Assembly: GCF_004421105.1 (NCBI RefSeq) | Contig: NZ_CP038033.1 | Coordinates: forward strand, 887,659 to 951,658 | From: Nitrosococcus wardiae | GTDB lineage: Bacteria > Pseudomonadota > Gammaproteobacteria > Nitrosococcales > Nitrosococcaceae | Direction of reading: 5' to 3' | DNA: 64,000 bases | Shown: positions 1 through 64,000 of the stretch, piece after piece | How positions within the stretch are numbered: position 1 is the stretch's first letter | Layout of the letters: each line of letters opens with the position of its first letter | Program-made: the position numbers and the translations under genes | The notes under the pieces: model-generated | What the model was told of the DNA's origin: nothing | Databases searched by the model: none | The model's input: only the letters and a program-made list of their open reading frames with translations

Positions 1-890
1 CTATGACGTTTGTGGATATCGCTGGCTTAGTCGCTGGCGCCTCTCAAGGGGAAGGTCTTGGTAATCAATTCCTGGCCCATATTCGTGAGACGGAAGCTAT
101 CGCCCATGTGGTGCGCTGTTTTGAAGATCAAAATGTGGTTCATGTGGCTGGAAAAGTGAATCCCCTGGGGGATATAGAGGTGATCAATACCGAGTTGGCT
201 CTGGCAGACCTAGAGACCATAGAAAAGGCCTTATCCCGCGCAACTCGGGCAGCAAAAGCGGATAAGGAGGCCCTTGCCCTCAAAAACTTACTGGAAAAAG
301 TGCGGGAACACCTGGATGCTGGTAAGCCGGTTCGAGCCCTAGTGCTTGAGAAGGAGGAGTGGAAAAGCCTGCAGTCTTTGCATTTACTTACCTCCAAGCC
401 GACCCTTTATATCACTAATGTGGCTGAGGATGGCTTTGAAAATAACCCTTGGTTGCGGGAGGTAGAGGCATTAGCCGCCAAAGAAGGGGCTGAAGTCGTC
501 CCCGTATGCGCTGCTATCGAAGCAGAGTTGTCCCAGTTGGAAGATACCGAAAAAGAGGAATTTTTAGCTGAGCTTGGTATTGAAGAACCAGGTTTAAACC
601 GGGTAATTCGTGCTGGCTACAAGTTATTAGGCTTACAGACTTTCTTCACTGCCGGTCCGAAAGAAGTTCGCGCCTGGACAGTTCCCATCGGAGCAACAGC
701 CCCCCAGGCCGCTGGAGTCATCCATACTGACTTTGAAAAAGGGTTCATTCGGGCGGAGGTCATCTCCTATGAGGACTTTATGGCTTACCAAGGAGAACAG
801 GGCGCCAAGGAGGCGGGGAAATGGCGCCTTGAAGGTAAGGACTACATCGTTCAGGATGGTAATGTCATGCATTTTCGTTTTAATGTATAA
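1..890 (+). CDS. ychF: Ribosome-binding ATPase YchF/OLA1, 5' end outside window
   Basis: C-terminal 295 or so residues of YchF, a cytoplasmic Obg-related P-loop NTPase that prefers ATP and associates with ribosomes. Visible landmarks are the Switch II/G3 region ([12 protein letters not shown]), the family signature [12 protein letters not shown], the coiled-coil insertion rich in E/K at roughly residues 60-110, and the TGS domain near the C-terminus (ending VMHFRFNV). The full protein is normally about 363 residues, so about 68 residues including the Walker A motif lie upstream of the window. The first ATG at position 3 is internal, not the start. The tRNA-Met gene that hosts the island follows about 100 bp downstream. 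Confidence 0.96.
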
Positions 891-994
891 TTTCTGACCT
901 TCTGGACAATTATCTGCTAGATAACGTAAAATCCTTTTTTACTCTGAAAGCCGTTTTTAGTTACGGACTCTCATCACACACTTTAAAGATTCTT

Positions 995-1071
995 GGCTAT
1001 GTAGCTCAGTTGGTTAGAGCGCGGCACTCATAATGCTGAGGTCGGTGGTTCGAATCCACCCATAGCCACCA
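995..1071 (+). tRNA. tRNA-Met (CAT)
   Basis: A complete 77-nt cloverleaf with encoded CCA: the 7-bp acceptor stem GGCTATG/CATAGCC, a D arm GCTC/GAGC, the anticodon stem CGGCA/TGCTG with loop CTCATAA (anticodon CAT), variable loop AGGTC and a T arm with TTCGAAT. The acceptor resembles elongator tRNA-Met more than the lysidine-modified tRNA-Ile2. Its 3' 15 bases are the left attachment site of the island, and the tRNA stays intact because the integrated copy regenerates the end. Confidence 0.97.
1057..1071 (+). repeat. attL: 15-bp attachment repeat in tRNA 3' end
   Basis: CACCCATAGCCACCA, the T-stem/acceptor end plus CCA of tRNA-Met, is repeated exactly at 32660-32674 in the same orientation. 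The flanking bases differ on both sides, so identity is exactly 15 bp. A tRNA-Met 3' end with an adjacent P4-type integrase is a common island attachment arrangement. Confidence 0.9.
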
Positions 1072-1108
1072 ATTCACCATCCAGCACCATCCAACAACAT
1101 CCATAAGT

Positions 1109-1129
1109 CCGCGCCACTGCGGGTTTTTT
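1109..1129 (+). terminator. Short hairpin with T-tract after tRNA-Met
   Basis: CCGC at 1109-1112 pairs with GCGG at 1119-1122 across a six-base loop, followed by a run of six T. It lies just inside the island, so it would end tRNA-Met transcription before the integrase gene. The stem is short, so efficiency is uncertain. Confidence 0.5.
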
Positions 1130-1150
1130 ATTGGATTTGTTGTCCATCAA

Positions 1151-1233
1151 GGGGCAACAATATCCATTGACATCCGGGGGCAAGTGGGGGCAACATTTGG
1201 GGCAAGTGAGTTGCCCCCCTAAGGAGTTGCCCC
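1151..1233. promoter_or_regulatory. GGGGCAA repeats: candidate integrase arm-binding sites, left
   Basis: Four direct copies of GGGGCAA (near 1151, 1177, 1187 and 1199, several as GGGGGCAAS) and two inverted copies TTGCCCC (1211-1217 and 1227-1233) lie between attL and the integrase start. The integrase ribosome binding site AAGGAG (1221-1226) lies between the two inverted copies, so binding by the recombinase could repress its own expression. Matching copies exist inside the right end at 32578-32599. The arm-site role is inferred from position and repetition. Confidence 0.6.
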
Positions 1234-1234
1234 C

Positions 1235-2461
1235 ATGCCGTTGACGGATACCGCCATTCGTAATGCTAAGCCTGGTGATAAGCCCAAAAAGCTCTTTGAT
1301 GGCGGGGGGCTCTATCTGGAAGTGGCCCCCAGCGGGGGCAAGTGGTGGCGTTTGAAATACCGTTTTGGGGGCAAGGAGAAACGGCTCTCCCTGGGCGTGT
1401 ATCCCGAGGTGTCCTTAAAGGAGGCCCGCGAACGGCGCGATGAAGCACGCAAGCTGCTGGCCAATGAGATCGACCCCGGCGAGCACCGTAAGGCGAAGAA
1501 GGCCGCGAGGGAAGATCGGGCGGCAAACAGTTTTGAGGTAGTGGCGCGGGAATGGTTGGCCAAACATGCTCTCCACTGGTCGGCAAGTCATGGCGAGCGG
1601 ATCATCCGCCGATTGGAGCGCGATATCTTCCCCTGGATCGGCGGCCGGCCCGTGGCCGATATTGCCGCCCCTCAACTCCTCGAGGTCATCCGCCGAATTG
1701 AACAGCGGGGGGCCCTGGAAACCGCCCACCGGGCACTGAGTAGTTGTGGCCAGGTATTTCGCTACGCGGTGGCCACGGGACGCGCTGAACGGGACCCTTC
1801 TGGTGATCTGCGGGGTGCCTTACCCCCGGTCAAAAGCCAACATTTTGCCGCCGCCACTGAACCGAAAGAGATTGCCGAGATACTCCGGGCCATCAACGGC
1901 TATGAAGGTACCCTCACCGTGCGTTGTGCCCTGCGCCTCGCGCCATTGGTCTTCGTTCGCCCCGGTGAACTGCGCAAGGCGGAATGGGCTGACATCGACC
2001 TGGAGGCCGCCGAGTGGCGCTATCTCGTGACCAAAACGAATAGGCCCCATATCGTGCCCCTTTCCCACCAGGCAGTGGCCATCTTCCGGGAGCTGCATCC
2101 CCTGACCGGACGCGGGCGCTACGTTTTTCCCAGCGCGCGGAGCGCGGCCCGACCCATGAGTGACAATGCCCTTCTGGCCGCGATGCGGCGCATGGGGATC
2201 GCCAAGGAAGAGATGACGGGCCACGGTTTCCGGGCCATGGCGCGAACCCTTCTTGATGAAGTCTTGGGCTTCCGGCCCGACTTCATTGAGCACCAACTTG
2301 CCCATGCCGTACGGGACCCCAATGGCCGCGCCTACAACCGGACGGCCCACCTGCCGGAACGTCGGAAGATGATGCAAGAATGGGCGGATTACTTGGACAG
2401 AATCAAAGCAGGCGCTGAAGTTATTCCCCTGAACCAGCAAGCTCAAGCGGTGTCGGACTAA
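1235..2461 (+). CDS. P4-type tyrosine recombinase (island integrase)
   Basis: A site-specific recombinase of 408 residues that would integrate and excise the island at tRNA-Met. Residues 1-85 are the DUF4102 arm-binding domain (DGGGLYLEVAPSG), about 100-190 the core-binding SAM-like domain, and about 205-385 the catalytic domain. Likely catalytic residues are Arg242 (VRPGEL), His330 and Arg333 (HGFR), His357 (QLAH) and Tyr367 (RAYNRT). The ATG at 1235 has AAGGAG 8 bp upstream and lies among the GGGGCAA repeats. The reading frame is intact and of normal family length. The next gene is on the opposite strand. Confidence 0.95.
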   Translation: MPLTDTAIRNAKPGDKPKKLFDGGGLYLEVAPSGGKWWRLKYRFGGKEKRLSLGVYPEVSLKEARERRDEARKLLANEIDPGEHRKAKKAAREDRAANSFEVVAREWLAKHALHWSASHGERIIRRLERDIFPWIGGRPVADIAAPQLLEVIRRIEQRGALETAHRALSSCGQVFRYAVATGRAERDPSGDLRGALPPVKSQHFAAATEPKEIAEILRAINGYEGTLTVRCALRLAPLVFVRPGELRKAEWADIDLEAAEWRYLVTKTNRPHIVPLSHQAVAIFRELHPLTGRGRYVFPSARSAARPMSDNALLAAMRRMGIAKEEMTGHGFRAMARTLLDEVLGFRPDFIEHQLAHAVRDPNGRAYNRTAHLPERRKMMQEWADYLDRIKAGAEVIPLNQQAQAVSD

Positions 2462-2484
2462 GTCGCGGAAGCAGCCTGGCGGTC

Positions 2485-2769
2485 CTAAAGCCTGGTACAG
2501 TGTAACTCGGCTCGCCGCTTTCCCGCGAAGCATACAAGCGGTGTGATCGGAGGCCGAGCAGTGCCCGATGGTTGATTTCCAGTCCTGTTGAACCTATAGT
2601 TATAAATAACACGGCTCAGCGGAATCCGCACCAGGTCTTCGGTGGCCAGCTCCAGCAGACTGCTCTGGAAATAGCCGGCGATGCGGTCGTAACGCGTGGC
2701 CCCAGTCAGGCGGGGTTTGAGGAATTCTTCGTACAGGCTGGCTCGGCGTGAGCTGTAGCGGCGAAGCAT
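2485..2769 (-). pseudogene. Remnant N-terminus of a PLD/SNF2 helicase
   Basis: The first 50 or so residues (LRRYSSR, YDRIAGYFQSSLLELA) match the start of the intact helicase at 23038 (RRFSSR, YRRIAGYFTSSLFEVA). After LVRIP the similarity stops and unrelated sequence runs to a stop at 2485. It overlaps the Hsp70-like gene start at 2769, as expected for the next gene of an operon. The remaining 850 or so residues, including all helicase motifs, are missing, presumably through a deletion that also brought the integrase close. Confidence 0.75.
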
Positions 2770-4718
2770 TATTGGATTCCCTTGCTATCAGCTCCCTTGA
2801 CAACAGAGTATCCTGTATCGTTAATGACGCTCTCCTCTGAGCGGAGAAAATCCTGCCATTCGCTAATCTTGGCCTTCTGCGCCTTAGCATCCATTTCCTT
2901 TACTGAACCACTACTACACGTGCAATTTTCACTTCCCTCTAACCGAATTTGATACCAAGTTCGCTTGCAGTATGTACAAGGAACGTAATACATCTTCTCA
3001 TCGTGCTGCCGTCTTGTTGGCTCCCATAATGGAGGCAATCTGTTCCTGTATTTCTTAACCAGGTCTCCTGGAACCAAATCCCACGATTGGTCACCCCTTA
3101 CGATATTTGAGCGGAACTTAATAGCACCTACTTCCCGCTTGAGGTTAACTTCGTTGTTTCTTTGGCCGTTGCTATTATCTGGATTCGTTTGCTCTTTAAC
3201 ACCCTGCCCCATAGACAGCCCGAACTCTAGATTATGGATCTCACGCTCGCTAAGGTGCCCCACCATCGATGAGCTAGCCGTTACTGTTACCACTAGGTCG
3301 TGATCGATATTCACATTGATATTGAGCCGCTCGGTCAATGGTGCAGCTTCTTCATCTACAGCAACAAGTAGAGTCGCGTAGCTCCTTCTCGGGTCTCCTG
3401 GCAGGTTCCTATCAGGCCATACCGGTCTGGCAAATTGAAATTTCCCGTATCCGTCCCTGGGATCTATACAGTAAGCTTTGAAAGGAAAGGCGAAATTTTG
3501 GTTTTCAATGGGAAGTTCCGTACCCTCGCTAATCAGGGTGGAGTAATTATCATTCCCCAGTAATAGCTCGAATGGTTTAGCAAGCGTAAGGCGCACCCCG
3601 TCATGGCCTATCCATGCCGCACCCTGCGAAATAATCCTGTCGCCATCATCTATTTTCGGAACACGAAGTGGGTCGAATCGCTCCAGCAGACGCTCCCTGA
3701 TATAGGGCATGCGAACCATCCCACCTGTGGCCAGACAAAGCGCTATAGAAGCCTGATTCACTCCGGTTGATTCAAGGATTTCATCAATGTTTTTCATCCC
3801 TGCGTCGACTATATCCCTCGTCAGTTCGATCAGTTTTTCCCTGGTGACTTTCACTTCCAAGCTGTGATCGGGCCCATCCGATTTAAGGTAATGCCTTACG
3901 CCGATCTTGATGCTCGACCTATCCGAAAGCGCTATCTTTGCGGTCTCGCATTGTGCGATCAATTTTGCTTCGGCATGTGGGAATTCATTGGCAACGCTAT
4001 CGATACTGTATTGTTTCATGTGCTCATTCTTGGCGTATCGGATCAACCGATCGTCGAACCTGTCTCCACCTACCGTGTTATCCCCCTTACTCTGTATCTG
4101 GACCAACATGCCCTTGGTAATTTTGCACAACGTCAGATCCAGGGTTCCTCCTCCCCAGTCGAAGACCAGAACGATCTGGCCTTCAAGCTCGGCGAGCCGC
4201 CTTTGAAAACCAGAAAGAGACCTCAAGTAGCCATATAGCGCCGCAAAAGGTTCCTGCACAAACTGATGAATATGGAGTCCTGCTTTCAAGGCTGCCTCAC
4301 GGAGATCGCGACGGGCGCGCCCCACTGCATTGATAGGGATCGTCATCACCGCCCGTTCAAATGTTTCCCCGTTAATTTCTCTATGCTGACGAGCGTCATC
4401 ACGGACATGCCTCAATATCTCAGCCACGACATCGCTAACACTCCTCGCTACGCCACCAACGTGGATTTTCTCACCGCTTCCCAAGTAGCGTTTCGGGGAG
4501 CGGACAAAATCACCTATGACGCCCACGTCAGTCGTTTCAATGGCATTCTTTGCGGCCCGCCCTACGACCACCTCATTTCCGTGATATCGGATAACCGAAG
4601 GATGTGGCATCCGGTCATCTTCGTTGACCAGTGATAGCATCTTCTCATCTACGTCATCTAGAACAATTGACGCCAGTGAATTGGTTGTCCCGAAATCTAA
4701 TCCGTAGATCTTAGCCAT
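2769..4718 (-). CDS. Hsp70/DnaK-like ATPase with C-terminal zinc ribbon
   Basis: A 649-residue protein with a complete Hsp70 nucleotide-binding domain: phosphate-1 loop GLDFGTTNS (6-14), connect-1-like IPINAVGRARRDLREAA (127-143), phosphate-2 FDWGGGTLDL (186-195), VGGDRFDDRL (216-225) and an adenosine motif ATGGMVRMP (330-338). Residues 400-480 resemble a beta substrate-binding domain. In place of the helical lid the C-terminus has a CxxC...CxC ribbon (Cys581, 584, 599, 601), so it is not housekeeping DnaK. It overlaps the coiled-coil gene upstream (stop 4697, start 4718) and the helicase remnant downstream. It appears lower in GC than the 7.0-8.3 kb remnant. A chaperone or ATP-driven sensor in a defence locus is inference. 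Confidence 0.85.
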   Translation of the reverse strand: MAKIYGLDFGTTNSLASIVLDDVDEKMLSLVNEDDRMPHPSVIRYHGNEVVVGRAAKNAIETTDVGVIGDFVRSPKRYLGSGEKIHVGGVARSVSDVVAEILRHVRDDARQHREINGETFERAVMTIPINAVGRARRDLREAALKAGLHIHQFVQEPFAALYGYLRSLSGFQRRLAELEGQIVLVFDWGGGTLDLTLCKITKGMLVQIQSKGDNTVGGDRFDDRLIRYAKNEHMKQYSIDSVANEFPHAEAKLIAQCETAKIALSDRSSIKIGVRHYLKSDGPDHSLEVKVTREKLIELTRDIVDAGMKNIDEILESTGVNQASIALCLATGGMVRMPYIRERLLERFDPLRVPKIDDGDRIISQGAAWIGHDGVRLTLAKPFELLLGNDNYSTLISEGTELPIENQNFAFPFKAYCIDPRDGYGKFQFARPVWPDRNLPGDPRRSYATLLVAVDEEAAPLTERLNINVNIDHDLVVTVTASSSMVGHLSEREIHNLEFGLSMGQGVKEQTNPDNSNGQRNNEVNLKREVGAIKFRSNIVRGDQSWDLVPGDLVKKYRNRLPPLWEPTRRQHDEKMYYVPCTYCKRTWYQIRLEGSENCTCSSGSVKEMDAKAQKAKISEWQDFLRSEESVINDTGYSVVKGADSKGIQ

Positions 4719-5779
4719 TCGATTTCTCTCCTGATTTCTTCTCTGGCCATTTCCAAGCGTTCAACGATAATGCTCTCTCTTGGCAGTTTCAGTTCCGCAA
4801 ATTCGTGGGCCGTTTCTAAGAGCGGACTGAGTTTCTTTTCCAGAAATACCCTGGAGTGCCCCCTCAATTCGCCTTCCCTGTGAGCACTGATCGCTTTTTG
4901 GTGCTCGATTCTTTTCTCAAGAAAGGCCCTTTCATCCTCAGAAGCCTTTAGCTTTGCCCTCAGATCGGCTATCTCTCCCTCTTTCCTCTCCAGCTCTGCT
5001 CTAGCCTCCCTTAGCTGGTCCAGATAGTCCTGTGCGCGCCTGAACTCTCTGTCTCTCTGCTGTCTTTCCCGCATCTCCAATTCCCGAGCGTGTTGCGCCT
5101 TGATCAAACCATATTCGGCAATCCGCAGCATGTCGGTTATTGCCTTGATCTTGTTCATCGGCCTGAACAGAATTTCGAATATGGCAGGAATCCCTCCATT
5201 TCTATTCGCTTTCTTGGAAAGAAGCTCCTTTGCGAGGAATCCGACGGCCTCTATCTCATCCAGATTTCTGCTATGGATTTTCCAAATGCCCATCGCCTTC
5301 AACAGGTTTACTGATCGGTTATCTACCTTTTTCCCGGTTAGGCCCGGTTTGAGGCCGTGAAACGCTTCCGCAAATATAACGTCCGCGGACTTGTTCAAAT
5401 CCAGATCGATCTGGTAGTGCTTACTCAGTTGCTGCCTGCATGCTTGCGAAGCAAAAGTAATACATTGTCTCGCCAATGGTGACTGGGCACGCGCCGCATA
5501 AAAAAGAAGATCCAGAGTTCTTGCAAACTCCGGATCCTTGTCATCAAGACCATCAAGGCAATGCTGAACATCATTTTCTTGAAGCTTTGCTACCTTGTTT
5601 TTCTTTAACGCGGACAAAAACCGTGTGGCCGATAGCTTCTTGATTTGGTAGTAATCATTCAGCGATCTCAGGTCTTCTGATTTGAAGGCAGGCTCCTTCT
5701 CCTTTTTCTTTTCTTGTCTTTCCTTTTCTGGCATAGCCTTTATTTCAAGCTCTTGTTTTGCCTTATCTTCAGGAACCAT
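4697..5779 (-). CDS. Coiled-coil protein encoded between Hsp70-like and zinc-finger genes
   Basis: A 360-residue protein of no family I recognise. The N-terminus is very charged (E/K-rich to about residue 33). The middle (40-220) looks globular and helical, with no visible enzymatic motif. Residues about 225-310 form a strong coiled coil dense in E, R, K and L, and the tail is helical. It starts 3 bases after the zinc-finger gene stops and its 3' end overlaps the Hsp70-like start, so the three are probably translationally coupled. By analogy with Hsp70 partners a GrpE-like or scaffold role is possible, but no sequence signature supports this. Confidence 0.8.
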   Translation of the reverse strand: MVPEDKAKQELEIKAMPEKERQEKKKEKEPAFKSEDLRSLNDYYQIKKLSATRFLSALKKNKVAKLQENDVQHCLDGLDDKDPEFARTLDLLFYAARAQSPLARQCITFASQACRQQLSKHYQIDLDLNKSADVIFAEAFHGLKPGLTGKKVDNRSVNLLKAMGIWKIHSRNLDEIEAVGFLAKELLSKKANRNGGIPAIFEILFRPMNKIKAITDMLRIAEYGLIKAQHARELEMRERQQRDREFRRAQDYLDQLREARAELERKEGEIADLRAKLKASEDERAFLEKRIEHQKAISAHREGELRGHSRVFLEKKLSPLLETAHEFAELKLPRESIIVERLEMAREEIRREIEWLRSTD

Positions 5780-5782
5780 TGC

Positions 5783-6940
5783 TTATCCCTCACCTTCGAG
5801 CTGTAATTCAGCCCAGCTGCCAAATACCGGATCGTTTACCAGATCTTCCAATATTGGCCTTCCCGCCGCAGTATCCTCGGTTTGAATCGCTGCGAGTGCC
5901 GTCAAAACGCGCAGTTTGGAAAGATCAGAATCCGACAACGTTCTCCTGATCGCAGATGCCGATAGCTCTGCGATCAGCGATCGATCCGCATGATCGGCAC
6001 GTATTTTTTTGAAGACCTCCAGAAGATCATAAGAATCACGGTCAATAGGACACGCCGATAGCTCTCTTTCACTGTCCAGCATGTCATCCCTGCTGGTCAA
6101 CTGAACCGTAACCCCACGCGTCACCGTCGCAAAAACCTCATTCGCCGCATCGAGTAATTCAGCGCCAGATGGGAGAGGCGGATTTCTGAAGTCATTGAGG
6201 TTAAACTTGATTGACGCACATATTGCCCTGGGGACCGGTCGGTCGAAATCATGCAACGTCTCTAAAGCCTGCTGCATCTTTTCCTTGTAAACGGACAACG
6301 GCCGGGAAACCCCGGTGTTTTCATTTTGGTCCTTGATCAAGACACCCGTCACATACACTGCTAATGCACTGGCATATTCATCCGCGCCAGGATATTTAGC
6401 ACAGCCATCGGAAAAGCGCCGCACATCACTCATCCTGACATCATCAATGGCCAACGTACGGATGAAGAGCTCATCGACTGCATCGAGTTCCGCTTGGTCA
6501 GCGATCTTAATTTTTACAATGTAATTGGCTTCTACGGTGCGCTCGTTGTTTGGATCACTATTCGACAGGGTTATTGAATAGTGTCCGTTCTCATGGCCCG
6601 AGAGATGCTTTTTCAACTCATCTGGCAACCACTCTCTGGGCTCTCCTCCATCCTTGCTTGCCTTGATTCGATTGACGTGAGTTAAGTCAATGTCGTCCTT
6701 GCTGATGGGGGATCGAATGGTTTGCTCCGAATACGCCACTCTGTTGTGAATAAATAACAGCGGCCGTTCGATAGGGTGATCGACGCTGATATGTGTGGAC
6801 AATTCGCCGGTGGATTCGAACTGCCTGGTGCAGTAAGGACAATAGTGGATCTTGGGCGTCGGTGGATACTGGTCGCCCAGACCACCACGTTCCCAGTAAC
6901 GGTCGATCGCTGTTTCCTGTATCCATCCCACTGTCGGCAT
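5783..6940 (-). CDS. C2H2 zinc-finger protein, first gene of the Hsp70 cassette
   Basis: A 385-residue protein with one classical C2H2 finger near the N-terminus: Cys34-x2-Cys37-x12-His50-x4-His55 (core YCPYC...STHISVDH). C2H2 fingers of this form are uncommon in bacteria and suggest DNA, RNA or protein binding. The rest, about 330 residues, matches no family I know; residues 180-385 look helical and repeat-like. The ATG at 6940 has a GGGAGGG-type ribosome binding site upstream. It is followed within 3 bases by the coiled-coil gene and preceded by the DUF499/DUF1156 remnant, whose stop is about 70 bp away. Confidence 0.8.
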   Translation of the reverse strand: MPTVGWIQETAIDRYWERGGLGDQYPPTPKIHYCPYCTRQFESTGELSTHISVDHPIERPLLFIHNRVAYSEQTIRSPISKDDIDLTHVNRIKASKDGGEPREWLPDELKKHLSGHENGHYSITLSNSDPNNERTVEANYIVKIKIADQAELDAVDELFIRTLAIDDVRMSDVRRFSDGCAKYPGADEYASALAVYVTGVLIKDQNENTGVSRPLSVYKEKMQQALETLHDFDRPVPRAICASIKFNLNDFRNPPLPSGAELLDAANEVFATVTRGVTVQLTSRDDMLDSERELSACPIDRDSYDLLEVFKKIRADHADRSLIAELSASAIRRTLSDSDLSKLRVLTALAAIQTEDTAAGRPILEDLVNDPVFGSWAELQLEGEG

Positions 6941-7011
6941 CAGGTACCCTCCCTGGTCATTGTATGATTCTTATTCATCCCTCTCTCTTCTCAGTTCAAC
7001 CGCGATAGTGT

Positions 7012-8253
7012 TCAACGGCAATGGCCAATTGGGCCAGTAAATCCTGGTAGGACTCCCAGTGCGGATTGGCCTCGGTCACCTCCCGTAAATAGCTCAGGAT
7101 CGCCGCCAGGCGGGTAGTGCGGATGTTCCAGAAATCGGTGCTGTCCACTAGGTGTTTCGCTGCCCGCTCCACCGGCCAGCAGTTTTAGCGCATGATAGAT
7201 GTGGCGGGTGGGCGAGTGACGCCACAAGCCCCGGTCAGACGCCGGAAGCTCATCGAAGCGCAGCCCATCGGGTCTTGGCAGTTCCTCGGGCATCTTGGTG
7301 CGGGAATCATTGGCGCGGATCGGCTCCATCAGTTCTTCATAGTCCGCCAAGCCATAGGCCCGGCCCAGATCCTGGAAGGCACCGAGCTTGAACACTCCTT
7401 GCGCTTCCCCTTCCAGTCCCTTGAGCAGGAACTTCTCCTCCGGGCTGAACCCCCGCCAGAACTGGTAAGCGTCGCCGCCCCCCGCCTTGTGGATAGCCCG
7501 GTCCATGGCGGGGGGCACCAGGAAATCGGTCGCCGTGCGCTTAGCGTTATCCATGAGGGTGCGCAGCGCCGAGCGGCCGCGCTCCGCGTTGGGCGCGCGC
7601 AACTCCGATTCCAGGTCTACGTCGTTGATGCTGGCGTAACCGGTGACTACCTCGGCGGCGGCCGCCTGCGCGGCCAGCAGGTAGTCGGTATCGGTGTAGC
7701 CGCAGCGGGCCAGTCCCGCCTCGATCTGGCTCTCGCGCATGGGGGTGATGACCTCTTTCACCCGCTTGTCCAAGAGAATCAAGGCTGCACGGTCCTTGAG
7801 GGCGTCGCGCCATTCGGCTTCCGAAGAGGCCCGGTCTGGCGCGAAGGTGGCACCCAGCGCCTCGCCGAGGGCCACCCATACCTTCTTGTCGGTTGCCCGG
7901 CCGGTAAAGGCAGCCACCACATCTGGCGCTATATCGGGTAGAGTCGGCTGAAATGGCAAAAGGCTGGCGAAATGTGGGAAACGGGCCAGTATCCCGGCCA
8001 CGATCATGCTTTGGGTCTTGCCACCTCCCATGGATTCGGAAAGCTTGTAGATGCCGCTACCGCCCCCCGTCCCCGCCATGCGGGTGAAGGCTTGAGCTAG
8101 CAGCAACTCCATCCCGGAGGTTAACACGTTGGAATCCAGGAACTCGCGTGCCTCGGCCTCAGTTAGCGTGTTGACATCGGCAAGGTTGACGACGAAATCG
8201 GCGGTATCGTCCAGGACGGCTGTGCGAGGCGTCAGGGCTGCAAGGGATTTCAC
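7012..8253 (-). pseudogene. Deletion fusion: DUF499 N-terminus joined to DUF1156 methylase C-terminus
   Basis: Residues 1-162 match the start of the DUF499 ATPase at 16253, with Walker A in SMGGGKT (74-80), and stop inside Walker B (ALILLD). From residue 163 (KRVKEV) the sequence instead matches the C-terminal 270 residues of the DUF1156 methylase at 20006 (QVRKEV, then VVTGY against VLTGY, and FLVP against LLVP). A multi-kilobase deletion near 7767 joined the two in frame. Near the 3' end a frameshift moves the natural C-terminus (AAKHLVDSTDFWNIR to AIAVEHYRG) into another frame that reaches a stop at about 7012. Start is GTG with GAGGAA upstream. It appears more GC-rich than the Hsp70 cassette. 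Confidence 0.8.
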
Positions 8254-8715
8254 TTTGATGTTCCTCGCTTATGGTTCTCTTTGTCCGTTGAGCTAGCGTT
8301 ATCAGGGCTCGCTATACCGTTCCTCCCGCAGTAATCACGGATCAACACCTCGACCATTTAGCGATGGAGTGGTGTTCGCAGTTAGCGGCAGTCCGCAGCC
8401 CTTCTTCCAGCAGATGTCAATGTCCTGTTTGCGCGCTACTTCCAGGGGGGGCGTTGTTCAGCCATTCCCTTTTCACGGTGGACATAAAGCGCACCCTAGT
8501 GACTTCAGCCTGGCGGCTGTGATCACTAAAATCCTTATTTGTTATAAACTTAAATATTTACCTGGGACGCCCTCGGATAGAAACGTCTTCACTGAAGTAT
8601 CGGACGTTGATGAGAGAACCTGAATTCACCGAGGCCGTGCCGACCCGGCGGGGCGAAAACCAGAAATCCTTTGCCCAGCAGACACCAACCTTCTAATTCA
8701 AAGGTAAACGCAGAG
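8254..8715. other. Divergent intergenic region between broken locus and control module
   Basis: About 460 bp between the GTG start of the fused remnant (- strand) and the next + strand gene. No convincing gene. An AT-rich block near 8535-8565 could hold a promoter, but I cannot define boxes with confidence. Confidence 0.4.
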
Positions 8716-9375
8716 ATGCCAACAGCAAAGCCACGATACGCGGGGGACGATTCCAAATTACAGCCAGAGAGTTTCTCAGAAGAACTGAGACACACGCTAC
8801 GCAGCTACTCTCCTCATTCTGAAGTCGAAACCGATGCGACAGGAGCGCATCCTGCCGATATCTTCGTCGAGGAGCTTTTATACGAGGCACGCTGGGCGAG
8901 TGAAGAATTAAGCGCGCAGCGTTCGGATCTTACTAAAGGGGAGCTACACGCCGAACGGTCAGATTTGCTCAAGGCGCTCACCTCTACTCATCACAAGTTA
9001 TGCAATCTCTCACGCGACTTTGACTGCCTTTTGGGCGTGAACGCCGATCCGCTTGGCTGCGCCGATAAAATCCATGAATTGATCGGATATGTTGAAGGTG
9101 CAGCGACAGCGATAGATACTCAGCCGCCTATGGAGCGTTCTCCCGTCAAGCAGCACAAAGTGGCGGTGGAGATGACTATCCGTGTTATGCGTGTACTGCA
9201 AGATCATGGGATTGAGGTGTCAGCAACTGCTGATAAGAGATTTAAAAATACATATATATCTGAGCCTGTTCGGATATTGAAGGCCCTTGGTGATGAGATT
9301 CGCCTGGTGCGCGATATCTACACCTGGCGCGATATCCTTATTAAGGCAAAAGAATCTGTTTCCGATTTTAAGTAG
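8716..9375 (+). CDS. Hypothetical protein preceding AlpA regulator
   Basis: A 219-residue soluble protein with no signal peptide, membrane segment or motif I recognise. It is acidic and helix-rich in the middle (paired ELHAERSDL/ELSAQRSDL segments). I prefer the ATG at 8716 (MPTAKPRYAG) over the weak TTG at 8671, because AAAGGTAAA precedes it. A hairpin follows directly after the stop, so it is probably a single transcription unit. Position just upstream of AlpA and the replication gene suggests an island-maintenance role, but nothing in the sequence says which. Confidence 0.65.
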   Translation: MPTAKPRYAGDDSKLQPESFSEELRHTLRSYSPHSEVETDATGAHPADIFVEELLYEARWASEELSAQRSDLTKGELHAERSDLLKALTSTHHKLCNLSRDFDCLLGVNADPLGCADKIHELIGYVEGAATAIDTQPPMERSPVKQHKVAVEMTIRVMRVLQDHGIEVSATADKRFKNTYISEPVRILKALGDEIRLVRDIYTWRDILIKAKESVSDFK

Positions 9376-9380
9376 TGCGA

Positions 9381-9402
9381 GGCACCCGGATTTTCGGGTG
9401 CC
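9381..9402 (+). terminator. Hairpin after hypothetical gene, no T-tract
   Basis: GGCACCCG and CGGGTGCC form an 8-bp perfect stem with a six-base loop five bases after the stop codon at 9375. There is no U-run, so it could be a Rho-type end, an mRNA-stabilising hairpin or an operator. Confidence 0.45.
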
Positions 9403-9428
9403 TGACACCAGCGGACCATGATAGCCTA

Positions 9429-9476
9429 AGTCCGTACTATGAAGTCCGTCTTTGGTTAATATGTAAGGACGGACTA
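9429..9476. promoter_or_regulatory. GTCCGT repeats upstream of alpA
   Basis: AGTCCGT occurs near 9429 and 9443, and its complement ACGGACT at about 9469-9476 directly abuts the AlpA start. Two direct copies and one inverted copy within 50 bp look like an operator, plausibly for AlpA autoregulation. The ribosome binding site AAGGAC lies within the last repeat. Confidence 0.45.
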
Positions 9477-9689
9477 ATGTACAAATTGCCTGAAACCGGT
9501 TATCTCCGGCTTCCACAAATCATCGGCAATCCCAAAGCCGAGCCACCGATTCCCCCCCTTATTCCCGTAAGCAAATCCACCTGGTGGGCAGGCGTTAAGG
9601 AGGGTCGCTTCCCCAAGCCTGTGAAGCTGGGTCCACGGACCACTGCTTGGCGTGTGGAAGATATTCGAGCCCTTATCAAAAGTCGCTAA
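9477..9689 (+). CDS. alpA: AlpA-family regulator / excisionase-like
   Basis: A 70-residue winged-helix protein of the AlpA/MerR-like class (YLRLPQIIG, STWWAGVKEGRFPKPVKLGPRTTAWRV split over two motifs), typical of P4-like elements. In the family it activates integrase or acts as an excision factor. The ATG at 9477 is preferred over the upstream in-frame codon at 9375 because AAGGAC precedes it and the extension lacks family similarity. It is preceded by GTCCGT repeats. Confidence 0.85.
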   Translation: MYKLPETGYLRLPQIIGNPKAEPPIPPLIPVSKSTWWAGVKEGRFPKPVKLGPRTTAWRVEDIRALIKSR

Positions 9690-9939
9690 GGGATATGACG
9701 TTGAGCTTCCCCGGGCGAAGTGAATTGGGGCATAATGGAAGCGCACCTAGGCGGTGCTGGACACACTGCCTAGGCACTTGCCATAGACCCGATAGGATGA
9801 GTATCGAGGCCATGACCAAGCACGATTCTATCAGAATTATAGGTGTTTCAAAGCCGAGCTTTTAGCTCTGGCGGCCTGCTTGCGTCTTCGATTCAGCTAT
9901 CCGGGGAGTGGCTCTACCAACACAGTAGAGAGAATTGCA
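9690..9939. repeat. Hairpin-bearing gap (inverted repeat 9746-9774)
   Basis: The 250 bp after alpA hold no convincing gene. CCTAGGCGGTG (9746-9756) is followed after seven bases by CACTGCCTAGG (9764-9774), an 11-bp stem with one G-T pair and no T-tract. It may be an alpA terminator or a binding site. Confidence 0.45.
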
Positions 9940-10380
9940 ATGCCGGTAAACATCACAAACAACAAAGCCCCGCGCACCCACGGGGCCTCAGCGCTTAGAA
10001 AAAAGCCATTCAAAAAACATTATACTCGAAAATTCCCGCCCTTTGGAAAGCAGTTAGCGAACCGTTTGCGCCAAGGGGATAAGCCGTCTAACTGCGTTTG
10101 GATTGGCTGCGGAGCCAATGCCTGGAGCCGTACGAGGCATGATTTAACGCGGAGCGACAGCGCGGCCCTTTGCCTCCCTTACGGGGAGGACCCCCTTTCC
10201 TATCGCTGGCCGGTGTCGGGGCTGGACTGCCTCATTCTCCACACCGGTGGATTAAATAAAGAGGCCCTCCTAAGGCTTGGCGCTGTCCTTGTTCGGGCAG
10301 GGGCTGGGCGTGTAGTGCTTATTGACACCTGGGATGTTGTGGCGGCTGGACCGGTGGTGTTCGAGGGGGTAGCGGTATGA
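9940..10380 (+). CDS. Hypothetical protein coupled to replication ATPase
   Basis: A 146-residue protein with a basic N-terminus (KKPFKKHYTRKF) and a C-terminal half with the pattern LNKEALLRLGAVLVRAGAGR followed by VVLIDTWD, which looks like a strand-helix-strand unit. I do not recognise the family. The ATG at 9940 (MPVNITNNK) is chosen over 9880. Its stop overlaps the next start as ATGA (10377-10380), so the two are translationally coupled and probably act together in replication. Confidence 0.7.
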   Translation: MPVNITNNKAPRTHGASALRKKPFKKHYTRKFPPFGKQLANRLRQGDKPSNCVWIGCGANAWSRTRHDLTRSDSAALCLPYGEDPLSYRWPVSGLDCLILHTGGLNKEALLRLGAVLVRAGAGRVVLIDTWDVVAAGPVVFEGVAV

Positions 10381-12344
10381 GCGAGCAGACACTTTTCCCG
10401 ATCCCGATCAAAAAAGAAGACCTGCCGCTAGACTTTGACCGGGCTAAAGAGATAGCCGAGGGCGCTATTGAGGCCGCCAAAATGGACCCTGGCGCCCCCT
10501 TTGAGATGGAGGTCGTGGAGGCGCTACGGCTTGTTGCGGAGTTGGACCCCGCCCAATATATGCGGTATCGCCACCAAATGAAGAAGGCCGCAGGGGTGCT
10601 GGTTACGGAACTTGACCGGGCCGTAAAGCAGGGTAACCACACCGCCTCAGAACAAGAGTCCATTGCGGACGCCATTGTGAACTTGGTGAAGGAAGCAGCC
10701 ACTCTGTTTCATGATCCAGACGGGACCTGCTACGCCAGCTTTGAGCAAAACGGCCATATTGAAACTTGGGCGCTGGGCTCTTGGGGATTCAACGAGTGGG
10801 CCAGTTTCCGATTTTATACCGAGTTTGGCAAAGCCCCTCGCGATGCCTCGCTTAAAGATGCGATCGGCACGCTTTCCGGAATCGCTCGCTTTGAAGGCGA
10901 AGAACAGGAAGTCTCGCTGAGGACAGCGAAGCATGGCGAAGCTTACTACATCGACCTTTGTGATGAGTCCTGGAGCGCCATCGAAGTCACCTCGAGCGGC
11001 TGGAGAACAGTCGCTAACCCTCCGGTGAGATTTAGGCGCACCAAGACGATGAAGCCGCTACCCATGCCGATAGTCGGTGGCGATATCCGCTTGCTATGGC
11101 GCTCCATTAATATTCCGGAGGATGACCGAGATCTAGTCTTGGCATGGTGCCTGGAATGCTTCCGCTCTGACACTCAGTTCCCTATCCTTGAACTGAGTGG
11201 TGAGCAGGGCAGCGGAAAAAGCGACACACAAAGCAAGCTACGGGACTTAATTGACCCTAATGACGTGAATTTAAGGGCCGCCCCCTCCAAGGTAGAAGAT
11301 ATCTTTGTGGGCGCTGGCAACAATTGGCTCGTCAGTCTCAATAATTTGTCCCGTCTCACCGCGGCCCAGCAGGATGCGTTTTGCACGCTTTCCACCGGGG
11401 GCGGCTATGCCGGGCGGGCGTTATTCACGAATAAGGACGAATCGCTAATCGAAGCGAAGCGCCCTGTCGTTTTCAATGGCATTTCTGCCCTCGCGACCGC
11501 CCCCGACCTGGTGGACCGGACCCTAAGAATTGAGCTGCCCAGAATAAAGCAGCGCCGGAAATCCTCAGCGATCGAGGCCGAATTTGAGGCGAACAAGGCG
11601 GCCATCTTTGGCGGATTACTCGATTTATTTGTTGAGGCGCTATCAAAGCTGCCCCACGTTGATATAGAGAACCTGCCCCGCATGGCGGACTTTGCCGCCT
11701 TTGGTGAGGCTATCTACCACGCCCTGGGCAGAAAGCCGGGGGGCTTTACTGAAGCCTACCAGGCGGTACAAAACCGCGCCGTCATGAGCGCCCTGGAGTC
11801 CTCACCGGTATCCGTGGCGATTCAGGAGTACATGAGCCAACACCTTCACGGATTCAATGGCACTGTAAAACGATTATTGGGGGAATTAGAGTATTACCGG
11901 ACATTAGGCGAAGCTTGGCCTAAATCGCCAAAGGGGTTGGCTGATGCGCTAAGGCGTCAATCACCTGCCCTCCGGGTGGTGGGTATCCAGGTGGAGTTTG
12001 ATAAGCAGCATCACCATGACGGTGTTCACGTGAACATTAAACAGAGAAAAACTTTTTTTCAGGAGAAAGATAAAACATATAATCATGTTCACGATGTTCA
12101 CGATGTTCACGCTGGAAAGCCCGATGGGGACTGGGCGGGTGAACATCGTGAACATGGTGAACATGGTTTTGAGGCTAAAAACCCCCACGAAAAAAAAATA
12201 TCTGAACCTCCCCCCAACCGAGACTGTAATGAGTGCGTTCATTATCTTGGTCGGTGCGAATGTAACGCCGGGCAATTCCATTGCCCCACATTCGGCAACC
12301 ATCCATGCTCAAAGTTTGAGGCCAAGAAGGAGGGCCAGCGATGA
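10377..12344 (+). CDS. P-loop replication protein (primase-helicase C-terminal type)
   Basis: A 655-residue protein resembling the ATPase half of phage/satellite primase-helicases. The Walker A motif is LSGEQGSGKS near residue 275, followed by a Walker B-like stretch (NNWLVSLNNLSRL), a KRPVVFNGI sensor region and an LVDRTLRIELP arginine segment, the order typical of SF3/D5-like ATPases. The N-terminal 250 residues are not a recognisable primase. The C-terminal 120 are low complexity and His/Glu-rich (VHDVHDVHAG, EHREHGEHG) because DNA repeats run through this part of the gene. It ends in a Cys-rich segment (CNECVHYLGRCECN). Likely drives island replication. Confidence 0.75.
   Translation: MSEQTLFPIPIKKEDLPLDFDRAKEIAEGAIEAAKMDPGAPFEMEVVEALRLVAELDPAQYMRYRHQMKKAAGVLVTELDRAVKQGNHTASEQESIADAIVNLVKEAATLFHDPDGTCYASFEQNGHIETWALGSWGFNEWASFRFYTEFGKAPRDASLKDAIGTLSGIARFEGEEQEVSLRTAKHGEAYYIDLCDESWSAIEVTSSGWRTVANPPVRFRRTKTMKPLPMPIVGGDIRLLWRSINIPEDDRDLVLAWCLECFRSDTQFPILELSGEQGSGKSDTQSKLRDLIDPNDVNLRAAPSKVEDIFVGAGNNWLVSLNNLSRLTAAQQDAFCTLSTGGGYAGRALFTNKDESLIEAKRPVVFNGISALATAPDLVDRTLRIELPRIKQRRKSSAIEAEFEANKAAIFGGLLDLFVEALSKLPHVDIENLPRMADFAAFGEAIYHALGRKPGGFTEAYQAVQNRAVMSALESSPVSVAIQEYMSQHLHGFNGTVKRLLGELEYYRTLGEAWPKSPKGLADALRRQSPALRVVGIQVEFDKQHHHDGVHVNIKQRKTFFQEKDKTYNHVHDVHDVHAGKPDGDWAGEHREHGEHGFEAKNPHEKKISEPPPNRDCNECVHYLGRCECNAGQFHCPTFGNHPCSKFEAKKEGQR
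12023..12163. repeat. Eight TGTTCAC heptamers inside the replication gene: candidate origin
   Basis: A perfect 14-bp palindrome TGTTCACGTGAACA lies at 12023-12036. Three direct TGTTCAC copies follow at exact 9-bp spacing (12086, 12095, 12104), then three inverted GTGAACA copies at exact 9-bp spacing (12139, 12148, 12157). The regular spacing and symmetry look like iterons placed within the initiator gene. Origin function is inference. Confidence 0.65.
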
Positions 12345-12412
12345 GTGGCGGAATTCAGACTGCTTTCCACGATTTCTATAGTGTCGAAGGCCATCCTTTA
12401 GAGGAGGGCTGA
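12341..12412 (+). CDS. Possible 23-residue peptide
   Basis: An ATG overlapping the replication gene stop (ATGA) opens a 23-codon frame ending in TGA at 12412, preceded by AGGAGGG. It could be a leader that couples translation to the next small gene. Nothing beyond position and the ribosome binding site supports it. Confidence 0.3.
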   Translation: MSGGIQTAFHDFYSVEGHPLEEG

Positions 12413-12413
12413 C

Positions 12414-12545
12414 TTGAGGACTTTGCCGAGCCGACTGGGTTTTAAATGTGATAAGGAGAGAGGTCATCCTATGGACAGGTGCAGAAAGTGGGTTGCTAAC
12501 CAGCGGAGACTCTTACCCGACGATTCCCCCTACTGGGAAATTTAG
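12414..12545 (+). CDS. Small 43-residue basic protein, TTG start
   Basis: An open frame from TTG at 12414 with GAGGAGGG at 12401-12408, ending at 12545. The product (starts RTLPSRLGFKCDKE, ends SPYWEI) is basic, with two Cys. An internal ATG at 12471 gives a 24-residue alternative. It sits in the operon between the replication gene and the DUF5681 gene. Function unknown. Confidence 0.45.
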   Translation: MRTLPSRLGFKCDKERGHPMDRCRKWVANQRRLLPDDSPYWEI

Positions 12546-12585
12546 ACTGAAAATACAGGCTATTTCAGCCTGAAGAGGAGGAGAG

Positions 12586-12927
12586 ATGAGAAAACGTCCA
12601 CCTACCCGAGGAAGTTTTAAGCCTGGTGGGTCAGGGAATCCCAAGGGGAAACCGAAGGGAGCGCGCAATAAACTGGGTGAGGCATTCCTTTGTGATCTTT
12701 ACGCGGATTGGCAAGAGCACGGCCGAGCGGTGCTATCGACCGTTAGAGAGCAGGACCCCGCGGCCTATCTGCGGATAGTTGCAAGCCTCTTACCCAGGGA
12801 GGCGCAGCATCATCACTTCCTGGATGAGTTGCAGGAGCTGAGCACCGAGGAACTGCGCCAGAAGCTTGAGCAGGTGCGCCAGGAGCGGATTAGGCTCGAA
12901 GGCAGCGACGAGGAGCCCCGCCATTGA
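12586..12927 (+). CDS. DUF5681 domain protein
   Basis: A 113-residue protein with the DUF5681 signature near the N-terminus (FKPGGSGNPKGKPKGARNK), found in phage, prophage and integrative-element proteins, sometimes associated with terminase small-subunit-like proteins. The C-terminus is a charged helix (LSTEELRQKLEQVRQERIR). The GAGGAGGAGAG ribosome binding site is strong. Probably a DNA-binding accessory factor of the element; no terminase large subunit is nearby. Confidence 0.8.
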   Translation: MRKRPPTRGSFKPGGSGNPKGKPKGARNKLGEAFLCDLYADWQEHGRAVLSTVREQDPAAYLRIVASLLPREAQHHHFLDELQELSTEELRQKLEQVRQERIRLEGSDEEPRH

Positions 12928-13039
12928 GGGCACTGCCATGCAAGGGAACATGCAAGGGAATTGGAGCGATATCGAGGATATTCCGTGACAACCCGCACCT
13001 GGTCGAGGCCTGCCGTGGATTGCCCTTACCCTAAGGGAA

Positions 13040-13499
13040 GTGCGGGAGGCCTTCACCCCGGAGGATATCGAGGACTGGCGCAATGGTTACCTCCCCCAGG
13101 ATACATTGGTGGCCTTTGCCCAAGCCCGGGTGCAACGGCGAATGATGGATAAAGGCAAACGCCCGGCTCTCTATACCGAGCCCGCCACCTGCCAGCACTA
13201 CGGCCCGGTCTGGCGTGGTTCTCTGGTGAGGTGCAAGGGGGTGTCCCTGGTGCTGGAATCGGATTGTCCATCGGCCGATACCGTGCCCCCAGCCGATTCG
13301 CTGTGGGGACTGTGCCCATTTTCAACGTATCGACCACCCGCACCTGGGTCATTGCGCCCAGGGTGAACAGGAAGCCGTCTCAGGCTTGTGGGACACCGAC
13401 CGGTGCTATTGCGAACAATATCTGCCCCGGCCGCAAGCCACGAATAATAGTCATTCGAGCTGGAAAGGGCTGGAAATAAAAAGTGAATTTTCCAAATAA
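13040..13499 (+). pseudogene. Frameshifted Cys-rich island protein
   Basis: The first part (GTG at 13040; REAFTPEDIEDWRNGYL to CQHYGPVW) is coding-like. Near 13215-13245 the frame changes: the continuation, rich in Cys/His pairs (CGDCAHFQRIDHPHLGHC and CYCEQYLPRP), lies in another frame and ends with TAA at 13497-13499. A lost base near 13215 and extra G in the GGGGG run near 13240 would explain it. The protein was likely a zinc-binding accessory protein of the element. Confidence 0.6.
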
Positions 13500-13509
13500 T
13501 TTAGTACAA

Positions 13510-13636
13510 AAAACCCTCTTTTAACCTTCGCTTTTGCTCCGATCAATCCTTGCCCATCGGTGCGATAATGCTTGAGTTCATTCCACATCTGTTCATCAGA
13601 ATTGAGTTCGGACGCTTTCTTGGGCAAGAAGAACAC
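13510..13636 (-). mobile_element. IS630-family transposase fragment
   Basis: About 40 residues (FFLPKKASELNSDEQMWNELKH) match the conserved C-terminal end of IS630-type DDE transposases, where ELNPxExxWxxLK holds the final catalytic Glu. Both sides are cut off. It is not from the IS630 copy at 37-38 kb. Confidence 0.65.
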
Positions 13637-13727
13637 CCAAAGTTGGGTGCAATATCAGCAACGATTCACTGAGTGAAGTGATGATTATCGCCACCAAGGC
13701 GAGGGAACTTAGGGGCAAGGCAGTACA

Positions 13728-14120
13728 ATGGGGCCATACCCCTGTTTAACTTTCCTCAAGCCGGTCCCTCCCTATACGCTTAGGAAAACCACCGGCAATA
13801 GCAGCCTGGAGAAACCTGTGGAGCGTATCACGAACAAAATCGCTCGGATGGCGCAAGAAGCCAAGACTCGTCGTGCAGCCAAAGCCAAGAAGGAAGCAGA
13901 GACGGCTAAAATCATGCCCCTTGCTCCCTTACTGGAGCAAGGGGCAGCGCGGTGTGTTCGCTTGGCGCTCTTCTCGGTGAAGAATAAGAAGCAGGCGAGA
14001 ACTTACTTGAAAGGGATGCCGATTATGGTCGTGGGGGATGGTCGTATCACTTACTGCGGACAAGAGCTGCGCCAAGATGATGAATTAGGCTATGAGAAAC
14101 AATACCGAAAAATACCGTGA
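13728..14120 (+). pseudogene. trfA: Truncated TrfA-type plasmid replication initiator, copy 1
   Basis: Residues 33-118 (ITNKIARMAQEAK, ALFSVKNKKQARTYLKG, VVGDGRITYCGQELRQDD) match the N-terminal half of TrfA-family replication initiators (about 300 residues). After LRQDDE the sequence runs out into nonsense and stops, so the DNA-binding C-terminal half is gone. A second remnant lies at 33764-34190 on the opposite strand, and their upstream flanks also match (GGAAAACCACCGGCAATAGC against its near-copy near 34200-34230), so both derive from one replicon. Confidence 0.7.
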
Positions 14121-14196
14121 TTATTTATCCGGGAAACCCTTGTCACATCTCACATCAAGTAGAATCGGTGCCGCCAGAAGGAGTAGCGCAGCAAAG

Positions 14197-15099
14197 CTAT
14201 TTACTGCCTCGATAAGCCGCAACGCGCCGACAAAGCACTAAAAACTCCCGCGAGGTCAATGCCCCCCGTGCAGTTGAGCACTTTTCGCACTCTGGGCCCC
14301 ATATTGTGCTCTTAGAGAACTGGCAGCCGCAATAATAACACGTCCCAAGAGGGGTTCGACGCTGCCAGCTGATAGACTCCCCCACAGATCGAGGGGAATA
14401 CAGTTGCTGGCGATACGATGTGGCAATTAGATAAGACCGATCTTGATAAAATTGCCATACGCCCTTCATTCTGACCAGTCCGTAATCGTCAAGCCGTTTT
14501 GCAGCTTCTTGCGGGATAATAAAGCGAAATAACCTCTCAGAGCTATCAGCGACATCAACGCTAAAAAAGGCCGGTGAATTTCCTTGATCCAGTACCGATA
14601 GATCAATCTGCTGGGGCTGAGAGTAAAGCGCGTGATTGTCAGCAACGAACCCCTCGACGATGACTTCTGATCCCCCACAGCCAGGTGGTACTAGCTCAGA
14701 GCGAGGCTGATAAAATCGGCCATCGAATCCGGCAGTCTCCAATTCCGCATCGATGGCTGAAAGTGCACTTGATCTTTCAGCAACGTGTTCTTCCCAGCAG
14801 GCATGGACTTGCCATGGCCAGCCGAGTTTATCAAAAAGAACACAATCCCCGGATCCATTGCTGTGAAAAAAGACTTCCTCGCCACACCACCAACAGCTGG
14901 TTGGGTAAGTAACCGATAAATCGGGATCTGCGATAGTCCACTCCCGTGTTTGAGGTGAAGGATCACTACGTTCATAAGGTACACACTCATGAAGCTCGCC
15001 GTTCTCGGGATCCCAAGGAAGATAGTTCCCCGCTGGCATCTGAGCCCAACGAATCTTTTCCCCACAGTACTTACAAGTTGACCACCCCATATCGGACAT
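14197..15099 (-). CDS. Hypothetical protein with three Cys-rich zinc modules
   Basis: A 300-residue protein with three probable zinc-binding units: CKYCGEKIRWAQMP...C near residues 9-39, CWWCGEE...C near 69-100, and CYYCGCQ...CEKC near 255-275. The first two share the order CxxCG...Wx(9-20)HxC, suggesting a duplicated module. No catalytic motif is visible. The gene is alone on its strand inside the island beside the intact helicase-methylase locus. Possibly nucleic-acid binding; I do not recognise a family. Confidence 0.7.
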   Translation of the reverse strand: MSDMGWSTCKYCGEKIRWAQMPAGNYLPWDPENGELHECVPYERSDPSPQTREWTIADPDLSVTYPTSCWWCGEEVFFHSNGSGDCVLFDKLGWPWQVHACWEEHVAERSSALSAIDAELETAGFDGRFYQPRSELVPPGCGGSEVIVEGFVADNHALYSQPQQIDLSVLDQGNSPAFFSVDVADSSERLFRFIIPQEAAKRLDDYGLVRMKGVWQFYQDRSYLIATSYRQQLYSPRSVGESISWQRRTPLGTCYYCGCQFSKSTIWGPECEKCSTARGALTSREFLVLCRRVAAYRGSK

Positions 15100-16252
15100 T
15101 CCTACTCTGCCGAATTAGAAGTGATAGGAGCAAAAGTGACTATAAGAAATGTAAGTTTGTAATTTTTCATTTCATCAACTCTTAATTTTTAAAATGAAAT
15201 CCTTAAATTCGCATGCAACGCCAGTACTTTGTTTTCCTGAGGATTAAGATAAGCTGAACTAGAAAATACTGTTAGTAATTTTTTGCAAAAAAATAGAAGG
15301 CTATTTGCAATCCTGTTGCAAATAGCTATTCATTAGATATGATGCCCTCATAAACCTTGAGAACGGAAAGAGAAAGTCGATGATTCGGGTGGCTAGCGTC
15401 CTTATTGCTGGGGGGACTCGCTGGAGTGGAGTGCTGATGAGCGGGTCTACGGCAAACGGATCAAGAGCAAGAGCTTTCCCAAAGCCATAAGTACGTCTGT
15501 TCCGGGTTGTGGTGCCCACCCACCGCATGGATTGGGTCGTAACCCAACAATCCCACTCAGGATTTCACGCAAGCCACACGCCTATTCTGTGGTTTGCGCT
15601 GGAAGATTGAGCAGTTACACTACAAGGGAAGTGCTGATTTGATTGGAGAGCACCACCATAAATTCCTGCCTGGCTTTATCTACTTTTCTTGTCCACGACA
15701 GTCTGTTTGATCATCATCACGGCATATAGTATTGATGAGAGCCGACTCCAGATGAGGATAGTCAGCACTCAGGCTTAGGCGAGCTGCCCGGATTGTGGAC
15801 GTGCAGTACTCACATCCATAGTCATTTACTTCTCTCCTCTTATTCCTCGACATAAGTTTAGGTCCTCTGTACCGCTGATCTAGTACTGCAACCGGAGCTC
15901 GCTCAGCGCCAGGATGGCTATAAGGAATCCATGTTCCGCGGTATCAGCCCCATCTTCCTCCAGCGCTGCATAAGTGGTTGATTTTGCTAGAGCGATTACA
16001 TGGGTACCAATACACTAACTTATTGATTTTACTAGATACTACGGGGAAGATGGGTCAGCCATCACCGGTTACTAATCGCCAATGAGATCGGCTACACGCC
16101 GTCTTAGCAACTCCTGTTTGGACGCTACGCCGTGAGCCTATGCTTCGACGATGAGCCGGGGGTTTGTTATTTCTCAGGGAGCAAGCGGTCCTGCCGATAA
16201 CGAAAGCACGTCACGTATTTCTACTAAGAAAGGGGTTTATAAAGGAAATCTC
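15100..16252. other. Intergenic, with decayed transposase near 15380-15640
   Basis: About 1.15 kb before the intact defence locus. Around 15505-15620 the + strand encodes, in two frames, HRMDWVVTQ and then DFTQATRLFCGLRWKIEQLH, which matches the C-terminal part of IS4-type transposases; frameshifts make it a fossil. The 5' part (15100-15300) is AT-rich without genes. In 15650-16250 I see no gene; the promoter for the defence operon should be near its end, but I cannot point to clear boxes. Confidence 0.5.
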
Positions 16253-19200
16253 ATGCTAAAAACTGTCCGCGACGCCTGCCAGCTTCATACCATGGCGCTC
16301 GATTACACGATGACCGACGCCATTGAGAACCTTGCCGATCTTATCAGCGATGAGGGAGATGGCGCCGCCTTTTTCGAGAAGAACTATATCACCCATGGTA
16401 TGGAAGAACTTTTTCGGGAAGGGCTGCTGCGGTTAGGAGGCAAGTCAGACCAAGCGGTCTTTGAACTCGCTCAGGCCATGGGAGGTGGTAAGACCCACTT
16501 GATGATCGCCCTCGGGCTTCTGGCCAAGCATCCGGCGCGGCGCCAGGAAATTGTGCCGAAGCTGGCTGCGCGTGCCGGGTTCGAGCGGGCACGCCTTGCT
16601 GCTTTCAACGGCCGCAACAGCCCCGATTATTACCTCTGGGGCGAGATTGCCGAGCAGCTGGGGAACCGTGATGCGCTTAGGAAATTTTGGATCAATGGCC
16701 CCAAAGCGGTAGCCGAATCTGATTGGAAGTCGCTCATCGGTGATGATCCTACATTGATCATGCTTGATGAATTGCCACCTTACCTGCATATGGCCAACAC
16801 TGTTCCGGTGGGGGGCGGTACGTTGGCAGATGTGACCACCTATTCGCTCGCCACCTTGTTCACTGCCGCCATGCAGCTTCCACGCTGCTGCATAGTGATC
16901 GCTAACCTTTCTGGAAGCTACCATGGGCAAACTCAGCAGATCACAAAGCTAGTCGCCAACCTCCAGAACGAAGCGCGGCGGCAGTCCAAAGTGATTACCC
17001 CAGTCCAATTGGCGGGCAACGAGGTCTACGCGATCCTCAAAAAGCGCTTGTTTGCAAGTCTCCCGCCCGAGGAGGATATTGATGAGATTGCCGAAGCCTA
17101 TGCCGAGCGCATCAAGGCGGCCGAAGATGGGGGTTATCTGACGGCCCGCAGCCTGGAGCAGGTTGCCGATGAAGTGCGCGCCACCTATCCCTTTCACCCC
17201 TCCTTTAAGCATCTAGTAGCATTGTTTAAGGAGAACGAAGGATTTCGGCAGACCCGAGGATTAATGCAATTTACGGCCCGGTTACTGAAATCCGTCTGGG
17301 AACGACCGCAGAATGATGTCTTTCTCATCGGCACTCAGCATCTTAATCTCAACCTTGATTCGGTACGGGACGAGATTACCCGGATTAACGGAGAGCTATC
17401 GCCAGCTATCACCAAAGATGTCGCCGACAGCGGCAGTGCCCACGCCGAAGAGATCGATGCGACTCTCAACAGTGATGCCGGTACCCAGATGGCTAATCTC
17501 CTGCTCTCCGCGTCCCTCTCCCGGGCCGTCAAAGGTCACGTCGGATTGAGTCGGGAGGAAGCTATCGAGTATCTGGTGGCCCCTAACCGTAGGCCGGATG
17601 AGTTCGAAAAGGCGCTGGAAAGCCTCAAAAATAAAGCGTGGTATTTGCATCGCGAAGGCGAGCTATTTTACTTCAAGGAGACCGAGAATCTCACCAAGCG
17701 GATCGAGAAGGATGCTAGCCGTCTGCCAGCCCCCAAGGTAGCGCAGGTACTCACCCAACAACTTGCCACACTTCTCCAGCCGCGCAGCCGCTTGGCTTAT
17801 CAGGAAGTTTTGGTATTGCCGCCCCTGGATAAGGTTAACTTGGGAAGTCATCGCGTATTGCTAGTAGTCGAACCGGACGGCTCCGTACCTCCGGAGACCA
17901 TCAAGAAATTTTACGATTCCATTACCGAGAAGAACCACCTGCTGGTGCTCTCTGGCAACGACAGCTATCTGGCCGGCGAAGTGGAACAGCGGCTCCGGGA
18001 ATTCTACGCTATAGAGCGCATTTGCAAGGACAAGGACCTAAAACCCGGGGACACGCTGTTTGAAGAAGCGCAGGAAAAGCATGAGGAACTCCAAGGGCGC
18101 TTTCTAAAAGCGCTCTCGCATGCCTACAACCGACTCTTTTATCCCGGTCCCGAGGGGCTGGAAACGGTCATTATCGAAAATGGATTGTCCTTTGGCGAGG
18201 GTGAACATTCCGCCGAGCACCAGATTGAGAAGCTCCTTGCCAGCAGCCGTTGCGATGAGAAGCTTGCAGCGCACCTGCGCGAGGCACCGCTGTCCTACTG
18301 GGCTATGGCCGAGAACGACCTTTGGCCCATGGGGGAACGGCGCACCCCCTGGCGGGATGTGTTGCTGCGCGCCAAAACTAATCCTGCTTGGCCCTGGATG
18401 CCTGGCTTTAAGGGGCTCGATACCCTGAAGTCCCTGGCGCTGGAACAAGGCCGCTGGCGCGAAGGGGCAGACGGCTATCTCGAGAAAGGCCCCTTCCCTA
18501 AGGAAAAAACCTCTGTAAACATCACGGTGCAGAGTACGGATCGGGACACGGGCGAGGTGACCTTGACCCTTACACCTCGCCATGCCGGGCCGAGTCCCCG
18601 CGTTCACTATAGCACGCAGGTCAATGTCTCCGTGGAGAATCCTTCTGTTCAGGATTTGGATAACTTTCGCACCCGGGAAGCCACGCTGTACTTCCTGGCG
18701 GTGGATCCCTCCGGTGAACACCAAACCGGCGAACCCGTGCGTTGGAGCAATCGGCTGGTTATTCGGCATCAGATTCGTGCCACCGCTGAGGGTCGTAAGG
18801 TGGAACTGAAAGTCGTCCCGACCGGCACCCTCCGCTTTACTCTCAATGGGATTAACCCCAAAGAAGGGCAGCTTTACGAGGGACTTTTCGCGGTGCCCCC
18901 GGAAGGGGCGATATTACAAGTCTATGCGCACGCCGGTGAAGCTGAAACCCAGGAAACCATTCGGCTTCCAGCGTTGGGCAGTGACCAGCCGCAGATCGAT
19001 GAGGCTAAGCCGGCGAGTTTGAACTCCAGTCAGCGGCTCAATCTTGACACCACTGAAAAGACTTTCAAGCTCATCCAGGCATTCCGCGAGGATGACACCA
19101 CGCAGTTCAAGGGTGTGCAGGCCATTATCGGTGAGAACGAAGAGGCCGTGACCCTAAGGTTTAACGCACGCCCAGTTACTGCGGCGGTCATCGAACAGGC

Positions 19201-19351
19201 AGTTCGTGCCTTACGCCAGGCCATCGGCGATGAGCAAGCGCCGGTGCAGATCACCATCCGCGAGGGTGGACACTTTCGCAACGGTTACGAACTGAAACGC
19301 TTCGCGGAACTTTGCCAGCTAAAGCTAAGCCCGGAGGTGGTGATCCAATGA
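16253..19351 (+). CDS. DUF499 AAA-type ATPase of a helicase-methylase-ATPase defence locus
   Basis: A 1032-residue P-loop ATPase of the DUF499 family (COG1483-like). Walker A lies in AMGGGKTH (75-82) and Walker B is LIMLDE (168-173). The C-terminus holds a beta-rich region (about 740-940). The family is repeatedly found beside DUF1156 methylases and helicases in predicted phage-defence loci. I choose ATG 16253 over 16151 because AAAGGAAA precedes it and the 34-residue extension lacks similarity to the paralogue at 8253. Its stop overlaps the next start as ATGA. It is the first gene of a four-gene operon. In-system role (DNA loading, restriction control) is inferred, not shown. Confidence 0.9.
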   Translation: MLKTVRDACQLHTMALDYTMTDAIENLADLISDEGDGAAFFEKNYITHGMEELFREGLLRLGGKSDQAVFELAQAMGGGKTHLMIALGLLAKHPARRQEIVPKLAARAGFERARLAAFNGRNSPDYYLWGEIAEQLGNRDALRKFWINGPKAVAESDWKSLIGDDPTLIMLDELPPYLHMANTVPVGGGTLADVTTYSLATLFTAAMQLPRCCIVIANLSGSYHGQTQQITKLVANLQNEARRQSKVITPVQLAGNEVYAILKKRLFASLPPEEDIDEIAEAYAERIKAAEDGGYLTARSLEQVADEVRATYPFHPSFKHLVALFKENEGFRQTRGLMQFTARLLKSVWERPQNDVFLIGTQHLNLNLDSVRDEITRINGELSPAITKDVADSGSAHAEEIDATLNSDAGTQMANLLLSASLSRAVKGHVGLSREEAIEYLVAPNRRPDEFEKALESLKNKAWYLHREGELFYFKETENLTKRIEKDASRLPAPKVAQVLTQQLATLLQPRSRLAYQEVLVLPPLDKVNLGSHRVLLVVEPDGSVPPETIKKFYDSITEKNHLLVLSGNDSYLAGEVEQRLREFYAIERICKDKDLKPGDTLFEEAQEKHEELQGRFLKALSHAYNRLFYPGPEGLETVIIENGLSFGEGEHSAEHQIEKLLASSRCDEKLAAHLREAPLSYWAMAENDLWPMGERRTPWRDVLLRAKTNPAWPWMPGFKGLDTLKSLALEQGRWREGADGYLEKGPFPKEKTSVNITVQSTDRDTGEVTLTLTPRHAGPSPRVHYSTQVNVSVENPSVQDLDNFRTREATLYFLAVDPSGEHQTGEPVRWSNRLVIRHQIRATAEGRKVELKVVPTGTLRFTLNGINPKEGQLYEGLFAVPPEGAILQVYAHAGEAETQETIRLPALGSDQPQIDEAKPASLNSSQRLNLDTTEKTFKLIQAFREDDTTQFKGVQAIIGENEEAVTLRFNARPVTAAVIEQAVRALRQAIGDEQAPVQITIREGGHFRNGYELKRFAELCQLKLSPEVVIQ

Positions 19352-19986
19352 ACGCAACAGCCCAAAAGATGCAGACCATGACCCACAAGCCCCGAAGCAA
19401 GGCAGACAGCCGCTATGCCCACCGGACACGAGGGTTCGGGGTCCCGGCCACCCTGGATCCTCATCATTATCAAGTGCATATTCCCCGTGGCGCAAAGCAG
19501 CCAGTACTCATCCGTGAGAATCTGGGCATGCAGGCCGAGCGGGAGGACAAAGCGGTGATTGACCGCGTCTGTCTGGAACGTTACCGCTGGCGCGCCATTG
19601 CCAATGAGGTCAAGCGCGCCTTCAATCAGCGCCTTAAACAGCAGAAACTCGCAGCCGGCCAGTGGAAAGTAGGTGAGAATCCGGTCGACCGGTTGCTCGG
19701 CAAAGAACTATGCGTGCTGGCATGGGCTATCGAAGACGTGAATCCTGACCAGATCGGGCTCGCCATACGCAACTGGCTAGCGCTCCGGCCTGAAGAACGT
19801 TGGTGGCTGTTCGGTATGACCGCGATGGCCACGGGAGGTCTCCAGGACCGGGGCAAGGGCTGGCGCCAGGCCCTGCGCTATGCGCTCGCTGATCTTCCCC
19901 AGGCGACCCTGCTTCAACCCTGTACACCGCAGCCCGAGGACAAGGGCGCCGACTCGGGCTCCATTACCCCCGATCTGTTTGACTGA
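19348..19986 (+). CDS. DUF3780 defence-associated protein
   Basis: A 213-residue protein matching the DUF3780 family (RGFGVPATLDPHHYQVHIPR near the N-terminus, RPEERWWLFGMTAMA in the middle), a small partner that accompanies DUF499 and DUF1156 genes in predicted anti-phage loci. Its biochemical role is unknown. The ATG overlaps the DUF499 stop and has GGAGGTGG upstream. The next gene starts about 20 bp after the stop. No counterpart is visible in the broken locus at 2.5-8.3 kb, where the deletion could have removed it. Confidence 0.8.
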   Translation: MNATAQKMQTMTHKPRSKADSRYAHRTRGFGVPATLDPHHYQVHIPRGAKQPVLIRENLGMQAEREDKAVIDRVCLERYRWRAIANEVKRAFNQRLKQQKLAAGQWKVGENPVDRLLGKELCVLAWAIEDVNPDQIGLAIRNWLALRPEERWWLFGMTAMATGGLQDRGKGWRQALRYALADLPQATLLQPCTPQPEDKGADSGSITPDLFD

Positions 19987-20005
19987 ATTTCGGAGAAGAA
20001 AAGAA

Positions 20006-23000
20006 ATGGTGGCCACTCCGCACGCGATATCTCTTGAATCCTTCATTCTGAAAAACACACCAGCACTCATTGAGCGGGTTTTCCCGGCACAGAAGATTTC
20101 CGCTGAAGCCCAGAAAGAAAGAAAAGCGGGCTCGGGGCAAACCCTGACCGCCCTGGGCTCCTATTGGAAAGGCCGCAAACCGCTCATCCTGGTGCGGGCC
20201 CTTATTCTGGGCTCGCTACTCCCCGCTACGGACGATCCCGAAGCCGATTTGGAGATCTTTGAAAAGTTAATGGCCATTGATGAGGCGGCCTTCGGACGAC
20301 GGGAGCCGAAATTGACGGCGGCGCAGGTAGCGGAAAGAATTGCTTTGGTAAATCCGTGGGATTATTTTGATTACACTCTCAAGGGCACAAAAGTTGATCC
20401 AACGGCCATTAAGGCTCTGGAATTCCCCTGCCGGCTTAAGGATTATCCCGGCCTCTCCGTGCGTTGGAAGCGGGAGATTGCATGGGCGGATAAACAGAAA
20501 CTGCTAGCGGTAGCCCTCAAAGGATTATCCTATCCGGAGAAGGTCGCGCTCTGTAAACGGCCGGAGGAGTGTGACCCGAAAACCCTCTACGGCCCCATCT
20601 GGGAGGCGGTAAACCAACACCTGGGCCGTTTCGGCATTGAAGTTTACTCCCATGAGGAGTTGGTGGCACAGCTCGGTATGCTCCGCTTTGGGCAGCAACC
20701 CCGCGTCGGGGATACCTTCTGTGGCGGGGGCTCCATTCCTTTCGAAGCCGCGCGCTTGGGCTGCGATGTCTATGCCTCAGATCTTAACCCGATTGCCTGC
20801 ATGCTCACTTGGGGGGCGCTCAATATTATTGGAGCTTCACCTGAGGAGCACGCTGAGATCACGCAGGTACAGCAAACGGTTGCCGAGTCCGTGGACCAGG
20901 AAATCATGGAATTAGGCATTGAACATAATGAGCGCGGCGACCGCGCTAAAGCCTACCTTTACTGTCTGGAGACCCGCTGCCCACAAACTGGCTGGAAAGT
21001 ACCCCTGGCGCCGAGTTGGGTGATCTCTAAAACCCGAAATGTTTACGCCAAGTTAGTGCCAAACCACGCCAAGAAGCGTTTCGACATTGAGGTGGTGTCC
21101 AATGCGAGCATGGTGGAGATGGAGGCTGCGGCAAGAGGTACGGTACAAGATGGATGTCTGAGCTATGAGCTGGGTGGCAAAATCTACTGCACTCCCATCA
21201 AGACTTTGCGGGGCGATTACCGGGATGAAAATGGCGTCAATCGCAATCGTTTGCGACAGTGGGAGAAGCACGATTTCATGCCACGCCCAGACGACACCTT
21301 CCAAGAGCGCCTCTACTGCATTCAGTGGATCACCAAGGAAACCCTTAGTAAATCCCGGCAGGAGACTTATTTCGCTTCTGTTACCCCGGAAGACTTAGCG
21401 CGCGAGCGAAAAGTAGCGCATATCGTGGCAAAAAATTTGGCCCGCTGGCAGGAGGAAGGAGTAGTGCCGGATATGGCTATTGAACCCGGTGATAAGACGG
21501 ATGAGCCGATTCGCACGCGTGGCTGGAGCTATTGGCATCAGTTGTTTTTCCCACGCCAGATCCTTACCAGCGCTCTACTTAACAAACAAGCGTCCCGCCT
21601 ACCAGAAGGGTTGGCGAGAGCCGCTTGTGTAGCTCTTTTTAGCAAGACGCTGGATTATAACTCGAAGCTAGTTCAATGGGCGCCAAGCCATGAAACAGTG
21701 AATAATAGTTTTGGTAATCAGGCACTAAATACTATCTATAACCCACCTGTGAGAGCTTTGCATTACCAATTGGGATCAGCTCGTATGGATAAGATCCCAA
21801 CTTCAAAAGCTATCTATCGCTCAGTGAATATAGTTTCTAATCATCCTGCTGGTAATATCGATAAACAATCATCTCTTTGGATTACAGACCCGCCTTATGC
21901 CGATGCCATCCACTACCACGAGATCACCGAGTTCTTCATTGCGTGGCTGCGCAAAAACCCACCGGCGCCGTTTAACAACTGGATCTGGGACTCCCGACGG
22001 GCATTAGCCACTCAAGGCTCCGGCGATAACTTTCGGCGCGATATGGTGGCAGCTTACCAAGCCATGGCCGACCACATGCCTGACAACGGCTTCCAATGCG
22101 TCATGTTTACCCATCAGGACACCGGTGTGTGGTCCGATATGGCCTCTATCTTCTGGGCGGCAGGCCTACAGGTGATCGGCGCTTGGTACATTGCCACCGA
22201 AACCAGCTCGGAACTGAAAAAGGGCGGTTACGTCCAGGGCACCGTGATCCTAATCCTGAGGAAACGGTCTGCTGGCCAGCAGGCGGGTTTCAAACCGCGC
22301 CTTCTGCCGCAGGTGCGCAAGGAAGTCGGCACTCAAATTCAGGAAATGATGCATCTCAATCGGCGGACGGAGGAGCACATGGGCGCGCCGGTGTTCAATG
22401 ACTCCGATCTTCAGATGGCGGGCTACGCGGCGGCGCTGAAAGTTCTTACTGGATATACGGAAATCGACGGCGAGGATATGACGCGCCTGGCGTTACGTCC
22501 CCGGCAGAAAGGGGAAAAAACGGTGGTCGACGCTATCGTCCAGCAGGCGGCGGAAACCGCCAATAGTCTGCTTGTCCCCGAGGGCCTGCCCCCGGAAACG
22601 TGGGAGGCGATTGGCGGCATCCAGCGCTTTTATCTGCGCATGCTAGACATGGAAACCACGGGGGCATCGAAGCTCGACAATTATCAGAACTTTGCTAAAG
22701 CCTTTCGGGTGGAAAACTATCAGGCAGTGATGGCCAGCCAAAAGCCTAATGCGGCTCAGCTGAAAGGGGCGAAAGACTTTAAGCCCCGGGAGCTGGCCGG
22801 GACCGAGATTGGCGAGACCTTGCTCGGGCAGGTGCTGGTAGGGGTCCAAGAGCTGCTTCAGGAAAAGGACCCGCCGGTGGTCATGGGTAACCTCCGTGAT
22901 GCCCTTTCGGATTATTTTCAGCAGCGTAAGCACCTCCAGGCCATAGCCCAATTTATCCATGACAAACTTGCAAAGCGACGTCCTGAGGAAGCCCGAGCGG

Positions 23001-23041
23001 CCGAAATCATTGCCAGTCGGGTACAGACCGAGCGCCTATGA
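20006..23041 (+). CDS. DUF1156 adenine-specific DNA methyltransferase
   Basis: A 1011-residue methylase. The N-terminus carries the DUF1156 domain. The SAM-binding motif I is DTFCGGGSIPFEAARLGCD (about 236-254) with acidic motif II (YASDLNPIA), and the catalytic motif IV DPPY is at 628-631, indicating an N6-adenine amino-methyltransferase. The C-terminal third (700-1011) is helical and shared with the fused remnant at 7012. ATG 20006 has GGAGAAG 7 bp upstream; the extension to 19880 is a shadow of DUF3780. The stop overlaps the helicase start (ATGA). It probably marks host DNA. A strikingly AT-rich patch just before DPPY suggests internal recombination. Confidence 0.9.
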   Translation: MVATPHAISLESFILKNTPALIERVFPAQKISAEAQKERKAGSGQTLTALGSYWKGRKPLILVRALILGSLLPATDDPEADLEIFEKLMAIDEAAFGRREPKLTAAQVAERIALVNPWDYFDYTLKGTKVDPTAIKALEFPCRLKDYPGLSVRWKREIAWADKQKLLAVALKGLSYPEKVALCKRPEECDPKTLYGPIWEAVNQHLGRFGIEVYSHEELVAQLGMLRFGQQPRVGDTFCGGGSIPFEAARLGCDVYASDLNPIACMLTWGALNIIGASPEEHAEITQVQQTVAESVDQEIMELGIEHNERGDRAKAYLYCLETRCPQTGWKVPLAPSWVISKTRNVYAKLVPNHAKKRFDIEVVSNASMVEMEAAARGTVQDGCLSYELGGKIYCTPIKTLRGDYRDENGVNRNRLRQWEKHDFMPRPDDTFQERLYCIQWITKETLSKSRQETYFASVTPEDLARERKVAHIVAKNLARWQEEGVVPDMAIEPGDKTDEPIRTRGWSYWHQLFFPRQILTSALLNKQASRLPEGLARAACVALFSKTLDYNSKLVQWAPSHETVNNSFGNQALNTIYNPPVRALHYQLGSARMDKIPTSKAIYRSVNIVSNHPAGNIDKQSSLWITDPPYADAIHYHEITEFFIAWLRKNPPAPFNNWIWDSRRALATQGSGDNFRRDMVAAYQAMADHMPDNGFQCVMFTHQDTGVWSDMASIFWAAGLQVIGAWYIATETSSELKKGGYVQGTVILILRKRSAGQQAGFKPRLLPQVRKEVGTQIQEMMHLNRRTEEHMGAPVFNDSDLQMAGYAAALKVLTGYTEIDGEDMTRLALRPRQKGEKTVVDAIVQQAAETANSLLVPEGLPPETWEAIGGIQRFYLRMLDMETTGASKLDNYQNFAKAFRVENYQAVMASQKPNAAQLKGAKDFKPRELAGTEIGETLLGQVLVGVQELLQEKDPPVVMGNLRDALSDYFQQRKHLQAIAQFIHDKLAKRRPEEARAAEIIASRVQTERL

Positions 23042-25770
23042 CGATCCGGCGCTTCTCTTCCCGGACCGAGCGGCTTGACCGCAGCTTTCTGGCCGAACAC
23101 CTCAAGGGCGCGCGCGCCTACCGGCGCATTGCCGGCTACTTCACCAGTTCCCTGTTTGAGGTGGCGGGGGAGTGGCTGAGCGATATTCCCGAGATCCGTA
23201 TCGTTTGCAATGCGGATCTCTCCCCTGAGGATTTGCAGGTGGCAAAGATTCGAGAAACTCGCCTGCTTGGACGCTGGAATGAGCAGGCAATCGAAGCCGA
23301 CGCCCTACTCAACCGTGACCGCTACCGCCAGCTCCATGCCTTTCTAACTACCCGTGGCCCAGCCATTCGGGTAGCACCGAATACGGTATGTGGATTTCTC
23401 CATGGTAAAGCCGGGGTCATTGAGCGGGCCGATGGCCGCAAGGTGGGGTTTATCGGCTCCCTCAACGAGACCCGCCAGGGTTGGCAGGCGCACTATGAAA
23501 TCCTTTGGGAAGACGATTCACCGGAGGGTATTGCTTGGATCGAGGCTGAGTTTGAGCATCTCTGGCAAGCAGCAAAACCCCTGCCGGAGGCCGTCACTCA
23601 AGAGGTGGGACGGCGGGCCTGTCGGATTGAGATTCCCCTAGACGAGACAGTAGCGCCGGAAGAGGTCGCGCCGGCCGCTCTAGCCGAATCGCCCCTGTAC
23701 CGTGAGGGACTCTCGCTTCAGCCTTGGCAACAGGGATTTATTGTAGAGTGCTTGAATCATTATCGTGAGTACCAAGCAGTCCGTCTTCTGTTGGCGGATG
23801 AGGTGGGACTAGGTAAAACGCTCTCCTTGGGAACGGCTGCCGTCGCGCTGTGCTTACTGGCCGAGAAGGAGCGCAGGCGGCAAAAGCCAGTGGTGATTTT
23901 TGCCCCGGCCACACTCATTGAGCAGTGGCAGACCGAAATGGTGGATAAACTTGGCGTGCGTTGTGGCCGCTGGGATTCCCTGGGCAAGGTCTGGCTAGAT
24001 CCGGAGGCCCGGCCAGTGTCTCCCAAGGGGGCAGAACAGATTGGACGCTGCCCCTTTCGAATCGGCATCCTCTCTACGGGCCTTTTGATTCAACCCACCC
24101 AGGAGCGCGAATTCCTCGGCAATCTTACTTTTGAACTCCTGGTGCTTGATGAAGCCCATAAGGCTCGAACCCGGCAGGGGCTGGGTAAGAATGCCGGCGC
24201 GCCGAATGAACTGCTGAAGTTTATGCGTAGCGCTGCCGGCCGGGCCCGGCATGTGTTGCTCGGGACCGCCACGCCGATCCAAACCCGTGCAGAGGACCTG
24301 TGGGATCTCATGGGTATTCTCCACCAAGGGGAAGGCCGATTTGTACTGGGCGAGGACCTGGGCCTATGGCATCGCCCGGATCGGGTGATCCCGTTACTCA
24401 CCGGTCGGGAACGGGTGACTGATGAAGAACTGGGCTGGGCGCTCCTGCGTTCACCGCTACCGCCTGTCTCTTCCTCCGAAGAAGGAGCGTTTCGCCGCCT
24501 TATTCATACTATCCGCCTGGAACTGGCAATTTCGCCTCACCGCTATGGAGCCCACGTGCCGGTAGTCCATCTGCCAAGGGATGTGCGCGAAGACTTGGAG
24601 GATGTCCTGCACCGGGAGGTGGAGGGAGCCTTTTTTTTCCAACGGCATAATCCTATTGTGCGGCATACGGTTTTGCGCAAGCGCCGTACACTGGAAGCAA
24701 AGGCGCTTTTACCGCGGATTGGGGTCAACGTCCACCCCGATCGGCGCCTGAGCCGCGATCTCTCAAGCTTTTCGGCCTTATTCGCAGGCAAGGCCCTGCG
24801 CACCGATGAAGCTTTTGACACCGCCTACGAAGCGGCCGAGGCTTTCTCAAGGCGCTTAGGGCAGCAGGGCCAGGGGAAGGGCTTTATGAGAAATCTCTTA
24901 CGCCAGCGCATCTGCTCTAGTTGTGCGGCGGGGTTGGCCACCGCTGAGCGGATGCTGGCCGGATATGCTGAGCACGAAATCCAAGAAGAACGAGAAGACG
25001 ATCTGGCAGTTCAGACTGAGGCCGAGCGCAGCGAACTCCAAGCGCTCGTGGAGCCACTTTATCATCTGGTCGAAGATCCTAAGTTTAAAGCCATCCGACA
25101 CTATTTAATTGTCGAAGGCTGGATAGATTACGGCTGCATCATCTTTAGTCAGTATTACGACACTGCGGCCTGGGTGGCCAAGAAGCTGGCGGATCTCTTC
25201 CCGCAGGCGCGAATCGGGCTCTATGCCGGTGCAGACAAAAGCGGGCTCTACTACGGCGAGGAGGTCGTCAAAATAGAGCGTGAAGCTCTCAAACGCCTGG
25301 TAGCAGAGCGAGAAGTGCGTCTGATGGTGGCGACGGATGCCGCCTGTGAAGGCTTAAATCTCCAAACGCTTGGCACGCTGATCAACGTGGATTTGCCATG
25401 GAATCCCACCCGGCTGGAACAGCGCATCGGGCGCATCAAGCGGTGGGGGCAAATCCGGGAGAGCGTTGACATGCTGAATCTGGTCTACCAGGGGACTGTG
25501 GATGAGACGATTTATGAACGGCTCTCGGAGCGCATGCGCGACCGCTATGATCTCTTAGGCGCGCTACCTGACACCATCAAAGACGAATGGATTGAGGACA
25601 TCGAGCAGTTAGGGGAGGAAATGGACCGCTACATCGAGGCTCGTTGGCAGGCTACCGGTTTCGACATTCGTTACAACGCTACTCTGGAGCCTGGTGAGGA
25701 TAGCTGGCGCAGTTGCGCGAAAGTCTTTGCTCGCCGAGATTTGGATAACCTCATGCGGCAGGGGTGGTAA
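23038..25770 (+). CDS. PLD-fold plus SNF2-type helicase
   Basis: A 910-residue two-part protein. Residues 1-190 resemble a phospholipase-D-type domain with one HxK motif (LHGKAGV, His122/Lys124) and a trailing FIGSLNET. From about 230 there is an SF2/SNF2 helicase: Walker A LLADEVGLGKT (251-261), DEAH box VLDEAH (369-374), motif III GTATP, and motif VI EQRIGRIKRWGQ (794-805). In the defence context the helicase would translocate on DNA, and the PLD domain could cleave or bind it. The single HxK visible suggests dimerisation if it is a nuclease. It is the last gene of the operon and overlaps the methylase stop by 4 bp. Confidence 0.9.
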   Translation: MTIRRFSSRTERLDRSFLAEHLKGARAYRRIAGYFTSSLFEVAGEWLSDIPEIRIVCNADLSPEDLQVAKIRETRLLGRWNEQAIEADALLNRDRYRQLHAFLTTRGPAIRVAPNTVCGFLHGKAGVIERADGRKVGFIGSLNETRQGWQAHYEILWEDDSPEGIAWIEAEFEHLWQAAKPLPEAVTQEVGRRACRIEIPLDETVAPEEVAPAALAESPLYREGLSLQPWQQGFIVECLNHYREYQAVRLLLADEVGLGKTLSLGTAAVALCLLAEKERRRQKPVVIFAPATLIEQWQTEMVDKLGVRCGRWDSLGKVWLDPEARPVSPKGAEQIGRCPFRIGILSTGLLIQPTQEREFLGNLTFELLVLDEAHKARTRQGLGKNAGAPNELLKFMRSAAGRARHVLLGTATPIQTRAEDLWDLMGILHQGEGRFVLGEDLGLWHRPDRVIPLLTGRERVTDEELGWALLRSPLPPVSSSEEGAFRRLIHTIRLELAISPHRYGAHVPVVHLPRDVREDLEDVLHREVEGAFFFQRHNPIVRHTVLRKRRTLEAKALLPRIGVNVHPDRRLSRDLSSFSALFAGKALRTDEAFDTAYEAAEAFSRRLGQQGQGKGFMRNLLRQRICSSCAAGLATAERMLAGYAEHEIQEEREDDLAVQTEAERSELQALVEPLYHLVEDPKFKAIRHYLIVEGWIDYGCIIFSQYYDTAAWVAKKLADLFPQARIGLYAGADKSGLYYGEEVVKIEREALKRLVAEREVRLMVATDAACEGLNLQTLGTLINVDLPWNPTRLEQRIGRIKRWGQIRESVDMLNLVYQGTVDETIYERLSERMRDRYDLLGALPDTIKDEWIEDIEQLGEEMDRYIEARWQATGFDIRYNATLEPGEDSWRSCAKVFARRDLDNLMRQGW

Positions 25771-25785
25771 ACGAAGTGCTTACTC

Positions 25786-26025
25786 TAGTTCTGGAAATAC
25801 TTTAGGTGGTATCCAATTCAAAGCGGGACTGGAAGTACCTTTTCGTCATTACCGGCTGCTGATAAGAAAGAAGCAACAACCAGGAAAACACAACCGATAA
25901 AGACAGTTCAGGCGGAAGAAGAGCCTTTAATATCCAAAGTGCGGAAGCTCTATGAGATTGCTCACTCCGAAACTCCGCCAACGCTGGAAGAAATTTTGGA
26001 ATTGCACCAAATCTTGGTCAGGTAG
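25786..26025 (+). pseudogene. Coding-like remnant without start codon
   Basis: After the helicase gene, a frame open from just after a TAG near 25785 to TAG 26023-26025 reads WKYFRWYPIQ through KTVQAEEEPLISKV and ends TLEEILELHQILVR. It looks protein-like (charged helix at the end) but has no start codon or ribosome binding site. Probably the tail of a lost gene, possibly an earlier integron cassette, since an attC site follows at 26071. The family is not recognised. Confidence 0.35.
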
Positions 26026-26070
26026 TTGTAGAGGTAGCAGGCTTGCATGAGTCTTTTGAACCAAAAAATT

Positions 26071-26156
26071 GCTAACAATCGCCTTCATTCGGACAGCAAA
26101 AAGCGCCGTTCTTTCGTTGCTCTGCTTTTTGTCGCCGGTGATTTGCTGCGTTATGT
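26071..26156 (+). repeat. attC-like integron site 1
   Basis: Outer core GCTAACA (26071-26077) and GTTATGT (26150-26156) bracket an imperfect palindrome whose inner arms include GACAGCAAAAAGC and GCTTTTTGTC, with unpaired GC as the extrahelical bases. About 86 bp. The central segment is nearly identical to attC-like site 3 at 30025. It sits just before a gene whose start is 19 bp away, as in integron cassettes. Confidence 0.65.
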
Positions 26157-26174
26157 GGTTTGTAGGAGCATCGA

Positions 26175-26633
26175 ATGACAGAAGGATTTTTTGATCTTTC
26201 AACGCCGGAGGATCTGTTTGGGAAATTAAAGCATGATTTCGATGAACTTAAATCTAACCCCAGTAACTCGTGGAAGGCCTATGATTTCTTCGTCACAGCT
26301 ACGCATATCGCGGACTGGATATATGAAGGGAATAGAAGAAAGACAAGAGAATTCCGTGGTACTCACCTGATTCTGAAAGTTTGCGATCACCTTGCATGCA
26401 GTGGAAAACATTTCAGATTAGATAACCCTGCTCACAGATCTGTAGAGAAGGCAGAGCGTGAATATTATGTAGAACCGGGTTATGTTGAGTCGGGGTACTA
26501 CGAAGAGCCGCTAGTTGTGACTTTTAATGAGGCGGAAAAAACAGAATTCGGAATCAAATCAGAAAATGTGGTTAGTCTCGCAAGCAGGGTTATGGAATTT
26601 TGGGAAAACTACTTCAATGATAACGCCACATAA
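26175..26633 (+). CDS. Hypothetical protein, integron-cassette-like
   Basis: A 152-residue acidic protein without a recognised family. It has an aromatic-rich segment (SWKAYDFFVTATHIADWIYEG split over two parts) and a repeated-looking tract YYVEPGYVESGYYEEP near residue 97. No signal peptide or membrane segment. TAGGAG precedes the ATG. The gene is framed by attC-like sites on both sides (ending 26156, starting 26628), and its stop overlaps the second site, as expected for a promoterless cassette. Base composition is more AT-rich than the helicase upstream. Confidence 0.7.
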   Translation: MTEGFFDLSTPEDLFGKLKHDFDELKSNPSNSWKAYDFFVTATHIADWIYEGNRRKTREFRGTHLILKVCDHLACSGKHFRLDNPAHRSVEKAEREYYVEPGYVESGYYEEPLVVTFNEAEKTEFGIKSENVVSLASRVMEFWENYFNDNAT

Positions 26634-26693
26634 CAATCCCATCGAGCACTGATGGCCTCCTTCGTCGGCTGTGCCTCATGGGTGTCGTTAGGC
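26628..26693 (+). repeat. attC-like integron site 2
   Basis: ACATAAC (26628-26634) and GTTAGGC (26687-26693) flank a folded core: CCCAT pairs with ATGGG, GAG with CTC and CAC with GTG, with one unpaired C on each side. The 66-bp size, core ends and mismatch pattern fit short attC sites. Confidence 0.7.
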
Positions 26694-26706
26694 AAAGGGA
26701 GTTTGA

Positions 26707-27108
26707 ATGGGAATAGCAGATGAGTTCGCAAAATTTGATGCAAAACTTAAGAACGTTAATTGGTCAGTTTCAGCCGAAAATACCAGTGGCGAGTTAGTTG
26801 TTAGCCTTTGGAAGCATTTCTTTGAGAAGCCTGAAGGCGGAAAAATAAAATATGTCGATGCTGTTTCTCGCTGGTCGGGGTACGGAAATAAGGAGTTTAG
26901 AGAACGTATCGTCAAAGCCTATGAAACTGACCAAGTAGTGCGCGTAGTTATTGCCCGCACCAGTAATGAAGATGTGGTGCGACGAGGAGAAGACGCTAGC
27001 CAGCTAAAAAACTCCTTCGGTGCAAAATTAGATTGGATTGGCAGCATCACAAACTGGGATGGCGAGAATTTTACTATTGAGTTTCAACGTGAGCCGCAAA
27101 ATGCATAA
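26707..27108 (+). CDS. Hypothetical protein, integron-cassette-like
   Basis: A 133-residue protein of unknown family, beginning GIADEFAKFDAKLKNVNW and ending with a beta-rich segment (SITNWDGENFTIEFQ). It contains a basic-acidic middle (RRGEDASQLKNSFGAKLDW). AGGGAG precedes the ATG, which lies 13 bp after the GTTAGGC of attC-like site 2. No attC-like site follows its stop at 27108; a GC-rich insertion begins there, so the cassette's own site is probably lost. Confidence 0.65.
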   Translation: MGIADEFAKFDAKLKNVNWSVSAENTSGELVVSLWKHFFEKPEGGKIKYVDAVSRWSGYGNKEFRERIVKAYETDQVVRVVIARTSNEDVVRRGEDASQLKNSFGAKLDWIGSITNWDGENFTIEFQREPQNA

Positions 27109-27652
27109 TGGGGTAACCGGGGCTGCTAACCCCTAACCCCTAATCCCCACACCACCGCGGCATGTGGGTCCGCACCGGGCGGCTCACGAAGCTGTCTGGG
27201 TCTACAGGCAGTATTTACGGAGCGGATCTCTGCTATAGGGGGGTAGCGCAGGAGGCTAGAGCGATCCCCCGGGGCTTGTGGTCGTTTCCAGAGGCCCAGC
27301 GGGTGCTTCCCTGGGAATGGCTTCGGAACTAGCGTATACGGTTCAAAAAAGCCACCATAGCTTGCGGGCCCGGGCCTGGCAGATGCTGATTAGTGGGGCT
27401 CGCTTTAGGCTATATATTCTGATTCCTTTTTGATAGAGGGGCGAAAGGGGCGAATTAAATTAGGCGAAAATCCTTGGGGCACAAGGCTTTCCGCAGGGTG
27501 AATATCGGGCGAACGGGGGTGAATTTTAGTGGCTTTCGTAGCGTCTCCTGCCGAATAGGGTGCAGATAGGGTTGGTTTCGACCTCACCGATAGCGTTTTA
27601 GCCCTCCCCATCTTGCACCTGTCATCGAAGCGCTGAAAACCACTCCGGAGGA
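27109..27652. other. GC-rich noncoding stretch in the cassette region
   Basis: About 540 bp without a supportable gene. It begins with a C-rich tract of CTAACCCC repeats (27126-27145), then an unusual GC-rich block (about 27150-27410) that looks structured rather than coding. It splits the integron-like cassettes. I cannot identify it. Confidence 0.4.
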
Positions 27653-27993
27653 ATGGCAAGCGCTCACGTCATTAAAGTTGCTTGGGAACGTGACGAAAGA
27701 AGGCTATATGCAGTTTTTGATTACCTTGAGAAATGTCATGTCCACCACGCAACTTTCCATTTAGTACCCTTGAGATGGCTAGACTATTCCGCGATGAATG
27801 CATCGGCGTCATCACCGGGCAGACCCGCGCCTTTTACAACTTTTTGGGCAAATTCGGCGTGCTGGAGCACAAGGCGAACATCGTTGCCAATCTACCGGCT
27901 CAGTACGGCAAGAATGCCCCCAAGCCGGACATCGGTACGGTCTACCCCCAGGAAAACATTGCCACCAAACACGCCTTAAATTCCTACTGCTAA
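27653..27993 (+). pseudogene. Broken gene fragments, unknown family
   Basis: Two frames look coding in succession: LAPVIEALKTTPEEWQALTS (about 27615-27770, no start) followed by MARLFRDECIGVITGQTRAF to ATKHALNSY (27774-27993). A third overlapping frame (MASAHVIKVAWERDE) also looks protein-like, so the original frame is uncertain. Together they suggest a frameshifted and truncated gene. I do not recognise it. Confidence 0.35.
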
Positions 27994-28091
27994 GTGGTTG
28001 AAAAATTGAACTGATGTGCGTATTTACCAAACCAATATGGACTATCAGAATGGGTAATTACTTGATATTAAGATTAAAAATAAGCATTAGC

Positions 28092-28147
28092 CAGTAACCG
28101 GTTGCGTGTGATAAGGCGCAGCTTCGTCAGGCTATTTCATGTTAGGC
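28092..28147 (+). repeat. Possible degenerate attC site before the NERD helicase
   Basis: GTTAGGC (28141-28147) matches the 3' end of attC-like site 2 and lies 20 bp before the likely start of the next gene, as for other cassettes. A plausible partner, AGTAAC, lies near 28093. The internal pairing is weak, so this is tentative. Confidence 0.35.
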
Positions 28148-28167
28148 CCATCAAGGAGACGCATCGC

Positions 28168-30030
28168 TTGCCTAGATTCATATCACCTCCTCTAAATCAA
28201 TTTGATAAGTTACGTCAACCACTTACTGATGGCGAGCGCATTGTATTTGAGCTTTTCAATGCTCATTTACCCATTGAATGGGAAATTTACATCCAACCTC
28301 ATTTAAATGGCTTGCGTCCTGATTTCGTTCTTTTGCATCCAAAAGTAGGGGTCGCGGTTTTTGAAGTAAAAGATTGGGATTTGCGGGCAATGAAATACGA
28401 AGTTAAAGAACGCACTGGAAAATCACCAGTGCTGATAGCTGAAAAGGATGGTAAGCATTTTTCATTACAGAATGAAAACCCAATCGAAAAGGTATATCGA
28501 TATAAACAAGAGATCCACGAACTCTACTGCCCGAGAATTGACGGTAAAGCTGGGTTTGCTGCTATCACAGCTGGAGTTATATTTCCCTTTGCAGCAGATG
28601 GCTCAATAAAGAATTTATTTTCTAATAGTTTGCGTTACCGAGGAATGGATCAATGGCCACAATACAATCCAGTGACAGGCGCGGATTCTGTCCAATCTAG
28701 AAATATACTTGCTGTGTTTCCTGAATGTGTCAGAAAACATTCAAAATTCATGAGCAACGATCTCGCAAAAGACCTAAGAAATTGGTTGGTTGAGCCTGAT
28801 TTTGCTGCAACGCAGAGACAACCACTTGAGCTTGACAGGATACAACTTTCATTTGTTAAAACAAGGACGAAATCAGGTTATCGCCGAATCAAGGGACCTG
28901 CTGGATCAGGCAAGTCACTAATATTGGCCGCAAGGGCGGCTGAATTACTCGGTGAAGGAAAGAATGTATTGGTTGTTACATTTAACATTACACTGCTTCA
29001 TTATCTCATGGATATTGCGGTTCGTTGGCCGCAATCAAGAGGTAAAACACGAAAAGATATTACATGGCTCAATTTTCATTTTTGGTGCAAGAGAGTATGT
29101 CAAGAAAATGATTGTGAGGAAGAATATAAAAATCTTTGGTCAGAAGACAAGAATAAACATAAAGTTTTAAGTGTTGACCTACCCGATCTTGTTGCATCAA
29201 TTCTAGATGACCCGCATTGCACTGCTAATAGCTATGATGCTGTCTTAGTTGACGAAGGGCAGGATTTTATGCCCCCCTGGTGGAACGTTTTAAGAAAGGT
29301 TTGTAAGAAAGACGGGGAAATGCTCCTGGTTGCAGATGCAACTCAGGACATCTATGGCACGGCCAACTCATGGACAGATGAAGCCATGATCGGGGCGGGG
29401 TTTCCGGGTGGCAGATGGGCAGAGCTTAAAATCAGTTACCGATTACCGACACTAGCTCTTGAATATTGCCGAAAATTTGCAGAACAGTTTTTACCTAAAG
29501 AAACTGTAGATTTGCCTGTCTCAGAGCAAAGCGAATTGAATCTTTACCCATGCACCCTAAAATGGGTACATACAAAAATGGAACTTGTAGCGCAGGTATG
29601 TAGAGAGGAGTTATTTGCACTAGCAGTTGATGCAGAGCCAGATTTAGTATCTATTCCTGATATAACATTTTTGTCAGATACCCATAAACGCGGTATAGGT
29701 GTGATTTGTGAATTAGGAGCTAAGGGTGTCAAATCATGTCACACATTTTCCGAAGATACCCGCGAGTCTAGAAGAAAGAAAATGGGGTTTTATATGGGGG
29801 ATGCACGCATCAAGGCAACAACCCTTCATAGTTTTAAGGGTTGGGAGTCGAGAGCTATTGTAATTTTTATTGGAAGATCAATAGAAAAGAAATCATTAGC
29901 TCTTATTTATACTGGCTTAACTCGTTTGAAACGACATACAGAAGGAAGTTATTTAACGATTATCTCATGTGCGGAAGACTTAATCCCATATGGCAAGGCT
30001 TGGCCGAAGTATGTTGAGAAGATGGCCTAA
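28168..30030 (+). CDS. NERD nuclease domain plus SF1 (UvrD-like) helicase
   Basis: A 620-residue protein. Residues 20-120 form a NERD domain with a PD-(D/E)XK-like core (RPDFVLLHPKVGVAVFEVKDW), a nuclease fold. Then comes an SF1 helicase: Walker A GPAGSGKS (243-250), motif II DEGQDF (362-367), ATQDIYGT and the C-terminal LHSFKGWESRA motif. I choose TTG 28168 because AAGGAGA lies 8 bp upstream; the longer TTG at 28102 would read through the GTTAGGC. Such NERD-helicases occur in defence regions. It is AT-rich and lies between a putative attC remnant and attC-like site 3, so it is probably an integron-borne cassette. Confidence 0.82.
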   Translation: MPRFISPPLNQFDKLRQPLTDGERIVFELFNAHLPIEWEIYIQPHLNGLRPDFVLLHPKVGVAVFEVKDWDLRAMKYEVKERTGKSPVLIAEKDGKHFSLQNENPIEKVYRYKQEIHELYCPRIDGKAGFAAITAGVIFPFAADGSIKNLFSNSLRYRGMDQWPQYNPVTGADSVQSRNILAVFPECVRKHSKFMSNDLAKDLRNWLVEPDFAATQRQPLELDRIQLSFVKTRTKSGYRRIKGPAGSGKSLILAARAAELLGEGKNVLVVTFNITLLHYLMDIAVRWPQSRGKTRKDITWLNFHFWCKRVCQENDCEEEYKNLWSEDKNKHKVLSVDLPDLVASILDDPHCTANSYDAVLVDEGQDFMPPWWNVLRKVCKKDGEMLLVADATQDIYGTANSWTDEAMIGAGFPGGRWAELKISYRLPTLALEYCRKFAEQFLPKETVDLPVSEQSELNLYPCTLKWVHTKMELVAQVCREELFALAVDAEPDLVSIPDITFLSDTHKRGIGVICELGAKGVKSCHTFSEDTRESRRKKMGFYMGDARIKATTLHSFKGWESRAIVIFIGRSIEKKSLALIYTGLTRLKRHTEGSYLTIISCAEDLIPYGKAWPKYVEKMA

Positions 30031-30111
30031 CAAAAGCATGCACTCGGACAGCAAAAAGCGCCGCTCCTTCGTCGCACCACTTTTTGCCGCAGGTTATGGA
30101 GAACGTTAGGG
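30025..30111 (+). repeat. attC-like integron site 3
   Basis: GCCTAAC (30025-30031) and GTTAGGG (30105-30111) are near-perfect complementary core ends. The interior shares TCGGACAGCAAAAAGCGCCG with site 1 and pairs GCAAAAAGC-type with CTTTTTGC-type arms, around a TCCTTCGTCG loop. About 87 bp. It overlaps the NERD-helicase stop and ends 17 bp before the next gene. Confidence 0.78.
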
Positions 30112-30128
30112 CTCTGGAGGCTCCATAA

Positions 30129-31415
30129 ATGAAAAACCCGTTTAAGCCTAGCGAGATAATCTCGGACCCTAACGAATTCTTCGGTCGTGCGCACGAGATC
30201 AGCGCCCTCGGGCGCCTCCTAAGCCAGGGTTCCGTTGCGATTCAGGGCTCGTTCGGTGTCGGGAAGTCCTCTCTTCTTTCGAGAGTGTTGCTTCATATGG
30301 ATGGCTTCGACTCGGGCGAAGTATGTGTGTACAAACTTGCCGTAGGTCACGGAGACATCGACGACATTGAAAAGGCCGCGCGGCTCGTCTTAGAAGAACT
30401 AGTCAGTTTTGACACGAAGTCTCAGACACTTACATTCGGCATTCCAAAGCTTGCACAGTACTCATCGACAGAGGCGTACGCTCTCTTCCAGGAAGGGCGG
30501 CATCTCGCAGCCCTTAATCACATATTGGAAGACAAGGCATTCAGGACAGCTCTTTCGAACGGAGGATACTTCCTTATCGCGATTGACGAGGCGGAGAAAT
30601 GCGCACCCGCATTGGCCCGGCTTTTTCGACAAGTAATTACAAAGGCTCAGCTAAACGGCATCGGGAACATTCGATTTGTATTTGCTGGCGTCAGTCCCTT
30701 TGTGGAAGCCATGATCAAGGAAGATCCGGGAGTAATGCGATTTATTTATGAGACCATTGACCTAAAGCCCTTCTCGATGGAGGAGGCCCGGGAGTTATTG
30801 GATGCGAAATTCTCCTTGGTGGTTGAGAGCACAAAAGCGCTGGGTGAGGATGTCAACGTCGACCCGGGAGTCGTAGACCGTATAGTTCAACTTTCAGGAG
30901 GACATCCTCACCTCCTACAACTGCTTGGGTCGCATGTAATCGAGCACGAACACGCAAACCCTGATGGCCTCCTTGATAACTCAGACCTTGTAGGATCGTT
31001 GCAGAAGATCTGCTATCAACAACGGGCTCCTGTATACGACGCACTGATTCATGACATGCGCGCGGAAGCCAGATACGATGCCTACCTTGAGCTTCTGGGC
31101 CTTCTCGGTGGGAATTTTCCGGGTCAAATAGATGTTGGCAAAGCTCTGGAGGAAATCGACAAGGAAGATGTCGACTGGTTCCTATCGCGAAACATCTTAA
31201 TGGTGACTTCTGAGCATTCCTACGAGATTGTGGATGAGTTGCTGAGAGTGAGAGTGATAATGGACATGTACGAAGACTATGATACGCTGGAGGCGGAGCT
31301 GATTTCACACGGCGAACTCATTGAGGAGGGTAACGTCTTTGACCAGATCTGGGGATCGGCTTTACGGTCAACTCGATTATTTGCGTTTGAATATCGAGAA
31401 GACGAAGGAGCATAG
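30129..31415 (+). CDS. STAND-like / AAA ATPase with C-terminal winged helix
   Basis: A 428-residue P-loop ATPase. Walker A is GSFGVGKSS (40-48) preceded by FFGRAHEI (an AAA_16-type box), Walker B is FLIAIDEAEK (148-157), and a GGHPHLLQLLGSHV segment (about 276-289) matches the small helical subdomain of such ATPases. The C-terminal 130 residues could form a winged helix (LSRNILMVTSEHSYEIVDELLR). No effector domain is obvious. GGAGG precedes the ATG, and the gene lies directly after attC-like site 3. STAND-type proteins often sense infection; that role here is inference. Confidence 0.75.
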   Translation: MKNPFKPSEIISDPNEFFGRAHEISALGRLLSQGSVAIQGSFGVGKSSLLSRVLLHMDGFDSGEVCVYKLAVGHGDIDDIEKAARLVLEELVSFDTKSQTLTFGIPKLAQYSSTEAYALFQEGRHLAALNHILEDKAFRTALSNGGYFLIAIDEAEKCAPALARLFRQVITKAQLNGIGNIRFVFAGVSPFVEAMIKEDPGVMRFIYETIDLKPFSMEEARELLDAKFSLVVESTKALGEDVNVDPGVVDRIVQLSGGHPHLLQLLGSHVIEHEHANPDGLLDNSDLVGSLQKICYQQRAPVYDALIHDMRAEARYDAYLELLGLLGGNFPGQIDVGKALEEIDKEDVDWFLSRNILMVTSEHSYEIVDELLRVRVIMDMYEDYDTLEAELISHGELIEEGNVFDQIWGSALRSTRLFAFEYREDEGA

Positions 31416-32297
31416 CCTTGAGCAAGTCTTCAACCGTGCGAACTCAGACCTACACTGGAGTCTGTTCTACGTGTCGGTCGCGTCTGCGGTTGGTCTGGCC
31501 TATCGGCCAGCCGCCTCAAGGGAGAGGGTGTTCTTGTCGATAATATCACCTGCCAAACCGCTCTAGAGCTTTCGTTGCCTCCTTCGTCAGTTCCGAGGTA
31601 TTTTCGAGATGCTTCTATGAGTTTGAAGCGTAGACTGTATGAAGAAGGGATTAAGATTATTCGTACCTTGGATAAAACCTGAGACCGTGCGGTCAGTGGC
31701 CGGTGCAAAGCCTGGGTGTAGCCGGAGGCGATGAAAGGATGGAATGCTATGAGCCGGGCTACGCATTCTCCAGCAGGAAACCTCAGAGGGTTCTATCCTT
31801 CAACGAAGGTTTTTAGGAGAGTGAAATTAATTCATGTTTTTTTGGCTGTGCAGCGGTGCAGGTGGAGTGGATTTCAGGCCTCCACGTGTTATTACGGATC
31901 AGCCCATTTTAGTTTCTCCGGCGCTCGACGAGGACAAGCCAGTAGGGTGAGGGAGCTTGTCGAGCAGAGGATGGGGGTTAAAGCACAGTTTTAAGATTCT
32001 AACCTGGAAAGTGGCAGCAAACTTTCACAAGGCAAAGAATACGTACAGCGTTTTCTCCTTACCTATCCAGTCCCGAATCCGAGCTGAGAGAAGCCCCTGG
32101 CTGAAAATCTTGAGCGGAATCACGGCCCCTCGGGAGGATTGGTATGCTGTGAGCTTTAGGGGCTCCCTAGGTGCAATAGAGGTTAGGGTTGAAAGTCCCG
32201 ATGGACTGCGGGGTCTTGGGACTTCTTAGGGGAGGGGATTAAGGGAGTTAGGCAACCGGCTGAGAAGGTAAGATGCCTCCTGGCTTTCCTGGTGAGC
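31416..32297. other. Intergenic with possible small ORFs near 31418-31681
   Basis: A TTG at 31418 with GAAGGAG upstream opens a 41-residue frame (SKSSTVRTQTYTGVCSTC) to 31543, and a +1 frame then continues coding-like (VLVDNITCQTALELSLPP to RRLYEEGIKIIRTLDKT) to a TGA near 31681. This may be one small gene split by a frameshift. The rest (31690-32297), to just before attR, shows no gene or repeat I can support. Confidence 0.35.
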
Positions 32298-32507
32298 TCA
32301 GGGGAGTGATTCCAGCTTATCTAAGTAAATCCACCGCATCCCCCGGTAGGTTTTCCAGTGCGGCGGTGAGATCCAATTCAAAACGGTGCGCCGGGAAACG
32401 CCGAGGATCTCGGCAATGTGGTCGACATCGTGGTTCAGGCGGGAATCCGGGCGAGTATCCAGCCCACGCTCTTCCATCATTTCGATTAAGCGCTGGTTGG
32501 GGGTCAT
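32298..32507 (-). CDS. Small HTH DNA-binding protein near attR
   Basis: A 69-residue protein with a clear helix-turn-helix (HIAEILGVSRRTVLNW, residues about 30-45) and a basic C-terminal end that ends LDKLESLP. It points inward from the right end of the island, with its upstream region holding the right-hand GGGGGCAACT repeats. The ATG at 32507 is preferred; a TTG ten codons earlier also fits. It could be a recombination directionality factor or end-specific regulator. No family assigned. Confidence 0.55.
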   Translation of the reverse strand: MTPNQRLIEMMEERGLDTRPDSRLNHDVDHIAEILGVSRRTVLNWISPPHWKTYRGMRWIYLDKLESLP

Positions 32508-32577
32508 GAGCCTTGTTCTCGGCGATTTCAACAATCAAGTGATTATACTCTTCTCCAGAGGGACACCGGCTTATTGT

Positions 32578-32599
32578 GGGGGCAACTATGGGGGCAACT
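32578..32599. promoter_or_regulatory. GGGGGCAACT repeats: candidate integrase arm sites, right
   Basis: Two direct copies of GGGGGCAACT (32578-32587 and 32590-32599), 61 bp from attR. They match the repeats at 1151-1233 that lie about 80 bp from attL. Paired arms at both ends are what a P4-type recombinase would need. Confidence 0.6.
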
Positions 32600-32659
32600 A
32601 AAGAAAGTTAAATGTTAGTTTATTTTTTTTATCAATAACTTATATTCATAATTTGGTAG

Positions 32660-32674
32660 CACCCATAGCCACCA
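32660..32674 (+). repeat. attR: 15-bp attachment repeat
   Basis: CACCCATAGCCACCA, identical to the tRNA-Met 3' end at 1057-1071 and in the same orientation, not part of a tRNA here. It marks the right boundary of the island. Flanking bases are unrelated to those of attL. Confidence 0.9.
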
Positions 32675-32886
32675 TATGAATATCCTTTTGAAACAGATAA
32701 TTAGAGTAAATTTTCACACCACAAGAAATCTGCTTGTATTTGTTTTAAGGTGGTTACAAGTCCATAGCAAGTCCACTGCAATGGAAAAATCACTAATGTG
32801 ATCCAGATTTTGAGGCTAGGTATAGTAGGTAATAACACCATACCTTACTTAGGCTTCATTTTCAGAGAGAAGGCCTACTATTTTTA

Positions 32887-33743
32887 GGTAGTGCTCAAAA
32901 AGTAATGCTGCTCAGAATTGTCGTATGACTTCTTGGTGGTAATGACAAATAAAGAATTTGATTGCCCCGATAGGGTTGGCCAGTTTTTTCGAAAATGAAA
33001 GGGTTTGACGAACCAAGCGCGAGACGCGCTGGCGCAAGGTGCAGTTAAACCGTTCAATGGCATTAGTTTGCCCCGAGCCCTTGGAACACACTTGATGCTG
33101 CGCTGGGGGAATAATGCCCCGATAGGCCTCCCAGCCGTCAGTGGAAAAAGTGGCGTATTTGCGATAGCTTGCCGGAAGGCGTAGTCACAGCCCGCGGGCA
33201 CTGTCCCGTGAGCGGTCACCGACATAGAAGGCCAACACTTGGCGTGAGCAGGGGTCGAGCGCCAGCCAGAGCCATTGCTTATTCGCTTTACAATCGACAA
33301 AGCTCCACAATTCATCAGCTTGGACTTCCAGACAAAGCAGTTCAATAACCCGATCGGGTGAGACCGATTGAACACCCAGATCATCAGGCAAGTGCGCGTA
33401 TAGCTCATTGATAAACTGCAGCAACCACGTCAAGCTCACCTCCAGTACCCGACAAATACCTCGCAACGACAGCCGCTCTAGCAGCAATTTTTTGACCAAG
33501 GTGCGCGTGGTCTCGTCAATTCGATGGGCGTCAGCCACAAACTGTCGACCACACACCAGACAGGCGTAATTTTGTTTACCGTAGTGGGTGCGACCGTTTT
33601 TCTTAATATGCGATAATCCGCAACGTGGGCAACGCAAGTTGTTCATCAGAGCGACTCCTTGTTAAAGAAAGTTTGGTCGCTTCCTATGACAACGGAGTCG
33701 CTCTGTTTTCACAAATTCAAAGCATTACTTTTTGAGCACCACC
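32887..33743 (-). mobile_element. IS1-family insertion sequence, 857 bp
   Basis: Terminal inverted repeats of 22 bp (left GGTAGTGCTCAAAAAGTAATGC; right, reversed, differs by one base) enclose one transposase gene. Ends beginning GGT and the Zn-finger transposase are typical of the IS1 family. I see no target duplication in the flanks. It lies just downstream of the trfA remnant. Confidence 0.88.
32912..33646 (-). pseudogene. IS1-family transposase with an in-frame stop
   Basis: The N-terminus has a zinc finger (CPRCG...CLVCGRQF) and an HTH (LSLRGICRVLEVSLTWL), followed by the DDE domain (QADELWSFVDCK). After RDSARGL the frame hits TGA at 33185-33187. The same frame continues without shift (LRLPASYRKYATFSTDGWEAY to HYHQEVIRQF, ending 32912), so a single TGG-to-TGA change explains it. 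The element is therefore probably inactive unless the stop is read through. Confidence 0.8.
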
Positions 33744-33763
33744 AAGTTTTGGTAGCTCAAAGG

Positions 33764-34190
33764 TCATGTTTTCTTCTCTGCTCTCACCACATAGACGAGA
33801 TTGCCTTCTATTCGCCAGTCGCTCAGAAAGCCCACTGCCTTGAGTTCGTTAAGCGCCCCCTTAAGATTGGCTTTGAAAGTCTTCAAGAGACCGTCACCGC
33901 TGCCGGACCCTTTCCATAGGGTCTCCACCTTCATCTTCATCATCTTGGCGCAGCTCTTGCCCGCGGTAAGTGATACGGCCATCCCCCACGACCACAATCG
34001 GCACGCCTTCCAAGTAAGCTCTCGCCTGTTTCTTGTTCTTCACCGAAAAGAGCGCCGAGCGAACCCTCTCATTAGGGACACCACGTTGCCCTTTGCCCCA
34101 ACAAGGGAGTAAGGGGATGATTTTAGCCGTTTCTGCTTCCTTCTTGGCTTCTTTCGCCATCCGAGCGATTTTGTTCGTGATATGCTCCAC
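33764..34190 (-). pseudogene. trfA: TrfA-type replication initiator remnant, copy 2
   Basis: The start (ITNKIARMAKEAK, then ALFSVKNKKQARAYLEG, VVGDGRITYRGQELRQDDE) matches copy 1 at 13728. Just after LRQDD the middle is missing, and a frame change leads to VETLWKGSGSGDGLLKTFK and a C-terminal end LVYVVRAEKKT typical of these proteins. It is a decayed gene with an internal deletion. It lies outside the island and in the opposite orientation to copy 1. Confidence 0.7.
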
Positions 34191-34689
34191 AGCTTTCTCC
34201 AGGCTGCTATTACCGGTGGTTTTCCTAAGCGTACAGGGAGGACCGGTTTGAGGAAAGCTAAGCAGGGGACATACGTCCTTCTTATTGAACCGTCTTGCCT
34301 CTAACTTCCCTTGCCTTGTTGGACGGTGGTAAAAGGAAAGGAACGCCAGGCATGGCCCTGTTTCTTCAGTATGTGGGTCTTCTCACCTGGAAGGTGGAAC
34401 TGCGCCAACTGGCCTCACCATGGATTATCTCCATGACTAACCCGAGTCTCGTGGTTCTCCTATATTATATTTGGTTCAGGATTGTCTCCCATGGGATGAC
34501 TCTTTTGCTACGGTGCAGTTCATCCTGGCGCTTAAATAGGCCAAGCAGCGCGGGAGAGTTGAATAATTTCCTATGGTCTTGTTGTTTAATGTGACTTGAT
34601 CAGCGGGCATTAGCCTTATAAGGCTCAAGGGTTCAAAAGGTAGAACGGATTCCTTAAGAACTGAAACATTTAAGAAACTGAGGTGCAAG
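34191..34689. other. Intergenic, trfA upstream relic then no clear gene
   Basis: About 34191-34260 matches, inverted, the flank upstream of trfA copy 1 (13741-13810). The remaining 430 bp shows only short unsupported frames (one of about 60 residues from 34352, hydrophobic). Confidence 0.4.
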
Positions 34690-34914
34690 ATGGATCATCT
34701 CAATCGAATTATGGTAAATCCTGAAGTTTGTGGAGGGCGTCCCTGTATTCGCGGGCTTCGCATTCGGGTCAAGGACATTCTTGCTTTGTTGGCTGCCGGT
34801 GCTTCCCGGGAGGAGATTCTAGCCGACTACCCGTACCTGGAAGACGAGGACATTACAGCTGCTTTGGAGTATGCGGCTCGCCAGGCAGATCATCCGGTAC
34901 TGTGGGTGGCTTGA
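34690..34914 (+). CDS. DUF433 antitoxin
   Basis: A 74-residue protein with the DUF433 signature (NRIMVNPEVCGGRPCIRG then LRIRVKDIL, ASREEILADYPYLEDEDI), a winged-helix antitoxin normally encoded just before a DUF5615 PIN-like toxin. Only the first eight codons of that toxin follow (34917); the rest lies 0.9 kb away. The antitoxin is therefore an orphan in function. Confidence 0.88.
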   Translation: MDHLNRIMVNPEVCGGRPCIRGLRIRVKDILALLAAGASREEILADYPYLEDEDITAALEYAARQADHPVLWVA

Positions 34915-34916
34915 GG

Positions 34917-34943
34917 GTGCGCTTCCTAGTGGACCTGCAATGA
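34917..34943 (+). pseudogene. 5' stub of a DUF5615 PIN-like toxin
   Basis: GTG start two bases after the DUF433 stop, reading RFLVDLQ after the initiator and then TGA. This is the conserved start of DUF5615 toxins, where VDAQ or VDNQ is usual. The stop is created by fusion to the hicA start (CAATGA). The C-terminal portion survives at about 35832-35996. Confidence 0.6.
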
Positions 34944-35137
34944 AATTTACCGAGTTGGTTAAGCTTCTAGAAGACAATGGTTTCAGGGTTGTTAAGGAAA
35001 AGGGCTCTGTACGGTATTACGCCAAACCCGGGTGGGAGCGTCTCGTGCGGCTCGACTTCCATGGGAATAAAGAAATCCCCACAGGGACCTGTCGCGCCAT
35101 TCTCAAAGCAGCAGGCATCAACACACGTAAAGGGTGA
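34940..35137 (+). CDS. hicA: HicA-type mRNA interferase toxin
   Basis: A 65-residue dsRBD-fold toxin (FTELVKLLEDNGFRVVKEKG, then DFHGNKEIPTGTCRAILKAAG) that would cleave mRNA until bound by HicB. The catalytic His of canonical HicA normally follows KGS; here the motif is KGSVRYY, with the only His in DFHGNKE. This belongs to a subfamily with a different loop, so activity is uncertain. Its ATG overlaps the DUF5615 stub stop, and hicB starts 5 bp after its stop. Confidence 0.85.
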   Translation: MKFTELVKLLEDNGFRVVKEKGSVRYYAKPGWERLVRLDFHGNKEIPTGTCRAILKAAGINTRKG

Positions 35138-35142
35138 TAACC

Positions 35143-35382
35143 ATGATTGATCTACCTTATTCGCTCCTCATTGAAGCGACCGAGGAACCGGATTACTTTG
35201 GTTTCTATTCACCGGATCTCGAGGGTTTCACGGGTGTGGGCCACTCCGTGGAGGATTGTCTTTATAAAGCGAAGTGGGGGATGAAAGAGCATGTGGAATT
35301 GCTAAAGGAGCAGGGATTACCGATACCGCCGCGAAATCCCGATCCCAAGATCACTATCCAGAATGAGCGCAAGGTAGCTTAG
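35143..35382 (+). CDS. hicB: HicB-type antitoxin
   Basis: A 79-residue partial-RNase-H-fold protein (YSLLIEATEEPDYFGFYSPDLEG, split here as two stretches) with FTGVGHSVEDCLYKAKWG, typical of HicB antitoxins. It is of the short class without an obvious HTH or RHH C-terminal domain. ATG 35143 fits better than GTG 35134. Immediately downstream of hicA, so a complete pair by gene order. Confidence 0.85.
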   Translation: MIDLPYSLLIEATEEPDYFGFYSPDLEGFTGVGHSVEDCLYKAKWGMKEHVELLKEQGLPIPPRNPDPKITIQNERKVA

Positions 35383-35411
35383 CACTTGAGCACACCTTCC
35401 ACAGGACGAAG

Positions 35412-35996
35412 ATGATTGACTCGAAACGCCTTCTCGATGATTTGAAAAAGTTGCTCAAATACCTGGAGGATGACCTGTGGGAACGGGTGACTGCCGGACC
35501 TGAAATGGTAGATCGCCTTCAGGCGGAGTTACCGCTCTGCCGATAAAGCGGTCGCACGGGGGGGCCTTCGAGGTCTGGTGTGAAGGGGTTTTGACCCAGG
35601 CGGTGGTGGTCTGGATTCTGGGGTGTGTGTTTGTCCGTTCCTAGAGATAATGCCTTGGTGGATCAGCCCCTGATCTCGGGGTCGGGTGAGCGACGGGGTA
35701 GGGCCTCAAATCGTCAAACACTGTATTTCCAATCACATCCCACAGATACAGACCGAGATTATCTCTACGACGTCTTTCGTACTGTGGCGCAGTTGCCCGC
35801 TGTGACCAAGCTCTATGACGAAGCCCACAACCTGGATTTGGTGGCTTTTACAACCCTAGATCCAAACGGTCCCCCCATAGTATGGATTCGGGTGGGTAAT
35901 ACTACTCGGAGAGCACTTCTTGCTTGGTTTGCGCCCTTGCTACCCCAGATCGAGCAGGCAATCGCATCGGGGGAAAAGCTAATCGAGGTCACTTAG
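35412..35996 (+). pseudogene. BREX type 2 pglX N-terminus fused to DUF5615 toxin C-terminus
   Basis: From ATG 35412 the sequence reads IDSKRLLDDLKKLLKYLEDD, the start of PglX adenine methylases of BREX type 2. Several frameshifts follow, with EVWCEGVLTQAVVVWILGC and FVR-x-DNALVD in other frames, then YFQSHPTDTDRDYLYDVFR and LYDEAHN in the last frame. At about 35832 it switches to LVAFTTLDPNGPP-IVWIRVGNTTRRALLAW, the end of a DUF5615 toxin, and stops at 35996. Two unrelated genes were thus joined, and the toxin interrupted. More than 1000 residues of PglX are missing. Confidence 0.7.
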
Positions 35997-36355
35997 GCAA
36001 CGTGGAAACCGATGCAAATTTTCCACCAGACTGGCGGTAGCAGCGCCGGAGTTTTGCGGGAATCCGTTCTGCACCATTCTGCATAGTAAGGTAAATGACG
36101 CAACGGGCGTCCAGTTAAGCTAATGTCCATTGATACCAATTTCATGTAACTTTGCATTGTATAATGCTTAGTATAAACAATTACTTATAACCTTAATAAT
36201 AAGAGTTTCTTTCCAATTTCGTTCAAATCCTTACAGACCAATACTTAAAGCAAAGAATCAATGAAGAAGAAGGGGACCTTAACCGTTCCCCACTTCTTTT
36301 TTTGTTAACCAGATAAGACAAAAAGCGTTCTGCAGCTCGTGCCCATCCCTACCTA
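35997..36355. other. Intergenic with terminator at its end
   Basis: About 360 bp without a gene. An AT-rich tract occupies 36140-36240, and a terminator-like hairpin lies at 36272-36303. Nothing else supported. Confidence 0.5.
36272..36303 (+). terminator. Rho-independent terminator
   Basis: GGGGAC and GTTCCCC (one bulged T) form a stem at 36272-36291, followed by ACTTC and a run of seven T. It would end transcripts from the toxin-antitoxin region. The reverse strand also ends in pyrimidine-rich sequence and may serve the cupredoxin gene. Confidence 0.65.
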
Positions 36356-36787
36356 TTAACTGGTATTGAAATGATAGTGGTACCAAAACGTACCTGTTTT
36401 TTCCGCTTTCCAGCGGTAAGTAAAACTCTTGCCTGCTTCGATATTTTTATGTACAGACAAGAGCCTTTTTGCTGTTCCTAATAGGGCCTCATTGGGCCCA
36501 TTATCCGTTTGATGGATACCATGCCACTGGATGGCATAGTTAAAAGGGCTGTTGTTTTTTATATGAACAATGACTTTGTCGCCCTTACTAACATGGATAA
36601 ACGAGCTCTGAAACTGCCGCTCGGAAGAAAAAATGCTTACTTCAGTGATGGGAATATCAAACTCCCACTCTTTCGCTAAAATTGGTTGGGAAAGCAGGAG
36701 CATTCCTAGCAAAAACAAGGTAGACCTATCCAGGAATTGACGTCTAGGCTGCAAAACATTATTCCGCCAGCTATTTAGAAAATTCAT
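36356..36787 (-). CDS. Exported cupredoxin, probably a truncated multicopper oxidase
   Basis: A 143-residue protein with an N-terminal signal containing RRQF and a hydrophobic stretch (LFLLGMLLLSQPILA). The mature part is one cupredoxin domain with multicopper-oxidase-type copper motifs WHGIH and WYHYH. Such oxidases have two to three domains and over 300 residues; this one ends right after the second His pair, so it is probably a 5' remnant. Without the C-terminal domains the trinuclear copper centre cannot form. It is isolated, with no copper operon around. Confidence 0.65.
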   Translation of the reverse strand: MNFLNSWRNNVLQPRRQFLDRSTLFLLGMLLLSQPILAKEWEFDIPITEVSIFSSERQFQSSFIHVSKGDKVIVHIKNNSPFNYAIQWHGIHQTDNGPNEALLGTAKRLLSVHKNIEAGKSFTYRWKAEKTGTFWYHYHFNTS

Positions 36788-37104
36788 AGGATTACCTCCT
36801 CTTTATGCTTTGTCACAATTACTCCAACCCTATTTCATAAACATGAAAGCTAGGTCAAAAATTCACTGATCTGAACCCCCACTTAGGTGGCTTATGACTG
36901 GTGCAAATAAGTGTTTGATCGATAGCAAGCAAGAGATGCGCTTACAGCGCACGAAATCAGCTGGTCGATCACGGTGAGAGCTCTTCACACACAGAGGAGT
37001 AAGATTCAGATCACTATTCTGCGATTTCATGCGTTAGCCCTGGGGGTGCGGGTTAAGAAAATGCAGGTGAAGCTTTCATTTTATTCTTCTACTCATTGGA
37101 GTCC
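36788..37104. other. Intergenic, nothing recognised
   Basis: About 320 bp between the cupredoxin gene and the IS630 element. It may hold the cupredoxin promoter near 36790-36840. I see no gene, repeat or hairpin. Confidence 0.4.
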
Positions 37105-38155
37105 TATAGCGGTTCTCATTTAAGTTAGGGACAGAGTCCACAATGCTTAAAGTAGGCTTGACAGTTTTGAGGGGAAATCAGCGTAAGCGCTTCGCTGAGG
37201 GCTTGATAAAGCTGCTCTTTTGTCCGGGCCGCTTTTTTCTTTAGGACATGTTTTAGCTTGGACCAGGCGTATTCAATAGGATTGAGCTCAGGATGATAGG
37301 GGGGTAGAAAGACCACCTTGGCGCCGGTCTGCTCGATCTTCTCGATAGCCTCTTCATATCGATGAGCGGCGGCATTATCTAAAATGACCACTTTCCCTTC
37401 CTGGAGGTGAGGCCAGAGGAAATGTTCGACATAATAAAGGAAAACGGGGCCATTGAGTGTGCCTTCAAAACACATCGCTGGCAGTACTCCGTCTCTGGAC
37501 AGAGCGCCGATGGTGCTGATGCGCTCGCCTTGGGTCGTTGGTTTTTCTCCATAGGCTCTTTGCCCTTGAGGGGCCCGGCCATACACCGGGGTCAGATTCA
37601 ACACCGCTCCGGTTTCATCGAGCACAATGAAGTCTTCGGGGGAACACAGGCTCACTTTGATCCCATACTCAAGCCAGCGTTGTTGGACCCGGGGGGTGTG
37701 TTTTTGGGGATCGTAGACCGTTTTTTTTTCGCGTGATCCGGTGCTTTTTCAGCCCTCGGTCCATCGCCGAGGTGCTAATCGTTTCACCAAAGCGGGCTTC
37801 AAATCGCTGGCACAATTCCTGGAGCGTTAAATCGGGTTCGCACTGCAACACCTCGGTCAAATACTGGGCCCTCGGCTCATCAATTTTTGCCGGATGCCCC
37901 ACTCCTTCCCGGCGCTTGGGATGGACCGTCCCCGTCTCCCGAAAGCGCCTCAAAAAACCACTGACCGTGTTCTTCGACAGTTTAAATCGTGTCGCCAGCT
38001 GACGGATTGAACCCTCTTTGTTCGCATAGGCTTCAATGACTTTTTGGCGTAAATCCAATGAATACGGTGCAGGCATCGTCGTTAAACCCCTTCAATCGGG
38101 TTGAAGAAAACAAGCTATTTTAACATTGTGCCTAATGAAAACGGGAAGTGCTATA
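37105..38155 (-). mobile_element. IS630-family insertion sequence, about 1.05 kb
   Basis: Ends begin TATAGC on the left (37105) and GCTATA on the right (to 38155), with imperfect inverted repeats (left GGTTCTCATTTAAGTTAGG; the right one is its approximate complement). IS630 elements insert at TA and duplicate it. The right end overlaps the outer end of the IS701 element next to it. Confidence 0.8.
37125..38076 (-). pseudogene. IS630 transposase, two frames joined at A9
   Basis: The first frame (38076 to about 37726) encodes two HTH motifs (SIRQLATRFKLSKNTVSGFL and TLQELCQRFEARFGE). The second (to 37125) encodes the DDE domain (IVLDETGAVL, VVILDNAAAH, PPYHPELNPIEYAW). They meet at a run of nine A in the coding strand; with eight A the reading would continue RKKTVYDPQKH without a break. 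So either one A was gained or RNA polymerase/ribosome slippage restores the product, as known for some IS transposases. Confidence 0.8.
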
Positions 38156-39696
38156 TCTGTACTTTGTTGTTACTGGACATAAATATTGATACCTTCCCCT
38201 GCTTGGAGTTGATCAAGCAGCCGCTGCAAAGCAGCGGGTGGGGGCCTGTTGGACCACGCCTGCCAATACCGGCGTAACATCATGAAGGGTTCTAGCCACG
38301 CCCGAACCCGGCGCAGAGCGACGGGCCAGCTGACCGTGGGGCGGGGCAGGGCCGCGGGATCGGCGGATTTTTTTTTCCACTACCGGCGCAAGGTTTGAGG
38401 GTGATTGGGCGATCGCGGCCGCCGGGGGTCCCCCTTCGGTCGCTTTCTCCAAAGGGGTTTGGGCCAACGCCCACCAGCAGAAGCTCAAGGCACAGCACAC
38501 CAGCGCCCAATGGCGGCGCATGGCAAGATCTGAGCGCACCTGGTACTCAGCCCAACCGAGGGTGTTTTTCACCTGCTTGTATGTTTGCTCAATCCACACC
38601 CTCAACCCATAGAGGCGAACCACCTCAGCGAGCGTGGCCGCTTGGAGGCCCCCCTTTTCCAGGGCGCTACCCGGTGCCGGCAAATTGCTCACTAGATACC
38701 AGGTCTCGGCCTGCGGCAGGGTGGCCGGGTCAGTGGTGGTCACGATCAGGCGTTGAGGTTGATCCGGGCCAAACGGACCGGCTGTGGCCTCCAGCGCCCA
38801 CCAGCACTGCTCACTGCCGTCGCGAAAACGCCTGGTCAGCGCTTGCCAGCGTCCTGGCCGATCCGCCTTCCAGGGCGTGGCCTGGGCCGCTTCCCTCACC
38901 GAACCGATCTGTCCCGGAGAATGCCACCAGTTATGTTCTGGCCCTAATGCCAGAACATAGCCCACCCCACGCGCTTTGAGTCCGGCTCGAAAGTTTTTAT
39001 GGCTCCCGTAGAACGCATCGGCTACCACCGCCCGAAACGGCCAGCCCTGGGCGAGGACCCGATCCACCCGTTCCAATGCCATCGCCGGCTTAGTGCGAAA
39101 GGCTGCATCCTGCTGGCCCTGTCCAAACCAGTGCGCCGGGGTGTAAGGTTCCAACTCCAGCGGCACATACAGCCGTTCATCGGCCCATAGCGCGTGCACC
39201 GTCACCACCCCATTATCGACTTTGCCTAGCGAACCCAGATACTGCCTCCCCACATGAGCCGTTTTTGCGCCCCACTTGCGATCGCCCGTCTCATCGATGG
39301 CCAACACCCCACAGACCGTCGGCGCGGTCAACCCCGTCTGCTTCAGCAGTTCTAGTCGACGACCATTGACCGCCTCCACCTCCCAATTTGACTCCGATAA
39401 AAACCATTGCAGGCGCTGGGCCGGAGGGGCCGTCGCCCCCACCACCGGCTCGGTATTGGCCAAGGCCGTCAGCGTCTTGTTGCGCTCAGCCGGCAGTAGC
39501 AATCCTTCAAGATAACGACGAAACCCTTCACGCTGGCTGCTTCGCTCAAAGAGATCATCAAAGGCGTGGGCAAAGTCCTCGAGCAACCCCGGCGACGGTT
39601 CGATGGGAAGGCGTTGGGTCATGGCCGCAATACCGAATGGCTTTAATCCCCTCCATGATACTCTATTCCCACCCTTAGCAACAAAATACAGATATA
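38152..39696 (-). mobile_element. IS701-family insertion sequence, about 1.5 kb
   Basis: Inverted ends: TATATCTGTACTTTGTTG on the left (from 38152) and, reversed, TATATCTGTATTTTGTTG on the right (to 39696). One transposase gene fills it. It is directly abutted by the IS630 element. A remnant of a related element lies near 42832. Confidence 0.8.
38170..39622 (-). pseudogene. IS701 transposase frameshifted near the C-terminus at A9
   Basis: A DDE transposase of the IS701/IS4 group (GVLAIDETGDRKWG near residue 105, FRAVVADAFYGSHK near 197, YGLRVWIEQTYKQVKNTLGW near 340). The conserved YREK-like region is present. At about residue 415 a run of nine A (GAAAAAAAAATCC) puts the tail in a wrong frame ending at 38213. 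With eight A the frame reads KKSADPAALPRPTVSWP and goes on to the natural end (INIYVQ, stop 38170). Either a frameshift or a slippage site. Confidence 0.82.
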
Positions 39697-39930
39697 CAGG
39701 AATACCCTGGATCCAGCCGCATTCGCATAGGTGGTACCTGGGAATAGGGGCACTGGGGTGGAATACAAAGCGGGGACGCTCACGTGCGTGGGGAGGGGGG
39801 GATTGCAGATATCCGAAAAGTCCCTATCTAAGACAGTTCTGTACACTTCTAAATAGGTTGGGTTGCACCGAAGGCCATGGGACACTCCCCATGTTCACGG
39901 GTCCCCCCGCAAACTTGCAGGGCTAAGCCG

Positions 39931-40065
39931 ATGGGACACCAGGAACATCACAAAAATGATGAACCCGAGTACAAAGCGCTCACTGAATCAACAGGGGATT
40001 TACAGCATAGATTAAAGCAGTACGCCAATGGGGTCGACTACGTGAAGGCAAAAGAAACTACATAA
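39931..40065 (+). CDS. Small hydrophilic protein
   Basis: A 44-residue frame (starts GHQEHHKNDEPEYKALTEST) highly charged, ending 10 bp before the secreted-protein gene. No clear ribosome binding site. Could be a genuine small gene or the end of a lost one. Confidence 0.35.
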   Translation: MGHQEHHKNDEPEYKALTESTGDLQHRLKQYANGVDYVKAKETT

Positions 40066-40075
40066 GAGAAAAGCA

Positions 40076-40939
40076 ATGAGAACAACCATCATCGCTTTAG
40101 CCCTCACCTTGCTTGCTCATGCTGTCAACGCCGCCACACCTGAGAATGGTTGGTGGTGGAACCCACAAGAGCCGGGGAGCGGCTACAACATCGAGATCCA
40201 AGAGGGCATGGTCTTTATTGCCACCTCTGTCTATGACGATGAGGGCCATCCGGTATGGTACTCAGGTTCTGGGCAGATGGACCCAAACGAGCGGGTAACG
40301 ATGCGGCTGCTGCGATCGGAGGGCGGCCCGTGTCTGGGGTGCAGCTATATCAGCCCCCAATCCTTCGATAGTGGCCACTCCCTAGTGATCACCTTCAACA
40401 GCGAGACCACAGCAACGGTCTCCCTTGATGGTGACCGGAGCACGATAGAGCGATTTAATTTTGCCTTGGGAAGTGGAGTTAACCGCCTGCTCGGTGTGTG
40501 GACAATCGTGTTTCAGGTCACGACCGACCGGCTAGGCCACAGCGATGCGGTCACCTACTACCAGATCAACGATGGTATGGCTATCGGCTTTCGATCCACT
40601 GGCGTAGATAGAGTGAATGTGGCCAGGCCGATAGGTGAGGGAGACTACCTCAGCTTGATGGATCTTGCGGGTGGCGACCACATGGCGATGCTGTTTTGGT
40701 TTGAGGGACTCAACCGGATCGCAGGGGTTTCGGCGATAGTGGATTCTGATGCGACCACAAAAGAGATATTAAACGAATTAAAGAGCGGCTTGCCTGTGGT
40801 GGGGTTTCGCTATTCCTCCCTGGCAGCACTGGAGAATCTTGCCCAAGGAAAGCAGGCCAGTAGAGCAGAACAGGCCGATGTTTTATCGGCAATGCACAAA
40901 GTGCAGGATCTCATTGCCCAGATGGAGGCAGAACGCTAG
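40076..40939 (+). CDS. Secreted protein with GWWWNPQEPG-type beta domain
   Basis: A 287-residue protein with a signal peptide (TIIALALTLLAHAVNA, cleavage near AATPE). The mature N-terminus has the pattern GWWWNPQEPGSGYNIE followed by VFIATSVYDDEGHPVWY, a domain common in secreted gammaproteobacterial proteins. The C-terminal 40 residues are helical. Function unknown, probably periplasmic or exported. GAGAAAAGC precedes the ATG. Convergent with the next gene. Confidence 0.75.
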   Translation: MRTTIIALALTLLAHAVNAATPENGWWWNPQEPGSGYNIEIQEGMVFIATSVYDDEGHPVWYSGSGQMDPNERVTMRLLRSEGGPCLGCSYISPQSFDSGHSLVITFNSETTATVSLDGDRSTIERFNFALGSGVNRLLGVWTIVFQVTTDRLGHSDAVTYYQINDGMAIGFRSTGVDRVNVARPIGEGDYLSLMDLAGGDHMAMLFWFEGLNRIAGVSAIVDSDATTKEILNELKSGLPVVGFRYSSLAALENLAQGKQASRAEQADVLSAMHKVQDLIAQMEAER

Positions 40940-40953
40940 TTTATTAGCCTCGG

Positions 40954-41811
40954 CTAATCGCTCAGCCGTAGCCTTCGCCGTTTCGATTCTTCACCTCTCG
41001 AAAGCCTAAATTCGCCCGAAGCGCTTTTCCAGTATTCCCGCTGTTTCAGGAAGGGCATAATCATCACCTTCTTTAGGGTATTATCTTCCTTTTGCAGGTA
41101 GGCAGGGATTCCAATAACGATTTCGCGTTGGGGTATGCCGAGTTCGATACTCCGGTGCAGTCTGTCCCAAAAGGAAAAAACGACTGAATAATTCGAATTG
41201 GTTTCATCTTGAAAGCAGGAATGGTGGATGCCGTGCATTCTTGGAGTTACCAGAAAGAGATTAAGCGTGCGTTCCAATCGGATGGGAATCCGCAGATTGG
41301 AGTGATGAAAAAAAGTGCAAGTTTGGAAAATAGTGTCATAAAAGACGAGAGTTGCAGGGGAAATGCCGATGACAAGTACTTGGATGGCGCGAAAGCCCGT
41401 CGAAATGGCGATCTCGCCCGGATGAAACCGGAAGCCCGTGGAAACGTCAAGGTCCGGGTCAATATGGTGAACATTATGAAAGCGCCAAAGTAAAGGTATT
41501 TTGTGATTTGCTACGTGCCAGTAGTAAAAGCTAAGATCCAAGAGAAGAAATCCGGCAACAATTGCGGCAAGTCCCGTTAACCCAGAGGATGGAATCAGTC
41601 CGAAGCGGTGGCTGGCTGTCCACTCAAGGAAAAAGCCGGTAGTAGGCTGAATCAGCAAAAAAGCTACTGTAAAGGTTGTAATAGAGACGGTTATATTGAT
41701 GGCGAGGCGGTGCAGGGTAGAGCTTTTCCTGGTCCGCAGAGAGAATACTTTTTCCAGGAAAAAAAGCGCGATTACCACCGCTGCAACAATAAACAGTCCT
41801 TCTATGGCCAT
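40954..41811 (-). CDS. Sterol desaturase / fatty-acid hydroxylase family protein
   Basis: A 285-residue membrane di-iron enzyme with the family's His boxes: HVANH, HNVHH and HGIHH, spaced as usual in this superfamily. At least four hydrophobic segments (AAVVIALFFLE near the start, TVAFLLIQ, AAIVAGFLLLDLSF, VLVIGISPATLVF). Likely hydroxylates a lipid or sterol-like substrate. ATG 41811 has GGGAGAAAAGGC upstream and is preferred over 41874, whose extension is non-membrane. The STAS gene lies upstream on the same strand. Confidence 0.85.
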   Translation of the reverse strand: MAIEGLFIVAAVVIALFFLEKVFSLRTRKSSTLHRLAINITVSITTFTVAFLLIQPTTGFFLEWTASHRFGLIPSSGLTGLAAIVAGFLLLDLSFYYWHVANHKIPLLWRFHNVHHIDPDLDVSTGFRFHPGEIAISTGFRAIQVLVIGISPATLVFYDTIFQTCTFFHHSNLRIPIRLERTLNLFLVTPRMHGIHHSCFQDETNSNYSVVFSFWDRLHRSIELGIPQREIVIGIPAYLQKEDNTLKKVMIMPFLKQREYWKSASGEFRLSRGEESKRRRLRLSD

Positions 41812-41889
41812 GCCTTTTCTCCCAAGGCTAACGCATGAAAAACCTATTGGTTTTGCCGGGCTTGGGCGAGACACGTCTCCTTTCGAGGG

Positions 41890-42219
41890 TTACAAGAGGG
41901 TAAAGTGAGGCCCAAACCCGCGTAGCTGCAGTATTTTTTTCAAACGCGGACGACAATGGAGAAGCAGGAGGTCGGCGGGTCCCTTTTTGAGGCTGTCTTT
42001 CAACATCCACAGTAAGGTATAACCGGAGTCGCGAATCAAGCAGGTCTGGCTGAGGTCAATGAGGACTTTCATCTCAGAGTCACGGGCTTGTTGCGCGGTC
42101 TCCCAAAAATCCCGGCATAGGGCGAAATCCAGGACAGCGGGGGGAGTTAAAAGCACCATGTGGTTTTCAACTCCAGCCATGGGGCTATTGGCGATCGCAA
42201 GGTGAGTCGCTAAAGACAT
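41890..42219 (-). CDS. STAS-domain protein (anti-sigma antagonist-like)
   Basis: A 109-residue protein with the STAS fold pattern: beta-strand MKVLIDLSQTCLIRDSGYTLLW near residues 49-70, where the conserved Ser65 of DSGYTLLW is the possible phosphorylation site, followed by LLLLHCRPRLKKILQLRGF. Such domains partner with RsbW-like kinases or regulate lipid transport. GGAGGT precedes the ATG. No partner gene is visible nearby. Confidence 0.75.
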   Translation of the reverse strand: MSLATHLAIANSPMAGVENHMVLLTPPAVLDFALCRDFWETAQQARDSEMKVLIDLSQTCLIRDSGYTLLWMLKDSLKKGPADLLLLHCRPRLKKILQLRGFGPHFTLL

Positions 42220-42459
42220 GACAACCTCCTTTATTAATACCGCCTCTGTTTAACAGGGGTTTTGTTATTGCTATGAATTTAGAACTGGAAGTAAGTAAAG
42301 CCCAAAGCCCCTGTAATTAAAATGGGTATTTCTACGTAATTTTTGTCTTTTTTCCTCACGTTGCTTCACACTCCTTAGTGAAACTCGCACACGCCCGTCT
42401 ATATTACCTAAGAGAAATTACCTAAGAGCACCTACAAATAGCAGAAGAAGCTATCTAAG

Positions 42460-42639
42460 ATGTCGAACGTAATTCGTTTTGTTCCAGGCGTTCTCGGTGC
42501 CTTCACGGGGTTTATCGCTCTCAAACTTTTCCCGCTCCTAGGTGTTGGGCTGGTCTGGGAGTTCGTGCTCTTTATTGGAGTTTATCTGACAGTGACGGCT
42601 TTGGCTGACAAAGCCCAGCGGCGATCGGCTCAATCCTAA
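42460..42639 (+). CDS. Small membrane protein
   Basis: A 59-residue protein with two hydrophobic segments (FVPGVLGAFTGFIALKLFPL, then GLVWEFVLFIGVYLTVTALA) and a basic, Gln/Ser-rich end. The GAAGAAG sequence precedes the ATG. Function unknown, probably inner membrane. Confidence 0.6.
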   Translation: MSNVIRFVPGVLGAFTGFIALKLFPLLGVGLVWEFVLFIGVYLTVTALADKAQRRSAQS

Positions 42640-43186
42640 AGAGCATATGGCGACGACTTTTTTTACTAAGCGAAAGCGATCAGGTCTCCCTGTAAATTAG
42701 CGGCAGTTCAGTCAGCGAGGGTTTAGTCGGTGCTATTACCGCTAGTTACGTATAATTTCTTATTTTTCGGCTATTTTTCCTCTCCCGTCAGCGACTTGTT
42801 ACGCTTGGACGGCAGCAATCACTCTTCAAGAGAACGATGAAAACCCCTCCCGCTGACGGCGTCGCTCAAACAAATCATCAAAGGCTTGGGCAAAGCCTCA
42901 AGCAATCCAGGAGCCGGTTCTACAGATAAGCGTTAACTCAGGGCCGCAATACCCATAAGTTTTAACTTATCTAAAGCATAAAAATTATTGAATGTTGTTA
43001 TGAGAGAAACCATTATACTTTTTTTATGGTCTTTATGGTGAACGCAAATCGGTTTCTGTTCACGAAGTTTAGTTCTCCCTAGGAGACTTCTCTGTCTTGG
43101 TGAGCTTTAAAACATCCGCTTTTATTTACAAGCTAAATGAGTAAAGACGAGGATAAATAGTCTAACTCTGAAGAGGAGCAAAAGGA
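42640..43186. other. Intergenic with IS701-type remnant at about 42832-42960
   Basis: Positions 42832-42960 resemble the start of the IS701 transposase gene (39515-39640): both hold CAAATCATCAAAGGC-type and GGCCGCAATACC-type sequence, with many differences, so it is an old fragment. The rest is AT-rich and presumably contains the carbonic anhydrase promoter; I cannot place its boxes. Confidence 0.6.
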
Positions 43187-43942
43187 ATGATAAAACAATG
43201 GTATGCTGTGTTGGCCGGCGGTCTATTAGCCACTTCTACTGCCTATGCGGCGGGACATACCCCTTTTTGGGACTATGTGGGGAATGCGGGTCCGACGCAC
43301 TGGGCAGAGCTAAATCCCGAATACGCCCCTTGCCAATCGGGCAAAAACCAATCCCCCATTAATATCACCGGCACCACCGCCGCAGAGACCCAGCTACCCC
43401 CGCTACGCTTCCACTACACGAATGAACCCAACGAAATTATCAACGACGGCCATACTATACAAATTACCTTCCCTCCTGGCAATACCATGGTAGTGAGGAA
43501 TCATACCTTTGAACTAAAACAGGTCCATTTCCACGCACCCAGCGAGCATCACATGGAAGGAAAGGAATTTCCTATGGAGGGACATTTGGTCCATGCCGAT
43601 GAGCAGGGCAACTTAGCCGTGATCTCCATCTTCTACAAGGGAAAAGAGCCCAATCCTGCTCTTGCTAAGCTCTGGGAAGATATGCCTCGGCGAAGGGGCG
43701 AGCACCATCGGGTAGAAGCCCATATCTCGGCCGCTGAGCTATTGCCCTCTGATAAGAGCTATTATCTCTACAATGGATCTCTGACCACCCCCCCCTGCAC
43801 AGAAGGCGTATGGTGGGTAATCCTCGAACAGCCGGTTCATATCTCTCCGCAGCAGGTAAACGCTTTTCTAGCCGCAATGCACCATCCTAATAACCGGCCA
43901 GAGCAACCTGTGAATGCTCGAGTACCTCTCCACTCTCAATAA
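43187..43942 (+). CDS. Periplasmic alpha-type carbonic anhydrase
   Basis: A 251-residue zinc enzyme interconverting CO2 and bicarbonate. Signal peptide 1-22 (AVLAGGLLATSTAYA). Zinc ligands His114, His116 and His133 in QVHFHAPSEHH and GHLVH. Active-site neighbours SPINI near residue 56 and SLTTPPCTEGVWW near the C-terminus are present, as are the two Cys that form the typical disulfide. AGAGGAG precedes the ATG. Supplies bicarbonate to an autotroph such as an ammonia oxidiser, which would fit the organism guess. Confidence 0.95.
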   Translation: MIKQWYAVLAGGLLATSTAYAAGHTPFWDYVGNAGPTHWAELNPEYAPCQSGKNQSPINITGTTAAETQLPPLRFHYTNEPNEIINDGHTIQITFPPGNTMVVRNHTFELKQVHFHAPSEHHMEGKEFPMEGHLVHADEQGNLAVISIFYKGKEPNPALAKLWEDMPRRRGEHHRVEAHISAAELLPSDKSYYLYNGSLTTPPCTEGVWWVILEQPVHISPQQVNAFLAAMHHPNNRPEQPVNARVPLHSQ

Positions 43943-44002
43943 GCCTTAGAAGCTGTTAAAACATCCTGAGCATATGAGAGATAGAAATAGAAGAGGAGGT
44001 GA

Positions 44003-44225
44003 GTACTTTTGAATAAAATATGAGGTGTTGAACTGGTGGTGTTCCGCAAACCTGTTTTTCCTCCCTGAAAAAAGGGTTTGATGCGCGCCCTCCCTGAGGG
44101 GCCTCCTCCGGATGTCCCGATTCGCTGGGAGCGAATCGGGGCGGGGACTTCCCTGTCCCTTGGCTCCACACCACCAGCTCGCCCCAGGAATACCTCAAAA
44201 CTTTTACCTAAGATACTTAAGCGGC
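44003..44225. repeat. Dispersed repeat, copy 1
   Basis: About 220 bp, similar to 49812-50056. Shared blocks are GAATAAAATATGRGGTG at the left, TGGTGTTCCGCAAACC, GGGGCCTCCTCCGGATGTCC, and AAAACTTTTA...GATACTTAA at the right. It contains a perfect 11-bp inverted repeat (44116-44126 and 44130-44140, CCCGATTCGCT/AGCGAATCGGG). No coding capacity. Likely a nonautonomous mobile repeat. Confidence 0.75.
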
Positions 44226-44325
44226 AGCGGCTAGCGAGAGTTCCAGGACGGTCGGCTCCAGGGCTTGGGGTACCCACTGGCTCATCATCGCCGCATCATC
44301 CCTTCACAATGGAACTAAAAACTCT

Positions 44326-45096
44326 CTAAAGAAGGTAAGCGCGCCTTCTCTCTTCAACCAGAGGGTAAATGGTAGGATTCCAGATCGCCCCTAATTCCTC
44401 ACTCTTTTCTAGCTTTTCATGAATTTTAGGCCAATTTTGCTCCGTTGCATTGAGCATCCCGTAGGTGCTGAGTATTGAATTCAGAAGAGTGTTATTTTTC
44501 CGTCGAATAGCCCACTTCCGCCATAGCCACCAACCAGTGATCCCTATCCATAGGAGAGGTCCTATGGGTGAAGCGGGGGAGACGGCTGCAAATATGATGA
44601 ACCAGGCAGTAATTTTGAGTATCAATAAAGCCCCTCTCCATACTTCAGCTAATACTCTGAAGCTGGTTTTCCCTGATTTTTTAGACTCATAACGACTGAA
44701 GGGCATAGTACGAGCGCGAACCGTATCTAACGTTGTTAGATAATCCCCGTAGACTAAAGTGTTGAGCAACAGCCAATCCAGCTCTGGAGAGTGGAGCCAT
44801 GAAGCTTGCAGATAACGCTCGGCGGCCTGTTGCAATTTCTCTTTGGCGAAGCTCAAGTTGTGCCAGTCAGGTTCTCGGTCATTCAGGGTTCGATGGTGCC
44901 AGGCCGTGAGGATTTTTGGGGGAGCTTCTGGGTCATTCTCGGTGTTTTTCCAATGAATGGAGCCAAAAATGTCCGCGATAATTGCTTGGGCTTCGGTTTG
45001 AAGTTGTTCCTTCGCGGAGTTGCCCAAGTGGCGTTTATTGGCTTCTATTAACGCTTGGTGGGTGGCTTGTTTAAGGAGTTCTGCTTTGGTGACCAT
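44326..45096 (-). CDS. Hypothetical membrane protein
   Basis: A 256-residue protein. The N-terminal 140 residues are soluble and charged, then two hydrophobic helices (ALLILKITAWFIIFAAVS and IGPLLWIGITGWWLW) near residues 155-190, and a cytosolic tail. No family recognised. ATG is the first in frame; the ribosome binding site is weak. No obvious partners. Confidence 0.65.
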   Translation of the reverse strand: MVTKAELLKQATHQALIEANKRHLGNSAKEQLQTEAQAIIADIFGSIHWKNTENDPEAPPKILTAWHHRTLNDREPDWHNLSFAKEKLQQAAERYLQASWLHSPELDWLLLNTLVYGDYLTTLDTVRARTMPFSRYESKKSGKTSFRVLAEVWRGALLILKITAWFIIFAAVSPASPIGPLLWIGITGWWLWRKWAIRRKNNTLLNSILSTYGMLNATEQNWPKIHEKLEKSEELGAIWNPTIYPLVEERRRAYLL

Positions 45097-45255
45097 TAAA
45101 TCATCCCGTTGGGGAGTTTGCTATTAAGTCTCTATGAATAAGGAGGGATAGTGGTTTCAATTGCGGCTAGAGGGCTATGAGCAAAATCATGGAGAGCCCA
45201 GGCCAAAACGATGCCTAATTCTAATCTAAAAGTTCCCGGGGGGTATAGGGTAAGG

Positions 45256-45293
45256 AGGCCGGTAGGATGGGCTTTGGGATATCCTACCGGCCT
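45256..45293. terminator. 13-bp perfect inverted repeat between two genes
   Basis: AGGCCGGTAGGAT at 45256-45268 and ATCCTACCGGCCT at 45281-45293. It lies 50 bp beyond the stop of the minus-strand gene 45343-46641. No T-run, so it may end transcription without one or be a protein-binding site. Confidence 0.5.
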
Positions 45294-45342
45294 AATTCTA
45301 CAGAAATGTTAAAACCCTGGTGTTTTGTGGGGCGGGCACCTA

Positions 45343-46641
45343 TTAGGGGTTGTCCACCTCATTCATCAAGGGCGGGAGCTGGGTGCTGGTGACCGTGAAG
45401 TTGTATTGGTGCCACGGCGGTTCAACAATCAATATCCTCTCATCAGGGCTAGGACAATCTTTTAGGGGCATAGCAGGATCAATAGCGCAGACATAAGTTA
45501 TTCCACTACCTTTACCACCCTCTTCATCTAATCTCGGGGCAACCCCAATCCGTATAAAGTATCTGCCTGGATTGCGGATGCCGAGATCAAATCTTTTTTC
45601 CATATCAGTCCGCATGTCAACCAAAGTTAACTCGTTTTCATCAAATACAGTTACTTGCCAAGCGCTGCCTTGGCAGTCATTGCGGGCACAAAATTCCACG
45701 CTGAGAATTTCATTGCCTGCTGTGTCATAGACAAACCAATCCTTCTCGAATTCAAATGCTGGAACTCCCGGTATTGGGGTACCTGAGAGTAACCCTACCA
45801 TAGTGACATTGGAAGCTAATGGACTAGAGAAAGATAATGGGTTGGCCTCGACACGGGAATCATTGGGTTCCACTTCCGCATCAAAGAAGTTGACATCAAT
45901 GGGTTCCGTAGTGACTTGAGAATTTCCTAGAAATGCGGCTAGGCGGTAATCATGGGGCAGGTGTTCATAGATCAGATCAGCTTCACCGTTTTGGTCCGAA
46001 GATCTTGTCTCTTCCTGGGCCTGCTTTAAGGATTTTACCACTACATAATAGGTACCCGCATGGGATAGGATTGTCTGCAATAGGCTTTCTGGCGCGAAGT
46101 CAAACCCGCTATAGACTTCCGAGAAAACATTACCGCCACTATCCCGCACGGAGATATTCCACCCCGTGATGTCTTCTAATCCGGGGACGTTAAAATTAAG
46201 GGTGAGTATTTGATTGGATTCCGTGGTGGTGATGTAGAACCAATCCTGGTCCTCTGGGCTATAAAGTTGGCCCCCATATTCAACGCCAAATTCCATGGGG
46301 TCAGCTCCCATGACATGGTTATTAGGTTCGGTCTCGCCAAACCCGGTGCCGTCTAGAAAACTGGATAAAGTAACCCCGCAGCTTGCAGGATTGGCGGCAC
46401 ATTCAGCTTTGGTTGCAGCAACGATTTCATCGGTGTTTTTCGGGGTTGCCCCGCTGGAATTGGCATCAGAACCTGAGTCATTACTAAAATTTTGGGTATT
46501 TCCTTGGGTATCGTTACTATTGGTATTGCTGTTATTATTTGCATCCGCATCGGGAAAGGCATTTAAACCAGCCGATCCGATGCTAGGAGCAAGAGTCAAA
46601 CACAAAAGAAAAAAACAGTGACGGGCTAAATTTTTCACCAT
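45343..46641 (-). CDS. Secreted protein with two pre-peptidase-C-like (PPC) domains
   Basis: A 432-residue exported protein. A signal peptide (HCFFLLCLTLAPSIGSAG) is followed by an Asn/Ser-rich linker (residues about 30-70). Two beta domains begin with TEPNNHVMGADPMEFG...DQDWFYI and VEPNDSRVEANPLSFS...EKDWFVYD, the PPC/DUF-like pattern of Asp/Asn-rich beta sandwiches found in secreted proteases and adhesins. No peptidase domain. Each has a calcium-binding-like acidic run. Function unknown. Confidence 0.75.
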   Translation of the reverse strand: MVKNLARHCFFLLCLTLAPSIGSAGLNAFPDADANNNSNTNSNDTQGNTQNFSNDSGSDANSSGATPKNTDEIVAATKAECAANPASCGVTLSSFLDGTGFGETEPNNHVMGADPMEFGVEYGGQLYSPEDQDWFYITTTESNQILTLNFNVPGLEDITGWNISVRDSGGNVFSEVYSGFDFAPESLLQTILSHAGTYYVVVKSLKQAQEETRSSDQNGEADLIYEHLPHDYRLAAFLGNSQVTTEPIDVNFFDAEVEPNDSRVEANPLSFSSPLASNVTMVGLLSGTPIPGVPAFEFEKDWFVYDTAGNEILSVEFCARNDCQGSAWQVTVFDENELTLVDMRTDMEKRFDLGIRNPGRYFIRIGVAPRLDEEGGKGSGITYVCAIDPAMPLKDCPSPDERILIVEPPWHQYNFTVTSTQLPPLMNEVDNP

Positions 46642-46804
46642 GACACTCCCTACTTAAGTCCCGGTGGTAGTCCGGCCAGCCCTGTCCCGCCTCCAAAAAA
46701 GGTTGCTGGATTTTATAAATGGGGGCCATCCTCTCTCTGGGGGTTAAACTTCTAAGCCAAGGTAGCGGTTGGCGATTGAATTTCTTGAGCCTTGAGTAAA
46801 GATT

Positions 46805-47617
46805 ATGATGATTAGCTATCCTAATTTTGATCCAGTTGCCTTTTCCTTGGGCCCCCTCAAGGTTCACTGGTATGGCATCATGTACCTGATCGGTTTCTTG
46901 GGAGCCTGGGGATTAGGCCGCCTTCGCGCCAAGCGCCCCACCTCAGGTTGGCGTCCGGAACAGGTGGATGATCTGATTTTCTATGGGGCCCTTGGGGTTA
47001 TCCTCGGGGGTCGGCTCGGCTATGCGCTCTTCTACGATTTTGACAATGTCTTGGCCGACCCCCTCCGTATCTTTAAGATTTGGCAGGGGGGGATGTCTTT
47101 TCACGGGGGGTTATTAGGCGTTTTAGTGGCCATGGCCATCTATGCCCGCAAAGTGGGCAAGCGCTTTTTCCAGGTGACAGATTTTGTTGCACCGCTGGTG
47201 CCTATTGGGTTGGGGGCAGGTCGTATTGGCAATTTCATCAATGGTGAGCTGTGGGGAAAGGTCACGGACGTGCCTTGGGGGATGGTGTTTCCTGATCCCC
47301 GGGCGGGTGACCTGCCGCGGCATCCCTCGCAGCTTTACGAGGCGGCCTTAGAGGGCGTTGCCCTTTTTCTCATCTTATGGTTCTTTTCGAGCCGGCCTCG
47401 CCCCACCATGGCAGTTTCGGGCCTATTTCTGCTCTGCTACGGGCTATTTCGCTTTATCGTGGAGTTTGTGCGCGTGCCTGATGCTCATCTGGGCTATCTT
47501 GCCTTTGGCTGGCTGACCATGGGGCAAGTTTTAAGCCTGCCCATGATTTTAATCGGTGTCATCCTGCTGGGGTGGGCCTATCTGAGAGCCAACCGGTTTG
47601 AGAAATCTTGGCGGTGA
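46805..47617 (+). CDS. lgt: Phosphatidylglycerol-prolipoprotein diacylglyceryl transferase
   Basis: A 270-residue inner-membrane enzyme that adds diacylglycerol to the lipobox Cys of prolipoproteins. The signature [13 protein letters not shown] is at about 139-151, with HGGLLG near 97 and the conserved LYEAALEG. Multiple hydrophobic helices. The stop TGA overlaps the thyA GTG start, so the two are coupled; thyA and folA follow. Confidence 0.96.
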
Positions 47618-48408
47618 AACCTTATCTTGACCTTATCCAGAAGATACTCGATACGGGAGTCGAGCGAGATGATCGGACCGGCACCGGGACATGGTCCATC
47701 TTCGGGCATCAGATGAGGTTTGACCTTCAGCAGGGATTCCCTCTGGTCACCACCAAAAGGCTTCATGTTCGTTCTATTTTCATTGAGTTACTGTGGTTCC
47801 TTCGGGGCGACACCAATGTGAAATATCTCCACGATCATGGGGTGACGATTTGGGATGAGTGGGCCGATGAGCAAGGAGAACTGGGCCCCATTTACGGCTA
47901 TCAATGGCGATCTTGGCCCCTGCCCGATGGGCGGCACTTAGACCAGATCTCGAAAGTGTTAGAGCAGATACGGTACCATCCCTATAGCCGGCGTCATATG
48001 GTGGTGGCCTATAACCCCTCCAATGTGGATGAGATGGCACTCCCTCCCTGCCATGCCATGTTTCAGTTCTATGTGGCTCAGGGCCGTTTGTCTTGCCAGC
48101 TCTATCAACGCAGCGCTGATGTTTTCCTAGGGGTTCCCTTCAATATTGCTTCTTATGCTCTGCTGACTCATCTAATGGCCCAGCAATGTGATTTGGAAGT
48201 AGGGGAATTTATCTGGACGGGGGGGGATGTTCATCTGTATCGGAATCATTTAGAACTGGCACAGTTGCAACTCACCCGGGAGCCGCTTCCCTTGCCTCGT
48301 CTCCGGATCAAGCGCAAGCCCGCTTCTTTGTTTGAGTATGAATATGACGATCTGGAGGTGGTAGGCTATCAAAGCCACCCCCATATTAAGGCGGAAGTTT
48401 CGGTATAA
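47614..48408 (+). CDS. thyA: Thymidylate synthase
   Basis: A 264-residue enzyme making dTMP from dUMP with methylene-THF. Contains the catalytic Cys in [12 protein letters not shown] and the [19 protein letters not shown] folate/dUMP-binding region. The GTG at 47614 gives exactly the usual length and overlaps lgt as GTGA; the upstream TTG at 47608 would add two residues. It produces dihydrofolate, recycled by folA just downstream. Confidence 0.97.
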
Positions 48409-48418
48409 GTTAAGAAAT

Positions 48419-48940
48419 ATGATTATCTCGTTCGTCGTCGCCATGGACGATCATCGATTAATTGGCGCCAATTGCCGGTTGCCTTGGCATTTATCGGCTG
48501 ATCTCAAATATTTTCGTCGTCTTACCATGGGTAAACCTATTCTGATGGGGCGTGGTACCCATGAGTCCATTGGGCGCCCCTTGCCTGGGCGACATAATAT
48601 TGTGGTGACCCATAACCCCCATTATGAAGCGCCGGGATGCACTGTAGTCCCTACGGTGGAAGCGGGATTGCAGGCTGCTGGGGAAGCTGAGGAGGTAATG
48701 GTCATTGGCGGGGCTGCTCTTTACCAGCAATTATTGCCCCAGGCCCATCGCATCTACCTCACTTTGATTTGGGGGACTTTTAGGGGGGATACCTGGTTTC
48801 CTGATTTCGATCCTGCTGATTGGACCGAAGTCTGGCGAGAAGATCATGGTCCGGATTCCCAAAACCCTTATCCCTATAGCTTCATTCGCCTTGAGCGAGC
48901 TATTGGAAAAAAGCAAGGGGGAACGGGACCCCCGTGTTAG
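48419..48940 (+). CDS. folA: Dihydrofolate reductase
   Basis: A 173-residue enzyme with [14 protein letters not shown] at the start, [12 protein letters not shown] for folate binding (with the catalytic acidic residue in the Asp-Leu of ADLKYF), [10 protein letters not shown] and [11 protein letters not shown] for NADPH. It starts 10 bp after thyA and its 3' end overlaps the end of radC on the opposite strand by 4 bp. The C-terminus is about 10 residues longer than usual and Gly/Lys-rich. Confidence 0.96.
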
Positions 48941-49611
48941 AGGAGGCCTCGCTCGGTAAAGGACAGGGTTTCTCCATCTCCCACAATAATGTGATCAAGG
49001 ACCCGAATGTCCACCAGCGCCAAACTCTCCTTGAGCCGTTGAGTAATCAGCTCATCGGCCCGGCTGGGTTCTGCCACCCCAGAGGGGTGGTTGTGGGCTA
49101 GGATGACGGCCGCAGCATTATGGGCGAGGGCACGTTTAATCACCTCCCGAGGATGAACGCTGGCGCCATCGATGGTCCCTCGGAATAGTTCTTCGAAAGC
49201 GAGAACCCGGTGGCGGTTGTCAAGAAAGAGGCAGGAGAAAACTTCAAAAGGATAGGCTCGCAAGCGTGCCACAAGATAGCGTTGTGTGGTTATCGGGTCG
49301 GTTAGGGCGTCTCCCCGTTTGAGAGTAGCTTCTAGATGCCGCCGTCCCATTTCCAGACAAGCTTGCAATTGCGCATATTTGGCTAACCCTAGTCCTGGGG
49401 CACGGCAGAACTGGTTTAGGTCGGCTTCGAGCAAGGCCCGTAGGCTGCCGAAATCTTCTAGGAGTTCTCGCGCCAGGTCGACGGCAGTTTTCCCGGTGAC
49501 CCCGGTACGGAGAAAGATGGCTAAAAGCTCCGCATCAGACAAGGCGCTAGGGCCCCGTTGGAGTAGTTTCTCTCGGGGCCTTTCGTGGGCAGGCCAGTGG
49601 TTAATTGCCAT
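48937..49611 (-). CDS. radC: RadC family JAB-domain protein
   Basis: A 224-residue protein. The N-terminal half has a helix-hairpin-helix-like region ([26 protein letters not shown]). The C-terminal half is the JAB/MPN metal-binding domain with HNHPSG and a following acidic Asp (ADELITQRL). It was once linked to repair, but its function remains unclear. Convergent with folA, overlapping by 4 bp. Confidence 0.93.
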
Positions 49612-49811
49612 GGAAATGGTTTCTCCCCTAGGTAGCGCGGTCTTTTAAAAAGCCGTTTTGGAATAGTGATTTTGTGCTGAGACCAGGCGAGATGCGTTTG
49701 AGAAGCGCAGTGTATGCACTCATACAGGAGCATCGTAAAACATGCCTCAACACCGTATCGGCGCTAAAGGATATTTTTAAAACGGCTTCTAATATATCAG
49801 CCTATAGTAAA

Positions 49812-50056
49812 GTAAGTACCTATGAATAAAATATGGGGTGTTTTAGGAGCGAGCTGGTGGTGTTCCGCAAACCCGTTTTTCTTCCCTGAAAAAAGGTTGG
49901 ATGCGCACCCTCCCTGGCGCGCGCCCTAAGGGGCCTCCTCCGGATGTCCCGATTCGCTCCCGGCGAATCGGTGCGGGGATTTCCCCGTCCCCTGGCTCCA
50001 CGCCACCGGCTCGCTCCAGGAATACTTCAAAACTTTTACTGAGATACTTAAGTGGC
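49812..50056. repeat. Dispersed repeat, copy 2
   Basis: About 245 bp matching 44003-44225. It keeps the inner hairpin with a different loop: CCGATTCGC (49949-49957) and GCGAATCGG (49963-49971). It has an insertion relative to copy 1 (GCGCGCGCCCT near 49918). It sits between radC and miaB. Confidence 0.75.
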
Positions 50057-50192
50057 ATTGGTTTGTGTCCTAGTTCGCTATTGTCCCAGTAGGCTTTGGG
50101 TGGGGTCGAAAAGGGGGCTGGAACTTCAAGACAGAGCGTAGTATTGTGATGTGTGTATGGAATGACGATTGGAGGAATTTGTAAGAATTTTC

Positions 50193-51536
50193 ATGACTAA
50201 GAAGCTTTATATTAAGACCCATGGTTGCCAGATGAATGAGTATGATTCCACCAGGATGGCGGATGTACTCAGACAGTCTCATGGGTTGGAGCTCACTTCT
50301 GACCCTGAGCAAGCAGCGGTGTTATTGCTTAATACCTGCTCCGTTCGGGAGAAAGCCCAAGAAAAAGTCTTTTCTCAGTTAGGCCGATGGCGCCAATGGA
50401 AACAAGAGCGCCCTGAATTAATTATTGGCGTGGGTGGCTGTGTTGCCAGCCAAGAAGGGGAAACGATACGTACTCGGGCACCTTATGTGGATCTGGTTTT
50501 CGGGCCCCAGACGATACACCGGCTCCCCGCAATGTTGGCCCAGGTCAGCGTAAACCACCAGCCAGTGATTGACATCTCTTTTCCTGAGATCGAAAAATTC
50601 GACAAATTACCTGAACCCCGCGCTGAGGGCCCGACGGCCTTTGTCTCTGTGATGGAGGGATGCAGTAAATACTGCTCCTTTTGTGTCGTCCCTTATACCC
50701 GTGGCGAAGAGATCAGCCGGCCCCTTGATGATGTGATCGCGGAGATCGTGGACCTGGCAACGCAGGGGGTGCGGGAAGTGACCCTGTTGGGTCAAAACGT
50801 CAATGCTTACCGAGGACCGATGGGGGAGGGTGATGTTGCCGACCTGGCCCTATTGATTACCTATGTAGCTTCTATTGAGGGCATTGAGCGCATCCGTTTT
50901 ACCACGTCCCACCCAGTAGAGTTCTCCGATAGCTTAATCCAGGCCTTTGCTGAAGTGCCAGAACTGGTTAGCCATTTACACTTACCGGTACAGAGCGGCT
51001 CGGATCGGATTCTCAGTTTGATGAAACGGGGCCACACTGTGCTAGAGTATAAGGCAAAACTCCGAAAATTACGCCAAGTGCGCCCTGATATCAGCATTTC
51101 AAGTGATTTTATTATAGGCTTGCCAGGAGAGACTGAAGCTGATTTCCAGGCTACGCTAGCCTTAGTGGATGAGGTGGGGTTTGATCATTCCTTTAGTTTT
51201 ATCTACAGTCCAAGACCAGGGACGCCAGCAGCGAGCCTTTCGGATCAGGTGCCGATGGAAGTTAAGAAAGAGCGACTTGGGATCTTGCAGGAACGTCTAT
51301 GTGCTTCGGAAATGGCTATCAGTCAAGGAATGGTGGATACCGTGCAGCAGGTGCTCGTTGAACGCTCATCAAAGAAGGATCCTGCTATGTTAGCGGGGCG
51401 TACGGCAAATAACCGAGTAGTGAATTTTCCCGCTGTCCAAGGTCTAATTGGTAAATTTGTCCATGTGAGGATTACAGAGGCGCTGCCCAACTCTTTACGG
51501 GGTGTAGTTATTGACAATGAAAGGCAATGTGCCTGA
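50193..51536 (+). CDS. miaB: tRNA-2-methylthio-N6-dimethylallyladenosine synthase
   Basis: A 447-residue radical-SAM methylthiotransferase acting on A37 of tRNAs. The N-terminal MTTase domain has the first cluster ligands ([10 protein letters not shown]), the radical-SAM CxxxCxxC lies in [15 protein letters not shown], and the C-terminus is a TRAM-like domain (VLVERSS...[18 protein letters not shown]). ATG 50193 ([10 protein letters not shown]) is preferred; the TTG at 50169 would add eight residues. GGAGG lies further upstream. The phoH-ybeY-corC-lnt run follows after a 309-bp gap. Confidence 0.96.
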
Positions 51537-51845
51537 TAAAATGGGAGATAGGCGGCGCGAAGCGCCAGTCTATCTTAGAGCTAAGGCCCAAGCTGCCGCT
51601 TATTTTGGTAGTGTTTTCCCCTAGCCTAGTGTTGTCAATCCGGATTGAAATAAGCAAGTACTTTAATAGATTGAGCTATTGCTATTGTTGAGTAGATAAG
51701 CACACAACGAAATATGCTTACCCTGGCTTTTTCTGTTTCCCTTCTTCTGTTTTGGTATCTGAGTTCAACCTGCGTTTCCATCCTGGGCCCTAGGTGGTGC
51801 AAGGGATTCGGAACCTAGTTTATTGTTTGGGCTATTAGCATACCC
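51537..51845. other. Intergenic with hairpin 51546-51575
   Basis: AGATAG...GGCGC-GAA-GCGCC...CTATCT forms a long stem (51546-51575), directly after miaB, without a T-run. The remaining 270 bp carries the presumed phoH promoter. No gene recognised. Confidence 0.5.
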
Positions 51846-52838
51846 TTGAACGAATACCCTCCTTCTGATCATCCTGAAAGTAACGATTTTGTCCTGGAAC
51901 CTCTGGACAACGAACGGCTGGCCAATCTTTGTGGGCAGATGGATGAGCACCTGCGCCAGATAGAGAGAGGTTTGGGAGTAGAAATCAACAATCGGGGAAA
52001 CCTTTTTCGGGTCCTTGGTGACAGCCCTTCGGTGCAGGCGGCCGGTGACGTGATAAGGCGTCTTTATGATGATGCCGATGAAGCCCGGGTGACCCCAGCC
52101 CGGGTTCATCTTCTCCTGCAAGAGGCGGGGCACCAGGAATATTCCCTCTTGGAAGAGCAGGAAGAGGTCCTGATACGGACCCGCCGGGGGACGATTAAAG
52201 GCCGTAGTCCGCGGCAAATTCGTTATTTACGCAATATTCTCACCCATGATATTAATTTTGGCATCGGTCCGGCGGGGACGGGTAAGACTTACCTGGCTGT
52301 GGCCTGTGCGGTGGAAGCTTTGGAAAAGGAACGGGTACGGCGATTGCTTTTGGTGCGACCTGCAGTAGAGGCCGGTGAGCGTCTAGGTTTCTTGCCAGGG
52401 GATTTAGCTCAGAAGATTGATCCTTATCTTCGCCCCCTCTACGACGCTCTTTATGAAATGTTGGGCTTTGAGCGAGTGGCTAAACTTATCGAGCGCCATG
52501 TGATTGAAGTGGCACCTCTAGCTTACATGCGTGGTCGGACGTTAAACGAGTCCTTTATCATTTTAGATGAGGCCCAGAATACGACTATCGAGCAGATGAA
52601 AATGTTTCTCACCCGTTTAGGATACGGCTCCATTGCTGTTGTGACAGGGGATGTTACCCAAATTGATTTGCCTAAAGGTCAGCCTTCAGGCTTACGCCAT
52701 GTTACTGAGGTGCTGAAGGACGTCAATGGGATTAGCTTTACTTTTTTCCAAGCTCGCGATGTGGTGCGGCATCCATTGGTGCAGCGAGTCGTGCAGGCTT
52801 ATGAGCGTTTTGGTCGCGGCAAGGGGGCAGGGCTATGA
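51846..52838 (+). CDS. ybeZ: PhoH-like ATPase (YbeZ)
   Basis: A 330-residue protein with a KH-like N-terminal domain and a P-loop ATPase domain: Walker A GPAGTGKT (about 142-149), DEAQN in FIILDEAQN, and VTGDVTQIDLP. It is linked to RNA metabolism with YbeY. The start is TTG at 51846, with no clean ribosome binding site. It overlaps ybeY by 4 bp (ATGA). Confidence 0.93.
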   Translation: MNEYPPSDHPESNDFVLEPLDNERLANLCGQMDEHLRQIERGLGVEINNRGNLFRVLGDSPSVQAAGDVIRRLYDDADEARVTPARVHLLLQEAGHQEYSLLEEQEEVLIRTRRGTIKGRSPRQIRYLRNILTHDINFGIGPAGTGKTYLAVACAVEALEKERVRRLLLVRPAVEAGERLGFLPGDLAQKIDPYLRPLYDALYEMLGFERVAKLIERHVIEVAPLAYMRGRTLNESFIILDEAQNTTIEQMKMFLTRLGYGSIAVVTGDVTQIDLPKGQPSGLRHVTEVLKDVNGISFTFFQARDVVRHPLVQRVVQAYERFGRGKGAGL

Positions 52839-53296
52839 GTATCACCGTCCAGGTTCAGTATGCTATTGCTAGAATAGGTATTCCTTTGCAAGTAGATTTC
52901 CAGCGTTGGGTAGAGGCGGTACTGGTAAACCAATCCAAAGAGGGAGAAGTGACCATTCGAGTCGTGGATGAAGCTGAAGTGGCCAAGCTTAATTGGCGGT
53001 ATCGCTGCAAGCAAGGAGCAACTAACGTCCTTTCTTTTCCCTTTGAGGTTCCCGCGCCTCTGCCTTTTAAAATTTCCCTTTTAGGGGATTTGGTAATTTG
53101 CGCTCCAGTCGTAGCGCGTGAAGCCCGAGAACAAGCTAAAGAGGAGAAGGCCCATTGGGCTCACTTAGTAGTCCATGGAGTACTCCATTTGCTTGGGTTT
53201 GACCACCAGCAAGAGAAGGAAGCGCAGCAGATGGAGGCTATGGAAATTATTATACTTAGATCATTAGGTTATCCCAATCCCTATGAGAGTGCATAA
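52835..53296 (+). CDS. ybeY: Endoribonuclease YbeY
   Basis: A 153-residue metalloprotein for 16S rRNA 3' maturation and ribosome quality control. Contains the zinc motif HGVLHLLGFDH (HxxxHxxxxxH) and TNVLSFPFE. Overlaps ybeZ at its start and is followed by corC after 10 bp. Confidence 0.95.
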   Translation: MSITVQVQYAIARIGIPLQVDFQRWVEAVLVNQSKEGEVTIRVVDEAEVAKLNWRYRCKQGATNVLSFPFEVPAPLPFKISLLGDLVICAPVVAREAREQAKEEKAHWAHLVVHGVLHLLGFDHQQEKEAQQMEAMEIIILRSLGYPNPYESA

Positions 53297-53305
53297 AGAG
53301 GATTT

Positions 53306-54190
53306 ATGAACGAAGGCCGACCTAGTCATAGTCTAGCAGCCCGCTCTTGGCGAGAGCGCCTGGGGCAGGTACTGCTGGGCGAACCCCAAGACCGGGAGCA
53401 ACTCGTTGAATTTCTACGTAATGCTTCCAACCGCCGTCTCTTTGATCCAGAAATTCTCAGTATGATTGAAGGTGCCTTAGTCGTAGGCGAGATGCAGGTG
53501 CGTGATATCATGGTGCCCCGTTCACAAATGGTGGTCGTGGAGCGAGATACGCCACCGGAAGAAACCCTGGAGGTCATCACCCGATCGGCCCATTCCCGAT
53601 TTCCGGTGATTGGCGAAAGCCGTGATGACATTGTGGGTATCCTGCTGGCTAAGGATATGCTTCTTTATTGTCGACAGCGGGAAGCGCGCTCTTTCAATAT
53701 TCGAGATATTTTGCGTCCGGCTGTCTTTATTCCAGAAAGCAAGCGTCTCAATGTGCTGCTAAGGGAATTTCGTGCTAGCCGCAACCACATGGCTATTGTC
53801 GTGGATGAATACGGGGGAACTGCGGGCCTCGTGACCATTGAGGACGTACTGGAGCAGATTGTGGGTGAAATTGAAGATGAGCATGATATTGCCGAAGATG
53901 CCTTCATCTTTCACCGCGGGGATGATAATTATACGATAAAGGCCCTAACGCCTATTGAAGATTTTAATGAATACTTTGGGACTGATTTTAGCGATGAGGA
54001 ATTCGATACCATTGGCGGTTTGGTGCTAAATGGATTTGGGCGAGTTCCTGAGCGAGGAGAAGCCATTTCTATTAGTGATTTTGAGTTTAAAGTCCTGCGT
54101 GCCGATAGCCGTCGCATCCACTTATTAGAATTACACCTCTTGTCGAAAGTCGATAGCATTGAAAGCTCGGCAGCGAAGGTAGGCAGCTAA
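53306..54190 (+). CDS. corC: CorC/YbeX-type CBS-domain protein
   Basis: A 294-residue protein with two CBS domains (about 65-190, MVPRSQMVVVERD and FRASRNHMAIVVDEYGGTAG) and a C-terminal CorC/HlyC domain (PIEDFNEYFGTDF). The family is tied to Mg/Co efflux or ribosome biogenesis. Soluble; an ATP-binding site is expected in the CBS pair. Gene order ybeZ-ybeY-corC-lnt is conserved in gammaproteobacteria. Confidence 0.94.
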   Translation: MNEGRPSHSLAARSWRERLGQVLLGEPQDREQLVEFLRNASNRRLFDPEILSMIEGALVVGEMQVRDIMVPRSQMVVVERDTPPEETLEVITRSAHSRFPVIGESRDDIVGILLAKDMLLYCRQREARSFNIRDILRPAVFIPESKRLNVLLREFRASRNHMAIVVDEYGGTAGLVTIEDVLEQIVGEIEDEHDIAEDAFIFHRGDDNYTIKALTPIEDFNEYFGTDFSDEEFDTIGGLVLNGFGRVPERGEAISISDFEFKVLRADSRRIHLLELHLLSKVDSIESSAAKVGS

Positions 54191-54255
54191 TTCCTCGATA
54201 GCGGCTGGCTATTTTAATTAGGGGCTGCCAATAGGGGGTTGGCAGGGGAGATAGT

Positions 54256-55818
54256 ATGGGCCGTTCACCTGAGCAAAATCCATCTTATGAAAAGGTGCCG
54301 CAGGAAAAATCTTTTTCTGTGTCTGCGGAGACAAAGGCATGGAGCGGCGATGCCTTAGTCTTGACAGCGGGTCTTCTTGGTCCGCTTGCTTTTTCTCCTT
54401 ATAATCTCTATCTCCTAGCGATTATTGTTCCTGCATTGTTATTTGCCGCTTGCCGGGATTTATCTATTCAACGGGCCTTTTGGCGCGGCTGGTTGTTTGG
54501 GTTGGGGTGGTTCGGTGCCGGGGTCTCCTGGGTCTATGTGGCCATTCACGACTTTGGCTATGCCAGTATGCCCTTAGCCTTGTTGTTGACGGCATTATTT
54601 GTGGCCTTCCTGAGCCTTTTCCCGGCCACATTAGCGGGTCTGGTTACCCTCTGGTTTCCCCAGGAAAGTAGGTACAAATACCTCTTGGTATGGCCGGCAA
54701 TTTGGGTAATGATAGAGTGGTTTCGGGGCTGGTTTCTCACGGGTTTTCCCTGGTTAAATTTGGGGTATAGCCAAATTGAAAGCCCCCTTCACGGGCTGGC
54801 TCCAATTCTTGGGGTCTATGGACTCTCTTTAGCTGCAGCCCTCAGTGCGGGATTACTCCTGGTCGCGTGGTATGAATCAGGCCGGAGGCGGTTCGCTACC
54901 CTCAGTGGGTTGGGAGTCCTGTGGGGATCAGCGGTGCTGCTTTCCTACGTGCCTTGGACGATGCCGGTGGGCAAGCCACTGCAAACAAGCCTGATTCAGG
55001 GAAATATTCCCCAGGCGGTAAAATGGCAGCCGGAGCAAGTAAAGTCCACTTTAGAACGGTACTGGCGATTGACGGCCAAGCATTGGGAGAGTGATCTGAT
55101 TGTCTGGCCGGAGAGTGCCCTTACACTATTTTACCACCAGGTGGCAGACGGTTACCTGGCTGATCTGGCGGCTGAGGCCCAAGCCCATAAAACGGATCTG
55201 CTCATTGGCTTGCCAATTTTCCACCAAGAGACGGGAAAATATTACAATGGCATGTTAAGCCTCGGTTCCCGGCAAGGGTTCTATTACAAGCAACATTTAG
55301 TTCCTTTTGGTGAATATGTTCCTTTGGAAGAGTATCTAAGGGGGCTCATCCGTTTTTTCGATTTACCCATGTCTTCCTTCAGTGCCGGGCCTCAGGGGCA
55401 ACCGTTGTTGCAAGCGGCGGGCTACCCGGTGGCCACCTCCATTTGCTATGAGGATGCCTTTGGAGAAGAAATCATTGCCGCGTTGCCCGAGGCGAATTTA
55501 TTAGTGAATGCCACCAATAATGCCTGGTATGGGGATTCTTTGGCTCCTCATCAGCATTTGCAGATTTCTCGCATGCGTGCCCTAGAGACGGGACGGGATC
55601 TAGTCCGGGCCACCACCAATGGAATTTCAGCCATTATCGATGCCAAAGGAGCTTTGCAAGCCACCACCCCCCAGTTCCAAGCGACTGTTCTGACGGGAAG
55701 TGTTCAACCGCGAGCAGGGGCTACTCCCTATGTCCTCTGGGGTAATGGGCCGACCCTAGGGCTATGCCTGTGTATGTTGGCCATCGGCAGGTACGCTCAG
55801 CGCTCCAAAGGGAACTAG
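54256..55818 (+). CDS. lnt: Apolipoprotein N-acyltransferase
   Basis: A 520-residue inner-membrane enzyme that N-acylates the lipoprotein Cys. The N-terminal half has about seven membrane helices; the C-terminal nitrilase-like domain carries the catalytic triad: Glu in WPESALTLF, Lys in GLPIFHQETGKYYN, and Cys in SICYEDAFGE. A further helix is at the C-terminus. It completes lipoprotein maturation begun by Lgt encoded 7 kb upstream. Confidence 0.95.
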   Translation: MGRSPEQNPSYEKVPQEKSFSVSAETKAWSGDALVLTAGLLGPLAFSPYNLYLLAIIVPALLFAACRDLSIQRAFWRGWLFGLGWFGAGVSWVYVAIHDFGYASMPLALLLTALFVAFLSLFPATLAGLVTLWFPQESRYKYLLVWPAIWVMIEWFRGWFLTGFPWLNLGYSQIESPLHGLAPILGVYGLSLAAALSAGLLLVAWYESGRRRFATLSGLGVLWGSAVLLSYVPWTMPVGKPLQTSLIQGNIPQAVKWQPEQVKSTLERYWRLTAKHWESDLIVWPESALTLFYHQVADGYLADLAAEAQAHKTDLLIGLPIFHQETGKYYNGMLSLGSRQGFYYKQHLVPFGEYVPLEEYLRGLIRFFDLPMSSFSAGPQGQPLLQAAGYPVATSICYEDAFGEEIIAALPEANLLVNATNNAWYGDSLAPHQHLQISRMRALETGRDLVRATTNGISAIIDAKGALQATTPQFQATVLTGSVQPRAGATPYVLWGNGPTLGLCLCMLAIGRYAQRSKGN

Positions 55819-55825
55819 GAGCGTT

Positions 55826-57277
55826 ATGCAACTTGTGGTTGTCCAAAGGATTTTGGGGTTATTGTTAACCCTATTCAGTAGCGCCATGCTCCCGCCGGTG
55901 ATAGTGTCTCTATTCTACCAGGATGGTGCAGCGGAGGAGTTTTTAAGCGCCTTTGGTCTGATTCTAAGTCTTGGCCTGTTGTGCTGGTTGCCCGTGCGTC
56001 ATTATCAGCGAGAGCTGCGGTTGCGGGACGGATTTGTTGTGGTCGTCATGTTTTGGGTGGTGTTAAGCCTCTCAGGGGCGCTTCCTCTATTTTTAACCAC
56101 CGAACCTCGCTTGTCCTTTACCGATGCCGTATTCGAGTCTGTTTCTGGCCTGACGACTACCGGGGCTACAGTGATTACTGGACTAGATGACCTGCCCAAA
56201 GCGGTATTGTTTTACCGTCAAGAATTACAGTGGCTAGGAGGCATGGGCATCGTCGTTTTGGCCGTGGCGATTTTGCCCATGCTGGGTATCGGGGGGATGC
56301 AGCTTTACCGGGCAGAAACTCCAGGCCCAATGAAAACCACCAAACTTACTCCGCGCATCGCTGAGACCGCCAAAGCACTATGGTTGATTTATTTGGGCTT
56401 GACGGTAGCCTGTGCGGCTGCTTACTGGGTAGCGGGCATGACACTTTTTGATGCCATTGGTCATAGTTTTTCAACTATCGCTATTGGTGGCTTTTCTACC
56501 CATGATGCCAGCATGGGGTATTTCAATAGCCCCTTGATTGAGATGATCGCTGTATTTTTTATGTTGTTGGCTGGGGTCAATTTTTCCCTTCACTTCCTTG
56601 CCTGGCGGCATCTGACAGCGCGCCATTATTGGGAAGATGAGGAATTTCGCGCCTATTTACTGGTGCTCACCGGAGTAGCGGTATTGACTTCCGCTTATCT
56701 TTGGATAACTCATCATTTTGATAATCCCCTTTCGGCTCTCCAGCATGGTATTTTCCATGCGGTTTCTATCGGTACCACTACCGGATTTACCACCAGCGAT
56801 TATTACGGTTGGCCCGGTTTTCTTCCTATTCTGTTGCTGATGGCCAGTTATATGGGGGGGTGTGCAGTTTCTACCGGTGGCGGCATGAAAGTCATCCGGG
56901 TTTTGTTGCTCTACAAACAGGGCGCACGGGAAATCAAGCGCCTGATTCATCCTAGTGCCATCGTGCCTATCAAAATTGGGAATAAAAGTTTACCGGATCG
57001 GGTAGTAGAAGGAGTGGCAGGCTTTATGGCCGTCTACGTGGCCTGTTTTAGTGCCATGTACCTCCTGCTGCTGGCTACCGGGCTAGATATGATCACCTCG
57101 TTTTCTGCAGTCACCGCGTGCCTCAACAACTTAGGTCCCGGTTTAGGGCAAGTGGGCGCCCATTACGAGGGTATTAATGCCATCTCCAAATGGATTTTGT
57201 GTTTTGCCATGTTGCTCGGGCGTCTGGAGATCTTTACTCTCCTTGTTATCCTGAGCCCTACTTTTTGGCGTCGATAG
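55826..57277 (+). CDS. trkH: TrkH-type potassium transporter
   Basis: A 483-residue membrane subunit of the Trk potassium uptake system. It has the four selectivity-like loops, for example SGLTTTGATVI, SIAIGGFSTHD, SIGTTTGFTTSDY and CLNNLGPGLG, typical of TrkH/KtrB. Needs the regulatory NAD-binding subunit TrkA, which is not in this window. It starts 8 bp after lnt, so it may be co-transcribed. Confidence 0.94.
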   Translation: MQLVVVQRILGLLLTLFSSAMLPPVIVSLFYQDGAAEEFLSAFGLILSLGLLCWLPVRHYQRELRLRDGFVVVVMFWVVLSLSGALPLFLTTEPRLSFTDAVFESVSGLTTTGATVITGLDDLPKAVLFYRQELQWLGGMGIVVLAVAILPMLGIGGMQLYRAETPGPMKTTKLTPRIAETAKALWLIYLGLTVACAAAYWVAGMTLFDAIGHSFSTIAIGGFSTHDASMGYFNSPLIEMIAVFFMLLAGVNFSLHFLAWRHLTARHYWEDEEFRAYLLVLTGVAVLTSAYLWITHHFDNPLSALQHGIFHAVSIGTTTGFTTSDYYGWPGFLPILLLMASYMGGCAVSTGGGMKVIRVLLLYKQGAREIKRLIHPSAIVPIKIGNKSLPDRVVEGVAGFMAVYVACFSAMYLLLLATGLDMITSFSAVTACLNNLGPGLGQVGAHYEGINAISKWILCFAMLLGRLEIFTLLVILSPTFWRR

Positions 57278-57440
57278 AATTATGGCAGAAGATACTCGCC
57301 AGAGGTTGTCGTAATCAAGCGATATTGATCGGCAAAAAAGCCCTCATCTAAAGTTAGGACTTGTAGCAGGAAGGGTAGCCCGGTAAAATTTTGTGGCTTA
57401 ATACGATTGAAAGTAAGTTTTAAGTCTTTAGAGAACCCCT

Positions 57441-57647
57441 ATGAAGCAGGATATTCATCCCCGATACAGTGAAATTACGGTGACTTGCAGTTGCGGTAAC
57501 AGTTTTACTACCCGCTCCACAGCGGGTCATGACCTTCATATTGAAGTGTGTTCCGCCTGTCATCCCTTTTATACTGGTAAGCAAAAGCTGCTGGATACGG
57601 CAGGTCGTGTCGATAAGTTCCGGCAAAAATATAATTTGAAATCATAA
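57441..57647 (+). CDS. rpmE: 50S ribosomal protein L31 (zinc form)
   Basis: A 68-residue L31 with the four zinc Cys in TCSCGN (Cys16, Cys18) and CSACHP (Cys37, Cys40). The presence of the Cys ligands identifies the zinc-containing paralogue. Single gene with a short intergenic on each side. Confidence 0.96.
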
Positions 57648-57800
57648 TATTAAAAATCCCAGTCAACCGTATTACCCTCCCCTGAACCAACGGCGCCTAC
57701 GGTTGAGTACCGCTGTTGCGGTCTCCGCTCTTTAATCGTTGGGGCAGGTGAGTCCTGGGCTTGTTTAAGGGCATTGTGATTAACCCAACATAGGTTTGAT

Positions 57801-59120
57801 ATGCATCTGTTGAATCAGCAGGAGTTGACATCTTCTAGTGCGGACTTAGAAACGCCCTCTGGACAAGCTGTGAAAGAACAAAAACTAGGACAGGATTTAA
57901 CCGCTACTGCCCTAGCCTATCATGCGGAACCGCGACCTGGAAAATTAGAGATCAGCATCACTAAGCCTTGCGCGACCCAGAAGCAACTTAGTTTGGCCTA
58001 TAGTCCTGGAGTTGCCGCGCCGGTTGGGGCCATCGTGTCTGATCCTGAAGCGGTTTACCGTTACACCGCTAAGGGCAATTTGGTTGCGGTTGTTACCGAT
58101 GGTAGTGCGGTGTTGGGATTGGGAAATGCTGGGCCTTTAGCTAGCAAACCTGTGATGGAGGGCAAAGCGGTTCTATTTAAATCTTTTGCCGGATTAGATG
58201 CCATCGATATTGAGGTGGAAGCGGAGTCCCCTGAGGCATTTGTGGATACTGTGGCCCGTATCGCCCCTACTTTTGGGGCAATTAATCTGGAGGATATTGC
58301 TGCCCCCCACTGCTTTAAAATTGAGCAAGCACTGATTGAACGCCTTGATATCCCTGTTCTCCATGATGATCAGCATGGTACGGCGATTACCATTGCTGCG
58401 GCCCTCCAAAATGCCCTGGAACTGCAGGAGAAGGTTTTACCGGAAGCCCGCATCGCTTGCGTCGGTGCTGGGGCGGCCGGAATTGCTACACTGCGGCTAT
58501 TGACTGCCTTAGGCGCACGCAAGGAAAATATTTTGCTCATTGATCGCCAGGGAGTTATTCTTGAAGAGGATCGGCTGCTGCATCCCTATTGCCGTCCTTT
58601 TGCCTCTTCCACGCTGAAGCGTACCCTCGCAGAAGCAGTAAACGGGGCGGATATCTTCATTGGCGTGGCAGCCCCTGACCTGTTGACTGTAGAGATGCTA
58701 AAATCCATGGCTTCGCGGCCTATAGTGTTTGCTCTCTCCAATCCAGATCCGGAGATTGATCCGAACTTGGCTCATGCCGTTCGGAGTGATTTAATCTTGG
58801 CCACAGGGCGCACTGACTATCCTAATCAGGTGAATAACGTGTTGGTCTTTCCTTTTCTGTTCCGTGCTGCCCTGGATGTCCGCGCCAGTTGTATCAACGA
58901 TCCCATGAAAATTGCCGCTGTTCAGGCATTGGCTGAGTTGGCCAAGGAACCCGTTCCTGAGCAAGTGCTGGAGGCCTATGGCGAGAACCATCTTGGTTTT
59001 GGGCCAGATTATATCCTCCCTAAGCCGCTGGATCCCCGTTTGAGAGAGTTTGTGACGGCCGCCGTTGCCCAGGCAGCTATCGAATCAGGCGTTGCCCGAA
59101 TTAATAAAATTAACCTATAG
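57801..59120 (+). CDS. maeB: NAD(P)-dependent malic enzyme, short form
   Basis: A 439-residue malic enzyme, decarboxylating malate to pyruvate. Motifs: LAYSPGVAAPV, FKSFAGLDAIDIEVE, the metal-binding DDQHGTAIT and the Rossmann CVGAGAAGIATL. E. coli MaeB has an extra phosphotransacetylase-like domain and is about 760 residues; this protein lacks it and so is the short form. Ends overlap the convergent gene 59110-59730. Confidence 0.93.
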   Translation: MHLLNQQELTSSSADLETPSGQAVKEQKLGQDLTATALAYHAEPRPGKLEISITKPCATQKQLSLAYSPGVAAPVGAIVSDPEAVYRYTAKGNLVAVVTDGSAVLGLGNAGPLASKPVMEGKAVLFKSFAGLDAIDIEVEAESPEAFVDTVARIAPTFGAINLEDIAAPHCFKIEQALIERLDIPVLHDDQHGTAITIAAALQNALELQEKVLPEARIACVGAGAAGIATLRLLTALGARKENILLIDRQGVILEEDRLLHPYCRPFASSTLKRTLAEAVNGADIFIGVAAPDLLTVEMLKSMASRPIVFALSNPDPEIDPNLAHAVRSDLILATGRTDYPNQVNNVLVFPFLFRAALDVRASCINDPMKIAAVQALAELAKEPVPEQVLEAYGENHLGFGPDYILPKPLDPRLREFVTAAVAQAAIESGVARINKINL

Positions 59121-59730
59121 GCTGAATTTCTGCCTCCAATAGAGACTGGACTTCTTTACGGCCTGCTCGGCGCATGGGTTTTCCATCTATCGGGCTGAGT
59201 GGTGCGTGGCGAATACCTTTAGGGGGAAATACGGTGAGTTCCACGGTGACCTCTCCCGCTATGAACCGAAAAACCGGAAAACTTTGAAGGACTTTAGAGG
59301 AAAAGGATAGTTGCCGAGATTTGAGCTGGAAAGGAATCCCAGCTTCTGTGAGAAATAAGGCAACCTCTTCTTCTGTATCAGCGAAGAGATGAAGATTGAT
59401 GTCCGAATATTCGGAAGCCAGCCCGCTGAGTACCGACCCGACTAGGTGCGGGTTGTAGCGGCTAAAAAAGCCCATTGCTTCTAAAGCCATCTGACGTAGC
59501 TTTTCTAAGGTGGCCGGTTGAGAATTTGATTTAAATAGGCGTAAATAAGCCCCTACAGCCTGCTCTATTTCTTGGTTAGTGGGCAAATTTCGGGTATCTG
59601 CGGCTCCTAGAGCAGTGGCTGCCTTGCGCTTGGCTTGATAGTAGCTTTTGATTCCGTGCTCGACCATAAGCCGAGCCGCCTCTGTAGCGATGTATTCTCT
59701 CATCTGCTGGTCTTTTCTAGACATAAGCAC
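59110..59730 (-). CDS. Nucleotidyltransferase-like hypothetical protein
   Basis: A 206-residue protein. The middle has a pattern like minimal nucleotidyltransferases (VGSVLSGLASEYSDINLHLF), but the second Asp is not evident, so it may be inactive. The N-terminal 80 residues are helical with an RKDQQMREY start. No recognised family name. Upstream of mrcA on the other side, convergent with maeB. Confidence 0.6.
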   Translation of the reverse strand: MLMSRKDQQMREYIATEAARLMVEHGIKSYYQAKRKAATALGAADTRNLPTNQEIEQAVGAYLRLFKSNSQPATLEKLRQMALEAMGFFSRYNPHLVGSVLSGLASEYSDINLHLFADTEEEVALFLTEAGIPFQLKSRQLSFSSKVLQSFPVFRFIAGEVTVELTVFPPKGIRHAPLSPIDGKPMRRAGRKEVQSLLEAEIQPIG

Positions 59731-59746
59731 TACTATTCAATTTTGT

Positions 59747-62185
59747 TTAAAATAACTGCTCGGTAATAGGCGTGTCTGTTTTCGCGCTGCTACTGTTCTG
59801 GCGGCTTGAAGTGGCGTACTTGACCGGAGCATTCTCAGTGAGAAAAGTCTCAAAAATAGCATTCGGGGTATTGGGTCCTGCAAGCAATCCAGTCTCGGGA
59901 TCAATACGTACTGTGACTATGCCCTTGGGGGGAGTAAGGGGTTTTTCTGGCTTGCCATTTAGCACGGCATCCATATAGTTTATCCACATTGGAAGTGCCG
60001 CCCGTGCGCCCGTTTCGAAGCTTCCTAACGACTTTGGTTGATCAAAACCAACCCAGGAAACAGCAACGAGTTTGGAGTTAAAACCTGAGAACCAAGCATC
60101 GTGTTGATCATTGGTGGTTCCCGTTTTACCTGCTAGATCATTTCGCCCAAGTTGTTTCGCCCGTCGCCCTGTACCATAACGAATAACATCTTGTAGCATG
60201 CTATAGATAAGATAAGCATTTTGCGGAGTAATTACCCGAGGGGCCGGAATAGGTTGGCTAATCAGTCCTGCATCTTGTAAGGGAGCCGATATTAAATTAG
60301 GGGCAAGGGCCTGTCCTGCCTCCAGCTCTTCGCAGTGTTGACAAACTTGGGGTGGGCGTGCTTGGAAGATGATTTGCCCATTAGCATTTTCAATTCGTTC
60401 AATTAAATGGGGTTTGATGAGGTATCCCCCATTGGCGAAGACGGCAAAGCCGCGTGCCATTTCTAAGGGAGAGGCACTACCGCTGCCTAGTGCTAGGGAT
60501 AGACTCTGAGGCAATTGTTCGGGTTTAAATCCAAAACGTTGAATATATTCAATGGCATAATCAATGCCAATAGCACGCAGTAACCGGACAGAAACTAGAT
60601 TTCTGGAATGGATTAAAGCCACCCTAAGGCGAGTTGGGCCGTAAAAACGTCCGCTATAGTTCTCTGGCCGCCAGACACTCTCTAGCCCAGGTTCATCTAA
60701 TACTATCGGTGCATCATTGATAATGCTGGCAGCGGTATAGCCCTTATTTAGGGCAGAAGAATAGAGAAATGGCTTGAAACTCGACCCGGGTTGTCGTTGA
60801 GATTGAGTTGCCCGATTAAATTTGCTTCGATAAAAATCAAAGCCCCCACTGAGGGCGGTAATCCCCCCATTGTCAGGGGAAAGGGAGATAATGGCACCCT
60901 CTACTTGGGGTATTTGCGCTAACTGCCATCCCCCCTCAGGGAGCGCTTCTAGTCGAATGAGATCCCCTGCCTTAATGATATCTGCGGCTTGTTGGGGCTT
61001 TTTCCCTAATGTGTTAACCCCTTGGTAAGGTTGAGCCCAAGATAACCCTTCCCAAGAAAGGAGGATTTCGCCGTCAGTCTTGGTGTAGACCCGGCTCGTT
61101 TGCTCCTTGGTGGCAAGCACCAGGGCGGGCACCAAGCTGTTGGCTACTCTGTACTGAAATAGGGCCTGACGATAGAACGCCTCGTCAGCCCTTTCTGGTA
61201 GCTCAATATGCTGCTCTGGGCCTCGAAACCCATGCCGCCGATCATAAGCAACCAGTGTGGAGCGCAAGGCGTTATTTGCCGCTTCCTGATGCTCAGCCTG
61301 GAGAGTCGTATAAACATTATAACCGGCCGTATAAATATCGGAGCCGTACTCCTCAAACAATTGGCTTCGCGCCATTTCTGCCACAAAGGGGGCATCTAGT
61401 TCGACGGGCAATCCGTGGAATTTTGCCGTAATCGGTTGGGTCACCGCATTTTGGTAGGTTTTATCATCGATGTATCCAACTTCATACATGCGCCGGAGCA
61501 CATAATTCCTTCGCAGTAAGGCCCGCTCTGGATTTACTAGGGGGTTGTAATGGGAGGGAGCTTTTGGTAAGCCCGCCACCATCGCCAGTTGTGACAGCTC
61601 AAGTTTATCCAGAGTCGTGCCGTAATATACCTGGGCAGCGGCGGCAACTCCGTAAGCGCGGTTGCCTAGATAGATCTTGTTTAAATAGAGCTCAATGATG
61701 TTCTGTTTACTAAGTTCTCGTTCGATCTGAAGAGCTAACAGAATTTCATTTAGCTTACGTAAGTAGGTTTTTTCTCTACTTAAAAAGAAATTGCGGGCGA
61801 CTTGCATAGTAATAGTGCTGCCGCCTTGGCCTTTTTTGCCGGTCTTTATCAGATATAAGGCAGCACGGAGAATACCTTGATAGTCGACACCGGGATGCTC
61901 ATAGAAACGGTCATCTTCTGCAGCCAGAACGGCCTTAACCAGCAAGTCTGGAAACTGTTTAAAAGGTAAAGGGGTGCGGCGTTTTTCTCCATATTCAGCA
62001 ATAAGCTTTCCTTCCTGGGAATAAACGCGGAGGGGGACCTGAAGCTGAACATTCCTGAGAGCCTCGGTAGAAGGTAGTTGGGGGACTAGGTAAAAGTATA
62101 TCCCGATGGCAATAAGGATACCAATTGTTGTGGTAGTAAGCAACAAAACCGCAATCCAGCGGAGCAAGCGAGGGAGATATGTCAT
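59747..62185 (-). CDS. mrcA: Penicillin-binding protein 1A
   Basis: A bifunctional 812-residue class A PBP. An N-terminal membrane helix (residues 10-32) is followed by the GT51 transglycosylase (EDDRFYEHPGVDYQGILRA, GGSTITMQVARN, ELYLNKIYLG) and, after a linker, the transpeptidase with SxxK in PGSSFKPFLY, SxN in SRNL and KTGT in AGKTGTTND. An OB-like insertion lies between. Divergent from pilM, as in many gammaproteobacteria; the promoters share 62186-62410. Confidence 0.95.
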   Translation of the reverse strand: MTYLPRLLRWIAVLLLTTTTIGILIAIGIYFYLVPQLPSTEALRNVQLQVPLRVYSQEGKLIAEYGEKRRTPLPFKQFPDLLVKAVLAAEDDRFYEHPGVDYQGILRAALYLIKTGKKGQGGSTITMQVARNFFLSREKTYLRKLNEILLALQIERELSKQNIIELYLNKIYLGNRAYGVAAAAQVYYGTTLDKLELSQLAMVAGLPKAPSHYNPLVNPERALLRRNYVLRRMYEVGYIDDKTYQNAVTQPITAKFHGLPVELDAPFVAEMARSQLFEEYGSDIYTAGYNVYTTLQAEHQEAANNALRSTLVAYDRRHGFRGPEQHIELPERADEAFYRQALFQYRVANSLVPALVLATKEQTSRVYTKTDGEILLSWEGLSWAQPYQGVNTLGKKPQQAADIIKAGDLIRLEALPEGGWQLAQIPQVEGAIISLSPDNGGITALSGGFDFYRSKFNRATQSQRQPGSSFKPFLYSSALNKGYTAASIINDAPIVLDEPGLESVWRPENYSGRFYGPTRLRVALIHSRNLVSVRLLRAIGIDYAIEYIQRFGFKPEQLPQSLSLALGSGSASPLEMARGFAVFANGGYLIKPHLIERIENANGQIIFQARPPQVCQHCEELEAGQALAPNLISAPLQDAGLISQPIPAPRVITPQNAYLIYSMLQDVIRYGTGRRAKQLGRNDLAGKTGTTNDQHDAWFSGFNSKLVAVSWVGFDQPKSLGSFETGARAALPMWINYMDAVLNGKPEKPLTPPKGIVTVRIDPETGLLAGPNTPNAIFETFLTENAPVKYATSSRQNSSSAKTDTPITEQLF

Positions 62186-62383
62186 GAAAGTTAATGGACA
62201 AGCATGTGATTTATATCAAAGGAACGTGGTTAGGAACAGTATAAAACGTGTATCCAACTTAAGCTACGACCTTGGTCTACCACCTGAGTTCAGCACAAGC
62301 AAAGCTATTCAGTCAAGCCGTGGTTGTAATTGGAAAAAATCTTTATAGGGCTGTGGTGAGGCAAAGGGGTCGTCTTCGGTTAA

Positions 62384-63525
<1,142 letters not shown>

Positions 63526-63526
<1 letters not shown>

Positions 63527-64000
63527 TGGCTCGTATCAATTTATTGCCTTGGCGTGAAGCCCAGCGCAAAGAACGGGAAAAACAATTTTATCTCGCCTTG
63601 GGTTTCGGGGCAGTTCTAGCGGCCAGTATTGTCTTTTATATCAACTCGTATATTAATGGCTTAATCGATAACCAAACTCAACGCAATAAATTCTTACAAG
63701 ATCAGATAGCCATTGTAGATAAGCAGATACATAAAATTAAGGATTTGGAAAAAGAGAAAGAGAAGCTTCTGGCACGTATGGAAATAATTCAGAAGCTTCA
63801 AGCTAGCCGGCCCCAGATTGTGCACCTTTTTGATGAAATAGTTCGAATGCTTCCTAATGGGATTCATTTGGAGAATATAAAGCGTCAAGGGCATACCAAT
63901 ATATTACACGGTGTGGCTGAGTCAAATGCTCGGGTTTCTGTCTTCATGCGCAATTTAGATTCTTCTCCCGTATTTCAAGATCCTCGATTAGATGTCATCG
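63526..64000 (+). CDS. pilN: PilN, 3' end outside window
   Basis: The first 158 or so residues of PilN. The N-terminus ARINLLPWREAQRK is the PilM-binding tail (INLLPWR), followed by a membrane helix (GFGAVLAASIVFYIN) and a coiled coil. It continues past 64000. Confidence 0.93.

What the first reader, a model, noticed from the sequence alone, without database searches (positions are those of the whole stretch)
2769..6940. Hsp70/zinc-finger/coiled-coil cassette embedded in a helicase-methylase-ATPase defence locus
Three intact, overlapping minus-strand genes (C2H2 zinc-finger protein, coiled-coil protein, Hsp70-like ATPase with a zinc ribbon instead of a lid) sit between remnants of a DUF1156 methylase and of a PLD/SNF2 helicase. 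In the intact sister locus those two genes overlap directly with nothing between them. The cassette appears lower in GC than the 7.0-8.3 kb remnant, as if separately acquired. That these genes stay open while their neighbours decayed suggests selection on the cassette itself. I know of no described defence system with this set.
Basis: partly seen in the sequence, partly recalled or inferred. Interest (0 to 1): 0.85.

Follow-up and report, generated by a model that had tools for sequence, protein, structure and literature searches.

The report
Hsp70 cassette in bacterial defence loci
Three neighbouring genes (a zinc-finger protein, a coiled-coil protein and an altered Hsp70 chaperone) form an apparently undescribed travelling cassette that scattered bacteria carry, often inside or beside their anti-virus systems, which suggests that chaperone machinery has been turned into a second layer of immunity.

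Summary
Confirmed and extended. The three open minus-strand genes at 2769-6940 (ZF, CC, Hsp70-like) belong to a conserved module without a label in the libraries searched. I found it at 41 distinct loci (Proteobacteria, Actinobacteria, one 'Deltaproteobacteria' and one Chloroflexia MAG, plasmids, IMG/VR contigs), each in the order ZF-CC-Hsp70. Eleven lie inside BREX operons, all between pglX and pglZ. Five lie in or beside DUF499/DUF1156 (Hma, 'BREX-related') systems, one behind DISARM drmABC, others beside restriction-modification or type III CRISPR genes; in 16 no system was recognised. In one bacterial family 6 of 7 ZF-positive genomes have BrxL against 35 of 268 others (p = 5e-5). BREX operons with near-identical BrxL carry the cassette, or GmrSD, Schlafen, AIPR or ABC cargo instead. 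ATPase and zinc residues are nearly invariant and dN/dS is 0.06-0.29. Best reading: mobile embedded defence cargo, acting as an Hsp70-type ATP-driven capture machine with its own adaptor and scaffold. Location and conservation are shown; immunity and mechanism are inferred. The window copy is stranded in a 31.6-kb tRNA-Met island beside a mostly deleted host system.

The parts
1057..1071 (+). Left end of the island: last 15 nt of tRNA-Met (995-1071), attachment-site repeat
   Evidence: tRNA by ARAGORN; exact 15-nt direct repeat, 0 expected by shuffling
1235..2461 (+). Tyrosine integrase (Arm-DNA-bind_3, Phage_int_M, Phage_integrase), next to the tRNA
   Evidence: Pfam
2600..2769 (-). Remnant of a PLD/SNF2 helicase: about 60 N-terminal residues, start codon overlapping the Hsp70 stop; its ORF runs on to 2485 without helicase similarity
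   Evidence: PADLOC PLD_Helicase 4.4e-15, residues 1-60; 50% identity over 58 residues to the distant intact copy
2769..4718 (-). Hsp70-like ATPase, 649 aa: nucleotide-binding domain, SBD-beta-like region, then CxxC...CxC zinc ribbon instead of the helical lid
   Evidence: Pfam HSP70 7.6e-47; family profile aligned to DnaK chains to residue 514 or further in some, NBD only in others; ATPase residues invariant in 30-31 of 31, four-Cys tail 31 of 31
4697..5779 (-). Coiled-coil protein, 360 aa: helical domain (about 40-204), long coil (211-328), C-terminal helix
   Evidence: AlphaFold2 model, pLDDT 85.5, pTM 0.56; family in 33 of 33 loci
5783..6940 (-). C2H2 zinc-finger protein, 385 aa: finger 34-55, beta-sandwich 61-144, helical-repeat region 149-384
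   Evidence: AlphaFold2 model, pLDDT 87.7, pTM 0.80; C2H2 ligands 30 of 30
7012..8253 (-). Remnant: DUF499 ATPase N-terminus fused in frame to DUF1156 methylase C-terminus
   Evidence: PADLOC and NCBIfam
16151..25770 (+). Intact DUF499 (16151-19351), DUF1156 methylase (19880-23041) and PLD helicase (23038-25770): a distant relative of the remnants, without a cassette
   Evidence: PADLOC E-value 0 for all three; 24-50% aa identity to the remnants
32660..32674 (+). Right end of the island: second copy of the 15-nt repeat; 1072-32659 is absent at the same tRNA in same-genus genome G747

Best explanation
The three genes are a mobile, operon-like defence module that serves as interchangeable cargo in or beside methylation-based anti-phage systems; its commonest recognised home here is the pglX-pglZ slot of BREX. 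SHOWN: fixed gene order, tight coupling, nearly invariant ATPase and zinc residues, purifying selection, placement inside BREX and Hma/BREX-related operons, alternation with other defence cargo, and existence outside such systems. INFERRED: it adds a second, autonomous layer of phage defence. The Hsp70-like protein would be the motor: its ATP cycle clamps a specific target instead of generic unfolded peptides, because the lid is replaced by a zinc ribbon. The ZF protein (C2H2 finger, beta-sandwich, helical repeats) would recognise a phage-made protein or nucleoprotein and hand it over, as a J-protein does. The coiled-coil protein would tether the two or drive nucleotide exchange, as GrpE does. 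In the window the host system was largely deleted and the cassette left behind in a tRNA-Met island.
For: Same order ZF-CC-Hsp70 in 33 of 33 loci, in 8 of 8 genomes and 2 of 2 plasmids found through ZF. Hits to 18 query proteins in 16 of 33 module loci (12 of 33 without self-queries and integrase) against 0 of 52 other Hsp70 loci, p = 1.5e-8 and 2.7e-6. 11 of 11 BREX cases lie between pglX and pglZ. Twelve genomes with BrxL at least 94% identical: 6 with ZF, 6 without; the latter show GmrSD, Schlafen, AIPR, ABC/AAA_21 or unknown cargo in the slot. Module plus GmrSD without BREX in L142. Tree: at least 4 changes (3 forced) for BREX and 5 for Hma context. Hsp70 stop overlaps pglZ start by 4 nt in L021, L037, L094. 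dN/dS medians 0.10 Hsp70, 0.16 ZF, 0.23 CC. ATPase residues intact. Precedent: BrxU (GmrSD) with BREX is an independent complementary layer (PMC8565348, passages).
Against: No experiment shows immunity. No nuclease, protease or toxin domain is recognisable in the three proteins, so the effector step is unknown. 16 of 41 loci showed no defence system by the scans made (not all neighbours were scanned). 14 of the 18 query proteins came from module loci, and L018, L019, L021 and L031 are hit only by queries taken from themselves or by the integrase. BREX context is clustered on the tree (4 changes against a shuffled mean of 7.3), so part of it is shared descent, and changes cannot tell gain from loss. 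Species of one family are not independent in the 6-of-7 test. Neither model matches a solved J-protein, GrpE or other fold convincingly (Foldseek none below E 0.001); the window CC has no Pfam hit. The J-protein and GrpE roles are analogies only.
Confidence: 0.55

Rival explanations
1. Accessory chaperone or regulator of the host defence complex: it helps assemble, restrain or protect large methylase-based machines, for example against phage anti-restriction proteins (counter-counter-defence).
For: Repeated location between methylase and effector genes with overlapping starts and stops; Hsp70 chemistry suits protein remodelling; association with several unrelated methylase-based systems.
Against: Six of 12 genomes with near-identical BrxL lack it and carry other cargo in the slot (one of the six slots is cut by a contig end); the module persists where the host system is broken (window; L028 HmaA fragment; L140 pglX cut by two transposase genes) or BREX is absent (L142).
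Confidence: 0.27
2. RNA-directed module, as predicted for Hsp70-like CnuD in CoCoNuT systems: zinc fingers and the Hsp70 bind RNA or ribosomes and stop translation of phage messages.
For: Zinc finger plus zinc ribbon; published prediction for Hsp70-like proteins in type III CoCoNuTs (PMC11090510, passages).
Against: CnuD phosphate motifs are described as degenerate, whereas here the ATPase residues are invariant or nearly so; no RNase domain recognised.
Confidence: 0.1
3. Selfish or stress-tolerance cassette (toxin-antitoxin-like or chaperone cargo) that only sits in defence islands because they tolerate insertions.
For: 16 of 41 loci without a recognised defence system by the scans made; mobile contexts (island, conjugative plasmids).
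Against: Placement in one exact slot in 11 of 11 BREX operons, sharing that slot with known defence genes, is more specific than tolerance of insertions.
Confidence: 0.08

Closest known systems
DnaK/Hsp70 chaperones (with DnaJ and GrpE)
   Same: NBD with the catalytic residues; SBD-beta region aligned to several DnaK chains; three-protein set with one zinc-finger and one coiled-coil partner
   Different: Helical lid missing, four-Cys tail instead; separate clade; no J domain or GrpE domain found by Pfam in the window proteins; accessory and mobile
BrxU / GmrSD cargo of BREX (PMC8565348, passages)
   Same: Extra defence gene expressed with a BREX operon; GmrSD shares the pglX-pglZ slot with the module in L015, L030, L141, L143 and stands there alone in L149
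   Different: No nuclease domain; unrelated proteins; the module is not tested experimentally
CoCoNuT type III systems with Hsp70-like CnuD (PMC11090510, passages)
   Same: Hsp70-like ATPase and coiled coils in predicted anti-phage loci
   Different: No McrB GTPase or McrC in the three-gene module; CnuD motifs reported degenerate, here invariant or nearly so
GAP1-N2 GTPase conflict systems with HSP70, GrpE and DnaJ/TPR-FNIII proteins (PMC7159879, passages)
   Same: Predicted conflict system built on an Hsp70 with partners, one a repeat and beta-sandwich protein
   Different: No GTPase in the three-gene module; CC is not a recognisable GrpE; partner is a C2H2 protein
Hma / Type-2 BREX-related (DUF499-DUF1156-PLD helicase; PMC12839542, passages)
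   Same: Host locus of the window cassette; related host loci in L014 and L025
   Different: Cassette is not among the core parts described; that paper's main text has 0 occurrences of hsp70, dnak and chaperone

Membership tests
Hsp70 (DnaK) superfamily | Actin-like NBD with catalytic Asp/Lys/Glu/Thr residues | tested here: met
   Pfam HSP70 7.6e-47; D8, E156, D187, T192, D194 in 31 of 31, K76 in 30 of 31 (DnaK equivalences recalled)
Hsp70 (DnaK) superfamily | SBD-beta substrate domain | tested here: met
   Profile alignment runs to residue 514 of 4b9q_A and 547 of 6w6e_I; some chains (e.g. 9dvi_B) align over the NBD only. Sequence only, no model of this domain was made
Hsp70 (DnaK) superfamily | Helical SBD-alpha lid | tested here: not met
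   74-94 residues, then a tail with CxxC and two more Cys in 31 of 31; total length 585-649. Fold of the tail not predicted
Housekeeping DnaK orthologue | Core gene, groups with DnaK | tested here: not met
   Separate clade in the NBD tree, local support 0.94; ZF in 0 of 3 other genomes of the genus; 30% identity to the genome's nearest other Hsp70
BREX core component | Present in most BREX operons | tested here: not met
   ZF in 6 of 41 BrxL-bearing genomes of one family and in 6 of 12 with near-identical BrxL
Embedded BREX cargo (as BrxU) | Optional gene set between BREX core genes | tested here: met
   11 of 11 BREX cases in the pglX-pglZ slot, absent from operons with near-identical BrxL
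Embedded BREX cargo (as BrxU) | Independent phage protection | not testable with these tools
   Needs phage challenge
CoCoNuT | McrB-type GTPase gene with or fused to the Hsp70 | tested here: inconclusive
   No McrB among PADLOC hits of the ten window proteins scanned; L090 has an AAA_5 protein upstream; McrB not searched for systematically
GAP1-N2 GTPase/HSP70/GrpE systems | GrpE partner recognisable by sequence | tested here: not met
   Window CC has no Pfam hit at E 0.1; other CC members were not scanned against Pfam
Known PADLOC or NCBIfam defence family | Model covering ZF, CC or the specific Hsp70 | tested here: not met
   PADLOC: none for ZF and CC of the window and of L028, one 12.9-bit partial hit for the window Hsp70; NCBIfam (window proteins only): none for ZF and CC, generic DnaK/HscA below cut-off

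The most novel reading that the evidence does not exclude
A dedicated immune chaperone machine: a lidless, zinc-ribbon Hsp70 with its own zinc-finger adaptor and coiled-coil cofactor captures a specific phage protein or nucleoprotein by ATP-driven clamping, and is traded between unrelated restriction systems as plug-in cargo. Immunity would work by chaperone-like capture rather than by cutting nucleic acid or killing the cell.
Probability: 0.35. Interest if true: 0.92.

Novelty: categorically new. Interest (0 to 1): 0.82.

Why it matters
If it defends, it would be an immune system built on an Hsp70 ATPase with no recognisable nuclease or toxin, and it would show what the pglX-pglZ slot of BREX is for: a docking place for exchangeable second-layer defences. 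BREX operons with near-identical BrxL, with and without the cassette, make the test direct. It also gives a family and a context to proteins that public records call 'hypothetical protein' and 'Hsp70 family protein', and PADLOC-DB 2.0.0 has no model for it.

Tried and rejected
Rejected: recent duplication of the window's own intact locus as source of the remnants (24-50% identity). Rejected: housekeeping Hsp70. Rejected: core BREX subunit. Not shown: carriage by true viruses. The L021 ZF has no match in 50,697 phage records. Of ten flanking proteins scanned on L090-L093, three match transposase, integrase or ParB-like families, but one on L093 matches a Sak4-like annealing protein, and five match PHROGs of unknown function (all five are families built from viral proteins) or nothing else telling; L094 carries BREX genes. 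So a phage-like carrier is not excluded.

Led nowhere: ZF as a single query in genome contigs (68 pattern stretches, no relative); window ZF and CC in plasmids; Foldseek and VIA-align of ZF and CC gave nothing above the level expected of common helical or sandwich folds (best Z 6.9 and 7.3), which does not show that the folds are new; PDB profile search of the actinobacterial fourth gene. The guessed tRNA-end pattern matched nothing; the real one was then read from the window. First rooting of the NBD tree used a bad outgroup (L041) and was redone.

Rows left out of alignments as cut or over-long: Hsp70 L016, L035, L093; ZF L013, L027, L035, L092; CC L027, L033. L041 (196-aa fragment) groups with the module Hsp70s but no ZF or CC was found there; it was counted in the control set. 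In the 52 control loci ZF hits were 0 and CC hits 2, weak (20-22 bits). L021/L094 and L099/L100 are near-copies. Operons were called BREX by BrxC, PglX, PglZ and BrxL (PADLOC for L021; similarity to L021 or L097 for the rest; BrxC is outside the stretch held in L026 and L030); brxA and brxB were not checked. The tree was made before L140, L141 and L143 were found.
Full report
WHAT IS IN THE WINDOW. The three reported genes are present, intact and tightly packed on the minus strand: ZF 5783-6940, CC 4697-5779, Hsp70-like 2769-4718. Pfam finds HSP70 in the third (7.6e-47), a weak C2H2 finger in the first and nothing in the second. No PADLOC or NCBIfam model describes ZF or CC, and the Hsp70 only meets generic DnaK/HscA models far below their cut-offs. 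On one side lies a helicase stump of about 60 residues; on the other an ORF that is an in-frame fusion of the DUF499 N-terminus and the DUF1156 methylase C-terminus. The two stumps have the same third-position GC (0.714, 0.717), unlike the cassette between them (0.52-0.55). This fits insertion of the cassette into an existing DUF499-DUF1156-helicase operon, followed by deletions. The 'sister' locus at 16151-25770 is only a distant relative.

THE ISLAND. The locus lies in a genomic island bounded by a 15-nt repeat of the tRNA-Met end (1057-1071 and 32660-32674), with an integrase at the tRNA. In same-genus genome G747 the tRNA end runs directly into the sequence that follows the right repeat here (L127 1-74 = window 998-1071; L127 60-173 = window 32660-32776, 73.5% identity), so 31.6 kb is absent there. 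The other two genomes of the genus showed no such match to the right flank. ZF was found in 0 of 3 other genomes of the genus.

THE MODULE ELSEWHERE. A ZF search of 369 genomes of the class (own included) found one other match, G213, at 25% identity, and there ZF, CC and Hsp70 stand in the same order. An alignment of the two Hsp70s then retrieved 80 loci from genome contigs and 5 from viral contigs. Of these 85, I examined the 33 with a family-level match: 33 of 33 carry ZF and CC directly upstream. Retrieval from the other end agrees: genomes found by ZF (G213, G442, G819, G849, G851, G899, G951, G956) have the triad in 8 of 8, and the two plasmids found by ZF in 2 of 2, ZF being split there. 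ZF is rare: 2 of 398 genomes of the phylum (own and G442), 2 of 369 of the class (G442 and G213), 7 of 275 of one family (probably Halomonadaceae, inferred from the L026 and L030 titles).

NEIGHBOURS. My tally of the 41: inside BREX 11 (L015, L021, L024, L026, L030, L037, L094, L097, L140, L141, L143); in or beside DUF499/DUF1156-type systems 5 (window, L014, L025 inside; L033 beside on the other strand; L028 beside an HmaA fragment that ends at a stop after 143 codons); DISARM drmABC 1 (L031); type III R-M with a DrmD-like helicase 1 (L012); type I R-M genes within about 6 kb 2 (L019, L142); PDC-S37/Hhe-like helicase-nuclease 1 more (L027; also in L028); type III CRISPR effector genes 1 (L020); PsyrTA and a dynamin-like protein 1 (L018); plasmids with DUF262, methylase, helicase and GIY-YIG genes 2 (L099, L100). 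That is 25 of 41; in 16 no system was recognised, though not every neighbour was scanned. As control, 18 query proteins (16 of defence families, plus the window's integrase and the L018 dynamin-like protein) hit 16 of 33 module loci and 0 of 52 loci of other Hsp70s from the same search (Fisher p = 1.5e-8). Fourteen of the queries came from module loci; leaving out hits of a query to its own locus and the integrase, 12 of 33 remain (p = 2.7e-6). BREX alone: 7 of 33 (p = 9e-4), or 6 without L021 (p = 2.5e-3), against 0 of 52. The family test below avoids this circularity.

THE CARGO SLOT. In the family of G442 (275 genomes) BrxL occurs in 41 genomes and ZF in 7; 6 of the 7 have BrxL against 35 of the other 268 (p = 4.9e-5; related species are not independent). 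Twelve genomes carry BrxL at 94% identity or more to that of G442 (itself included). Six of them hold the module between pglX and pglZ, alone (L097, L140), with GmrSD (L030, L141, L143) or with ABC, Schlafen and AAA_21 genes (L026). The other six hold something else there: GmrSD (L149), a Schlafen-type fragment where the contig ends (L148, an assembly 79% complete), an ABC-type ATPase (L147), an AIPR protein (L146), AAA_21 plus a small gene (L145) or an unknown 1179-aa protein (L144). All 11 BREX cases use this slot. The Hsp70 stop overlaps the pglZ start by 4 nt in L021, L037 and L094, and ZF overlaps the gene before it by 4 nt in L014 and L037. L142 has module and GmrSD, and its genome has no BrxL match. 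On the Hsp70 tree (33 rows) the BREX label needs at least 4 changes (3 forced by well-supported branches; shuffled mean 7.3, so it is also clustered) and the Hma label 5 for 5 rows. Gains and losses cannot be told apart there, but repeated movement between host systems is the simplest reading. The module also stands intact next to broken hosts in the window, L028 and L140 (pglX cut by two transposase genes).

THE PROTEINS. Hsp70: catalytic residues invariant in 30-31 of 31 rows; the family profile aligns to DnaK through the SBD-beta region in several chains (to residue 514 of 4b9q_A), over the NBD only in others; then 74-94 residues and a four-Cys tail in 31 of 31 in place of the lid. It forms a clade apart from 55 other Hsp70s, with local support 0.94, joined only by a fragment, L041. 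ZF: C2H2 ligands in 30 of 30; the model (pLDDT 87.7) shows finger, beta-sandwich and helical repeats. CC: helical domain and a coil of about 118 residues (pLDDT 85.5, pTM 0.56). No solved structure matched either convincingly. Among seven related copies dN/dS is 0.06-0.14 for Hsp70, 0.10-0.20 for ZF and 0.12-0.29 for CC, pairs with saturated dS left out and many others with dS near or above 1; PglZ gives 0.08-0.12. All three proteins are therefore kept by purifying selection, CC changing fastest.

HOW IT PROBABLY WORKS. Alternation with GmrSD, AIPR, Schlafen and ABC-type genes, optional presence in BREX operons with near-identical BrxL and existence outside BREX favour an autonomous second defence layer over a dedicated BREX helper. 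BrxU, a GmrSD enzyme expressed with BREX, gives a tested example of such complementary protection (PMC8565348, passages read). An intact ATPase with a substrate domain, an exchanged lid and two dedicated partners suggests ATP-driven capture of a specific target, with ZF as recogniser and CC as tether or exchange factor. This last step is inference by analogy with DnaK, DnaJ and GrpE.

WHAT IS KNOWN. Hsp70-like proteins have been predicted in CoCoNuTs (PMC11090510, passages) and in GTPase-centred conflict systems with GrpE and DnaJ/TPR partners (PMC7159879, passages); neither, in the passages read, has this gene set. A 2026 survey of BREX and BREX-related systems describes nuclease auxiliaries, and its main text does not contain hsp70, dnak or chaperone (PMC12839542, passages). 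DefensePredictor's main text likewise has no hsp70, dnak or chaperone; one of its figure legends lists zinc-finger and coiled-coil domains among validated systems, but the figure is not held and I could not tell which systems they are (PMC13092281). A 2013 paper holding both hsp70 and DUF499 mentions Hsp70 only for human sacsin (PMC3710099, passages). I found no paper on this module in searches (open-licence PMC only, listings read); supplementary files, most subscription papers and newer defence databases were not searched.

Noticed in passing
window 1057-32674: A 31.6-kb tRNA-Met island with a 15-nt attachment repeat; the site is empty in same-genus genome G747.
   Followed up: yes
window 28102-31415: NERD-UvrD helicase-nuclease (28102-30030, GC 0.41) followed by a 428-aa ORF, inside the island near its right end: perhaps a further defence pair.
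   Followed up: no
window 2559-2582 and 1715-1738: Sequence after the helicase stump is an inverted 83% match to part of the integrase gene, as if the deletion ended in a second integrase fragment.
   Followed up: no
L144:4545-8084 (G810): A 1179-aa protein with no Pfam hit fills the BREX pglX-pglZ slot: a candidate unknown defence cargo.
   Followed up: no
L023, L029, L032, L036, L099, directly after Hsp70: Five actinobacterial copies carry a fourth gene (446-543 aa as read, 47-87% identical to the L029 one, part coiled coil by its PDB matches) with no Pfam hit in the two members scanned: possible effector or adaptor.
   Followed up: partly
L140 (G899) 3032-8889: pglX of a BREX operon is interrupted by two transposase genes while the embedded cassette is intact.
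   Followed up: partly
G000:C1:2679835-2682095: Two nearby Hsp70-like matches (open frames of 623 and 936 aa) elsewhere in the same chromosome, not of this family.
   Followed up: no
window 14197-15099: 300-aa ORF with several CxxC zinc-ribbon-like motifs (e.g. CKYCGEK), no NCBIfam hit.
   Followed up: no
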